Shown here: one piece after another, positions 1 to 64,000 of the stretch
Numbering within the stretch: the stretch's first letter is position 1
Layout of the letters: each line of letters starts with the position of its first letter
NCBI GenBank assembly: GCA_963693285.1
Contig: OY848925.1
Location: 4,256,932 to 4,320,931, forward strand
Direction: 5' to 3'
DNA from: Xestospongia muta
Taxonomy: Eukaryota; Porifera; Demospongiae; Haplosclerida; Petrosiidae
DNA length: 64,000 bases
Made by a program: the position numbers and the translations under genes
The notes under the pieces: model-generated
Told to the model about the DNA's origin: nothing
Database searches by the model: none
Seen by the model: only the letters and a program-made list of their open reading frames with translations

Positions 1-280
1 CTTTCATCTTTTCATTCAGTTTTAAAAAATTGAAGAGAGGACAGAGTCTACCTTGTTGTGCAGTAGCTGACTGTGATAAAATTAATCAGGGTTTCATTTA
101 GGGGCGGGGGCATTTGCCTCCCCTTGTCAGAGTCTTGCCCCCCCCCCCCTGGAAATTAGGTTAGCCATTTTTTTCAAGGGGTAATTGAATGTAATGAATA
201 CAGAACTGAAACTCAACACAAGGAATATACAGTATAAGATAATCTTAGGCTAAACACAAAGAGAATGTACAGATTTTAAC
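1..280. other. no gene seen; intergenic with C homopolymer
   Basis: No coding signal that I can support on either strand. A run of C residues lies near 138-149. The stretch directly abuts the 3' end of the hAT remnant on the minus strand, so it may hold part of that element's 3' untranslated end, but no terminal repeat is recognisable. Confidence 0.4.
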
Positions 281-880
281 CTAAACAACTATTCTTCTAC
301 TCTTTCTGTTCCATGTATCTACAATGTCTTCAAGGTCACTATCCAGCAAAGTGTCAGGAGATTTAATGGCTATTTCCATAAGGTGTGAAAGACTGGTTTC
401 ACTTAAACGGTTGCGTAGACGAGTTTTTATTAACTTCATCTGAGAGAAGCTTCTCTCTACAGAAGCAGTAGCAATGGGAATGGACAGACTGATGGTTGCA
501 AGCGTGTTCAAGTTCGGAAACATACTTTTAAGCATTTCATTTGTTGCTAATTCCTTCAACTGTAACTTCATGTTCTCTTTAGATTGCTTGGCCATAAACT
601 GACGGAAGGTTTTCCACTCTGTAGTAATGTCAGGGATGATCAATGCTTCCTTTTCCGTTTCTTCACCCTGCAATGTCTCTGCAGGTCTGTCTATGCCATA
701 ATTGGCAAAAAGTGTGCTAATTGAGTCTTCTCCATAATGGGGACAGATCAAGAGAATCCACTGGAACTTTCCTTGGATCAAATATGCTTAGTGCTGACAA
801 AACATCTCCAGAAGAAGCTTTCATCTTCTCTACAGCTTTCTTCCAAATGGTAAATGGTTTGGTAACCCATACTCCCCCTG
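281..880 (-). pseudogene. hAT transposase C-terminal remnant (dimerisation domain)
   Basis: The minus strand encodes 166 residues (781 down to 281) ending in a classic hAT C-terminal dimerisation domain: the core FPNLNTLATISLSIPIATA is followed by SVERSFSQMKLIKTRLRNRL and an acidic tail with WNRKSRR. This region mediates transposase dimerisation in hAT elements. Upstream, another frame carries plausible in-family sequence (KASSGDVLSALSIFDPRKVP at about 770-850). The join near 735-745 falls at a run of C and needs a frameshift. No zinc finger or catalytic part is present, because homology stops near 880-920 where a FReD fragment begins. This is a 5'-truncated, frameshifted remnant. Domain assignment is secure; non-functionality is inferred from truncation and frameshift. 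Confidence 0.85.
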
Positions 881-921
881 TTCTGATCCCTTATATACTC
901 TGCAAAATGTGAAATGATGTA

Positions 922-1053
922 ACTTGCCGTAGTTCTAATCTTAATGGTCTATGTTTGATCCTCACACTACATCTGCTGATGGAGTCAACTGGTATCAATG
1001 GATGGCTACCACTACTCTCTGAAATTTACAAAGATGAAGTTCAGGCGTAATAA
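922..1053 (+). pseudogene. FReD gene 3' fragment
   Basis: This stretch matches the last ~130 bp of the FReD coding exon: SSNLNG, then the VNW region, the YSLKF-like stretch and the terminal KMKFRR segment, with frame disruptions. It is nearly identical to the 3' part of the degenerate copy at 12563-12872, including the same missing bases after LNG. It starts abruptly next to the hAT remnant and has no signal-peptide exon, so it cannot encode a protein. Confidence 0.8.
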
Positions 1054-1364
1054 TTAGATTAGAATTACAATAAATGTAGTTAGTATGTATTTTAGATTTA
1101 GTTTTTCTATGCAGAACATGCATCATAATAATTAATATTACTCATTTTAAGCAATTGATGAAATTGATGGTTATATAGCTATATAATGAGTAGTACATTA
1201 GAAACGACAACAGTATTATGCTTACTTTTTTACAAAAATAAGCTTCCAATGGCAACCTGTAGATCTATAACTAACTTATTAGCAGATCAGCAACTATTGT
1301 ATGAATAATAAGAGATGCCTCTTGGTGTAACTTGATTGATGATTGAAGAACTTGTCCTATGATG
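1054..1364. repeat. FReD-downstream segment, copy of 12890-13290 and 13848-13920
   Basis: The sequence after the FReD fragment repeats that after 12890, including the stretch around 'gatggttatatagctatataa' and 'cttccaatggcaacctgtag', then jumps to sequence seen at 13848-13918. The copy is internally deleted relative to that locus and ends at the duplicated SMG1/RT block. No gene. Confidence 0.7.
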
Positions 1365-1403
1365 AGAGGAGAGAGAGATAAAACCAGGACATATTCAATA
1401 TAC

Positions 1404-2123
<720 letters not shown>

Positions 2124-2309
2124 CTAAATATAAGTCCAAAAATAGAGGTAAAACGCAACGTATTAAGCTCTTTACTTTGCAAATTGGTCTCGTGGTGTCT
2201 CATTAATGAGTTCTTTGACGACTCTTAGCTGTATATGGTTGGGCCAATCTTTACAGGGGGTTTGTTCTGTGAGCCTCTTCTCGTTAACATTTTTCAACTT
2301 TTACTTATT

Positions 2310-2440
2310 TATTAATAATAATAATAATTATTTTTATAACAACAATAACAACGACAATAGTAAGGACAATAATAATAATAATATAGTGTTAAGGATAATG
2401 ATAATAATAATAGTATTAAGGATAATAAAAATTTAGAGTA
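2310..2440. repeat. AAT/AAC-rich microsatellite
   Basis: Degenerate (AAT)n/(AAC)n tract. A second copy in the duplicated block is at 30408-30530. Open frames here (Asn-rich or Tyr-rich) are by-products of the repeat. Confidence 0.85.
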
Positions 2441-2519
2441 AGACGGAACAAAGCAATCCAGTTCAAGGGTATTTAGGAATATATAAAACCAAAACAAAAT
2501 ATAGTTAATAAAGAAACTG

Positions 2520-4138
2520 ACCCTCAGCCACCGCTAAGGTCAAGTTATAGTCATTTGATGCCTAAAAGATGATCTCAAGACAGAAAAACATAGACGACAT
2601 CTGATCCAGCTCATTGTACTAGAATAGGGCTTCCCATCTTTTGTAGATTTTAACTCAGCAAGTCGTTTGTAGAAGGTAGTGGCTTCCCTACCCATACCAC
2701 CTGTCATGGAAAAAACTAACTAGGTGAAAACACTGCCTTCAACTTCCAAGACTCACTTATTATATTCCCTTTTCTTTGCAGCTTCATGGGTCTTATATAG
2801 AGTAGGAGGGTCCTGAGACAGATAGGTAGGAGCATTGGGATGAAAAACACGTACGTCAAAAATGAATCCTGAGCTCTACTCCAAAAACCACGAGCCTTGA
2901 TATCCAGTCAAGCTTCCAGATCCACATTAGCAGATTGTCTAATAAAGGATTCCAAAGAGAGAGGTTGTAGGGGAGGGAGGCTCAGTAGCAACAATTGGAC
3001 ACACTTCAGAGAGTAAAGAAGCAGTGAGATCACGAATTTCGTTATGTCCCAGTGTAGGAAAACCTCCTTTCTTACAAATTAGACCATGATCGATTGAAAA
3101 AGAGTTGCCACAGTTACAGATCTGAGGAGTATTGGGGATCGACCACCCATAGTGTAAATGAATAGCATCTCGAAATTCCCCTTTGTTAAGTGAGAAGCCA
3201 TGTTCAGTCAGAGCAATAACAGTTAGCCAAGAAGAGGCACCCTTCTCTCTTGCCAAGGCAATGAGCCTTTTCTGATGATCATCTAGCTCGTTGTCAAGAT
3301 CTTGTGCAAGTTGAATGTCTCGTAATCTATTCGACTGTTTGATAATGGACTTCGCAGACTGTAGGTTAGTATAATCAATACGGCCTGAAGGATCTTGAGC
3401 AATAATAGACTCTACCAGGGGCTTAGTTAAGAGGAGAGAAGACTCAAAAGAGGACTTAGAAGTAGAGCATGGATTCAGAATTCCCAATCCACCCAGCCTA
3501 GCTGGTAAGGTCTAGATTTTCCTCTCGATGAGTGAGCAAGGTGGGCGGTTAGTTAACGCTGGTATTGACACCCGGTGAGTAGACTCTTCCAAAGTCTGCA
3601 AGTCAGGAACTGTCCTAGTGAGAAAGGACCAACGGTTCATCATACAACAAGTGAAGATAGAGTAGACAGCTTGAGGATGAGACAAGGCAATTGTTGCAAG
3701 ATGAGCAAGATCCTCACACCAAGATATGACCTTGGTTCTCACATATTCCTCACAGAATCCCCTAGAGACAATGACAGCACCAAGATGGCGATGTCCCTCA
3801 GATGTGATATTAACATGGGTACCTGCAAAAACTGACGTAGCTTTAGACTCCATACCAGACTTTACTACAAGATAGGTTTTCAAGGAGTTTGGAAATAGCC
3901 ATACTTGAGATCTTCAGTAGAAATATATTCCCACCACTCTCTGAGATGCTCACAACGACCAACGCCAGTGACATCATTGGCATACCAAACCTGATTAGTT
4001 GTGGGAACGTTGTCATGGAGCATCTTGATCAAGGCAGTAATCACCAAGGCATACATCGCCATGGCGAGTGGGTCACCCTGGGTGGTTCTTTCACATGATG
4101 CAATTTCACCATTACCAGGAATGACCAATCTGACCGGG
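2520..4138 (-). pseudogene. non-LTR-like reverse transcriptase remnant, copy 1
   Basis: Read on the minus strand, 4138 to about 3880 gives an RT palm segment: ERTTQGDPLAMAMYALVITA, then QVWYAND where the catalytic YADD is expected. After one frame change follows KTYLVVKS with SEGHRHLGAVIVSRGF (3883-3512), then 3487-2939 with a Cys/His cluster CNCGNSFSIDHGLICKKGG. The C-terminal TGGMGR and RRRLCFSVLRSS-like segments lie at about 2570-2710. Such RT proteins are abundant in sponge and cnidarian genomes. The N-terminal fingers and any endonuclease are absent, the third active-site residue is Asn, and several frame breaks exist, so this is a dead 5'-truncated copy. The exact RT clade is not determined. 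Confidence 0.75.
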
Positions 4139-4679
4139 TGGCGATAAGTGTTTATTTATTACTATTGTGTTGTAACTTTTGTTATTAAACCTTACTCTTA
4201 ATTACCCTTCTTTTACCTACACCTATAAAACAGTTAAATTTTAATCCATTCTCTATTAATTACTCTATCACTATCACAACATACATTGTGCAAAAGTTAC
4301 CACGTTACATAGCAGCAACACAATAAATATGTAACAGCAAATAACATATTATTAAATTACATGACAAACATAATTATCAGTGTTTGGTCAGTAGCCCAAT
4401 TGTCTATTTAGTAACTTAATAGTCTCAAAATATAACAAGTGGATAGCATGTACTTTATAAATATTAGCATGCATAGATACAAATATGTTATTAACAGTAC
4501 CAATTAAAATGAATGCAAATTATTTGTACCATGTATATTAAAGTACATAATACTAAGTAGTACCACTAGTACTGGATACCAGTAAGATCAAACGATTAGT
4601 ATGTACAGTACATAATTTTCTATGCAATATTTCTCCAAACCTAGAGCTAGTGATTAGTCAGTGTTAAATATTTCTTACT
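4139..4679. repeat. AT-rich flank, diverged copy of FReD-upstream sequence
   Basis: No gene. Parts of 4290-4600 recur at 14890-15040, 16500-16860 and 62860-63190, for example 'aagtagtaccactagtactg' at about 4555, 16808 and 63166. This is flanking sequence carried along with FReD gene duplications. Confidence 0.6.
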
Positions 4680-4957
4680 TCATCGGGAATATAGCTTATC
4701 CCAGTAAAATCATTTGCTGTATTGTCATCGAACAATTTGTCTCGAACGGCTCCGATCTTGGCCATAGCTAAGAGCCTGTCAACGATGTCGGCTTTACGTG
4801 AAGATCAGGCAAACTTCACTGAAATACTTTTTGCCAGAGCACGAAGTTCCTTCGCAGTTTTCTTTAATAAGTTTTCTCAAAGTTCTACTGCTTCTTCATC
4901 ATTCAGTTCTTGAGCATGTAACAAAGAAGACCTCAAACTATCGTTGATCAATGCCAT
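4680..4957 (-). pseudogene. SAP-like N-terminal fragment, decayed
   Basis: Minus-strand translation from an ATG at 4957 gives MALINDSLRSS, then LHAQELNDEEAVEL, a TGA, KKTAKELRALAKSISVKFA, a second TGA, SSRKADIVDRLLAMAKIGAV and a run to about 4680. The part around the second stop resembles a SAP-type helix-extended-loop-helix DNA-binding motif, as found at the start of several transposon-associated proteins. Two in-frame stops and the absence of any downstream domain mark it as a pseudogene. The SAP call is tentative. Confidence 0.45.
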
Positions 4958-5235
4958 TTCACGTGGGGATGCCTACCAACATGGCGGAACACCGTTGTTG
5001 TCATGGCAACACAATAATTGAAAACCGTCCATGTGTAGGAAACCCAGTAGTTGCATGCACGTGAACTTATTATGAATAATTATTATTAAAATTATTATTG
5101 TTAATAACAAATATTTCTCCTACTTCCTGTTTCTTTTAGACCCATAGCAAAACTGTTAATAATAGTCTGCCACGATGTACATAACATTTCTTTGAAGAAA
5201 TACGGTACATCAATCTTTATAAGTGCAAAGTATAG

Positions 5236-5243
5236 TATAAAAG
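5236..5243 (+). promoter_or_regulatory. TATA box of FReD gene A
   Basis: TATAAAAG lies 48 bp before the ATG at 5284. The same box at the same spacing is present before gene B (17234) and gene D (63557), within a conserved core 'aagcgttcgtataagca'. The conserved position supports a genuine core promoter. Confidence 0.75.
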
Positions 5244-5283
5244 CGTTCGTATAAGCATACCAGATTCATCAGCTTTACCTACC

Positions 5284-6116
5284 ATGGCAGTTAAAGCATT
5301 CATTTTGGTCTCACTCTTTTGTCTCTTCCATAATGTGATTGCTGCTATTGGAGATGACAGTATGTCGTTATTATTTATTAATATTATCATATCTATTTTA
5401 TTTATTTAGACTGTGTTCCTCGTGACTGTAAGGATATACTAAAACTAAGCAAGCTAAAAAACAAATGTGTCTGCAGTGATATCTACACTATCAAACCTGA
5501 TAGCAAACCTCCTTTTAAGGTATGAAAAACACACATGAATTTAGATATTGTAAAGTGATCTATTTAGGTTTATTGTGACATGGAAACTGATGGTGGTGGT
5601 TGGACTGTATTCCAAAGGAGAATGGATGGATCTCAATATTTCTATCTCTACTGGAAGAACTATGATTTAGGATTTGGAAAACTCGATCAAGAGTTTTGGC
5701 TTGGTCTAAACAAAATCCATCGTCTTACCACATATAGTAGCAGTCTACGAGTTGACCTTGAGGATTTTGATGGTAACAAGAGGTTTGCTAAGTATTCTGT
5801 ATTCAGTGTAGGAAATGCTATAACTCAATACAAACTGAAGGTTGGAAGATACAGTGGAAATGCTGGAAATGGTTTGGGATGGCAAAATGGAATGAAGTTC
5901 TCCACACGAGACAGAGATAACGATGTTTGGTCCGGAAAATGTGCCCAGTCATACAAAGGAGCTTGGTGGTATAGGAGATGTCATGTTTCTAATCTTAATG
6001 GTCAATATCTGTTTGGTCATCACAATTCGTATGCCAATGGAGTTAACTGGTACTACTGGAAGGGCCACCATTACTCCCTGAAAGTTACAGAGATGAAACT
6101 CAGGCGTATAAATTAG
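5284..6116 (+). CDS. secreted fibrinogen-domain protein (FReD gene A)
   Basis: Three exons: 5284-5359, 5410-5519 and 5568-6116, joined by GT-AG introns of 50 and 48 nt, predict 244 residues. Exon 1 is a signal peptide ([20 protein letters not shown]). Exons 2-3 form one fibrinogen-related domain: [57 protein letters not shown], the Ca-site-like DRDND, then KGAWWY and SNLNG. The length fits a bare FReD with no collagen or coiled-coil region. FReDs of this kind (ficolin, tachylectin, FREP) bind acetylated sugars or other surface ligands outside the cell. Compared with gene B, the C-terminal ligand-binding half is much more divergent than the N-terminal half. ATG choice is set by the signal peptide and TATA spacing. 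No disabling change seen. Confidence 0.9.
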
Positions 6117-6127
6117 ACTGAACTACA

Positions 6128-6133
6128 AATAAA
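6128..6133 (+). promoter_or_regulatory. poly(A) signal of FReD gene A
   Basis: AATAAA begins 12 bp after the stop codon of gene A. The position very close to the stop fits the compact gene architecture; gene B has a disrupted version (AATAAT) in the same place. Confidence 0.5.
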
Positions 6134-7507
6134 GTAGATGAAATGAAATTCATGTATGGTCTATACACAACATCCAACACAATAATTGATATTACTCAGT
6201 GTGAATTGAACAACTTGATTTTTTAGAAAAATTTTTTTAAAGAATAGTCTATTGCATTTCTCAATCTCAAAATGTCCATTGAGTTTATATTTATTAGCAG
6301 ATCAGCAACTATTGATAATAAGTTAATTAGTGCTACATGATCAAGTGATTAAGTATGCTTGTGGAATACAAGGAATAAAATAAGTGCAATCCACAAATTT
6401 GGAAAAAATTCTATATAGAATACAAGACAATCAATCCATCAGGAGCAAGAAGATTACAAGGAAAATGTGAACTGCAAGAAAGACCACATGACTATGAATG
6501 GTCCGCACTGAAAAAAGCATTTTGTCATTTTAACTGAGGTCTTTATGATATAAAGTTATCTTAAGTTGCTACAAGGCCAAAAATAGTGTAACTCAATATG
6601 CATAAAGCCAACTAGTTGTATCTACAACCACAATGCTTTTACACCCATTTTGTTATAGTGATTGAATCACTACAACTATTTTCTAATAGCACTGATGGTG
6701 TTATCCCCAGCTACCATACATCATCTTATATCTTCACATTCCTTGACTTCAAAGTCTTAAGGCAACTCAAAAGACATGTGCAGTAACAACATTTTTAATG
6801 TTAAAATAAATTGGTCATTTTAACCAATTCATGTGGCTGTACAATTTTGGTTTAATGCTTTTCCTACAAAATACATTAAAGTCCATGTATGAATTACATA
6901 AAAACAGCCCTGATCCTGTAGCATCTCATCATCCAATTATCTGTACATAACAACTTAGTTGATGTAATAAAGTAATCATCATGTACAGTTTCCTTTGCTA
7001 ATGTGGTAATTGTACGATGAAATTTACTATCCATGTAAAGAAACATATATATATAGTTGGACATTTCTTAATTAATTAATTATATAAGTTAACAGGATGT
7101 TATATATATTGACTTTCATCTACATTCGCACTAGCAAAAAGCTCCAGGTTATTATAATATCAACACATACTTTTAAACATTTCTCTATGACTGTTGTGGC
7201 AAAGCACTGATAACAGCATTATCAATGTAGTCATGGTATTTAGCTACAGAACCATGATATTTATTGATGGTTGTAACAACTGTTAATATGAAATTCATAC
7301 ATAAACTTCAAGATATTTTGTATGATGCATGCAATCAAAATGTGCACGAACTGATTGCAACAATCACTTTATCTTAATAGTACAAATGTATAATGTATTA
7401 CAATAAACAACACAATAACACACAATACAAATTATTATGAGCTTGATTATCAGTGATGTACCCTGTAAGATTTAAAAGTTAATTTAATTAACCACAGACA
7501 TAATTAT
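6134..7507. other. AT-rich intergenic, no gene seen
   Basis: Only short open frames and family-flank repeats. 6240-6360 shares 'attagcagatcagcaactattgataat' with 13263 and (partly) 1275. 'tcatgtacagttt' type sequence around 6975 recurs at 8278. Nothing codes convincingly. Confidence 0.5.
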
Positions 7508-7806
7508 AGATATATATGTGTGTGTGTGTGTATGACCTGATTTGCAATAAGGGACCACTTCTGGCAAAATATTTGTGATGTGATTTATGAAAAGAACAAC
7601 TGTTAAAAAATCTCAAAAAACAGTTTTGTATACATACAGCTGCTATATATATATAACTGTTCATGGTAACTGCATATACATATACAAAACTGTTTTTTGA
7701 GATGTTTTAACAGTAATTCTTTTTCATAAATCATGTCACAAATGTTTTGGCAGAAGTAGTCCATTATTACAAACAGGTCACACACACACACACACACATA
7801 TATATA
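7508..7806. repeat. foldback MITE with microsatellite ends
   Basis: Long inverted repeat. The left arm starts with (TG)n then 'tgacctgatttgcaataa' and runs through 'ttttgtatacatac'. The right arm is its near complement, ending 'aaacaggtcacacacac'. The arms are about 120-130 bp around a short AT-rich centre. The (TG)n and (CA)n tracts are mirror parts of the arms. A half copy is at 9461-9604. It has no coding capacity. Confidence 0.75.
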
Positions 7807-9460
7807 ATACATGTACAATGTAACCATGTATCCTTAATAAAGTGTAACCCGCTTGAGAGCTAAGTTTAGCAGACTATCTCTTCTTATAACAACAAACACA
7901 ATAATAGAACACACACATCTTTGAAAACACAGTGCACTTAAATAGAGTGTACAGAACAAAGAACAATAAACGAGAGTAAGGCAACCAGACAACAAAAGAA
8001 ATACAAACCAAGTATGAAAAGGACTGATTAACACTAATTAACACATCAGTCTGACAATAGACAAAGGTGAGGTCTTAATTGACAACTAAAATAATTAGAC
8101 AAACATATGATAAATACATTACATAACATACAGACAAGGTTTGTTGTAATACACTCGTTACAAAAGTGTAAGATAAGAAATCTTATTAATTCAAAGTACA
8201 TCTTTATATGTCTAAAATTTGTTGCAATATATACTGAGATTGAATTAGCAACTAATTTGATGTAATAAAATAAACATCATGTACAGTTTTTATTACTAAT
8301 GCAACAATTGTACTATGGAATTTAATATTCATATAGATACTTGGATACTATTCATGTAGATAATGCAGGACCAGGGCTGTTTTTATGAACTTGTACCTAC
8401 ACTTTAATGTATTTTGTAGGAAATACATGTAAGCAAATTGTAACGAAATAGTTAAAACAATCAATTATTTTAACAGTGAAATGTTGTCACATGCACACAC
8501 ACACACATTAATATTGATGACTATATAGACTTAACAGGAACTAACATGTTCAAAGAAGTTAAAACATCCATTATTTACTCAAGAGTCTGCTTGCTTGTAT
8601 GAGTACTAAGCAATGTGTATTTGTGTTCAGTGGGTGTGGCTTATTTTAATTGGTCATCTTTGATAGTCACATACAATACATATGTACAAAAAAGAAAGAA
8701 AGATACATAATATAAGCCTGATGTCATTACATAAGTATCACACTAATATTATTATTTTGATGCATATATCCGGTCCTTTTTACAGAAGCTTCAAACCTCA
8801 ATCAGTCATGCTTAATTTCAAGCACTTGCACAACAGAGAGAGAGGTTACTTTATTCAGGCTATGAAGCGAGTGGACTTTGTTTATGTGTGTATTCAAAAT
8901 CTGCTTTTAAATGATGTAACGTATTTACAAAAAGCAATAAGCTTGAAAGTAGGTAACTTTCACTTAGCATTTGTTAGCTTTAGAGACACATGTTGATCAT
9001 ATACTGCTTTGTAAAAGATGTAATGTTTAATCCATTTCATGACAAAGAAGTATTATCAATCCTGCTGAAATATTTCTCTCTAGTGAGCCTTAAAGCAGTG
9101 TCAGTGACTCTTATAAGTGTTATTTTTTCAACTCTTAATGTAGTTATTCCAAAAACAAACTAGACAATGGAGTAAGCATTCAGTTTATTACACTGCATTT
9201 TGTAGAGGTTTTGAATACTTTTAATACACTTTTGGGCACTAAATCAACTGACCAATTTAAGTGTCCTGGTACTTAAAACTAGGAGCAGATTTATACACTA
9301 ATTAAGACAGAGTTTTGAAAATTTCGTCAATAATCTTTATAATAGAGGAAATTATAATATAACGAGAATTATATGCACTGGCTGTTAACTTCTATAGTAA
9401 TGTACCTCAACAAGGATGGCTCAACAACTGAAACTCCATTATTGTAACATATATTTATAT
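7807..9460. other. intergenic with dispersed repeat copies, no gene seen
   Basis: 8340-8760 resembles 13550-14200 ('tgtattttgtaggaaatac', 'ttaacaggaact', 'cagtgggt.tggttta'), i.e. another copy of FReD-downstream sequence. Open frames up to 104 codons (8682-8996) show no recognisable domain or coding bias. Confidence 0.45.
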
Positions 9461-9604
9461 GTGTGACCTGATTTGCAATAAGGGACCATTTCTGGCAAAA
9501 CATTTGTGATATGATTTATGAAAAAGGATAACTGTTAAAACATCTCAAAACACAGTTTTGTATATATACAGTTGCTATATATACACAACTGTTTGTGGTA
9601 ACTG

Positions 9605-9655
<51 letters not shown>

Positions 9656-9700
9656 ATGTATATATGTATGTTGTATGTATGTATGTATGTATATATATAC
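9461..9700. repeat. half copy of foldback MITE plus (TA)n and (TATG)n tracts
   Basis: 9461-9604 repeats the left arm and centre of the element at 7508 ('gacctgatttgcaataaggg'). The right arm is replaced by (TA)n at 9607-9650 and TATG repeats to about 9690. Confidence 0.7.
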
Positions 9701-10097
9701 ATATAGCATCTTTTGATAGTTTCTCATATTCAATTGTCATTATAATGTTTAACTGTCAACTGTAATAGGTAGGCTATTTTATTATGTATTGACAGCTAAT
9801 TAAAAATTAATTCATCCCTTAGCAACATTAATTGATGATTAAGGCTTGTACAAGTGATGGTGCTATGTTGTTTTATTCCATTACTGTCATTATAAATGTA
9901 CTTGTTGGTATTCAAACATACCTTCTCTTTGTTGTCTTTCGGATTATTCACAGGGTAATCTTTTTGAACATTACAATATTATCATTATTTCAGAAATGTG
10001 TTATCTGATCCCTTCAAGAACTGCAAAAAAGTATGTGACTGAGCACAGCTGAAAAGAAAATTGTCATAACAATGTGGTCAAACATGTTCAGGGTACA

Positions 10098-10712
10098 TAC
10101 CGTAAAAGTGGAATATTTTACATCTCTAATATATCGTTTTTTAATTTTTCTTGGGATTTTAATTTCGCGAGCCTTGGTTTACGCGAATTTTAAATCACTT
10201 TAATTATTCGTTAATTCCGTATATTATATTGAAATAAAAATTTTGTGACACGTGTGGAGTAGACTATTACTTAGAACTATGTCTATACTCAAGTATTGTA
10301 AGCCCGTTAACTCGAGTTTACCAGATCTATCTGGACGACTTTCATTCAGAATTCCTTCAAGAGCAATTGCTGCTGCTAACTCTGAATTAAGACAACTTGA
10401 GAAGGAATGTACCACTAAGAAACGCGGTTCTTACCATAAATAAACTACAAACTAGCTTCTCACCTAATGTTGCACTCCAAATCCTACTATATACGTGATA
10501 ACCTCTAATACAGGTTGGAGCAACAAATTCCTCCATGACGATCTATCTACATGTATCTGTCACGATCCACGTGGCAATATAATTAAAGGTGGAGTTAATT
10601 GTAAAAGGAGGTTTATTTTTAGGCGGAGTAATCAATAATGATTTTAATTTCGCGATAGTCTCCAATCCCGAAAATTAGAGCATCGCAAATAAAACCACTT
10701 TTATGGTATGTT
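10098..10712. mobile_element. short element with ~16-bp terminal inverted repeats
   Basis: The left end reads 'cataccgtaaaagtgg' and the right end is its near complement 'ccacttttatggtatg'. Both ends are followed inward by related 'ttaatttcgcgat/ag' sequence. The element encloses the start of a transposon-type ORF (10279-10443), so it looks like an internally deleted derivative of a larger DNA transposon. I could not define a convincing target-site duplication. Confidence 0.5.
10279..10443 (+). pseudogene. N-terminal fragment of transposon-type protein
   Basis: An ATG at 10279 opens MSILKYCKPVNSSLPDLSG, then FRIPSRAIAAANSELRQLEK and KKRGSYHK, followed by TAA. I recall similar N-termini before HTH/DDE-type proteins in sponge genomes, where KRGSYHKY leads into a helix-turn-helix. 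Here it stops after 54 residues and lies within a short element with inverted ends, so it is probably a truncated relic. The family assignment is from memory and tentative. Confidence 0.4.
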
Positions 10713-12562
10713 ATATTCTTCAAATAAAAAGATAATTCTTCCTGTTTATAATCAGTAGACATAATTAATTACTACAGACTTCCCATATAGTTAATTCTTT
10801 TCAAAGTAAAAACCCTTCATTACAGTTAGCTAATAACACTATATAGGAATACTTTAAGTGTGTAAGATGATCTGAACAAGAACACAAAAGATTTAACAAC
10901 AGTAAACTTACTTCCTGTTAAGATTCATCATTTTGCATGTGTAACTTTTAGCATTGAGGATGAAGTGTTTGACTTAATCAAATCATGAAATTAGGCAGTT
11001 AAGGTGTGGTACACTAACAAGTTTGATTTCAGTAATTTGTATTCATTTTTTCCAATTAAACTCATAAAAGAATGATATTCTCATCTGAAAACCAGTATCA
11101 ATTACGAAGAACTTCTGGTTGTGCATTTAATTGAATAAATTTATAATATTATACATCATACAATTTTGGTTGTGTAAAGTTTTCAATATAGATTGTACTT
11201 TTACATTGTATATTATCATTGTGATAATAATAAGCATCCTTTGTCTTTCAATATAATACTTACTAATTTCATTAATTTACAAATGAAATTCAAGAAAATA
11301 TTCACTATAATAATGAAATAACATACCATATATTATAGATGCCAACATTATCAACTATCACATGACATACCTATAACTGTACATGTAATGTGTTTAGGAT
11401 AGATCTATCATACACTAAACATGAAAATCTTAGGATGGTTCATAGTTTCCTCGTATAGGTAGTAGCCTTAGCAAATGTACCATTGTAACAACACCTCAAA
11501 CTGAGGAGACCAACTCAAATTAACAAGTCAAGGAATAATTCATATCTGGCTCAACAATTTTCCATTTATACTCAATAATAAACAGTCATTTGAAAGTAAC
11601 ATGAACTTGCTTTGAGTTCTATGTGAGTATCCCAGTTTGCAGGGATGTAGAATCTCTCTGGACATAACCCAGCAAATGTCATTTCCTGGTCAAGTAGAAC
11701 ACACTTTTTAAAAATCAACTGTTTTCCGTGTAAAAGTTAATAAGTATTGTGTGAACATCTTGATGTCTCTCATGATCAGTAAAGATATGTTGAGCAATAC
11801 ACCAAAACAAGTAGTTACCATCACAAATTTACTATATAATTTACTAAAAATTTAATAAATAATTTACTAGATAATTTACTAAATAATTCAATTGTATAGC
11901 TCCAAAAAAGAAGGAAGATTGACTGGAGATTGGTTTGCTGTTACCTATTATATGGTATAAATGGATCTAAAAATACAAATACAAGCTACATATTACTGAA
12001 AAAAGTACCTCACAAAGACAGCTGTTTTCTGAAATTGTAGTACTAGGTTCCAACTGTGTAACTAGCAGTTAACATGAAGCAATGATATAACTTGACTATG
12101 TTACCTTGATCTTTTTAATTAACGAGCTGATGATTTCATTTTCAATTAATGCAGGTACTTTGCAACAAACTTCTGAACATATTATGCAGTGACTATATTG
12201 TAAACTTACATGATATACACACACATTCAATACAAGCCTTGTTACATCTACCATTTCCACTAAACTTAACCATTGCACATCAATTAGAGTACTTACCTCA
12301 GTCTGATTTAACACAGTTGCTGCAACTTCCACATTTTTTCCACTTAGTGTCTAAATAAATTTCATAAATTAATGTTGTCTGTACCAGCGATATACAGTTT
12401 GCTTTTTATCTATAATAGATTGGTGAATACTATAGTTAATGTGTTTTTTGCTTCCCATTATGATTATGGTCATTTTCATTAGTTGTTACATTTGAACTTT
12501 CAGTTGTCATATAGGGGCTTGAATTTTGATCTAATGTGATGTCAGTTATCTTAGCAATGATG
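10713..12562. other. AT-rich intergenic, no gene seen
   Basis: No supported gene on either strand. A small internal repeat of 'ataatttact' occurs at 11830-11885. The open frames at 12096-12358 overlap each other on opposite strands and show no domain. Confidence 0.5.
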
Positions 12563-12872
12563 TCTAGGAGTTTATCTTAAAGACTTTGATGGCAACACAA
12601 CATTTGCTAAGTATTCTGTATTCAGTGTACAAATGCTGGAGATATAGTTTGAAGTATCATAGTGGAAAGACGTTCTCCATACAAGACAGAGATAGCAATA
12701 TTTGGTCTGGAAATTGTGCTCAGTCATTTAAAGGAGCTTGGTGGTATGGGACTTGCCGTAGTTCTAATCTTAATGGTCTATGTTTGATCCTCACACTTCA
12801 TCTGCTGATGGAGTCAACTGGTATCACTGGATGGGCTACCACTACTCTCTGAAATTTACAAAGATGAAGTTC
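12563..12872 (+). pseudogene. FReD gene fragment with internal deletions
   Basis: Matches the second half of the FReD exon: LKDFDGNTTFAKYSVFSV, then a gap, [38 protein letters not shown], and the terminal KMKFRR region. Bases are missing after FSV and again after LNG, so the frame breaks twice. Exon 1, exon 2 and the start of exon 3 are absent. The Ca-site-like DRDSN is altered. Copy 922-1053 shares the second deletion, so one derives from the other or from a common decayed ancestor. Confidence 0.85.
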
Positions 12873-12879
12873 AGGCGTA

Positions 12880-14640
12880 ATAATTATAGATTAGAATTAC
12901 AATAAATGTAGTAAGTATGTATTTTAGATTTAGTTTTTCTATGCAGAACATGCATCATAATATTAATTAATATTACTCATTTTAAGCAATTTTATTTAAA
13001 AACATTTCAATCCATCTAATTAATAGTTTTTTTACATTTCTCAATCTATAGGTCAACAATGGTTGGTTGATTTAACTAATTCGTAGTTATATAGGTTGTA
13101 TATCCAAAACTAAACATAATACTATTTTGATTCCTAATGTACTATGAAATTGATGGTTATATAGCTATATAAAGAGTAGTACATTAGAAACGACAACAGT
13201 ATTATGCTTACTTTTTTTACAAAAAAAGCTTCCAATGGCAACCTGTAGATCTATAACTAACTTATTAGCAGATCAGCAACTATTGATAATTAAGTTGGTT
13301 GCATGAATTAAGTGATTAATTATACTTGTGGTCTACAAGGAATAAAATAAGGTTCTCTTTGCTAATGTAACAAAATTACTATGGAAATTACCATTCATGT
13401 ACAGAAATAAATTATATAGTTGGACATTTCTCAATTAATTGGTTGAATAAGTTATGCTTTTTTTAAAAAAAGATATTATATATAATAACTTTCACACTAA
13501 CAAAACGGTTCGGGTAATCGGATAATTGGATGACAAGATGATGAAGAGAACCATGGTTTTTTATGAACTTCATGCACACACTTAAATGTATTCCATAGGA
13601 AATGCATACAACCAAAATATACATGAATTGGTTAAAACATTTCATTTATTTTAACAATGAGATGTTGTTATATGTACTAATATTTATAACTATATAGACT
13701 TAACAGGAACTTAACAAAACGTATGGAAGTCAAGGACTACAGAAGCGTCAAATGGTACACAAGAAATAGAAAATGGGAATTGGAATGTCTGTCCTCAAAT
13801 TCCATAAAGAATTGAAAATATCCATTATTTACTCGAGAGTCTGCTTGCTGTATGAATAATAAGAGATGCCTCTTGGTGTAACTTGATTGATGATGTAAGA
13901 ACTTGTCCTATGATGACATCACTATGTGTCATAGAGTTAATAATGTTAGATTTGATTTAGGGTTTAGTGGTGTCATCAATATGATGACGTCACTATATGT
14001 CATTTCATTATGATGTCATCATAGTCAAGTTACACCAAGAACCACCAGTAATAATCCATGTACATTTGTGTTCAGTGGGTATGGTTTAATTTAATTGGTC
14101 ACCTTTCATAGTCACATACAATACATAACATCTCTAAAAAAGAAAGTACAAGCATAATATAAACCTGATGTCATTACAAAAGCATAATACTAATATAAAA
14201 TGTATGTATATGTACATAATACATAAGAAAATTTGGTAATGTTGTAGAGTCATCTTTGTTGATATCTACCTATCTATTCTATATATTTCAGAAAAGGCAA
14301 TGGTAACAAGTATAGTAGATAAGTACATTTTAAATGGTGAAACAAATTGTGTGGATTTCTTTGCATTGCAAAATGTCTTCTATGTAGAAAACAAATGAAC
14401 CCCCATTACGTTAATTCTTTAAGTTATTCTTATATGCTAAAGCTTAGTGAGCTTTGCTCAAGGAAACACTTGCATTGTCTTCTACTTTTAATAATAAAAA
14501 CATCTTCATTCTCACAATCTCCTTCTGCAACTATACAATTATTGTCTTAGAACAAAATTTATTTTGCCTTAAATGATCATTTGTATTATTTCACATACTA
14601 CAGGGAATGATATTGTCTTGAGTGATAACCTTTATAGCCG
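12880..14640. repeat. FReD-downstream repeat region, no gene
   Basis: 12890-13300 recurs at 1054-1290. 13000-13140 contains part of the MITE seen intact at 32841-33037. 13550-14200 resembles 8340-8760. No coding region is supported. Confidence 0.55.
13868..14043. repeat. foldback element
   Basis: 'tcttggtgtaacttgat' at about 13871 is matched by its complement ending near 14042, and inner 'gatgacatcactat' repeats are also inverted. A truncated left end is at about 1318-1345, beside the duplicated block. Confidence 0.55.
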
Positions 14641-15059
14641 AAATGACAAAACGTCCCATGTGGCCTGGAACACTCTCATTGACAAAACACCATTAATATA
14701 CAAGTACATACAATTAATATATCTGTAGATACTATTAATATAGCTGTAGATACTATTAATATACCTGTAATTATTATTAACTATTAATAATTCTGTCAGT
14801 AGATACCATTTGTATACCAGCAGGTGGCATTTAGTATTAGTGGTGTCATAACTTATAGTGAAGAGATCAAAAACTAGTTTCTTTTTAGATATAAAGAAGT
14901 GGCTTTGTATAGTCATAGCAGCAGTACAATAAATACATGACAATAAACAACATAGATTACATAACAAATATAATTATCATTGTTTAGTCTGTAGCCCGAT
15001 TGTCTATTTAGTAGCAAATTTGTCTCAAAATATAACTTGTTTTCCATCCACACTAAGTT
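14641..15059. repeat. short tandem 'attaatat.tgtagatact' repeats and family flank copy
   Basis: 14695-14790 holds 3-4 imperfect copies of a ~25-bp unit. 14890-15040 repeats sequence from 4290-4440 and 16500-16580. No gene. Confidence 0.5.
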
Positions 15060-16000
15060 ATGAGTGGGGTACATAGCAATCTGTTTTTTTTCTTATTCTG
15101 GATGAGTGTCTGACTATAATATTACCTTTAGTAATTGTCAGAGGGGAGCCAGCACCCTCCATGGGTGATTCTTCCTCGACTGTATCAGCAGTATCTGGAT
15201 GTTCTGCATTAGTATCTGGATGTTCATTAGTAAAGTCAGTAGGAGTTTTAATTGGTGTGATCTAGTACAAAAGTGTAAATGGATTTCCAACAACTATAGC
15301 ACCTGATAGTTCAGTGACAATTGATCCAAATGTCTATGAACTGTTCGACCATAATCTAGTTTCACATAAAATGATGTTGGCACACTTTTAAATATAATCG
15401 TGCTCCTGCTGTCCACTTGGAAACTCCGTTAAACTACTGAAATAAACCTCCTCTCCCTCCTAATATTGTATGTCTATCAAAACAATTTTTTGTTGTTCCT
15501 GGTTCTGGTTGACTTTCTCAATTAAATTTGGATGGAATAGATCATCAAATCAAGAATGGAGAGGCAATCCAAATATCAATTCAGTGATCACTAGCTGAAT
15601 TGATGTTTGAAATGCCTCTATAGGATGAAATGCCTGCAGGCCTGTTATAGGATGAGGTGTAATACGATATCTAAAAAGAAATCTAGATAAATGTGTTTAA
15701 TGATTTTTTCATTGCAGCTGATGTCTGCACAACTCTTTCAGCCAAACCAATCATGGCTACATTATAAGAAGTGCCTATCATTTGCTGTATCCCATTCCCC
15801 TTCAAAAACATATCAAATTCCTTACTCACAAATGTATAGAACCATTATCAGTCAATAACCTTTTGGGGACACCAAAAATAGAGAAAGTTTGGCGTATATT
15901 TTCAATAGTTGATTCTGATATTGTAGATGTCATAACATGGACTTATAATCAGGTACCCACAATAATTAGGTACATCTTTCCTAAGAAAGGACAACCGTTC
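15060..16000 (-). pseudogene. Ty3/gypsy integrase and C-terminal Pol remnant
   Basis: The minus strand shows an integrase core in pieces: STISESTIENIRQTFSIFGV, PKRLLTDNGS (catalytic D with the DNG motif), then FVSKEFDMFLKGNGI, GLAERVVQT and FLFRYRITPHPITGL. Further down are VPTSFYVKLDYGRTVHRHLD (the usual post-integrase segment) and the tail SPMEGAGSPLTITKGN with SSRIRKK. The order and motifs are those of a Ty3/gypsy Pol C terminus. Frameshifts and stops separate the pieces, and no LTR is evident nearby. It is a decayed fragment. Confidence 0.75.
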
Positions 16001-16039
16001 TGTTGACAATATACATATGTGTACACAATATATATATGT

Positions 16040-17233
16040 AATACTAATGTAATACTTACATACAATACATAATAATACAGTTGTCTTAGACTAAAAAACT
16101 TTATAACCCATATAATGCAAATCATAATATCTACATCAGGGCTGTGGTTTTACTCTGTAAACACCTGTGTAGCAATTAGTTAACCAAACACCATTAGAAT
16201 CATTGGCTGTCACTTCCCTGGGGAGGAATGTTAGTATCACAATTTCGGAGTATGAAAGTTCAGACAGTGAAGTTTGAGAGGTCAGTCTTCAAATCAGCTT
16301 GTAAGTTGACGGTCCACAAACACTGAGCAGCACTGAGTGTTTCTTGCTAGGATCAGCAAGATCCTTGGCCAAAATATAGTGTCCTAAACGCTTTGCATAA
16401 GACCTCCAGCCTTCCTGATTGACCTCAAACTCTTCAATACTGCCTATTCTTGCCATGGATTCAGACAACCCTCATCCCCAGTAAATGTCATTAATGTATA
16501 AGTGGCTGTATATAGCCATAGCAGCAGTACAATAAGTACATAACAACAAATAACATATTATTAGATTACATAACAAATATAATAAAAATGCACTAAAGTG
16601 CTTAACCTCGCTGCGGTGCCCAGTGTAAATCCATACTTCAGAGTGCATGTAACACGTACATTTAAGATTGGACAAGGTGTGGTCAAATTATTGATGGATC
16701 ACATGATGCACATTGCAAACTGCATAGATACAAATATATATTCTTAACATTACCAATTAAAATGAATGCAAATTATTTGTACTATGTATATTAAAGTACA
16801 TAATACTAAGTAGTACCACTAGTACTGGATACAAGTTAAACAAACAGTTAGTATGTACAGTACCATGCAGTTACTATCATGTAGTATATGGAGACCCAGT
16901 AATTGGGCGTACATGAACAAATGAATAATTATTATGTATGCAATGTTACCATTACGTGACAGTCGTATTAACTGGACAGTGTTAGAGATAACCATATGAT
17001 AGCCACTGATATTCACCGGTAAGCACCAATACTGTATGTGATAACTGCTTGTATTCAATGGTATCTAAAGTTAATCACCAGCTGTACTAATTAATTATAC
17101 AACTATTTCTCCTACTTCCTATTTCTTTTGGAACCATAGCAACAACTTATTAATAATTGCTTGAAATAAACGATGTATATAAAATTTCTTTGAAGAAATA
17201 CGGTACATCAATCCTTATAAGTGCAAAGTATAG
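16040..17233. repeat. FReD-upstream segmental duplication (copy at 62440-63556)
   Basis: Nearly identical to 62440-63556, including 'tgcactaaagtgcttaacct' (about 16588 and, with one change, 62946) and 'ggagacccagtaattgggcg'. 16586-16700 is an end of the foldback family whose full copy is at 24075-26090. No gene is supported. The open frames at 16472-16675 and 62830-63033 are the same repeat read on the minus strand. Confidence 0.8.
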
Positions 17234-17241
17234 TATAAAAG
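17234..17241 (+). promoter_or_regulatory. TATA box of FReD gene B
   Basis: TATAAAAG 48 bp before the ATG at 17282, in the same conserved core promoter as genes A and D. Confidence 0.75.
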
Positions 17242-17281
17242 CGTTCGTATAAGCACACCAGATTTATCAGCTTTACCTATC

Positions 17282-18117
17282 ATGGCAGTTAAAGCATTCA
17301 TTTTGGTCTCACTCTTTTGTCTCTTCCATAATGCGATTGCTGCTATTGGATATGACAGTATGTCGTTATTATTTATTAATATTATCATATCTATTTTACT
17401 TATTTATATTAGATTGTGTTCCTCGTGACTGTAAGGATATACTAAAACTAAGCAAGCTAAAAAACAAGTGTGTCTGCAGTGGTATCTACACTATCAAACC
17501 TGATAGCAAACCTGCATTTAAGGTATGAAAAATGCACATTCATTTAGATTGTAAAGTGATCTATTTAGGTTTATTGTGACATGGAAACTGATGGTGGTGG
17601 TTGGACTGTATTCCAAAGGAGAATGGATGGATCTCAATATTTCTATCTCTACTGGAAGAACTATGATTTAGGATTTGGAAAACTCGATCAAGAGTTTTGG
17701 CTTGGTCTAAACAAAATCCATCGTCTTACCACATCTAGTAGCAGTCTACGAGTTGACCTTGAAGACTTTGCTGGTAACAAGAGGTTTGCTAAATATTCTG
17801 TATTCAGTGTAGGAAATGCCCTTACTCAATACAAACTAACAGTTGGAGGATACAGTGGAAATGCTGGAGATAGTATGTCTTATCATAATGGAAGGAAGTT
17901 CTCCACACGAGACAGAAATAATGATAATTGGTTTGGAAAATGTGCTGCGAAATATAAAGGAGCTTGGTGGTATCGGGCTTGTCATTATTCTAATCTTAAT
18001 GGTCTATATTTGTTTGGTCCTCACTCTTCATATGGTAATGGAGTTAACTGGAGAACCTGGAGGGGCTACCACTACTCCTTGAGATGTACAGAGATGAAGT
18101 TCAGGCGTAATAATTAG
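17282..18117 (+). CDS. secreted fibrinogen-domain protein (FReD gene B)
   Basis: Exons 17282-17357, 17413-17522 and 17569-18117 keep the sizes (76, 110, 549 nt) and phases of gene A. They predict 244 residues with the same signal peptide (one change, HNAIA) and a single FReD. The first 96 residues of exon 3 differ from gene A at only 5 sites by my count. The last 82 differ at 26, including the Ca-site-like segment (DRNND versus DRDND) and the sites around KGAWWY, SNLNG and VNW. The fibrinogen-fold tryptophans and Cys residues are retained. An extracellular lectin-like or recognition role is inferred from the family. No poly(A) hexamer is present at the position used by gene A. The gene appears intact. 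Confidence 0.9.
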
Positions 18118-18930
18118 ACTGGAACTACAATAATGTAGATAGTACATATTTTAGATTTAGTTTTCCTATACATTTCCTATGCAGAACATCCAACATAACA
18201 ATTAATATTACTGATTCTTAGGCAATTTTATTTTTAAAAAAAAAATTCAATCCATCCAATAATATTTTACATTTATTAGGACACAAATTTAGAACAATTA
18301 TAATACCAGATGATTAATCCATCAGTAATAAAAAAAGATTGGAAAGTATGAACTACAGACCTTCATTTATTGTGTTTAAAATATAAATTAGTCTATAGCT
18401 GATTATTGTGGATCCATCATATATGGAGGATAACTTAGTCCACAGTAGTGTTATGAGAAACTCACTGAACATTCACTGAGCATTTACTAGAGATAGAAGA
18501 TACATTACCTAATGATATCATTGTGTCTGCATTTTACTAAAATATATACTCAGAGATCTCAATTTCATTAGTATAGAATTTCCATAGCAGCTCATTATAA
18601 AAAATGGAATTGTCAATGGTCATTTGAACTGTGACATTGTGCATAAAGGCTATAACCATGAAATTTTAAATAGTTGTTTGTTTAAGTACAAACTATACAG
18701 TCCATATATTAATTATTAGAACATTTCAAAGACACAGCACAATAAAAAGTCATACAATGATACATATGTTTTTGAGGTTGATTATCAGTGATGTAGTCTG
18801 TGAAAATTATATTTGTTACTCTAATTAAGTGCAAACATATATATACATGTATATTGTAATGAAGAATCCTTAAAGTGTAAGATAACAAAATATAATAAAT
18901 ACAAAAACATCATTATATGACTAATATACT
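18118..18930. repeat. FReD-downstream duplicate; paralogous empty site of the giant transposon
   Basis: 18118-18627 matches 35368-35877, and 18628-18930 matches 60879-61165. Here the two halves are contiguous ('tttgaactgtgacattg'). At the other locus they are separated by the 24.8-kb transposon plus about 180 bp of extra flank. This stretch therefore approximates the pre-insertion state. Confidence 0.75.
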
Positions 18931-19568
18931 AATTGAAGAAAAAAACTTCTCTATATGAATTTGTTGCAGAAGAGATTTACTAATATATTGAGGACTATAA
19001 ACTTAGGAGGAACTAACATGTTACAAAGAAGTTAAGAACATTCAGTGCAGTAGTCTACTAGCATTGTGGATCAGTCTTCAATGGGTGTGATTTAATTTAG
19101 TCACACACAATACCTACATATGTAATAAAGAAAGTAATGACATAATATAAACCTGGTATCATGACAAAAGTATCCTACTAACATATAATGTATGTACGTA
19201 TATCATTATTAAAATAACTTGGCTGTTTTAATTAATTTATGGAAATTTTGGTTGAGTGCACTCTACAAAGTACATTGAAGTGTATGTATTAGTAACAGCT
19301 TTGGTCTTGCAGTATCTTATCATAATAGTTCTAACAATTATCAACATGAATAGTCAATACAATACTACTATTACCACATTAGTAATGATGTTTACTTTAT
19401 TGCATCAAATAACTTGCTATATACATACAACCTGTATAACCAGATTTGGTTAAATCAAGTAATACTCCCACACAATATTATAGTTATAATAATATATTTA
19501 GACAGTATACCAAAGTATCTAGGTCTGTTGTATAGAGAGTGCTCGATGTCATTTAGACAGAGCGGGTT

Positions 19569-19668
19569 AGACAAGAATTGAGGGACAGAAGAACAGATCT
19601 CTGCTTAGTTGCCATTACTCCCCAGCAACTAAGCAGAGATCTGTTCTTCTGTCCCTCAATTCTTGTCT
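19569..19668. repeat. perfect hairpin: 44-bp arms, 12-nt loop
   Basis: Left arm 19569-19612 and right arm 19625-19668 are perfect complements by eye. The arm begins 'agacaagaattgagggacag'. The flanks share 'tttagacag(tat)' on both sides, at about 19497 and 19670. Perfect pairing suggests recent origin or conserved structure. Confidence 0.8.
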
Positions 19669-20039
19669 ATTTAGACAGTATATGTATAATATAATATTAT
19701 AATACTCCCACACAATATTACAGTTGTCTTAGCCTTTAGAATATATATATAATTCAAACTGCAATAATGATGTTTAATTTATTGCATCAAATAACTTGCT
19801 ACATACATACAATCCATATAAGCAGATATTGGTTAAATCAACCAAACAGTATATTTTGACAGTGTGTATATAATACATGTATATAATAATAAAGTAATAC
19901 TCCCACATAATATTATAGTTGTCTTAGAAAACCTTTACAATCCGTATATATAATTATATGTGAGTATGAATGGCAAACCTATTAATTTAAACACACCCAC
20001 TGTACATGGATGCACATTACTAATTACACATATAGCAAG

Positions 20040-20460
20040 TAGATTGTTGCACTAATTGTAAAAAATGGAATTTTTAACTTCTTTGAACATATTAGTTCTT
20101 GCTAAGTTTACAGTCATCAATATTAGTAAACTCTATTACAAAGTTTCTTTCCTAATAAAATAGGTTCAATTAGTACTATTATTCATATAAGGATGTGGTT
20201 GTATTAATTTGCTATCTTACACTTCAAAGATTCCTAGTTACAAAGTACATATGTCTGCAGTTAATTAGATTAACTTCTAAATCTTCACAGAACATACCAC
20301 AGATAATCAACTTTAGTAATCTTCAATAAAATTTCTATCACAGTGCGACTCTATTGTGTTGCATCTTTCAAATATTCACATTATTAAGAGACTTGCATTG
20401 GAAGGAACAACTATTTAGTTGCTGAATTTGAGGTAAAGTCTAGATCCTGCATACATGTGA
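20040..20460. repeat. dispersed repeat, second copy at 22080-22510
   Basis: Shares 'gattgttgca.taattgtaaa', 'gtactattattcatataagg', 'tcttacactt.aa.gattcctagttacaaag' and 'gactctattgtgttgcatct' in the same order with 22080-22510. A third partial copy of the 3' part is at 20580-20790. Non-coding. Confidence 0.75.
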
Positions 20461-21049
20461 ACATTCTTATAACAAATAGTCCAAACATTTATCATCATTA
20501 TATTATACGCAAGTAAATTATACAATATACAACTACATAGAATTATACAATAGTATGACATTGTTTGTCTATATTAGATTCTGTCTGCATTGGTAATCAA
20601 CTTTAGCAATCTTAATATATTTCTATCACTGCATGATTCTTTGTTGTGTTACATTTGTGAAATATTCGTGTTATTTTTTAAGAAACTTACACTGGAAAGA
20701 ACAAGTATTCAGCTGCTGAGTTTGAGATAGTTAAATCTAGATCCTGTACACATATGAAACATTACCATAACATATAGTCCAGATATTTATCATCCATACG
20801 ATAAAATTTTTTTGAGGTTAATTATCAGTGATGTAGTCTGTGAATATTTTATGTGCTAATCTAATTACGTTCAGATATATATATACACATGTACATTGTA
20901 AGAATCCTCAAAGTGTAAGATAATGCATGTATATAATTATATTATAATACTCCCACATAATATTATAGTTGTCTTAGCCTTTAGAATATATATATAATTC
21001 AAACCATAGTATCTGGAATAATCACTCTATATACACATGCATAGCAAAC

Positions 21050-21245
21050 TAATATTCATTATCTAATGTTGTTTAGAACATAGGGTAAATGTTTGGTAAC
21101 CAGTACCAGTGTTATATATCTATCATTCTATTTGGTATTTTTTTCTTCAGAGTCAAAAACTAGAGCTATTACATATCACTTTCTGATAACCAAGAGGCAG
21201 ACACTATTTTAAAAATATATATTATAAAACTAATATATATAAATA
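21050..21245. repeat. dispersed repeat, copies at 21715-21900 and 61690-61900
   Basis: Each copy runs from 'aaatgtttgg' through 'gataaccaagaggcag.cac' to 'tttaaaaatatata'. It is non-coding and linked to 'ttagaatatatatataattcaaacc' sequence in all cases. Confidence 0.75.
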
Positions 21246-22181
21246 TATATTACAAGTATTTAGAATATATATATAATTCAAACCATAATATCTGTAATCA
21301 GGGCTGTGGTTTCACACCATATACATGAGTGTAGTAAATTAGCTAAATATCATCTTATTGTCTATAAGGTGGTCACTTTTACATACTCATTTTTTGTAAT
21401 TCATCATTAAGTTTTTGTCATTACAAAGTATCACACTAGTATATAATGTACATATGTGTACACAATATACATATGTAATACTAATGTAATACTTACATAC
21501 AATACACAATAATATAGTTGTCTTAGACTAAAATACTTTAGAATCCATATACAATGCAAATCATAATGTCTACATCAGGGCTATAATTTTACTCTATAAA
21601 CACCTGTGTAGAAATTAGTAAAGTAAACTAAACATCTTTAGAATCCATATATAACTCAAACCATAGTATCTACAATCAGGGCTGTGGTTTCACTATATAT
21701 ATATATACACATGTACAATAAACTAAAATTTATTATCTAAGATTGTCTATAACATAGAATAAATGTTTGGCAGCCAATACCAGTGTTGTGTATCGATCAT
21801 TTTATCTGTTTTTTTCAGAATCAAAAAAAGAGCTATTAGATGTCACTTTCTTATAACCAAGAGGCAGACACTATTTTAAAAATATATATATAACAAACTA
21901 TTTATAAAACCATCCTACAATTGTTTGGGAAGATACTGACTTCACATTTTATTATATTATGTTTGTTCTTTCTTATTTGTTCATATGTATATATTATATG
22001 TGACTATGAATGGTGACCAATTAAATTAACCACACCCAATGAATACAGATGTACATTGCTAATTACACATGTAGCAAGCAGATTGTTGCATTAATTGTAA
22101 ACAAATAAAATTTTTAATTTATTTGAACATGTTAAATCCTGCTACAGTCATCAATATTAGTAAACTTTATTACAAATATTT

Positions 22182-22222
22182 CTTTCCTAATAAATAATAT
22201 AATATATTATTTATTAGGAAAG
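22182..22222. repeat. 19-bp perfect inverted repeat
   Basis: 'ctttcctaataaataatat' is followed after 3 nt by its complement, 22204-22222. It lies inside the 22080-22510 repeat copy and is absent from the 20040 copy. Confidence 0.7.
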
Positions 22223-22564
22223 AGTCATATAATATGACTATAATAGTACTATTATTCATATAAGGATGTGGTTGTGTTAATTTGCTATCTTACACTTTAA
22301 GGATTCCTAGTTACAAAGTACATATGTCTGCACTTAATTAGATTAACTTGTAAATCTTCACCACAGAAAATCAACTTAATTAATTTCAATAAAACGTCTA
22401 CCACAGTGTGACTCTATTGTGTTGCATCTTTCAAATGTTCATGTTATTAAGAAACTTACATTAGAAGGAACAACTATTTAGCTGCTGAATTTGAGATAAA
22501 CTCTAAATCCTGTGTACACATGAAACATTGCCATAACATATAGTCCAGACATATATCATCCATT

Positions 22565-22595
<31 letters not shown>

Positions 22596-24074
22596 AAATA
22601 TACAATACATAATTACGTAGAATTATATAATAGTATGATATTGTGTGTCTACATTATATTCCCTGATACATTATGGTATATATGTGACTTACATGTAGTA
22701 ACAAGCAATTGAACAGAAACTCTTCTACCAACATGTATACTTTAATTATCAAAGATAGTAACTTCCAAGAGCACTGACTGACCACCATTGTATATATCAA
22801 AACAATTACAACAAGCACACTACAGAATTAGGCATGACTGATCAATACTTCAAGCTACCACACCTTCTGACGAGCCTTTAGTAATCAATGCTACTAATGT
22901 TTTATATATACCATAACAGAATCACTATTAAAACAATTTTAACATGATATTTATAATTGTATATAGTTCTACTAAACTGTCATACTAATCTAATTTTATT
23001 TCCCTATAATACATAAATTAATACATGCATTACAAATACATGTACTAGTCTACATATAAAATAAGGGCTGTGGTCAGTCTACATATAAATAATTTATTTA
23101 GACTATAACATCAATGTATGGGTTCCTGGTTGTAACTATATTTACACTTGATTTTACATATCAGTATATCTTTAATCCTTACTATCACTTTGAAATGTGT
23201 GGTAATACAGAAACGTCACTTTTTGTACATTGCCATCAACTAGAAAACTATAGTAGCATATGTTATGAAACTATTATGCAGTTATTACCATGATCAAGAC
23301 AACAGGGTCTTTTTATAACAAGTTACTTCAATTGTAGGCTAATCGACAAGTTTAACCACTCATTAGTTGCCAAATAACAGTGATGTTGGTAGTTGGTATT
23401 ATAAACTGAAGAACTCTGAGCATCAAATTTCTACTAACTGACACCTGTGGCTGTCACCGCCCCCAACTATGCCACGATGTTTGTGTAAAGTTAATTGAAG
23501 ACCTTTCATGAATAGCTCAACCACCAGTACCAGCTAGCCAGATAGAAACTTCAATACTAAAGGTATTTCCTGTCTTGCAATAGTTGATAAAATGTAGGAT
23601 TATCTAGATGGAATGACACTGATGTTACTTTGTATGGGTTTTGTCACTTGTCCCTAGATCCAAAACCTTAAAACTCAATGTGTCATTCCATATACATGAT
23701 CCAAGATATATTTTGTGTTACTATAATGTGTTTTACTAGTTTCTAGATACATATACTGGTATCGACTCCACATGTAACCTAATATAGGGTCACATGATCA
23801 GATGTTCAATAGGAGGGGAACTTCTAATGAAACTGCTGTAAATTGTGTTTGAACAATGAAATGTTAATTACAGGTAAAGTCACATTAAAGGGGGTGTGTG
23901 TGTCTCAGTAACCAAGATGTCTTGCATGAGGGAGAAATCTTACACAATTTCATTCAGTCTCACATCAATGAAAAATCACGTTCATTTCCATATACTAAGC
24001 TTAGAGACTAGAGGTAGAAATCAGTGAAAATTTTGTACAACCACATTCTGCCTGTTATCAGAACTACTTATAAT

Positions 24075-24696
24075 GAAAGGCACTAAAGTACCAAACCTAG
24101 CTGCAGTTTCTAAGTTATTTATAAATCTTATTCCAGCTTAGGCCCAGCTATGATGTTGCTAGGTAGCATTGCAAGAAAATTTATTAACATTCTAGAAGGT
24201 GTGGTCACATTTATCAATATTTCATATACAAAAGTTATTATAACTTGAAGATGAAACGTTCTTTGGAAACATCCCGTAGTACAAATATAAATCAATATAT
24301 TATCTATTAGTAGCAGTTTTTTCAGTGCTTTGAGACGTTTTCTAAATCTATTACTTCACTCCAAGTCCATGTACAAACACTTTTCAGAACTTTTATGATG
24401 ATTGCTTCGACCAACGGGCTTCTGTCTTGGTGATTCGTATTCCTCTAAGATTGTCTACAACATACTGAAAAATCTCCACATTAAGTTTTTTACTTTTCGA
24501 GAAACGGCACCTTGACCTCTGCAGCCTGAAAATTCTTTTGCGAGTTTTAAGCTTATGTTTTACTTGACGATGTTATTGATACTACTGTTGTAAAGTCCAC
24601 ATGTTTTTCTATTCGTTGCTCAACATTGGTAGCTGCTAACGCTTCGCTTGCCAAGTTATAGCAGTTGAAAAACAATCTCGGTAACAGGCAGTATAG

Positions 24697-24728
<32 letters not shown>

Positions 24729-25082
24729 TGACAGACTACAGTACCCTCGCTATGCACCCATGCACAGTGAGGTTAATTAATTGAGAAGTTGTAACTACAT
24801 AAATAATATTGATCAAATATTTCTGACTGCCAAATAGCTAGCATTACTATTGCACTTGATTTTGAGCCATCTTTAAAGACCACATTGACATATACAAGGA
24901 GCCTATAATGATGAAGAGAAAGGAATATGGAATTCCCACATAAAATAACATAAACATCTACGTTTTCTCATGCTAGTCGGGTTACAATATTTATTGCCTG
25001 GCACACACAGCATACCAGGCAGTTCTATAATCATTTTTGACCACAATTTATGTATGTATAATATTATATATACATATATATA

Positions 25083-25133
<51 letters not shown>

Positions 25134-26090
25134 TATATATATATATACATGTGTATGTATGTATGTACGTCCATTTGCTTTGTTTAATTCTATTGTTCTT
25201 TGCAACAATTCAAAACAACAAATGAAGTTAAGCCACATGCTTTAACCACCGATACATTTAGTAACTAATAAATTCATTAACCCTATCTACAAACACTACC
25301 ACAATGGACTTATCACACTTGATGCTTCCCATTGCTTTGATTCACTATATTTTTAGCATTCTTTATCTACCTTTGTTTCTCAAAATGAGGACACATATTT
25401 GTTCATGATTTTCTCCAGCAATAAGCTATAACTTGCCAAGTGAAGCGTTAGCTGCTGCCAACGTTAAACAACGAATAGAAAAACTTGTGGACTTTACAGC
25501 GTAGTATCAAGAACATCGTCAAGGAAAAGAAAAGCTTAAAACTCGCAAAAGAATTTTCAGGCTGCAGAGGTCAAGGTGTTGTTTCTCGAAAAGTAAAAAA
25601 CTTAATGTGGAGATTTTTTAGTATGTTGTAGACAATCTTAGAGGAATACTCATCAGCAAGACAGAAGCCCATTGGTTGAAGCATTCATTAGAAAAGTTTT
25701 GAAAAGAGTTTTCAAGATTGTACATGAACTTGGAGCGAAGGAACGAATTCAGGAAACGTCTCAATCCACTGAAAAAACTGCTACTAATAGATAATGTATC
25801 GATTGATATGTATACTATGGGATGTTTCCAAAGAACGTTTCCTTTTCAAGTTACAATAAATTTTGTATATGAAATATTAATACATTTAAACGACAAAGCT
25901 TTTCCCTTTGATTGAACAGAAATGCTGAGTCATCAAACAACAGTTTGTAATGTACATCACGTGATCCATCAATAATTTGACCACACCTTGTCCAATCTTA
26001 AATGTACATGTTACATGCACTCTGCAGTATAGATCTACACTGGGCGCCGCAGCGAGGTTAAGCACTTTAGTGCATTTTCATTTGTTATGT
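24075..26090. mobile_element. ~2-kb foldback element with long imperfect inverted arms
   Basis: The left end 'ggcactaaagtaccaaacct' is mirrored by the right end, which read inward on the minus strand is 'gcactaaagtgcttaacct'. The arms stay complementary over much of 24080-24670 versus 25420-26090, including 'tgaaacgttctttggaaac' and 'ctgcagcctgaaaattcttt'. The centre holds (CA)n at 24700, and AT/TG microsatellites at 25065-25165. Isolated ends of the same family are at 16586, 61169 and 62944. A short open stretch in the right arm (KQRIEKLVDF, then ERRNEFRKRLNPL) hints at descent from a coding element, but stops interrupt it. Confidence 0.65.
25065..25165. repeat. (TA)n/(TATG)n microsatellite
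   Basis: Long AT-alternating tract with TG and TATG interruptions, within the foldback element. Tyr/Ile-rich open frames across it on both strands are artefacts. Confidence 0.9.
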
Positions 26091-26476
26091 GTTGAGCATT
26101 TAGCCAATGTACCTGTATCTTAAGGCACAAATAGGACTGATAAAATTTATGATAACTTCACATATGTGTACCATTTAGACTATTACTGAACTTTATTTGA
26201 TATATCTCTAAATAATCATTACTATATAAACATCAGGATAACCACAATAGGGCCTGCCAGCACATGCACATGCCTGCTCTCCTAATGTAGGAAATAATAT
26301 GTCTTTAAATCATCATAAAAATTGTGTGTTGTTGTAATAGTTTTCTAGCAGGAGCATTAACAATGCTGTGGTATTTGTTTTTCAAATTTAGACACAATTA
26401 GTCTTTCTAGAGTCATATAGTGCACATTTAATGATTATCATTAAATTATGGTGCACATTTGCAGTACTTTACATTA

Positions 26477-26892
26477 ATACTGTATTTATATTAACAATTA
26501 GCCTGGGTTAAATTTTAGCACCTTCAATTAAAGCTAAATTTAACCCTCAAGTACAACTGTTTACACATAAGTAGGCTAAGTACATATCACACTCCAAAAT
26601 TCTTCATTATTATAATTATAAATAATTATAATATTAATTAATTTCATTATTATAACATTAATTAATGTAGGGTGTTTCTTGTGGCTTAGCCTGGGGTAAA
26701 CAGTTTACACTGTAAAATAAACCCCGGCTAATTTTTAGCCCAGTAGTTGACCTACAAAAATATATGACTTAAATTTAACTTGGGATAAACACTTTACACA
26801 GGTTAAATTTGTGTTTACACTGCTAACTTAACTTGGAAACTAACCCAGACTAGTTTTAACCTGGGTTAATTAGTCTAGTGTAAATGCAGTAT
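26477..26892. repeat. MITE-like inverted-repeat element
   Basis: The left end 'atactgtatttatattaac' and the right end, read on the minus strand, 'atactgcatttacactag' match imperfectly. Inner segments 'cctgggttaaa' and 'agtttacac' are repeated in both orientations. No ORF. Confidence 0.5.
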
Positions 26893-27229
26893 AAAAGTCG
26901 TTCAAAATTTGCTCAAACATTAGAAGATAGATATACATCAATTGACACATAGAAACATACATATATATAATCTTGATGGAACACTTCAGAAGAGGATATG
27001 GCTTTGAAGTAAATTTTGTACCCAAACCAAATATATAGCTAGTGTACATCTCTTGCACACGTATACTTCTGATAACACATTATATTACAAATTTTACCAA
27101 CCTCACTAGTTCTATTAGTGAACTTCCAGTTTCCTATCATATCAAATACTGACCACTGATAATTATATTACTTCATTTCCTTTGCTTATATTATTTATTA
27201 ATATTATTATATCTATTTTACTCATTTAG

Positions 27230-27628
27230 ACTGTGTTCCTTGTGACTGTAAGGATATACTGAAACAAAGTCAACTACAAATGAAATGTGTCTGCAGTGGT
27301 ATCTACACTATCAAACCTGATAACAAACCTCCTTTTAAGGTATAATCTATGCATCTGGTAGCTTTATAACTATAGCTCTAATATTAATATAATAGGTTTA
27401 CTGTGACATGGAGACTGACGGTGGTGGCTGGATTGTACTCCAAAGGAGAATGGATGAATCTTGAGACTTCTTTCTTGACTGGAAGAACTATGATTTAGGT
27501 TTTGGACCCCTGGAAGAAGAATTCTGGCTTGGTCTTAACACAATCCATTGTCTTACTCTATCCAATGTTAGTCTACGAGTTGACCTTGAAGACTTTGATG
27601 GTAACACAAGGTTTGCCGAGTATGAACA
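27230..27628 (+). pseudogene. FReD pseudogene (exon 2 plus truncated exon 3)
   Basis: Exon 2 at 27230-27339 (110 nt) and exon 3 from 27396 keep the family splice sites. They encode CVPCDCKDILKQSQL, then [14 protein letters not shown] and [20 protein letters not shown] (with one change). An in-frame TGA at 27462-27464 replaces the codon after the DES segment. Homology ends near 27628 after ANTRFAEY-like sequence, so the C-terminal half is missing. No signal exon was found upstream. It is the most divergent FReD in the window. Confidence 0.85.
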
Positions 27629-27829
27629 GGGAAAATTTTCACTTTACAATCGTTGTTTTTATGATGTAAATGGAATGGTTTATACTACATTTACAATAAT
27701 AAATATTCCACTCATTTTGTACCATGTATTTTTTACATTATGTATATTTGATGGTTTTATTACAACTGTAGTATTACGTGTTTTTTTGATGTAAAAGTTT
27801 TGTAAAATTTAATATGATGGTTTACGCAT

Positions 27830-28095
27830 TACCAACAAAAATACATTGATTTTACAATGTTGTTTATACTGTTGTATTCACGTTGTAAATTATACAATGT
27901 TGTTATACTGTTGTATTAACGTTGTTAATTATACAATCCTTTTATACTGTTGTATTAACATTGTAAATTATACAATGTTGTTATACTGTTGTATTAACGT
28001 TGTTAATTATACAATCCTTTTATACTGTTGTATTAACGTTGTAAATTATACAATGTTGTTATACTGTTGTATTAACGTTGTAAATTTTCAATTGG
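27830..28095. repeat. 39-bp minisatellite, about 6-7 copies
   Basis: The unit is built on 'ttatactgttgtattaacgt', then 'tgtaaattatacaat', repeating every 39 bp. Alternating copies end 'caatgttg' or 'caatcctt', giving a 78-bp higher-order period. Because 39 is a multiple of 3, it stays open in one frame (CCINVVNYT repeats), but nothing else suggests a gene. Confidence 0.85.
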
Positions 28096-28294
28096 ATTAA
28101 CATTGTAAATTTGTAATTTAATTTTTCTAACATTTTTATAAAGAATATATTATCGTAATAAAAAAATGTCTGTATTCAGATCAATCTGTTGTCTTGATAG
28201 ATCATCTATACTTTAGGAAACACTGACGTAGTAGCAACAAATCCACATTTATGATACATGAAGTCATCATGTCCGAAAATTTGTTTTGGTCACT

Positions 28295-28425
28295 CTTTAA
28301 GCTCTTTACTTTGCTAATAGGTCTCGTGGTGTCTCATTCATGAGTTCTTTGATGACTCTTAGCTGTATATGGTTGGGCTAATTTTTACGAGGGGTTTGTT
28401 CAGTGAGCCCCTTCTCGTTAAGGAG
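28295..28425. repeat. third copy of the segment flanking the SMG1/RT block
   Basis: 'gctctttactttgc' to 'ccttctcgtta' matches 2168-2287 and 30261-30380 with about ten changes. It is a dispersed copy without the neighbouring SMG1 or RT sequence. Confidence 0.75.
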
Positions 28426-29330
28426 TGGAATGATTTTAGAATAGAACAGTTCATTGGGTTTCCTGACTTGGACTTGAAGTGGAGCCAGGGGTTGGGAACC
28501 ATCCGAAAATTTGTTTTGGTTGCTCCTTGAGTTGATTTTGACAAGACTATGAATTCCTATATAAACTGAAAAAAATTATTACTAATGAAGTAGTTTATTT
28601 AATAATAATGAAAAGTACAGATTGTTTTGTATCCATCTATCCATCCATTCACTATCCATACCTGGATAAACATTAAAGAGATATTGATAATATTATTAAC
28701 AGAGAGATATTGGAGTCCTCTTCATCATAAACTGAGTAGTACTAATTGTAAAGGAACAAAATTAATTCAGAAAACATTAGGCTACTAACTATATCTTATT
28801 GTCAATGCAGTACTGATAAACGTAAAATGATTAATACATTAGGCTACTAACTATAACATATTGTCAGTGCAGTACTGATAAACGTAAAATGATTAATACT
28901 GAGTATTCAGACCTACATGTATTTAACTACTAACATATTTACTGTTAGCAGTTAAAGAAGATATAGTTATAGCTACCATTGTACAACACCCTAAATATCA
29001 TTATAATATTGACTCGATATACAGAAGGGGTCGTTTTGGAATTCTAACTCTTGAACTGATATTCCTGTTTAATTTAAACAGTTGCTATGCAGTCGTCATC
29101 TTGCCTTACATTTTATTTTCAGGCAGAATAGTTGTAAGTCTTCTTGTATATAAAGCTTCCCATACAAAATGAGTGCATAGCAACCATTTTAACAGAAGCA
29201 TTTATTTCAATGTTTTCACTCTGAAGCGAAACCCTTTTATCGATGTACATGTATATAGAATAAGACTGGAGCTCATCAATACTTGATAAAATGATAGAAT
29301 AAGTTTAATAAGTTTCTCCTTAATGTTTTC
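28426..29330. other. intergenic, no gene seen
   Basis: A short direct duplication ('aggctactaactat', 'agtactgataaacgtaaaatg') occurs at 28780-28900. No coding region can be supported. Confidence 0.5.
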
Positions 29331-29331
29331 A

Positions 29332-29404
29332 GAGAGAAAGAGAGAGAGAGAGAGAAGGAGAGTGAGAGAGAGAAAGAGAGAGAGAGAGTGGCAGAGATAG
29401 AGAT

Positions 29405-29465
<61 letters not shown>
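29332..29465. repeat. (GA)n microsatellite
   Basis: Interrupted (GA)n tract directly at the left boundary of duplication copy 2. Copy 1 retains only about 12 bp of it. Ser/Leu-rich minus-strand frames here are artefacts. Confidence 0.95.
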
Positions 29466-29472
<7 letters not shown>

Positions 29473-29497
29473 TAAAACCAGGACATATTCAATATAC

Positions 29498-30217
<720 letters not shown>

Positions 30218-30407
30218 CTAAATATAAGTCCAAAAATAGAGGTAAAACACAACGTATTAAGCTCTTTACTTTGCTAATTGGTCTCGTGGTGTCTCATTAA
30301 TGAGTTCTTTGAGGACTCTTAGCTGTATAGGGTTGGGCCAATCTTTATGGGGGGTTTGTTCAGTGAGCCTCTTTTCGTTAACATTTTTCAACTTTTACTT
30401 ATTTATT

Positions 30408-30530
30408 AATAATAATAATTATTATTATTATAACAACAATAACAACGACAATAATAAGGACAATAATAATAATAATATAGTGTTAAGGATAATGATAATA
30501 ATAATAGTATTAAGGATAATAAAAAATTTA
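30408..30530. repeat. AAT/AAC-rich microsatellite (copy 2)
   Basis: Counterpart of 2310-2440 within the duplicated block. Confidence 0.85.
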
Positions 30531-30599
30531 GAGTAAGACAAAGCAATCCAGTTCAAGGGTATTTAGGAATATATAAAACCAAAACAAAATATAGAATAA

Positions 30600-32084
30600 A
30601 GAAACTGACCCTCAGCCACAGCTAAGGTCAAGTTATAGTCATTTGATGCCTAAAAGATGATCTTGAGCCTCTCAGACACAGGATGGATGATCTCAAGACA
30701 GAAAAACATAGACGACGTCTGATCCAGCTCATTGTACTGGAATAGGGCTTCCCATCTTTTGTAGATTTTAACTCAGCAAGTCGTTTGTAGAAGGTAGTGG
30801 CTTTCCTACCCATACCACCTGTCATGGAAAAAACTAACTAGGTGAAAACACTGCCTTCAACTTCCAAGACTCACTTATTATATTCCCTTTTCTTTGCAGC
30901 TTCATGGGTCTTATATAGAGTAGGAGGGTCCTGAGACAGATAGCTAGGAGCATTGGGATGAAAAACACGTACGTCAAAAATGAATCCTGAGCTCCACTCC
31001 AAAAACCACGAGCCTTGATATCCAGTCGAGCTTCCGAATCCACATTAGCAGCTTGTCTAGTAAAGGATTCCAAAGAAAGAAGTTGTAGGGGAGGCTCGGT
31101 AGCAACAATTGGACACACTTCAGAGAGTAAAGAAGCAGTAAGATCACGAATTTCGTTATGTCTCAGTGTAGGAAAACCTCCTTTCTTACAAATTAGAGGA
31201 TGATCGATCGAAAAAGAGTTGCCACAGTTACAGATCTGAGGAGTATTGGGGATCAATCACCCATAGCGTAAATGAAGAGCATCTCGAAATTCCCCTTTGT
31301 AAGTGAGAAGCCATGTACAGTCAGAGGAATAACAGTTAACCAAGAAGAGGCACCCTTCTCTTTTGCCAAGGCAATGAGCCTTTTCTGATGATCATCTAGC
31401 TCGTTGTCAAGATCTTGTGCAAGTTGAATGTCTCGTAATCTATTCGACTGTTTGATAATGGACTTCGCAGACTGTAGGTTAGTATAATCAATACGGCCTG
31501 AAGGATCTTGAGCAATAATAGAGTCTACCAGGGGCTTAGTTAAGAGGAGAGAAGACTCAAAAGAGGACTTAGAAGTAGAGCATGGATTCGGAATTCCCAA
31601 TCCACCCAGCCTAGCTGGTAAGGTTAAGATTTTCCTCTCGATGTGTGAGCAAGGTGGGCGGTTAGTTAACGCTGGTATTAACACCCGGTGAATAGACTCT
31701 TCCAAAGTCTGCAAGTCAGGAACTGTCCTAGTGAGAAAGGACCAACGGCTCATCATACAACGAGTGAAGACAGAGTAGACAGCTTGAGGATGAGACAAGG
31801 CACTGTTGCAAGACGAGCAAGATCCTCACACCAAGATATGACATTGGTTCTCACATATTCTCACAGATTCCCCTACAGCCAATGACAGCACCAAGATGGC
31901 GATGTCCCTCAGATGTGATATTAACATGGGTACCTGCAAAAACTGACGTAGCTTTAGACTCCATACCAGACTTTACTACAAGATAGGTTTTCAAGGAGTT
32001 TGGAAATAGCCATACTTGGGACCTTCAGTAGAAATATATTCCCACCACTCTCTGAGATGCTCACAACGACCAACGCCAGTGACA
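30600..32084 (-). pseudogene. non-LTR-like RT remnant, copy 2
   Basis: Covers the post-RT region only: HPQAVYSVFTRCMMSRWSFL, then LPARLGGLGIPNPCS (31798-31253), the Cys/His cluster CNCGNSFSIDHPLICKKGG (31256-30834) and the C-terminal RRRLCFSVLRSSILCLRGSR (30825-30628). A frameshift after the FSLTKG stretch separates the first two pieces. The RT active-site part present in copy 1 is missing because the duplication ends at 32084. Confidence 0.75.
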
Positions 32085-32808
32085 GAAACTTATACAATAG
32101 GGGTGATGATTTCAGAACAGCCTTTGCTCATCTGGGTGAAATAAGGAGTATTATACCTTCACATATAAATGTCCTTGCATGCACTAATAGCAACAGCTAC
32201 CAAAGCTACTTTGACTGCTGTTTAAAAGCTATCGTCTATGACAGACCCTGTGATTGTTGGTGCTCCTCCATTTCGTGACAATATAAAATATATACCTTGT
32301 GAAACCTATGCCAGATGTACCATCATTTTGCAGTGATATAGTGAACAGGATTAAGAACGAAGAATCTTATCTTAAAACAGTTATCTTTTGTAGGCAATAT
32401 GCTGACTGTGCAGAACTAAGTTACGACACACTCTTGGACCTTATTTTACAAAACCCACCCATTATCCAGACTTTCATCAGTTTAGAGTTGTAGAAATGTA
32501 TACCAGATATTGAGAGGGTAATTCATTGGGATCACCCTCGACTTTGGAACAGTATGTTCAAGAATCTGGAAGAGGTGGCAGAAATGGAAAAGAAGCAGAA
32601 GCTCTAATGTTGTATGGGGGTCAGAGTAGATTTATAGATGAAGATGTAAAAGCTTATGGTTTTAATGGGAATATATGCAGACGTACATTACTGTATAAGG
32701 ACTTCTTATTTGCTTCCATTAATTCATCTAATAATATAACTGGTTGTTATTGCTGTGATGTTTGCGAACAGTCATGTAATTGTAACATATGTATGTGTAA
32801 TACATGAG
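32085..32808 (+). pseudogene. RecQ-like helicase fragments
   Basis: Three pieces of a RecQ-family DNA helicase. The first, from about 32088, has DDFRTAFAHLGEIRSIIPSH and NVLACTN where ALTAT is expected. The second is PDVPSFCSDIVNRIKNEESY with TVIFCRQYADCAELS. The third has GSPSTLEQYVQESGRGGRNG (helicase motif VI, Q-x-x-GRxGR) and a C-terminal Cys cluster CYCCDVCEQSCNC. The central C-terminal helicase section is deleted, and a missing G after VIHW shifts the frame near 32530. No Walker A or DEAH region is present. RecQ-like genes of this type are multiplied in some invertebrate genomes. Broken. Confidence 0.75.
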
Positions 32809-32840
32809 ATTATGTATTGTCCAATTTAATGAGACTCAAA

Positions 32841-33037
32841 CACTGTAAAAATTGATTTTTTGATTTAACCAATATATTGTTATACAGGTTGAATGTAGCA
32901 AACTTAGTATGATGTGAAAGTAAATATAACACTGTTTTGATTACTAATGTACTACTAGCTTAATTTCATACTAGGTTTGCTACATGGAATCTATATAACA
33001 ATATATTGGTTAAATCAACAAATTAATTTTTACAGTG
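32841..33037. repeat. 197-bp MITE
   Basis: Terminal inverted repeats of about 45 bp: 'cactgtaaaaatt' and 'gatttaaccaatatattgtt' at the left are mirrored at the right end. Related internal sequence occurs at 13050-13140. It sits between the RecQ and DUF6589 remnants. Confidence 0.8.
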
Positions 33038-33142
33038 AACAATTTAACAAAAGTAATATTAAGAGCAATATGTAAATGATCCTATCATTTCTGTTAACCA
33101 AGATAATGTTTCCTCTTTATTGTATTGGTCCAATATACCTTG

Positions 33143-34640
33143 CTTCAATTTGAATGATGTGTGTGGTCTTGTACCCTGTCACGTAAGATACATTCATCTG
33201 CTAGTACTGTTAGTATTGTTTGAAGGTCTTTTTAGTATGATGGTTTTGCGTGGTATCCTGACTCTTCTTGTGATTTTAACTCTTTTTCAAACACACTGCA
33301 GATGTCATGAACAACACCAATGGCTCTAGCTGCATTAGCAATTGTTGTTGGCTGAATACTTGATCCCATATTTCCTATAACAGATTTTAGTTGCCTGTTT
33401 AGATGCTCCATAAATAAATCACAAGGAATGTTACAGCCCTGTCTGCCATGAGCATTAATAAATCGACTATACCTCAGTTGAGCTGCTTGACGCTTGGTGA
33501 GTAAAAAATTATCTTGTACAAGTAGAATTGCAGCCTCTTTGCTGTAATTTTTTCTTTTAGCTACACGAAATATGAGTAAAAGGAACTTCCAAATTAAAAG
33601 AACACGATCTCCATCCCCTTCTCTACAAGCATCACGATAACCATACCACACAAGTCCCAGTGTGATGACTTCATAAGCATACAGGTATACATCATCATTT
33701 GTTTGCTTTGATAAAATGCAAACAAATATACTGACTAGTGTATCAGCAACTTCTGACAGTGTCATTGCTCCTTGTGGATTGTTATTCATTATTTCTCTTG
33801 TAGCTGTGATAATGTCGCCTACTAAAACAAATTCAAAAAAATCTTCAGCAGCCTTTAGATTGTTTTTTGGGTCAGAGGGAACAGCTGATCTATGTAAAAC
33901 ATTTTTGAGCTGACTTAGAGTACCCTTGTCTCTGCTAGACTTGTCTGAAAATAGACGTTTCTAAATTACCTCTACAATACGATAAATTTAATCAATAGAA
34001 ATAGTATGATACCTTCATTAATGTCATCCTACTGTGCCAATCCTCAACAACAGGAACAAATCCTTGAAGTCTCTCCTTAGCAGTTAGATGATTTGATCGA
34101 ACTGTAATTGAACTTCTAGCTCGTGCAATTGTTAGCTGGTCACCTCCAAACAAAATTTCACATTGAACAAAATCTTGAAATGTGAATGGTTGGTCATCAG
34201 GAAGTCGAGTGCATTTTTCATAAGATAAACTTGGTACATATTTCTGCATGCTGTCCATTATTTGACACATTTCATCTATATAATTCTCGTTTAATAACTG
34301 AATGCCCAAAGGAACCTGTAAATTGTAATCTATCTATTGATTTGATTGCATTACATTCCAAACATACTATTTCTGACTTCTTAGACATTTCAAGTGAGTA
34401 TTCATGTGGAATGTGCCACTGAACAGAACTACCTTGTGAGAAGAACTCCTCCATATTGAGTACAAGAAACTTAAACAACGAAACGTGTAGTGAGATAATT
34501 ATGCTGTTCTGGCTTTCAATTACCTTGATATGAATATCCTGAAAGAATGTTTGAGGCTCTCAACATTATCTTTGTTTGGAAGGATAGATGGCAATTGTAT
34601 TATTCCAGAGGATGGGAGATCTGATAAACCACTCAAATCT
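33143..34640 (-). pseudogene. DUF6589-type protein, decayed
   Basis: Minus-strand exons can be followed. About 34640-34530: GLSDLPSSGIIQLPSIL and LKHSFRIFIS. To 34368: LNMEEFFSQGSSVQWHIPHE. 34315-34013: VPLGIQLLNENYIDEMCQIM, GGDQLTIARARSS and GFVPVVEDWHSRM. 33960-33234: KRLFSDKSSRDKGTLSQLKN, FFEFVVGD, SRFINAHGRQG. The two clear introns (34367-34316 and 34012-33961) are 52 nt each. GGDQLT and VEDWH are hallmarks of DUF6589, a domain of unknown function common in invertebrate, probably mobile-element, genes. An in-frame TAA (33232-33234) interrupts SY*KDLQ, with a second stop about 90 bp further on. The first exon junction also appears out of phase. Probably inactive. Confidence 0.7.
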
Positions 34641-34985
34641 ACTCTTTCTAATACAGCATATAAATAAAAGTAATGAAATGACCGAGTTCAGTGGTTGATC
34701 CTTTGGTATGATCGTTGGAAGTTTTTATCAATGTTATCTCCAACAATTTTGAAAAATTTAACATTTGTAAATTCACTTGCATCAACTCTGAAGAATCAGA
34801 GTTACTCTCAGAAAGCTCAGAAACTAATTCCTCCATCTCTTTAATGAATTCTAATTCACCTTATAGCCATCAATTACACGTGCCACCTCATAATCAATAC
34901 TTGTGCTATCTTGAACGTCATCAGGAATGTCAGTAAGCAGATTGGTATAATGGTAAGCATACCAGACTCATCAGCTTTACCTAGC

Positions 34986-35367
34986 ATGGCAGTTACAGCA
35001 TTCATTTTGGTCTCACTCTTTTGGTAACAAGAGGTTTGCTAAATATTCTGTATTCAGTGTAGGAAATGCTCTAACTCAATACAAACTAACAGTTGGAGGA
35101 TACAGTGGAAATGCTGGAAATAGTTTGTCATATCATAATGGAAGGAAGTTCACCACACGAGACAGAGATAATGATAATTGGTTTGGACAATGTGCTGCGA
35201 AATATAAAGGAGCTTGGTGGTATGGGGCTTGCCATGCTTCTAATCTTAATGGTCTCTATTTGTTTGGTCCTCACTCTTCATATGCTAATAGATTTAACTG
35301 GAAAACCTGGAGGGGCTACCACTACTCCTTGCAATGTACAGAGATGAAGTTCAGGCGTAATAATTAG
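34986..35367 (+). pseudogene. FReD pseudogene: signal exon fused to mid-exon 3
   Basis: Promoter-proximal sequence 'tcatcagctttacctagc' and an ATG at 34986 open [12 protein letters not shown], then jump at about 35022 straight into the middle of exon 3 (GNKRFAKYSVFSVGNALTQY). The join gives TGG TAA, an immediate stop. The C-terminal half is otherwise intact and close to gene B: DRDND, KGAWWYGACH, SNLNG and KMKFRR-like end. A deletion of roughly 500 bp, between 'ctctttt' in exon 1 and 'ggtaacaag' in exon 3, explains it. Confidence 0.9.
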
Positions 35368-35993
35368 ACTGGAACTACAATAATGTAGATAGTACATATT
35401 TTAGATTTAGTTTTCCTATACATTTCCTATGCAGAACATCCAACACAATAATTAATATTACTCATTCTTAGGTAATTTTATTTTTAAAAAAAACATTTCA
35501 ATCCATCTAATAATATTTAACATTTCTTAGCACACAAATTTAGAACAATTATAATACCAGATGATTAATCCATCAGTAATAAAAATAGATTAAGAGGAAA
35601 ATATGAACTACAAGACCTTCATTTATTGTGTTTAAAATTTAAATTAGTCTATAGCTAATTATTGTGGATCCTTCATATATGGAGAATAACTTAGTCCACA
35701 GTAGTGTTATGAGAAACTCACTGAACATTTACTAGATAAAAGATACATTATTTAATGATATCATTGTGTCTGCATTTTACTAAAATATATACTCAGACAT
35801 CTCAATTTCATTAGTACAGAATTTCCATATAGCAGTCATTATAAATAATGGAATTGTCAATGGTCATTTGAACTGCTTATAATACAGGATGAGATGCTGC
35901 AAAGTAACAAACATCACATTGCTTTTATAATTAAACTATATTGACGACAATCATGTAGTTAATTGTCAAAGTAATGTTTAATATCTATCTAGT
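35368..35993. repeat. FReD-downstream flank and left flank of giant transposon
   Basis: 35368-35877 is paralogous to 18118-18627. The last ~115 bp before the transposon has no counterpart there. No gene. Confidence 0.65.
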
Positions 35994-35995
35994 TA
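35994..35995. other. TA target-site duplication, left
   Basis: TA directly before the element end GAGTAACAGACC. The matching TA follows the other end at 60816-60817. TA duplication is the rule for the Tc1/mariner-pogo superfamily. Confidence 0.8.
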
Positions 35996-36381
35996 GAGTA
36001 ACAGACCAATAGTCGTACGGACCGATTTTCGGACGTTTATATCTACTAAATTGTGAATGCTATAAAGCTGATTCTGCAGAGTCTGGTAGGTGCTTACCTG
36101 TACTACTTGTGTACAAAATATTAGCTTGCAAAAATACAGTATACAAGTGCTGCAGCTCGAAGATCAACATTGTACGAATACCGCGGTTTTCGTACAGTTG
36201 AACCAGTTTTCGGACATCTACCTGGGAAATAGCTGGGAATTGGAGACAAGCAATGAAACGTGTGATTCTAGTTCATCAATGATTCCTCTTTCAAACCTCC
36301 AAGCCGGAGCCCTGCACTTCTTGTACGACCGCGATTACAAGTGTGAGAGTGCAAGTGGGTCACGTGACCAGTATTCGGATG
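35996..36381 (+). repeat. left terminal inverted repeat
   Basis: Matches the complement of 60430-60815 over its whole length with few differences, from 'gagtaacagaccaatagtcg' to 'cacgtgacca.tattcgga'. Long TIRs of this size usually carry transposase-binding sites and the promoter. Confidence 0.9.
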
Positions 36382-36413
36382 CACGTGGAAGATAGAAACT
36401 CATCCAATTTAAG

Positions 36414-36454
36414 GTAGCCTATAGCCTGGTTGACTGGTTTTTCTTTATTTACAG
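36414..36454 (+). other. possible 41-nt 5'UTR intron
   Basis: The donor 'ttaag|gtagcc' and the acceptor 'ttctttatttacag|atctag' lie just before the transposase ATG at 36461. The pyrimidine-rich acceptor is good and the size matches the tiny introns elsewhere in the element. Not proven. Confidence 0.45.
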
Positions 36455-36460
36455 ATCTAG

Positions 36461-38227
36461 ATGCATTCTCACCCACCCCTTTTAACAAGAGTCGTAAAAG
36501 CTGCGCATAGATCTACTTCGAGTAAGGAAACCTCAGCCTGCTCTTTGCCACGGCGTGGTACTACATACAGGAGATGGAACAGCGAGAGTATGGAAAAAGC
36601 AGTTAAGGAAGTCGAGTTGGGAATGCCAATCAGACAAGCTTGTGAAATCTTCTCAGTCCCAAGATCTTCACTCCATGATAGAGTGAGTGGCAAAGTTGAT
36701 TGTAAGGCAAGATCAGGTCCAACCCCTTATTTAAGTTTTGAAGAAGAAGAAGAATTAGTGAGTTTTTTAATCCAAACTGCTAAGATTGGGTACCCACATA
36801 CCAAGAAACAAGTACTGGCTTTAGTTCAAAGAATTGTTGAGGGAAAGGGAATTGAAACAACACTATCAAATGGATGGTGGGAAAGATTTCTGCGAAGGCA
36901 TCCCAAATTAACTCTGAAGATGGCTGTACCGTTATCTTATGGAAGGGCAATTGCAACCAATCCAGATGTACTCAATCGTTACTTTGATATGCTTGAAGAA
37001 ACTCTAGAAACCAACGGCATACTTGATGATCCTTCTCGCATTTTCAACTGCGACGAAACTGGGCTTCCACTTAGCCCAAAATGTTTGAAGATAGTGGACA
37101 AGATTGGTTCTAGAAATCCTAGCCACATAACTGGAAATACTAAAGCACAAATAACTGTTTTGGCTTGCTCGTGTGCAGCTGGCTACGTTATACCTCCCTT
37201 TATCATTTTTAACAGAAAATCTTTAAGTCAGGAGTTAACTAGAGGAGAAATCCCTGGGACACTCTACGGCCTGTCTGACAGTGGATGGATGTCAAGGGAT
37301 CTCTTTTTCCATTGGTTCACAAAGCATTTTCTACTATATGCCCCACAAGTTCGCCCACTGCTTCTACTACTGGATGGGCACTCTACTCATTATTGTCCTG
37401 ATACTATCAACATGGCTGCTCAAAATCAAGTTATCATTTTCACCCTCCCACCTCATACAACACATGTGATGCAGCCACTGGACAGAGGATGCTTTGCACC
37501 ATTAAAAGTATCATGGAGACAGATTTGTCACCAATTCATTGCTAAAAACCCTGGGAAGACAGTATCTCAGTACGACTTTTGTCGACTTTTCTCTCAGGCT
37601 TGGTCGAAAGCTTTTTCAATAGAAAACATCGTATCAAGTTTTAGAGTCACTGGAGTGTACCCACTTGATCGGTCAGTTACTAAAGCACATGTGTTGGAGC
37701 CAAATGATAATGAAGATTTTGCTCTATTCAAACCCGAAGCTCTTGCTCGAAAAACAGGCCTAGCTTACATTCCATTATATAGCCCTGCTCTTGGACGTTC
37801 AAAGTCCCATTGTCAAGCTGTTACTAGTACTCCACGTCGGTCAATGGATGATCATGAGCTCCTCAGCAATGGAACGTTTCTTAGTTCAGATAGATCTATG
37901 GTCTTGGAAAGGTCGTTGTCTGATCCAGACTTGCACGAGAGATCTTTTCGAGAAGGTTCATTACCAACTCAATCTGCATCAACTGTCGGCAATTTTTTAG
38001 TTCCTGCATTTTTACCGCCAAGTAAATCCACTACAAAATCTGCAGAAAAAGTTCTTACCAGCCGTCATCATCTCCAATTTCTGTGGGAACGACAGAGACA
38101 GAAAGAAATGGAAGCTCTACAAAAGGATGAGCGGAAAAGAGTTAGAGAAGATAAGGCAAAAGCCAAAAGAGAACAGTCCCAAACAAAGAGAAGTGGAAGG
38201 AATAAGAAGAAAGGTGTGTCAAATTAA
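36461..38227 (+). CDS. pogo/Tigger-type DDE transposase (unspliced form, 588 aa)
   Basis: Intact 588-residue ORF. Residues ~34-78 form a psq-type helix-turn-helix (TYRRWNSESMEKAVKEVELG, then RQACEIFSVPRSSLHDRVSG). Residues ~95-155 form a CENP-B/Tc5-like second DNA-binding unit (GWWERFLRRHPKL). The DDE_1 core follows, with catalytic Asp at 198 (FNCDETGL), 305 (LLLDGHSTH) and 341 (QPLDRGCFAPLK), the last two 35 residues apart. It should bind the TIRs and cut and join element ends at TA. The C-terminal tail from ~530 is strongly basic and coiled-coil-like (ERQRQKEMEALQKDERKR). The stop is reached only if the first intron (38214-38251) is retained, adding GVSN. Splicing removes that stop and continues into the array. 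All catalytic residues are present. Confidence 0.92.
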   Translation: MHSHPPLLTRVVKAAHRSTSSKETSACSLPRRGTTYRRWNSESMEKAVKEVELGMPIRQACEIFSVPRSSLHDRVSGKVDCKARSGPTPYLSFEEEEELVSFLIQTAKIGYPHTKKQVLALVQRIVEGKGIETTLSNGWWERFLRRHPKLTLKMAVPLSYGRAIATNPDVLNRYFDMLEETLETNGILDDPSRIFNCDETGLPLSPKCLKIVDKIGSRNPSHITGNTKAQITVLACSCAAGYVIPPFIIFNRKSLSQELTRGEIPGTLYGLSDSGWMSRDLFFHWFTKHFLLYAPQVRPLLLLLDGHSTHYCPDTINMAAQNQVIIFTLPPHTTHVMQPLDRGCFAPLKVSWRQICHQFIAKNPGKTVSQYDFCRLFSQAWSKAFSIENIVSSFRVTGVYPLDRSVTKAHVLEPNDNEDFALFKPEALARKTGLAYIPLYSPALGRSKSHCQAVTSTPRRSMDDHELLSNGTFLSSDRSMVLERSLSDPDLHERSFREGSLPTQSASTVGNFLVPAFLPPSKSTTKSAEKVLTSRHHLQFLWERQRQKEMEALQKDERKRVREDKAKAKREQSQTKRSGRNKKKGVSN

Positions 38228-41200
38228 AATTACTGTACCTTTATTGTTTAGTTGTAGTAGGGGTCTCCGAGTCTGAGGCTGATGATTTAGAAATGGCGCT
38301 TCCAAGACAAACCAGGAATAAGAAGAAAGGTGTGTCAAATTAAAATTACTGTATCTTTATTGTTTAGTTGTAGTAGGGGTCTCCGAGTCTGAGGCTGATG
38401 ATTTAGAAATGGTACTTCCAAGACAAACCAGAAATAAGAAGAAAAGTGTGTCAAATTAAAATTACTGTACGTTTATTGTTTAGTTGTAGTAGGGGTCTCC
38501 GAGTCTGAGGCTGATGATTTAGAAATGGCGCTTCCAAGACAAACCAGGAATAAGAAGAAAGGTGTGTCAAATTAAAATTACTGTATCTTTATTGTTTAGT
38601 TGTAGTAGGGGTCTCCGAGTCTGAGGCTGATGATTTAGAAATGGTACTTCCAAGACAAACTAGAAATAAGAAGAAAAGTGTGTCAAATTAAAATTACTGT
38701 ACCTTTATTGTTTAGTTGTAGTAGGGGTCTCCGAGTCTGAGGCTGATGATTTAGAAATGGCGCTTCCAAGACAAACCAGGAATAAGAAGAAAGGTGTGTC
38801 AAATTAAAATTACTGTATCTTTATTGTTTAGTTGTAGTAGGGGTCTCCGAGTCTGAGGCTGATGATTTAGAAATGGTACTTCCAAGACAAACTAGAAATA
38901 AGAAGAAAAGTGTGTCAAATTAAAATTACTGTACGTTTATTGTTTAGTTGTAGTAGGGGTCTCCGAGTCTGAGGCTGATGATTTAGAAATGGTACTTCCA
39001 AGACAAACCAGGAATAAGAAGAAAGGTGTATCAAATTAAAATTACTGTATCTTTATTGTTTAGTTGTAGTAGAGTTCTCTGAGTCTGAGGCTGATGATTT
39101 AGAAATGGCGCTTCCAAGACAAACCAGGAATAAAAAAAGGTGTGTCAATTTAAAATTACTGTATCTTTATTGTTTAGTTGTAGTAGGGGTCTCCGAGTCT
39201 GAGGCTGATGATTTAGAAATGGCACTTCCAAGACAAACCAGGAATAAGAAGAAAGGTGTGTCAAATTAAAATGGCTGTAGCTTTATTGTTTAGTTGTAGT
39301 AGGGGTCTCCGAGTCTGAGGCTGATGATTTAGAAATGGCACTTCCAAGACAAATCAGGAATAAGAAGAAAGGTGTGTCAAATTAAAATTACTGTACCTTT
39401 ATTGTTTAGTTGTAGTAGGGGTCTCCGAGTCTGAGGCTGATGATTTAGAAATGGCACTTCCAAGACAAACCAGGAATAAGAAGAAAGGTGTGTCAAATTA
39501 AAATGGCTGTAGCTTTATTGTTTAGTTGTAGTAGGGGTCTCCGAGTCTGAGGCTGATGATTTAGAAATGGTACTTCCAAGACAAACTAGGAATAAGAAGA
39601 AAGGTGTGTCAAATTAAAATTACTGTATCTTTATTGTTTAGTTGTAGTAGGGGTCTCCGAGTCTGAGGCTGATGATTTAGAAATGGTACTTCCAAGACAA
39701 ACTAGAAATAAGAAGAAAAGTGTGTCAAATTAAAATTACTGTACGTTTATTGTTTAGTTGTAGTAGGGGTCTCCGAGTCTGAGGCTGATGATTTAGAAAT
39801 GGTACTTCCAAGACAAACCAGAAATAAGAAGAAAAGTGTGTCAAATTAAAATTACTGTATCTTTATTGTTTAGTTGTAGTAGGGGTCTCCGAGTCTGAGG
39901 CTGATGATTTAGAAATGGTACTTCCAAGACAAACTAGAAATAAGAAGAAAAGTGTGTCAAATTAAAATTACTGTACGTTTATTGTTTAGTTGTAGTAGGG
40001 GTCTCCGAGTCTGAGGCTGATGATTTAGAAATGGTACTTCCAAGACAAACCAGGAATAAGAAGAAAGGTGTATCAAATTAAAATTACTGTATCTTTATTG
40101 TTTAGTTGTAGTAGGGGTCTCCGAGTCTGAGGCTGATGATTTAGAAATGGCACTTCCAAGACAAACCAGGAATAAGAAGAAAGGTGTGTCAAATTAAAAT
40201 GGCTGTAGCTTTATTGTTTAGTTGTAGTAGGGGTCTCCGAGTCTGAGGCTGATGATTTAGAAATGGTACTTCCAAGACAAACTAGGAATAAGAAGAAAAG
40301 TGTGTCAAATTAAAATTACTGTACGTTTATTGTTTAGTTGTAGTAGGGGTCTCCGAGTCTGAGGCTGATGATTTAGAAATGGCGCTTCCAAGACAAACCA
40401 GGAATAAGAAGAAAGGTGTGTCAAATTAAAATTACTGTATCTTTATTGTTTAGTTGTAGTAGGGGTCTCCGAGTCTGAGGCTGATGATTTAGAAATGGCC
40501 CTTCCAAGACAAACCAGGAATAAAAAGAAAGGTGTGTCAAATTAAAATGGCTGTAGCTTTATTGTTTAGTTGTAGTAGGGGTCTCCGAGTCTGAGGCTGA
40601 TGATTTAGAAATGGTACTTCCAAGACAAACCAGGAATAAGAAGAAAGGTGTATCAAATTAAAAATAACTGTATCTTTATTGTTTAGTTGTAATAGAGTTC
40701 TCTGAGTCTGAGGCTGATGATTTAGAAATGGCACTTCCAAGACAAACCAGAAATAAGAAGAAAGGTGTATCAAATTAAAATTACTGTACGTTTATTGTTT
40801 AGTTGTAGTAGGGGTCTCCGAGTCTGAGGCTGATGATTTAGAAATGGCGCTTCCAAGACAAACCAGGAATAAAAAGAAAGGTGTGTCAAATTAAAATGGC
40901 TGTAGCTTTATTGTTTAGTTGTAGTAGGGGTCTCCGAGTCTGAGGCTGATGATTTAGAAATGGCACTTCCAAGACAAACCAGGAATAAGAAGAAAGGTGT
41001 GTCAAATTAAAATGGCTGTACCTTTATCGTTTAGTTGTAGTAGGGGTCTCCGAGTCTGAGGCTGATGATTTAGAAATGGCGCTTCCAAGACAAACCAGGA
41101 ATAAGAAGAAAGGTGTGTCAAATTAAAATTACTGTATCTTTATTGTTTAGTTGTAGTAGGGGTCTCCGAGTCTGAGGCTGATGATTTAGAAATGGTACTT

Positions 41201-44200
41201 CCAAGACAAACCAGAAATAAGAAGAAAAGTGTGTCAAATTAAAATTACTGTACGTTTATTGTTTAGTTGTAGTAGGGGTCTCCGAGTCTGAGGCTGATGA
41301 TTTAGAAATGGCGCTTCCAAGACAAACCAGGAATAAGAAGAAAGGTGTGTCAAATTAAAATTACTGTATCTTTATTGTTTAGTTGTAGTAGGGGTCTCCG
41401 AGTCTGAGGCTGATGATTTAGAAATGGTACTTCCAAGACAAACTAGAAATAAGAAGAAAAGTGTGTCAAATTAAAATTACTGTACCTTTATTGTTTAGTT
41501 GTAGTAGGGGTCTCCGAGTCTGAGGCTGATGATTTAGAAATGGCGCTTCCAAGACAAACCAGGAATAAGAAGAAAGGTGTGTCAAATTAAAATTACTGTA
41601 TCTTTATTGTTTAGTTGTAGTAGGGGTCTCCGAGTCTGAGGCTGATGATTTAGAAATGGTACTTCCAAGACAAACTAGAAATAAGAAGAAAAGTGTGTCA
41701 AATTAAAATTACTGTACGTTTATTGTTTAGTTGTAGTAGGGGTCTCCGAGTCTGAGGCTGATGATTTAGAAATGGTACTTCCAAGACAAACCAGGAATAA
41801 GAAGAAAGGTGTATCAAATTAAAATTACTGTATCTTTATTGTTTAGTTGTAGTAGAGTTCTCTGAGTCTGAGGCTGATGATTTAGAAATGGCGCTTCCAA
41901 GACAAACCAGGAATAAAAAAAGGTGTGTCAATTTAAAATTACTGTATCTTTATTGTTTAGTTGTAGTAGGGGTCTCCGAGTCTGAGGCTGATGATTTAGA
42001 AATGGCACTTCCAAGACAAACCAGGAATAAGAAGAAAGGTGTGTCAAATTAAAATGGCTGTAGCTTTATTGTTTAGTTGTAGTAGGGGTCTCCGAGTCTG
42101 AGGCTGATGATTTAGAAATGGCACTTCCAAGACAAATCAGGAATAAGAAGAAAGGTGTGTCAAATTAAAATTACTGTACCTTTATTGTTTAGTTGTAGTA
42201 GGGGTCTCCGAGTCTGAGGCTGATGATTTAGAAATGGCACTTCCAAGACAAACCAGGAATAAGAAGAAAGGTGTGTCAAATTAAAATGGCTGTAGCTTTA
42301 TTGTTTAGTTGTAGTAGGGGTCTCCGAGTCTGAGGCTGATGATTTAGAAATGGTACTTCCAAGACAAACTAGGAATAAGAAGAAAGGTGTGTCAAATTAA
42401 AATTACTGTATCTTTATTGTTTAGTTGTAGTAGGGGTCTCCGAGTCTGAGGCTGATGATTTAGAAATGGTACTTCCAAGACAAACTAGAAATAAGAAGAA
42501 AAGTGTGTCAAATTAAAATTACTGTACGTTTATTGTTTAGTTGTAGTAGGGGTCTCCGAGTCTGAGGCTGATGATTTAGAAATGGTACTTCCAAGACAAA
42601 CCAGAAATAAGAAGAAAAGTGTGTCAAATTAAAATTACTGTATCTTTATTGTTTAGTTGTAGTAGGGGTCTCCGAGTCTGAGGCTGATGATTTAGAAATG
42701 GTACTTCCAAGACAAACTAGAAATAAGAAGAAAAGTGTGTCAAATTAAAATTACTGTACGTTTATTGTTTAGTTGTAGTAGGGGTCTCCGAGTCTGAGGC
42801 TGATGATTTAGAAATGGTACTTCCAAGACAAACCAGGAATAAGAAGAAAGGTGTATCAAATTAAAATTACTGTATCTTTATTGTTTAGTTGTAGTAGGGG
42901 TCTCCGAGTCTGAGGCTGATGATTTAGAAATGGCACTTCCAAGACAAACCAGGAATAAGAAGAAAGGTGTGTCAAATTAAAATGGCTGTAGCTTTATTGT
43001 TTAGTTGTAGTAGGGGTCTCCGAGTCTGAGGCTGATGATTTAGAAATGGTACTTCCAAGACAAACTAGGAATAAGAAGAAAAGTGTGTCAAATTAAAATT
43101 ACTGTACGTTTATTGTTTAGTTGTAGTAGGGGTCTCCGAGTCTGAGGCTGATGATTTAGAAATGGCGCTTCCAAGACAAACCAGGAATAAGAAGAAAGGT
43201 GTGTCAAATTAAAATTACTGTATCTTTATTGTTTAGTTGTAGTAGGGGTCTCCGAGTCTGAGGCTGATGATTTAGAAATGGCCCTTCCAAGACAAACCAG
43301 GAATAAAAAGAAAGGTGTGTCAAATTAAAATGGCTGTAGCTTTATTGTTTAGTTGTAGTAGGGGTCTCCGAGTCTGAGGCTGATGATTTAGAAATGGTAC
43401 TTCCAAGACAAACCAGGAATAAGAAGAAAGGTGTATCAAATTAAAAATAACTGTATCTTTATTGTTTAGTTGTAATAGAGTTCTCTGAGTCTGAGGCTGA
43501 TGATTTAGAAATGGCACTTCCAAGACAAACCAGAAATAAGAAGAAAGGTGTATCAAATTAAAATTACTGTACGTTTATTGTTTAGTTGTAGTAGGGGTCT
43601 CCGAGTCTGAGGCTGATGATTTAGAAATGGCGCTTCCAAGACAAACCAGGAATAAAAAGAAAGGTGTGTCAAATTAAAATGGCTGTAGCTTTATTGTTTA
43701 GTTGTAGTAGGGGTCTCCGAGTCTGAGGCTGATGATTTAGAAATGGCACTTCCAAGACAAACCAGGAATAAGAAGAAAGGTGTGTCAAATTAAAATGGCT
43801 GTACCTTTATCGTTTAGTTGTAGTAGGGGTCTCCGAGTCTGAGGCTGATGATTTAGAAATGGCGCTTCCAAGACAAACCAGGAATAAGAAGAAAGGTGTG
43901 TCAAATTAAAATTACTGTATCTTTATTGTTTAGTTGTAGTAGGGGTCTCCGAGTCTGAGGCTGATGATTTAGAAATGGTACTTCCAAGACAAACCAGAAA
44001 TAAGAAGAAAAGTGTGTCAAATTAAAATTACTGTACGTTTATTGTTTAGTTGTAGTAGGGGTCTCCGAGTCTGAGGCTGATGATTTAGAAATGGCGCTTC
44101 CAAGACAAACCAGGAATAAAAAGAAAGGTGTGTCAAATTAAAATGGCTGTAGCTTTATTGTTTAGTTGTAGTAGGGGTCTCCGAGTCTGAGGCTGATGAT

Positions 44201-47200
44201 TTAGAAATGGCACTTCCAAGACAAACCAGGAATAAGAAGAAAGGTGTGTCAAATTAAAATGGCTGTACCTTTATCGTTTAGTTGTAGTAGGGGTCTCCGA
44301 GTCTGAGGCTGATGATTTAGAAATGGCGCTTCCAAGACAAATCAGGAATAAGAAGAAAGGTGTGTCAAATTAAAATTACTGTATCTTTATTGTTTAGTTG
44401 TAGTAGGGGTCTCCGAGTCTGAGGCTGATGATTTAGAAATGGTACTTCCAAGACAAACCAGAAATAAGAAGAAAAGTGTGTCAAATTAAAATTACTGTAC
44501 GTTTATTGTTTAGTTGTAGTAGGGGTCTCCGAGTCTGAGGCTGATGATTTAGAAATGGTACTTCCAAGACAAACCAGGAATAAGAAGAAAGGTGTATCAA
44601 ATTAAAATTACTGTATCTTTATTGTTTAGTTGTAGTAGGGGTCTCCGAGTCTGAGGCTGATGATTTAGAAATGGCGCTTCCAAGACAAACCAGGAATAAG
44701 AAGAAAAGTGTGTCAAATTAAAATTACTGTACGTTTATTGTTTAGTTGTAGTAGGGGTCTCCGAGTCTGAGGCTGATGATTTAGAAATGGCACTTCCAAG
44801 ACAAACCAGGAATAAGAAGAAAGGTGTATCAAATTAAAATTACTGTACGTTTATTGTTTAGTTGTAGTAGGGGTCTCCGAGTCTGAGGCTGATGATTTAG
44901 AAATGGCGCTTCCAAGACAAACCAGGAATAAAAAGAAAGGTGTGTCAAATTAAAATGGCTGTAGCTTTATTGTTTAGTTGTAGTAGGGGTCTCCGAGTCT
45001 GAGGCTGATGATTTAGAAATGGCACTTCCAAGACAAACCAGGAATAAGAAGAAAGGTGTGTCAAATTAAAATGGCTGTACCTTTATCGTTTAGTTGTAGT
45101 AGGGGTCTCCGAGTCTGAGGCTGATGATTTAGAAATGGCGCTTCCAAGACAAACCAGGAATAAGAAGAAAGGTGTGTCAAATTAAAATTACTGTATCTTT
45201 ATTGTTTAGTTGTAGTAGGGGTCTCCGAGTCTGAGGCTGATGATTTAGAAATGGTACTTCCAAGACAAACCAGAAATAAGAAGAAAAGTGTGTCAAATTA
45301 AAATTACTGTACGTTTATTGTTTAGTTGTAGTAGGGGTCTCCGAGTCTGAGGCTGATGATTTAGAAATGGTACTTCCAAGACAAACCAGGAATAAGAAGA
45401 AAGGTGTATCAAATTAAAATTACTGTATCTTTATTGTTTAGTTGTAGTAGGGGTCTCCGAGTCTGAGGCTGATGATTTAGAAATGGCGCTTCCAAGACAA
45501 ACCAGGAATAAGAAGAAAGGTGTGTCAAATTAAAATTACTGTATCTTTATTGTTTAGTTGTAGTAGGGGTCTCCGAGTCTGAGGCTGATGATTTAGAAAT
45601 GGCACTTCCAAGACAAACCAGGAATAAGAAGAAAGGTGTGTCAAATTAAAATGGCTGTAGCTTTATTGTTTAGTTGTAGTAGGGGTCTCCGAGTCTGAGG
45701 CTGATGATTTAGAAATGGCACTTCCAAGACAAATCAGGAATAAGAAGAAAGGTGTGTCAAATTAAAATTACTGTACCTTTATTGTTTAGTTGTAGTAGGG
45801 GTCTCCGAGTCTGAGGCTGATGATTTAGAAATGGCACTTCCAAGACAAACCAGGAATAAGAAGAAAGGTGTGTCAAATTAAAATGGCTGTAGCTTTATTG
45901 TTTAGTTGTAGTAGGGGTCTCCGAGTCTGAGGCTGATGATTTAGAAATGGTACTTCCAAGACAAACTAGGAATAAGAAGAAAGGTGTGTCAAATTAAAAT
46001 TACTGTATCTTTATTGTTTAGTTGTAGTAGGGGTCTCCGAGTCTGAGGCTGATGATTTAGAAATGGTACTTCCAAGACAAACTAGAAATAAGAAGAAAAG
46101 TGTGTCAAATTAAAATTACTGTACGTTTATTGTTTAGTTGTAGTAGGGGTCTCCGAGTCTGAGGCTGATGATTTAGAAATGGTACTTCCAAGACAAACTA
46201 GAAATAAGAAGAAAAGTGTGTCAAATTAAAATTACTGTACGTTTATTGTTTAGTTGTAGTAGGGGTCTCCGAGTCTGAGGCTGATGATTTAGAAATGGTA
46301 CTTCCAAGACAAACCAGGAATAAGAAGAAAAGTGTGTCAAATTAAAATTACTGTATCTTTATTGTTTAGTTGTAGTAGGAGTCTCCGAGTCTGAGGCTGA
46401 TGATTTAGAAATGGTACTTCCAAGACAAACTAGAAATAAGAAGAAAAGTGTGTCAAATTAAAATTACTGTACGTTTATTGTTTAGTTGTAGTAGGGGTCT
46501 CCGAGTCTGAGGCTGATGATTTAGAAATGGTACTTCCAAGACAAACCAGGAATAAGAAGAAAGGTGTATCAAATTAAAATTACTGTATCTTTATTGTTTA
46601 GTTGTAGTAGGGGTCTCCGAGTCTGAGGCTGATGATTTAGAAATGGCACTTCCAAGACAAACCAGGAATAAGAAGAAAGGTGTGTCAAATTAAAATGGCT
46701 GTAGCTTTATTGTTTAGTTGTAGTAGGGGTCTCCGAGTCTGAGGCTGATGATTTAGAAATGGTACTTCCAAGACAAACTAGGAATAAGAAGAAAAGTGTG
46801 TCAAATTAAAATTACTGTATCTTTATTGTTTAGTTGTAGTAGGGGTCTCCGAGTCTGAGGCTGATGATTTAGAAATGGCGCTTCCAAGACAAACCAGGAA
46901 TAAAAAGAAAGGTGTGTCAAATTAAAATGGCTGTAGCTTTATTGTTTAGTTGTAGTAGGGGTCTCCGAGTCTGAGGCTGATGATTTAGAAATGGTACTTC
47001 CAAGACAAACCAGGAATAAGAAGAAAGGTGTATCAAATTAAAAATAACTGTATCTTTATTGTTTAGTTGTAATAGAGTTCTCTGAGTCTGAGGCTGATGA
47101 TTTAGAAATGGCACTTCCAAGACAAACCAGAAATAAGAAGAAAGGTGTATCAAATTAAAATTACTGTACGTTTATTGTTTAGTTGTAGTAGGGGTCTCCG

Positions 47201-50200
47201 AGTCTGAGGCTGATGATTTAGAAATGGCGCTTCCAAGACAAACCAGGAATAAAAAGAAAGGTGTGTCAAATTAAAATGGCTGTAGCTTTATTGTTTAGTT
47301 GTAGTAGGGGTCTCCGAGTCTGAGGCTGATGATTTAGAAATGGCACTTCCAAGACAAACCAGGAATAAGAAGAAAGGTGTGTCAAATTAAAATGGCTGTA
47401 CCTTTATCGTTTAGTTGTAGTAGGGGTCTCCGAGTCTGAGGCTGATGATTTAGAAATGGCGCTTCCAAGACAAACCAGGAATAAGAAGAAAGGTGTGTCA
47501 AATTAAAATTACTGTATCTTTATTGTTTAGTTGTAGTAGGGGTCTCCGAGTCTGAGGCTGATGATTTAGAAATGGTACTTCCAAGACAAACCAGAAATAA
47601 GAAGAAAAGTGTGTCAAATTAAAATTACTGTACGTTTATTGTTTAGTTGTAGTAGGGGTCTCCGAGTCTGAGGCTGATGATTTAGAAATGGCGCTTCCAA
47701 GACAAACCAGGAATAAAAAGAAAGGTGTGTCAAATTAAAATGGCTGTAGCTTTATTGTTTAGTTGTAGTAGGGGTCTCCGAGTCTGAGGCTGATGATTTA
47801 GAAATGGCACTTCCAAGACAAACCAGGAATAAGAAGAAAGGTGTGTCAAATTAAAATGGCTGTACCTTTATCGTTTAGTTGTAGTAGGGGTCTCCGAGTC
47901 TGAGGCTGATGATTTAGAAATGGCGCTTCCAAGACAAATCAGGAATAAGAAGAAAGGTGTGTCAAATTAAAATTACTGTATCTTTATTGTTTAGTTGTAG
48001 TAGGGGTCTCCGAGTCTGAGGCTGATGATTTAGAAATGGTACTTCCAAGACAAACCAGAAATAAGAAGAAAAGTGTGTCAAATTAAAATTACTGTACGTT
48101 TATTGTTTAGTTGTAGTAGGGGTCTCCGAGTCTGAGGCTGATGATTTAGAAATGGTACTTCCAAGACAAACCAGGAATAAGAAGAAAGGTGTATCAAATT
48201 AAAATTACTGTATCTTTATTGTTTAGTTGTAGTAGGGGTCTCCGAGTCTGAGGCTGATGATTTAGAAATGGCGCTTCCAAGACAAACCAGGAATAAGAAG
48301 AAAAGTGTGTCAAATTAAAATTACTGTACGTTTATTGTTTAGTTGTAGTAGGGGTCTCCGAGTCTGAGGCTGATGATTTAGAAATGGCACTTCCAAGACA
48401 AACCAGAAATAAGAAGAAAGGTGTATCAAATTAAAATTACTGTACGTTTATTGTTTAGTTGTAGTAGGGGTCTCCGAGTCTGAGGCTGATGATTTAGAAA
48501 TGGTACTTCCAAGACAAACCAGGAATAAAAAGAAAGGTGTGTCAAATTAAAATGGCTGTAGCTTTATTGTTTAGTTGTAGTAGGGGTCTCCGAGTCTGAG
48601 GCTGATGATTTAGAAATGGCACTTCCAAGACAAACCAGGAATAAGAAGAAAGGTGTGTCAAATTAAAATGGCTGTACCTTTATCGTTTAGTTGTAGTAGG
48701 GGTCTCCGAGTCTGAGGCTGATGATTTAGAAATGGCGCTTCCAAGACAAACCAGGAATAAGAAGAAAGGTGTGTCAAATTAAAATTACTGTATCTTTATT
48801 GTTTAGTTGTAGTAGGGGTCTCCGAGTCTGAGGCTGATGATTTAGAAATGGTACTTCCAAGACAAACCAGAAATAAGAAGAAAAGTGTGTCAAATTAAAA
48901 TTACTGTACGTTTATTGTTTAGTTGTAGTAGGGGTCTCCGAGTCTGAGGCTGATGATTTAGAAATGGTACTTCCAAGACAAACCAGGAATAAGAAGAAAG
49001 GTGTATCAAATTAAAATTACTGTATCTTTATTGTTTAGTTGTAGTAGGGGTCTCCGAGTCTGAGGCTGATGATTTAGAAATGGCGCTTCCAAGACAAACC
49101 AGGAATAAGAAGAAAGGTGTGTCAAATTAAAATTACTGTATCTTTATTGTTTAGTTGTAGTAGGGGTCTCCGAGTCTGAGGCTGATGATTTAGAAATGGC
49201 ACTTCCAAGACAAACCAGGAATAAGAAGAAAGGTGTGTCAAATTAAAATGGCTGTAGCTTTATTGTTTAGTTGTAGTAGGGGTCTCCGAGTCTGAGGCTG
49301 ATGATTTAGAAATGGCACTTCCAAGACAAATCAGGAATAAGAAGAAAGGTGTGTCAAATTAAAATTACTGTACCTTATTGTTTAGTTGTAGTAGGGGTCT
49401 CCAAGTCTGAGGCTGATGATTTAGAAATGGCACTTCCAAGACAAACCAGGAATAAGAAGAAAGGTGTGTCAAATTAAAATGGCTGTAGCTTTATTGTTTA
49501 GTTGTAGTAGGGGTCTCCGAGTCTGAGGCTGATGATTTAGAAATGGCACTTCCAAGACAAACTAGGAATAAGAAGAAAGGTGTGTCAATTTAAAATTACT
49601 GTACCTTTATTGTTTAGTTGTAGTAGGGGTCTCCGAGTCTGAGGCTGATGATTTAGAAATGGCACTTCCAAGACAAACCAGGAATAAGAAGAAAGGTGTG
49701 TCAAATTAAAATGGCTGTAGCTTTATTGTTTAGTTGTAGTAGGGGTCTCCGAGTCTGAGGCTGATGATTTAGAAATGGTACTTCCAAGACAAATCAGGAA
49801 TAAGAAGAAAGGTGTGTCAAATTAAAATTACTGTACGTTTATTGTTTAGTTGTAGTAGGGGTCTCCGAGTCTGAGGCTGATGATTTAGAAATGGCACTTC
49901 CAAGACAAACCAGGAATAAGAAGAAAGGTGTGTCAAATTAAAATGGCTGTAGCTTTATTGTTTAGTTGTAGTAGGGGTCTCCGAGTCTGAGGCTGATGAT
50001 TTAGAAATGGTACTTCCAAGACAAACCAGAAATAAGAAGAAAAGTGTGTCAAATTAAAATTACTGTATCTTTATTGTTTAGTTGTAGTAGGGGTCTCCGA
50101 GTCTGAGGCTGATGATTTAGAAATGGTACTTCCAAGACAAACTAGAAATAAGAAGAAAAGTGTGTCAAATTAAAATTACTGTACGTTTATTGTTTAGTTG

Positions 50201-53200
50201 TAGTAGGGGTCTCCGAGTCTGAGGCTGATGATTTAGAAATGGTACTTCCAAGACAAACCAGGAATAAGAAGAAAGGTGTATCAAATTAAAATTACTGTAT
50301 CTTTATTGTTTAGTTGTAGTAGGGGTCTCCGAGTCTGAGGCTGATGATTTAGAAATGGCACTTCCAAGACAAACCAGGAATAAGAAGAAAGGTGTGTCAA
50401 ATTAAAATGGCTGTAGCTTTATTGTTTAGTTGTAGTAGGGGTCTCCGAGTCTGAGGCTGATGATTTAGAAATGGTACTTCCAAGACAAACTAGGAATAAG
50501 AAGAAAAGTGTGTCAAATTAAAATTACTGTACGTTTATTGTTTAGTTGTAGTAGGGGTCTCCGAGTCTGAGGCTGATGATTTAGAAATGGCGCTTCCAAG
50601 ACAAACCAGGAATAAGAAGAAAGGTGTGTCAAATTAAAATTACTGTATCTTTATTGTTTAGTTGTAGTAGGGGTCTCCGAGTCTGAGGCTGATGATTTAG
50701 AAATGGTACTTCCAAGACAAACTAGAAATAAGAAGAAAAGTGTGTCAAATTAAAATTACTGTACCTTTATTGTTTAGTTGTAGTAGGGGTCTCCGAGTCT
50801 GAGGCTGATGATTTAGAAATGGTACTTCCAAGACAAACCAGGAATAAGAAGAAAGGTGTATCAAATTAAAAATAACTGTATCTTTATTGTTTAGTTGTAA
50901 TAGAGTTCTCTGAGTCTGAGGCTGATGATTTAGAAATGGCACTTCCAAGACAAACCAGAAATAAGAAGAAAGGTGTATCAAATTAAAATTACTGTACGTT
51001 TATTGTTTAGTTGTAGTAGGGGTCTCCGAGTCTGAGGCTGATGATTTAGAAATGGCGCTTCCAAGACAAACCAGGAATAAAAAGAAAGGTGTGTCAAATT
51101 AAAATGGCTGTAGCTTTATTGTTTAGTTGTAGTAGGGGTCTCCGAGTCTGAGGCTGATGATTTAGAAATGGCACTTCCAAGACAAACCAGGAATAAGAAG
51201 AAAGGTGTGTCAAATTAAAATGGCTGTACCTTTATCGTTTAGTTGTAGTAGGGGTCTCCGAGTCTGAGGCTGATGATTTAGAAATGGCGCTTCCAAGACA
51301 AACCAGGAATAAGAAGAAAGGTGTGTCAAATTAAAATTACTGTATCTTTATTGTTTAGTTGTAGTAGGAGTCTCCGAGTCTGAGGCTGATGATTTAGAAA
51401 TGGTACTTCCAAGACAAACCAGAAATAAGAAGAAAAGTGTGTCAAATTAAAATTACTGTACGTTTATTGTTTAGTTGTAGTAGGGGTCTCCGAGTCTGAG
51501 GCTGATGATTTAGAAATGGTACTTCCAAGACAAACCAGGAATAAGAAGAAAGGTGTATCAAATTAAAATTACTGTATCTTTATTGTTTAGTTGTAGTAGG
51601 GGTCTCCGAGTCTGAGGCTGATGATTTAGAAATGGCGCTTCCAAGACAAACCAGGAATAAGAAGAAAGGTGTATCAAATTAAAATTACTGTATCTTTATT
51701 GTTTAGTTGTAGTAGGGGTCTCCGAGTCTGAGGCTGATGATTTAGAAATGGCACTTCCAAGACAAACCAGGAATAAGAAGAAAGGTGTGTCAAATTAAAA
51801 TGGCTGTAGCTTTATTGTTTAGTTGTAGTAGGGGTCTCCGAGTCTGAGGCTGATGATTTAGAAATGGCACTTCCAAGACAAATCAGGAATAAGAAGAAAG
51901 GTGTGTCAAATTAAAATTACTGTACCTTATTGTTTAGTTGTAGTAGGGGTCTCCAAGTCTGAGGCTGATGATTTAGAAATGGCACTTCCAAGACAAACCA
52001 GGAATAAGAAGAAAGGTGTGTCAAATTAAAATGGCTGTAGCTTTATTGTTTAGTTGTAGTAGGGGTCTCCGAGTCTGAGGCTGATGATTTAGAAATGGTA
52101 CTTCCAAGACAAACCAGAAATAAGAAGAAAAGTGTGTCAAATTAAAATTACTGTACGTTTATTGTTTAGTTGTAGTAGGGGTCTCCGAGTCTGAGGCTGA
52201 TGATTTAGAAATGGTACTTCCAAGACAAACCAGGAATAAGAAGAAAGGTGTATCAAATTAAAATTACTGTATCTTTATTGTTTAGTTGTAGTAGGGGTCT
52301 CCGAGTCTGAGGCTGATGATTTAGAAATGGCGCTTCCAAGACAAACCAGGAATAAGAAGAAAGGTGTGTCAAATTAAAATTACTGTATCTTTATTGTTTA
52401 GTTGTAGTAGGGGTCTCCGAGTCTGAGGCTGATGATTTAGAAATGGCACTTCCAAGACAAACCAGGAATAAGAAGAAAGGTGTGTCAAATTAAAATGGCT
52501 GTAGCTTTATTGTTTAGTTGTAGTAGGGGTCTCCGAGTCTGAGGCTGATGATTTAGAAATGGCACTTCCAAGACAAATCAGGAATAAGAAGAAAGGTGTG
52601 TCAAATTAAAATTACTGTACCTTATTGTTTAGTTGTAGTAGGGGTCTCCAAGTCTGAGGCTGATGATTTAGAAATGGCACTTCCAAGACAAACCAGGAAT
52701 AAGAAGAAAGGTGTGTCAAATTAAAATGGCTGTAGCTTTATTGTTTAGTTGTAGTAGGGGTCTCCGAGTCTGAGGCTGATGATTTAGAAATGGTACTTCC
52801 AAGACAAACCAGAAATAAGAAGAAAAGTGTGTCAAATTAAAATTACTGTACGTTTATTGTTTAGTTGTAGTAGGGGTCTCCGAGTCTGAGGCTGATGATT
52901 TAGAAATGGTACTTCCAAGACAAACCAGGAATAAGAAGAAAGGTGTGTCAAATTAAAATTACTGTATCTTTATTGTTTAGTTGTAGTAGGGGTCTCCGAG
53001 TCTGAGGCTGATGATTTAGAAATGGCACTTCCAAGACAAACCAGGAATAAGAAGAAAAGTGTGTCAAATTAAAATGGCTGTACCTTTATTGTTTAGTTGT
53101 AGTAGGGGTCTCCGAGTCTGAGGCTGATGATTTAGAAATGGTACTTCCAAGACAAACTAGGAATAAGAAGAAAGGTGTGTCAAATTAAAATTACTGTATC

Positions 53201-56200
53201 TTTATTGTTTAGTTGTAGTAGAGTTCTCTGAGTCTGAGGCTGATGATTTAGAAATGGCACTTCCAAGACAAACCAGAAATAAGAAGAAAGGTGTGTCAAA
53301 TTAAAATTACTGTACGTTTATTGTTTAGTTGTAGTAGGGGTCTCCGAGTCTGAGGCTGATGATTTAGAAATGGCACTTCCAAGACAAACCAGGAATAAAA
53401 AGAAAGGTGTGTCAATTTAAAATTACTGTACCTTTATTGTTTAGTTGTAGTAGGGGTCTCCGAGTCTGAGGCTGATGACTTAGAAATGACACTTCCAAGA
53501 CAAACCAGGAATAAGAAGAAAGGTGTGTCAAATTAAAATTACTGTATCTTTATTGTTTAGTTGTAGTAGGGGTCTCCGAGTCTGAGGCTGATGATTTAGA
53601 AATGGTACTTCCAAGACAAACTAGAAATAAGAAGAAAAGTGTGTCAAATTAAAATTACTGTACCTTTATTGTTTAGTTGTAGTAGGGGTCTCCGAGTCTG
53701 AGGCTGATGATTTAGAAATGGTACTTCCAAGACAAACCAGGAATAAGAAGAAAGGTGTATCAAATTAAAAATAACTGTATCTTTATTGTTTAGTTGTAAT
53801 AGAGTTCTCTGAGTCTGAGGCTGATGATTTAGAAATGGCACTTCCAAGACAAACCAGAAATAAGAAGAAAGGTGTATCAAATTAAAATTACTGTACGTTT
53901 ATTGTTTAGTTGTAGTAGGGGTCTCCGAGTCTGAGGCTGATGATTTAGAAATGGTACTTCCAAGACAAACCAGGAATAAAAAGAAAGGTGTGTCAAATTA
54001 AAATGGCTGTAGCTTTATTGTTTAGTTGTAGTAGGGGTCTCCGAGTCTGAGGCTGATGATTTAGAAATGGCACTTCCAAGACAAACCAGGAATAAGAAGA
54101 AAGGTGTGTCAAATTAAAATGGCTGTACCTTTATCGTTTAGTTGTAGTAGGGGTCTCCGAGTCTGAGGCTGATGATTTAGAAATGGCGCTTCCAAGACAA
54201 ACCAGGAATAAGAAGAAAGGTGTGTCAAATTAAAATTACTGTATCTTTATTGTTTAGTTGTAGTAGGGGTCTCCAAGTCTGAGGCTGATGATTTAGAAAT
54301 GGTACTTCCAAGACAAACCAGAAATAAGAAGAAAAGTGTGTCAAATTAAAATTACTGTACGTTTATTGTTTAGTTGTAGTAGGGGTCTCCGAGTCTGAGG
54401 CTGATGATTTAGAAATGGTACTTCCAAGACAAACCAGGAATAAGAAGAAAGGTGTATCAAATTAAAATTACTGTATCTTTATTGTTTAGTTGTAGTAGGG
54501 GTCTCCGAGTCTGAGGCTGATGATTTAGAAATGGCGCTTCCAAGACAAACCAGGAATAAGAAGAAAGGTGTATCAAATTAAAATTACTGTATCTTTATTG
54601 TTTAGTTGTAGTAGGGGTCTCCGAGTCTGAGGCTGATGATTTAGAAATGGCACTTCCAAGACAAACCAGGAATAAGAAGAAAGGTGTGTCAAATTAAAAT
54701 GGCTGTAGCTTTATTGTTTAGTTGTAGTAGGGGTCTCCGAGTCTGAGGCTGATGATTTAGAAATGGCACTTCCAAGACAAATCAGGAATAAGAAGAAAGG
54801 TGTGTCAAATTAAAATTACTGTACCTTATTGTTTAGTTGTAGTAGGGGTCTCCAAGTCTGAGGCTGATGATTTAGAAATGGCACTTCCAAGACAAACCAG
54901 GAATAAGAAGAAAGGTGTGTCAAATTAAAATGGCTGTAGCTTTATTGTTTAGTTGTAGTAGGGGTCTCCAAGTCTGAGGCTGATGATTTAGAAATGGCAC
55001 TTCCAAGACAAACCAGGAATAAGAAGAAAGGTGTGTCAAATTAAAATGGCTGTAGCTTTATTGTTTAGTTGTAGTAGGGGTCTCCGAGTCTGAGGCTGAT
55101 GATTTAGAAATGGCACTTCCAAGACAAACTAGGAATAAGAAGAAAGGTGTGTCAAATTAAAATTACTGTATCTTTATTGTTTAGTTGTAGTAGGGGTCTC
55201 CGAGTCTGAGGCTGATGATTTAGAAATGGTACTTCCAAGACAAACCAGAAATAAGAAGAAAAGTGTGTCAAATTAAAATTACTGTACGTTTATTGTTTAG
55301 TTGTAGTAGGGGTCTCCGAGTCTGAGGCTGATGATTTAGAAATGGTACTTCCAAGACAAACCAGGAATAAGAAGAAAGGTGTGTCAAATTAAAATTACTG
55401 TATCTTTATTGTTTAGTTGTAGTAGGGGTCTCCGAGTCTGAGGCTGATGATTTAGAAATGGCACTTCCAAGACAAACCAGGAATAAGAAGAAAGGTGTGT
55501 CAAATTAAAATGGCTGTACCTTTATTGTTTAGTTGTAGTAGGGGTCTCCGAGTCTGAGGCTGATGATTTAGAAATGGTACTTCCAAGACAAACTAGGAAT
55601 AAGAAGAAAGGTGTGTCAAATTAAAATTACTGTATCTTTATTGTTTAGTTGTAGTAGAGTTCTCTGAGTCTGAGGCTGATGATTTAGAAATGGCACTTCC
55701 AAGACAAACCAGAAATAAGAAGAAAGGTGTGTCAAATTAAAATTACTGTACGTTTATTGTTTAGTTGTAGTAGGGGTCTCCGAGTCTGAGGCTGATGATT
55801 TAGAAATGGCACTTCCAAGACAAACCAGGAATAAAAAGAAAGGTGTGTCAATTTAAAATTACTGTACCTTTATTGTTTAGTTGTAGTAGGGGTCTCCGAG
55901 TCTGAGGCTGATGATTTAGAAATGGCACTTCCAAGACAAACCAGGAATAAGAAGAAAGGTGTGTCAAATTAAAATTACTGTATCTTTATTGTTTAGTTGT
56001 AGTAGGGGTCTCCGAGTCTGAGGCTGATGATTTAGAAATGGTACTTCCAAGACAAACTAGAAATAAGAAGAAAAGTGTGTCAAATTAAAATTACTGTACC
56101 TTTATTGTTTAGTTGTAGTAGGGGTCTCCGAGTCTGAGGCTGATGATTTAGAAATGGTACTTCCAAGACAAACCAGGAATAAGAAGAAAGGTGTATCAAA

Positions 56201-59200
56201 TTAAAAATAACTGTATCTTTATTGTTTAGTTGTAATAGAGTTCTCTGAGTCTGAGGCTGATGATTTAGAAATGGCACTTCCAAGACAAACCAGAAATAAG
56301 AAGAAAGGTGTATCAAATTAAAATTACTGTACCTTTATTGTTTAGTTGTAGTAGGGGTCTCCGAGTCTGAGGCTGATGATTTAGAAATGGCACTTCCAAG
56401 ACAAACCAGGAATAAAAAGAAAGGTGTGTCAAATTAAAATTACTGTACCTTTATTGTTTAGTTGTAGTAGGGGTCTCCGAGTCTGAGGCTGATGATTTAG
56501 AAATGGCACTTCCAAGTTCCAAGACAAACCAGGAATAAAAAGAAAGGTGTGTCAATTTAAAATTACTGTACCTTTATTGTTTAGTTGTAGTAGGGGTCTC
56601 CGAGTCTGAGGCTGATGATTTAGAAATGGCACTTCCAAGACAAACCAGGAATAAAAAGAAAGGTGTGTCAATTTAAAATTACTGTACCTTTATTGTTTAG
56701 TTGTAGTAGGGGTCTCCGAGTCTGAGGCTGATGATTTAGAAATGGCACTTCCAAGACAAACCAGGAATAAGAAGAAAGGTGTGTCAAATTAAAATTACTG
56801 TACCTTTATTGTTTAGTTGTAGTAGGGGTCTCCGAGTCTGAGGCTGATGATTTAGAAATGGCACTTCCAAGACAAACCAGGAATAAGAAGAAAGGTGTGT
56901 CAAATTAAAATGGCTGTAGCTTTATTGTTTAGTTGTAGTAGGGGTCTCCGAGTCTGAGGCTGATGATTTAGAAATGGCACTTCCAAGACAAACCAGGAAT
57001 AAGAAGAAAGGTGTGTCAAATTAAAATGGCTGTAGCTTTATTGTTTAGTTGTAGTAGGGGTCTCCGAGTCTGAGGCTGATGATTTAGAAATGGCACTTCC
57101 AAGACAAACTAGGAATAAGAAGAAAGGTGTGTCAAATTAAAATTACTGTATCTTTATTGTTTAGTTGTAGTAGGGGTCTCCGAGTCTGAGGCTGATAATT
57201 TAGAAATGGTACTTCCAAGACAAACCAGAAATAAGAAGAAAGGTGTGTCAAATTAAAATTACTGTACGTTTATTGTTTAGTTGTAGTAGGGGTCTCCGAG
57301 TCTGAGGCTGATGATTTAGAAATGGCACTTCCAAGACAAACCAGGAATAAAAAGAAAGGTGTGTCAATTTAAAATTACTGTACCTTTATTGTTTAGTTGT
57401 AGTAGGGGTCTCCGAGTCTGAGGCTGATGATTTAGAAATGGTACTTCCAAGACAAACCAGAAATAAGAAGAAAAGTGTGTCAAATTAAAATTACTGTACG
57501 TTTATTGTTTAGTTGTAGTAGGGGTCTCCGAGTCTGAGGCTGATGATTTAGAAATGGCACTTCCAAGACAAACCAGGAATAAGAAGAAAGGTGTATCAAA
57601 TTAAAATTACTGTATCTTTATTGTTTAGTTGTAGTAGAGTTCTCTGAGTCTGAGGCTGATGATTTAGAAATGGCACTTCCAAGACAAACCAGAAATAAGA
57701 AGAAAGGTGTGTCAAATTAAAATTACTGTACGTTTATTGTTTAGTTGTAGTAGGGGTCTCCGAGTCTGAGGCTGATGATTTAGAAATGGCACTTCCAAGA
57801 CAAACCAGGAATAAAAAGAAAGGTGTGTCAATTTTAAATTACTGTACCTTTATTGTTTAGTTGTAGTAGGGGTCTCCGAGTCTGAGGCTGATAATTTAGA
57901 AATGGTACTTCCAAGACAAACCAGAAATAAGAAGAAAGGTGTGTCAAATTAAAATTACTGTACGTTTATTGTTTAGTTGTAGTAGGGGTCTCCGAGTCTG
58001 AGGCTGATGATTTAGAAATGGCACTTCCAAGACAAACCAGGAATAAAAAGAAAGGTGTGTCAATTTAAAATTACTGTACCTTTATTGTTTAGTTGTAGTA
58101 GGGGTCTCCGAGTCTGAGGCTGATGATTTAGAAATGGTACTTCCAAGACAAACCAGGAATAAGAAGAAAGGTGTGTCAAATTAAAATTACTGTATCTTTA
58201 TTGTTTAGTTGTAGTAGGGGTCTCCGAGTCTGAGGCTGATGATTTAGAAATGGCACTTCCAAGACAAACCAGGAATAAGAAGAAAGGTGTATCAAATTAA
58301 AATTACTGTATCTTTATTGTTTAGTTGTAGTAGAGTTCTCTGAGTCTGAGGCTGATGATTTAGAAATGGCACTTCCAAGACAAACCAGAAATAAGAAGAA
58401 AGGTGTGTCAAATTAAAATTACTGTACGTTTATTGTTTAGTTGTAGTAGGGGTCTCCGAGTCTGAGGCTGATGATTTAGAAATGGCACTTCCAAGACAAA
58501 CCAGGAATAAAAAGAAAGGTGTGTCAATTTTAAATTACTGTACCTTTATTGTTTAGTTGTAGTAGGGGTCTCCGAGTCTGAGGCTGATGATTTAGAAATG
58601 GCACTTCCAAGACAAACCAGGAATAAGAAGAAAGGTGTGTCAAATTAAAATTACTGTACCTTTATTGTTTAGTTGTAGTAGGGGTCTCCGAGTCTGAGGC
58701 TGACGATTTAGAAATGGCGCTTCCAAGACAAACCAGGAATAAGAAGAAAGGTTTGTCAAATTAAAATTACTGTATCTTTATTGTTTAGTTGTAGTAGAGT
58801 TGTTTGAGTCTGAGGCTGATGATTTAGAAATGGCACTTCCAAAACAGGCAAAGAAAGGTGTGTCAAATTGAGATTACTTTACCTTTATTACCATACATGT
58901 AATTGTAGGGTTTATCGACCCTGAGCCTGTTGATGTTGAAGTTTTAGAGACTTGCCAAACTGGAAAAAATATGAAAGGTGTGTCAAACTCAGACATGGGG
59001 CAAGCATTTTTAAGCTCTTAAAGCACAATTTCGAGCACTTGTAAAAGGGCTTAAGCACAAGCACATGTATTTGAACATTTATGAAATGTATTATAACTAA
59101 CCTGGCACCTTTGGGCCTAAACACTTACTAAAACGCTCTGTACATGCACTTGTTTAAAGTGCTTTCAAGCACTCAAGTGCTTGCCCCATGTCTGCTACAT

Positions 59201-60350
59201 GTACATGTGTATTATGTTATTTTTGTCACAGGTAAAACAGATTCCTGGTAGATAAAAGATCTGAATCTTTATATAGCAGACAAGAATCATCTTGAAAGTG
59301 GTTCTGAAGTTTCCAACAATGTGATCAATGCTGCCCACACTCTTCTAAGTCAACAATTTCCACACATACATGGTTTTCAGAATACATTATTGGGTTATCG
59401 TCTCAAGTTTAAAGTTGTTCCTAGGATACCCTCTGTTCAGATACTTCACACAGGTACAGTGATGTGTATTAATAAGTTAAGCAGCAAGGTTAATAATACC
59501 TAATAAGAACAAAAAAGTATTTAGAAATTTCCACAGCAAAAAATTATGTCTGGTAATAATCCTTATTGGTTGTAGTAATACAAAGAGACTGCTATTAATT
59601 CACCTTGTCAAGTTGTTACATACTTACTGTAAGGGTAGAAATTTTTGAGGGGTTTTAAATTTCGTTGTTTTCGTGGGTGATTTATAATCCATGAAAATAT
59701 TGACCCAGCATTTGTGCATGCGCCTACATGTAGGTGCAATGAAAATTAAATACCCTGATATTTAATGAATAAAGGGTTATTCTTTATATAAACTCTTTAT
59801 TGTAGGATCTAATCACTGGATCTGTACATGTTCCCAAAAACCTGGAGTTGTCCAGATTATGGACAGTTTGGCATTATTCTATACACTTAACAAGCCCACT
59901 CTTCTTCAAGTTTCACAAATATACTCCTATTCCTCAAAATCTTCTCTGAAAATACAGACGATGTCTGTACAACAGCAGGAAGGGAGCCGGGACTGTGGCC
60001 TCTTTTCTATTGCTATGGCAATGGAAATGTGTTGTGGAAACAATCCTGAATGTGCTAGTTTTCATCAAGAAGTAATGTGTGATCATCTAATTGATTGTTT
60101 TGAAAGAGGAAAGTTGTCTCTGTTCCCAAAGAAATTGTACAACCAGCCGGAATGTATACCTCGACCTTCGAGACATCATCACATCATTGACCTATATTGT
60201 TACTGTAAAATGCCTGAAGACTACGACGAGATGATGATCTCTTGTGATGTGTGTGGGCAATGGTTTCACTGTTCCTGTGTTCATGTTACTCCAGGTAACA
60301 TTCCTGATGTTTGGGAGTGTAAATCATGTTTCAAGAACACCAAGAAATAG
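36461..60350 (+). CDS. giant fused gene: DDE transposase + 178 x 26-aa repeats + Ulp1 protease + PHD
   Basis: Proposed gene model. Exon 1 is 36461-38213. It is followed by 178 repeat exons in 38252-58857 (78 nt each, with four exceptions), exon 58909-58977, exon 59232-59453 (or from 59259) and exon 59806-60350. All junctions are phase 1, and exon 1 ends in GRNKKK just as each repeat ends in TRNKKK, so the frame runs from transposase into the array and on to the protease. Full splicing would give roughly 5,400-5,500 residues. Each repeat has a SIM-like VVVGVSESEADD and a basic end. Weak points are two 76-nt units, one 85-nt unit and a TAG at 59249-59251 if the first acceptor is used. Alternatives are that the array is mostly non-coding satellite with separate transposase and protease genes at each end, or that only a subset of exons is spliced. 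The continuous phase strongly favours one gene. Confidence 0.65.
38252..38329 (+). other. first repeat exon (type unit)
   Basis: It starts after the acceptor 'attgtttag' and ends at the donor 'aagaaag|gtgtgt'. The 78 nt encode, with the G carried over from exon 1, V-V-V-G-V followed by SESEADDLE, MALPRQ and TRNKKK. The donor MAG|GTGTGT and the acceptor with a preceding T-rich run are acceptable metazoan sites for an ultra-short intron. Confidence 0.75.
39064..39139 (+). other. frame-breaking repeat exon (76 nt)
   Basis: The A-rich end is 2 nt short ('aataaaaaaag' instead of 'aataagaagaaag'). With the normal donor, inclusion would shift the frame into a stop in the next unit. Using the GT two bases downstream (39142-39143) would restore 78 nt. 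An identical exon is at 41847-41922, copied with the higher-order block. Confidence 0.7.
56462..56546 (+). other. frame-breaking repeat exon (85 nt)
   Basis: A 7-bp tandem duplication ('ttccaag') after CTTCCAAG makes this unit 85 nt, which shifts the frame if it is included. Skipping it keeps the frame, because flanking exons are all phase 1 at both ends. Confidence 0.7.
58909..58977 (+). CDS. diverged 69-nt exon linking array to protease
   Basis: After the last regular unit (58789-58857, 69 nt, ending LPKQAKK), a 51-nt intron leads to this exon: acceptor 'aattgtag|', donor 'atgaaag|gtgtgt'. It is 23 codons, phase 1 at both ends, and encodes GFIDPEPVDVEVLETCQTGK and NMK. It aligns with the repeat pattern (hydrophobic start, acidic middle, basic end) and keeps the same donor, so it looks like the ancestral or a long-separated exon from which the array expanded. 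It contains an acidic-hydrophobic DVEVLE stretch. Confidence 0.7.
58990..59194. repeat. 205-bp MITE inside an intron of the giant gene
   Basis: The ends 'cagacatggggcaagca' and 'tgcttgccccatgtctg' are inverted copies, and the interior has further 'aagcact' repeats in both orientations. It lies in the intron 58978-59231, between the diverged exon and the protease exon. Minus-strand open frame 58912-59124 is incidental. Confidence 0.85.
59232..59453 (+). CDS. Ulp1-type protease, N-terminal exon
   Basis: The frame set by the upstream donor gives GKTDSW, TAG (59249-59251), IKDLNLYIADKNHLESG, SEVSNNVINAAHTLLSQQFP and VPRIPSVQILHT, ending at donor 'cacacag|gtacag'. The pattern W-(L)-x-D-L-x-L followed by D-K then INAAHxLL is that of Ulp1-like proteases in invertebrate elements, so the TAG sits where Leu (TTG) is expected. 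A second acceptor AG at 59257-59258 keeps phase and skips the stop, starting at D-L-N-L. It is unclear which is used. The downstream splice (phase 1) joins to GSNHW in the last exon. Confidence 0.6.
59806..60350 (+). CDS. Ulp1-type (C48) protease core and PHD finger, last exon
   Basis: It opens after acceptor 'ttattgtag|' with GSNHWICTCSQKPGVVQIMD. The C48 catalytic set is complete: His (CAC 59814-59816, in NHW), Asp (GAC 59862-59864, in QIMDSL), oxyanion Gln and Cys (TGT 59994-59996) in QQQEGSRDCGLFS. These enzymes cleave SUMO or related ubiquitin-like proteins. After a linker, 60198-60330 encodes a C4HC3 PHD finger: CYC, then CDVC, WFHCSC and WECKSC, with aromatic residues around FH typical of histone-tail readers. 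The ORF ends TAG at 60348-60350. Both domains look intact. The exon has no good independent start: the ATG at 59859 would omit the catalytic His, which supports its being a 3' exon. Confidence 0.88.
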
Positions 60351-60429
60351 AATGATTTTGTTTTAATAGTTAATGACAAGTTGGAAAATTATTTATAACT
60401 CATTATGCACCACTTTCCATAATTGTTTA

Positions 60430-60815
60430 CGTCCGAATAATGGTCACGTGACCCACTTGCACTCTCACACTTGTAATCGCGGTCGTACAAGAAGTGCAGG
60501 GCTCCGGCTTGGAGGTTTGAAAGAGGAATCATTGATGAACTAGAATCTCACGTTTCATTGCTTGTCTCCATTTCCCAGCTATTTCCCAGGTAGATGTCCG
60601 AAAAGTGGTTCAACTGTACGGAAACCGCGGTATTCGTACAATGTCGATCTTCGAGCTGCAGCACTTGTATACTGTATTTTTGCAAGCTAATATTTTGTAC
60701 ACAAGTAGTACAGGTAAGTACCTACCAGACTCTGTAGAATCAGTTTTATAGCTTTCACAATTTAGTAGATATAAACGTCCGAAAATCGGTCCGTACGACT
60801 ATTGGTCTGTTACTC
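60430..60815 (-). repeat. right terminal inverted repeat
   Basis: Complement of 35996-36381. The outermost bases 'ctattggtctgttactc' mirror the left end exactly. It starts 79 bp after the PHD-finger stop codon, so transcription must end in or just before it. Confidence 0.9.
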
Positions 60816-60817
60816 TA
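60816..60817. other. TA target-site duplication, right
   Basis: TA immediately after ...GTTACTC. Pairs with 35994-35995. Confidence 0.8.
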
Positions 60818-60878
60818 TATATTTAGTTGGAGGAAATAATTATCATGGATGCTAAAACTGCATCTAAATGCTTTGCTG

Positions 60879-61165
60879 TGACATTGTATATAAAGGCTAT
60901 AACCATGAAATTTTCAATAGTTGTTTGTTTAAGTACACAAACTATACAGTCCATATATTAATTATTAGAACATTTCAATTGCAAAGACACAACACAATAA
61001 AAAGTCATACTATAATACAAATGTTTTTGAGGTTGATTATCAGTGATGTAGTCTGTGAAAATTATATTTGTTAATCTAATTAAGTGCAAACATATATATA
61101 TATGTATATTGTAACAAAGAATCCTTAAAGTGTAAGATAACAAATTATAATAAATACAAAAACAT
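60879..61165. repeat. right flank, paralogous to 18628-18930
   Basis: 'ctgtgacattgt.tataaagg' through 'aatacaaaaacatcat' matches the sequence that is contiguous with the FReD-downstream block at gene B. Non-coding. Confidence 0.8.
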
Positions 61166-61168
61166 CAT

Positions 61169-61540
61169 GAAAGGCACTAAAGTGCCGAACCTCACTGCAG
61201 TTTCTAAGTTATTTATAAATGCTATGCCAGCTTAGGCCCAGCTATGATGTTGCTAGGTAGCATTGCAAGAAAATTTATTAACATTCTAGAAGGTGTAGTC
61301 ACATTTATCAATATTTCATATACAAAATTTATTGTAACTTGGAAGATGAAACGTTCTTTGGAAACGTCCCGTAGTACAAATATAAATCGATATATTATTT
61401 ATTAGTAGCAATTTTTTCAGTGGTTTGAGACGTTTCCTAAATGCATCACTTCGCTTGAAGTTCATGCATGCACAATCTTGAAAACACTTTTCAGAACTTT
61501 TATGACGATTGCTTCAACCAACGGCCTTCTGTCTCAATAT
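61169..61540. mobile_element. truncated foldback-family copy
   Basis: The left arm of the element at 24075, from 'ggcactaaagtgccgaacct' to 'accaacggccttctgtct', in the same orientation with about 5-8% change. It breaks off into 'caatattatagttataat' repeat sequence. Confidence 0.75.
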
Positions 61541-62439
61541 TATAGTTATAATAATATATTTAGACAGTATATGTATAATATAATATTATAATACTCCACC
61601 ACAATATTATAGTTGTCTTAGCCTTTAGAATATATATATAATTCAAACCATAGTATCTGCAATAAGGGATGTGGTTCACTCCATATACACATGCATTGCA
61701 AACTAATATTTATTATCTAAAGTTGTTTAGAACATAGGATAAATGTTTGGTAGCCAATACTAGTGTTTTGTATAGATCATTTTGTTTTTTTCCTTCAGAG
61801 TTGAAAAACTAGAGCTATTAGATATTACTTTCTGATAACCAAGAGGCAGGCACTATTTAAAAAATATATACTATAAAACTAATATATATAAATATATATT
61901 ACAAGTCTTTAGAATATATATATAATTCAAACCATAGTATCTGTAATCAGAGCAGTGGTTTCACATCTTATAGGTAAATAGATGATATTTAGCTTACTAT
62001 AGCTAAATATCATCTATTGCCCTTAAAGTGGTCACTTTTACATACTCATTTTTTGTAATTCATCATTATGATTTTGTCATTACAAAGTATCACACTAGTA
62101 TATAATGTACATATGTGCACATAATATACATATGTAATACTAATGTAATACTTACATACAATACACAATAATACAGTTGTGTTAGACTAAAATACTTTAG
62201 AGCCATACATAATGCAAATCATAGTATCTACATCAGACTCTATAAACACCTGTGTAGCAATTAGTAAACCAAACACCATTAGAATCCATGTATAATTCAA
62301 ACCATACTATCAACAATCAGGGCTGCATGTAGATTCACTCTATATTCACATTTACAGCAAACTAATATTGTAATTCATCAAGTTTTTGTCATTACAAAGT
62401 ATCACACTAGTATATAAGGTACATATGTGTACACAATAT
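61541..62439. repeat. AT-rich dispersed repeats, no gene
   Basis: Mosaic of families present at 19470-19760, 21050-21660 and 21715-21900, in largely the same order. A short inverted repeat around 'gatgatatttagct' lies at 61980-62015. Confidence 0.7.
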
Positions 62440-63556
62440 ACATATGTAATACTAATGTAATACTTACATACATATATAGTTGTCTTAGACTAAAATACTT
62501 TAGAACCCATATAATGCAAATCATAATATCTACATCAGGGCTGTAGTTTTACTCTATAAACACCTGTGTAGCAATCAGTTAACCAAACACCATTAAAATT
62601 ATTGGCTGTCATGCCCTGGGGAGGAATGTTAGTATCACAATTTCGGAGTACGAAAGTTCAGACAGTGAAGTTTGAGAGGTCGGTTTTCAAATCAGCTTGT
62701 AAGTTGACGGTCCACAAACACTGAGCAGCACTGAGTGTTTCTTGCTAGGATCAGCAAGATCCTTAGCCAAAATATAGTGTCCTAAACGCTTTGCTTAAGA
62801 CCTCCAGCCTTCCTGATTGACCTCAACCCTCATCCCCAGTAAATGTCATTAATGTATAAGTGGCTGTATATAGCCATAGCAGCAGTACAATAAGTACATA
62901 GCAACAAATAACATATTATTAGATTACATAACAAATATAATAAAAATGCATTAAAGTGCTTAACCTCGCTGCGGTGTCCAGTGTAAATCCATACTTCAGA
63001 GTGCATGTAACATGTACATTTAAGATTGGACAAGGTGTGGTCAAATTATTGATGGATCACATGATGCACATTGCAAACTGCATAGATACAAATATATATT
63101 CTTAACATTACCAATTAAAATGAATGCAAATTATTTGTACCATGTATATTAAAGTACACAATGCTAAGTAGTACCACTAGTACTGGATACTAGTTAAACA
63201 AACAGTTAGTATGTACAGTACCAGTTACTATCATGTAGTATATGGAGACCCAGTAATTGGGCGTACATGAACAAATGAATAATTATTATGTATGCAATGT
63301 TACCATTACGTGACAGTCGTATTAACTGGACAGTGTTAGGGATAACCATATGATAGCCACTGATATTCACTGGTAAGCACCAATACTGTATATGATAACT
63401 GCTTGTATATATTCAATGGTATCTAAAGTTAATCACCAGCTGTACTAATTAATTATTGTTAATAACAACTTATTAATAATTGCTTGAAATAAACGATGTA
63501 TATCAGATTTCTTTGAAGAAATATGGTACATCAATCCTTATAAGTGCAAAGTGTAG
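62440..63556. repeat. FReD-upstream segmental duplication (copy of 16040-17233)
   Basis: Near-identical to the sequence upstream of gene B. It lacks about 30 bp near 62826 relative to that copy and includes the foldback-family end at 62944. Confidence 0.8.
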
Positions 63557-63564
63557 TATAAAAG
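63557..63564 (+). promoter_or_regulatory. TATA box of FReD gene D
   Basis: TATAAAAG, 48 bp before the ATG at 63605, as in genes A and B. Confidence 0.75.
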
Positions 63565-63604
63565 CGTTCGTATAAGCATACCAGACTCATCAGCTTTACC
63601 TAGC

Positions 63605-64000
63605 ATGGCAGTTACAGCATTCATTTTGGTCTCACTCTTTTGTCTCTTCCATAATGTGATTGCTGCTATTCAAGATGACAGTATGTCGTTATTATTTATT
63701 AATATTATCATATCTATTTTACTAATTTAGACTGTGTTCCTCGTGACTGTAAGGATATACTAAATCTAAGCAAGCTAAAAAACATATGTATCTGCAGTGG
63801 TATCTACACTATCAAACCTGATAGCAAAACTTCATTTAAGGTATGCAAAATGCACATTCGTTTAGATTGTAAGGTATTTATTTATTTAGGTTTATTGTGA
63901 CATGGAAACTGATGGTGGTGGTTGGATTGTATTCCAAAGGAGAATGGATGGATCTCAAAATTTCTATCGCTACTGGAAGAACTATGATTTAGGATTTGGA
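63605..64000 (+). CDS. secreted fibrinogen-domain protein (FReD gene D), partial at window edge
   Basis: Exons 63605-63680 and 63731-63840 and the start of exon 3 at 63890 are present, with the same sizes and phases as genes A and B. The signal peptide is [20 protein letters not shown]. The mature part begins [16 protein letters not shown] and reaches [20 protein letters not shown] and [10 protein letters not shown] before the window ends. The change Cys-to-Ile near ICICSG (the others read KCVCSG) is small but notable. The ligand-binding half lies outside the window. Confidence 0.88.

Follow-up and report, generated by a model that had tools for sequence, protein, structure and literature searches.

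Transposons of the pogo superfamily measure 1.2-5.2 kb in total and encode transposases of 300-977 aa with a DD29-56D catalytic spacing, and Tigger has been recorded from Porifera (PMC7386202). Tandem coding exons have been described in the LRR genes of Tetrahymena, built of 90-bp exons whose copy number runs from 1 to 51 in T. thermophila and for which unequal crossing over has been proposed (PMC6564038), and transposases of the Ginger1 group carry a C-terminal Ulp1 domain, together with PHD in one listed family, and have 0-4 introns (PMC2836005). In a literature search of open-licence PubMed Central, no mini-exon array in a transposon appeared among the papers listed.

The element that we describe here, lying in the 64,000-nucleotide stretch of Xestospongia muta DNA that was analysed (the window), resembles pogo/Tigger relatives in its DDE_1 and HTH domains, DDxD spacing, TA site and inverted repeats, but at 24.8 kb it is far longer than they are (PMC7386202). 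Its 384-bp inverted repeats come near those of pogo type 4 (392-856 bp), which is recorded only from insects in that survey, where 'intron' and 'PHD' give no matches (PMC7386202). Akin to the Tetrahymena LRR genes, the window array has short, uniform exons of 3n nucleotides in tandem, with symmetric intron phase and variable number; those, however, are ciliate host genes with LRR domains, 90-bp exons and phase-2 introns, whereas here 78-nt, phase-1 exons would make up a transposase linker of up to 178 units, with a unit that differs by family (PMC6564038). LPA kringle IV type 2 is likewise a coding tandem repeat with exons and introns in each unit and variable copy number, but its unit spans 5.6 kb, has large introns and two exons, and corresponds to a folded domain; it belongs to a single host gene and reaches at most 40 repeats (PMC11201333). 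The core of Ginger1 is Gypsy-integrase-like rather than pogo, and an exon array is unmentioned in the portion of its description available (PMC2836005).

Satellite DNA is usually set apart from coding sequence; the window tract is probably both, inside a mobile element. Judged from its sequence, the satellite very probably consists of coding mini-exons, carried by a pogo-like transposon whose predicted protein reads transposase - linker - Ulp1-like - PHD, and splicing and translation likely make the array an expandable linker within the transposase.

The element and its array

By its sequence features, the 24.8-kb element (Table 1) is a pogo-like TIR transposon with the array inside it. The transposase scored 82.6 bits against DDE_1 (PF03184; Pfam cut-off 22), both HTH domains exceeded their Pfam cut-offs, and the catalytic spacing of DD35D falls within the pogo range. 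TA was found at all 36 located ends of the family A loci, counted together with the window copy. The size of 24,820 bp lies outside the usual range for pogo, size being a descriptive rather than a defining criterion.

Table 1. Features of the window element; exons and introns are predicted.
Feature	Coordinates	Strand	Remarks
Whole DNA transposon	35996..60815	+	24,820 bp; inverted ends GAGTAACAGACC...GGTCTGTTACTC, TA on outside of both
Left terminal inverted repeat	35996..36379	+	384 bp; 97% identity to reverse of 60432-60815
Exon 1	36461..38213	+	HTH_psq + HTH_Tnp_Tc5 + DDE_1 transposase (DD35D); predicted donor GT at 38214, phase 1
Array of 178 intron+exon units	38214..58857	+	mostly 38+78 nt
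First array intron	38214..38251	+	38 nt
First array exon	38252..38329	+	78 nt; phase 1 at both ends
Last array exon	58789..58857	+	69 nt; 9 nt shorter, frame kept
Diverged terminal mini-exon	58909..58977	+	69 nt, phase 1
Ulp1-like exon	59232..59453	+	222 nt; one in-frame stop in window copy
Exon with Ulp1-like core and PHD finger	59806..60350	+	terminates at stop codon
Right terminal inverted repeat	60432..60815	-	384 bp

An earlier note on this DNA had counted 178 units and divided the 116-bp period into a GT...AG segment and an exon-like segment, and both points were borne out by TRF, which reported a single array at 38198-58889 (period 116, 178.4 copies, 94% matches), and by cutting at the proposed sites. 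GT...AG bounded 178/178 predicted introns, with lengths of 38 nt (168), 39 nt (6) or 37 nt (4), and the exon parts measured 78 nt in 174 units, 76 nt in two, 85 nt in one and 69 nt in one. The same note had described the 78-nt segment as a multiple of three that is free of stops in the transposase frame (phase 1), which proved true of 175/178 and 177/178 exon parts, respectively; the exceptions are three frame-breaking units (76, 76 and 85 nt, the first beginning at 39064), of which the 85-nt one also carries the only stop. None of the 174 gapless units contains a stop, while in each of the two other frames stops occur in 178/178 exon parts.

Downstream, the predicted joins from array to mini-exon, Ulp1-like exon and Ulp1-like plus PHD exon are all in phase 1. 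Pfam Peptidase_C48 (cut-off 20.7) scored 21.4 bits in family B and 18.5 bits in L011, a copy of family A, to which the window element belongs, and no solved Ulp1 structure was among the 60 matches listed. The PHD cut-off of 24 bits was exceeded by the window copy (26.8), L011 (26.1) and families B (24.2), D (27.7), E (27.3) and G (30.9), with families C (22.4) and F (17.2) below it. For the spliced peptide, no protein relative emerged at E<=1e-5 from 7997 scored candidates. The earlier note had rightly placed exon 1 before the array but had missed the transposon ends, the downstream exons and the recurrence in six other families; its picture of one intact 178-exon gene, which would rank among the most intron-dense known, is not supported as it stands for the window copy, which holds three frame-breaking units and the in-frame stop in the Ulp1-like exon.

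Related families and coding constraint

Six related families (B, B2, C, D, E and G) have arrays at the corresponding linker site, which with A makes 7/8 families looked at. The units of C, D and E are unrelated in sequence, and still their exons are multiples of three in phase 1 (the acceptors of the E array and of the C PHD exon having been chosen among nearby AGs so that the frame holds). Across B2, C, D and E, 0/68 full units had a frameshift or stop, and GT and AG were free of substitutions; family B showed frameshifts in 2/71 full units and stops in 1/71, and among the array exons of family G 14/15 were 3n and 1/15 had a stop. With their exons joined in silico, two D copies (L045 and L047) gave frames of 845 and 875 aa that run without interruption across 7 and 8 array exons of 90 nt, phase 1, as far as the PHD stop. 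The distant family F is without an array and has DDE, linker and PHD within a single 666-codon frame, the linker of which (KKGRNKKQ) aligns to the end of exon 1 (RSGRNKKK). This recurrence of a frame-keeping layout in six related families makes it likely that the repeat undergoes splicing and is translated into a linker.

The evidential weight of the exon/intron split rests on these related families, a single unit being weak evidence. After dinucleotide shuffling of units from six families, D not among them, some open 3n GT..AG split was available in 36-79% of cases, and we therefore rejected the split of one unit as proof; with strict splice context the proportion fell to 1-3%, a context that the real E and G units fail themselves. 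The introns of A and B are also alike (0/1000 shuffles matched their score), so that unit homology by itself cannot separate exon from intron.

The phase of indels did separate them, in a test that the earlier note had proposed. Among distinct indels in families B, B2, C, D and E, 8/10 were 3n in exons and 2/11 in introns (p=0.009), and counted as unit instances the 3n:non-3n ratios were 17:2 and 2:22, respectively. Of the 177 window units that align in full, 3 had non-3n indels in the 78-nt part and 10 had them in the 38-nt part, with two distinct events in each. Because units within one array have a shared history, none of these unit counts are independent. The window array shows 10 of 52 possible synonymous and 8 of 169 possible nonsynonymous variants (p=0.002). 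This nonsynonymous deficit was clear in the window array alone: it was not found in L009/10 (p=0.25), L011 (p=0.77) or family B (p=0.35), and pooling the young copies gave a borderline result (p=0.07; p=0.03 without single sightings); across all A copies the codon positions vary alike. The exon versus intron substitution rate was dropped as proof of coding, being uninformative; in family B exon variation exceeds intron variation.

In the 27 other family A copies fetched, the number of full units ranged from 1 to 70; locus L035, in which Ulp1-PHD is present and no unit core was found, was excluded from tiling into units. Stops were borne by 4/280 units in young copies, 27/114 in a duplicated dead insertion, 14/48 in DDE-deleted copies and 5/66 in L028, a comparison that leaves out 52/560 full A units (L013, L014, L015, L018, L033, L034 and L037) outside all groups. 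Frameshifts were present in 5/280 units of young copies and 10/66 of L028. Partly aligning units (55/615 in A, 1/72 in B) had been removed before counting.

Expansion of the array and competing readings

In the model that we favour, every one of the 178 phase-1 exons (174 of 78 nt) is paired with a 37-39-nt GT...AG intron; splicing would add these exons to the linker with the frame kept, they would be translated, and unit number would shift by unequal exchange between units. Such changes would be tolerated because gain, loss or skipping of a symmetric phase-1 exon preserves the frame, and broken units may do little damage because their skipping preserves it too. The earlier note had also invoked unequal exchange, which agrees with array sizes from 1 to 178 units, with slippage or gene conversion as alternatives.

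If this model is correct, the seven arrays of one genome offer a natural series of 1 to 178 units for the origin of tandem-exon arrays, bear on how the spliceosome handles more than 100 near-identical 37-39-nt introns in succession, and let one ask whether an element tunes its transposase through copy number. Repeat masking could conceal a large coding region of this kind. The family A repeat contains VVxV followed by acidic residues, which we take to resemble a SUMO-interacting motif. A doubtful extension is that this pogo clade repeatedly seizes and multiplies a mini-exon in the linker that separates the catalytic part from the chromatin-reading one, yielding transposases with tens to more than 100 repeats, and that in A the motif-like repeats beside a SUMO-protease-like domain form a multivalent tether, with copy number governing both its reach and its splice forms.

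We put at about even the chance that the exons are translated but the array is no more than a passenger that the element tolerates: a selfish tandem repeat in a permissive linker, which survives because it keeps the frame and brings the element no gain. Ten loci of what is apparently one multiplied dead insertion range from 1 to 41 full units, so an array can change in length while serving no function; constraint on amino acids is weak in arrays other than that of the window, and family F lacks an array altogether. Against this, all but one of the eight families have an array at this place, and those of C, D and E are built of unrelated units, a pattern suggestive of a benefit gained repeatedly or of a strong process that recurs.

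Rather unlikely, in our view, is that the mini-exons are real but that splicing passes over most of a long array: exon 1 would be joined to the terminal exon or to a small number of units, and the bulk of the 178 would be removed as one large intron. All units are symmetric in phase 1, so any skip would preserve the frame, the window copy would stay in frame only without its three broken units, and a few broken units occur even in young copies; yet the lack of stops in gapless window units and the nonsynonymous deficit would be unexpected if most units were untranslated, although homogenisation could mimic both.

Tandem repeats are common within transposons, and the 588-aa ORF at 36461-38227 does stop 12 bases into the first predicted array intron, but a non-coding satellite, with the transposase ending there and the Ulp1-PHD part forming a separate gene, is very improbable given the differing indel phase of exon and intron parts, the 3n phase-1 exons kept in distant families despite unrelated sequence, the single DDE and PHD frame of family F, and the D copies, whose frame runs uninterrupted across the array as far as the PHD stop.

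An array of predicted mini-exons inside a pogo-like transposon

The window occupies G000:C9:4256932-4320931 in the genome surveyed (158 Mb in 28 contigs), and its stretch 38198-58889 is taken up by a single tandem array with a period of 116 and 178.4 copies. Cutting it at the proposed splice sites yielded 178 GT...AG segments, the predicted introns, of 38 nt (168 segments), 39 nt (six) or 37 nt (four), and 178 exon parts of 78 nt (174), 76 nt (two), 85 nt (one) or 69 nt (one). When read in frame with the transposase upstream, one of the 178 exon parts contains a stop, as opposed to all 178 in either other frame; GT and AG are intact in all 177 fully aligned units, and none of the 174 gapless units bears a stop. 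The count of 178 units given in the earlier note is confirmed, with the corrections that three units (76, 76 and 85 nt) break the frame and that one is 69 nt long.

The array lies in a DNA transposon with inverted repeats of 384 bp (97% identical), whose exon 1, the transposase exon before the array, encodes HTH_psq, HTH_Tnp_Tc5 and DDE_1 domains with DD35D spacing. The array is followed, in order, by a mini-exon of 69 nt that has diverged, a Ulp1-like exon of 222 nt and a last exon of 545 nt that carries the remainder of the Ulp1-like sequence together with a PHD finger, with all proposed junctions in phase 1. The PHD finger scores above the Pfam cut-off and has matches among PHD fingers whose structures have been solved; the Ulp1-like part passes its cut-off in the related family B and falls short of it in L011, a copy of family A, to which the window element belongs. 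Together the predicted exons, 182 by our count and separated by 181 introns, amount to 16,467 nt. Because three array units break the frame and the Ulp1-like exon contains a stop, this copy would fail to encode the complete protein in a transcript that kept every exon. The predicted intron upstream of the Ulp1-like exon is largely spanned by a 20-nt inverted repeat (95%), which may be a small inserted element.

Positions of the features (in the window unless a contig or locus is named)
Feature	Position	Remarks
DNA transposon holding the array	35996-60815	24,820 bp; TA at both ends
Tandem array	38198-58889	
20-nt inverted repeat	58990-59194	
Presumed fibrinogen-related gene or gene end	5580-6116	
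Presumed fibrinogen-related gene or gene end	17581-18117	
Presumed fibrinogen-related gene or gene end	~35000-35370	
ORF piece	2313-3883	27-nt repeat
ORF piece	30407-31798	same 27-nt repeat
5' element piece	G000:C9:4344910-4345911	~24-25 kb past right window end
75-bp tandem array, TTACTA-rich	L051 1771-3324 (reverse complement)	after truncated PHD exon

Arrays in related families and evidence on coding

Related families were picked from DDE matches, and their identity was measured against the window protein. In seven of the eight families, A included, a tandem array intervenes between the DDE part and the PHD exon; family F has none, and a single 666-codon frame spans its DDE and PHD without intron or array (frame matched by coordinates). 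The end of exon 1, RSGRNKKK, aligns with KKGRNKKQ in the family F linker, and this alignment locates the array within that linker. In a comparison of unit peptides covering A, B, B2, C, D and E, those of A, B and B2 are related (scores reached by 0 to 6 of 2000 shuffles), and those of C, D and E showed no kinship with these or among themselves (best: 7% of shuffles). A search with the spliced peptide returned no protein relative among 7997 scored candidates (E<=1e-5).

Transposon families and their array units
Family	Identity to window protein	Unit, exon + intron (nt)
A		78+38
B	67%	72+40
B2	68% (part)	72+45
C	53%	63+47
D	48%	90+158
E	44%	60+42
G	47% (part)	mostly 60 or 69 + 49-52
F	34%	

Among 139 full units (aligning end to end) from B, B2, C, D and E, distinct indels of 3n and non-3n length stand at 8:2 in exon parts and 2:9 in introns (Fisher p=0.009), or 17:2 and 2:22 as unit instances, counts that are not independent because units within an array have a common history. 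None of the 68 full units of B2, C, D and E has a frameshift or stop. For the E array and the PHD exon of C, the acceptor was selected from among nearby AGs so as to preserve frame. Family B has two frameshifts and one stop among 71 full units; of the 15 exons of family G, 14 are 3n and one has a stop. When joined in silico, the D copies L045 and L047 give open frames of 845 and 875 aa, which run from the first ATG across seven and eight array exons, respectively, to the PHD stop, and the reading frame of E copies continues without a stop from array to PHD exon (first exon not properly joined). Units of E and G lack the strict splice context, and an open GT...AG split in one unit alone is weak evidence for coding.

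Variants in the window array amount to 10 of 52 possible synonymous and 8 of 169 possible nonsynonymous changes (p=0.002). The nonsynonymous deficit reaches only marginal significance when the young set (window, L009, L010, L011 and L012) is pooled (p=0.07), and it is absent from L009/10 (p=0.25), L011 (p=0.77) and family B (p=0.35). Also counting against coding, all three codon positions vary equally across all A copies, family B varies more in exons than in introns, and the introns of A and B also resemble each other.

Family A copies and changes in array length

A further 28 loci containing array units were retrieved, equivalent to 27 copies (L009 and L010 adjoin and are pieces of one), with 1 to 70 full units each. 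L011 has 29 full units, one frameshifted and two with stops, and all its fixed exons (those outside the array) are open; the window copy, L009/10 and L012 have one lesion each in a fixed exon. Ten loci on contigs C1 and C7 (L016, L017, L019-L024, L027 and L036) look like one dead insertion multiplied by duplication; both flanks are alike in eight loci compared, and L023 and L027 have the right flank in common (left end not located). Units with stops number 4/280 in the young set, 27/114 in the duplicated insertion, 14/48 in DDE-deleted copies and 5/66 in L028, and frameshifted units 5/280, 15/114, 1/48 and 10/66, respectively, in groups that differ in age as well.

The arrays of the duplicated insertion differ, with 1 to 41 full units, which argues that array length changes without transposition. 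Furthermore, nine of the ten loci have the DDE exon interrupted near residue 299 by a reversed array-unit piece (85-92% identity), which is absent from L036 and from all eight other copies tested. Pieces of the array can therefore be copied to other parts of the element. The 5' element piece beyond the window is 99% identical over the transposase's first 179 residues. L051 and L052 are D copies with one and six units and a broken first exon, the former carrying the 75-bp array.

Proposed multiplication of a linker exon

The simplest account is a split linker with one multiplied exon and intron: the linker between DDE and PHD in the pogo-type transposases of this genome would be divided, in most families, into short phase-1 exons, one of which would have multiplied in tandem with its intron. 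Because every unit begins and ends in phase 1, gain, loss or skipping of units would preserve the frame, and we infer that arrays grew through unequal exchange. The odds are substantial that long arrays are mostly skipped rather than translated in full, and likewise substantial that they are only tolerated rather than useful, as both alternatives are compatible with coding mini-exons.

The nearest known design occurs in LRR genes of Tetrahymena, where 1-51 exons of 90 bp stand in tandem, but these are genes of the host and their introns are in phase 2 (PMC6564038). LPA KIV-2 is a coding repeat containing exons and introns (PMC11201333), and Ginger1 transposases have a C-terminal Ulp1, with Ulp1 plus PHD in one listed family (PMC2836005). 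A pogo survey gives element sizes of 1.2-5.2 kb, and "intron" and "PHD" have no match in its text (PMC7386202). Searches of open-licence papers on related terms brought up no transposon carrying mini-exons in an array.

The first two of the window genes that we take to be fibrinogen-related appear to contain 48-50 nt introns, so introns of very small size seem unexceptional in this region; the predicted array introns would be shorter still (37-39 nt). The two near-identical ORF pieces in the window look like copies of one retroelement.
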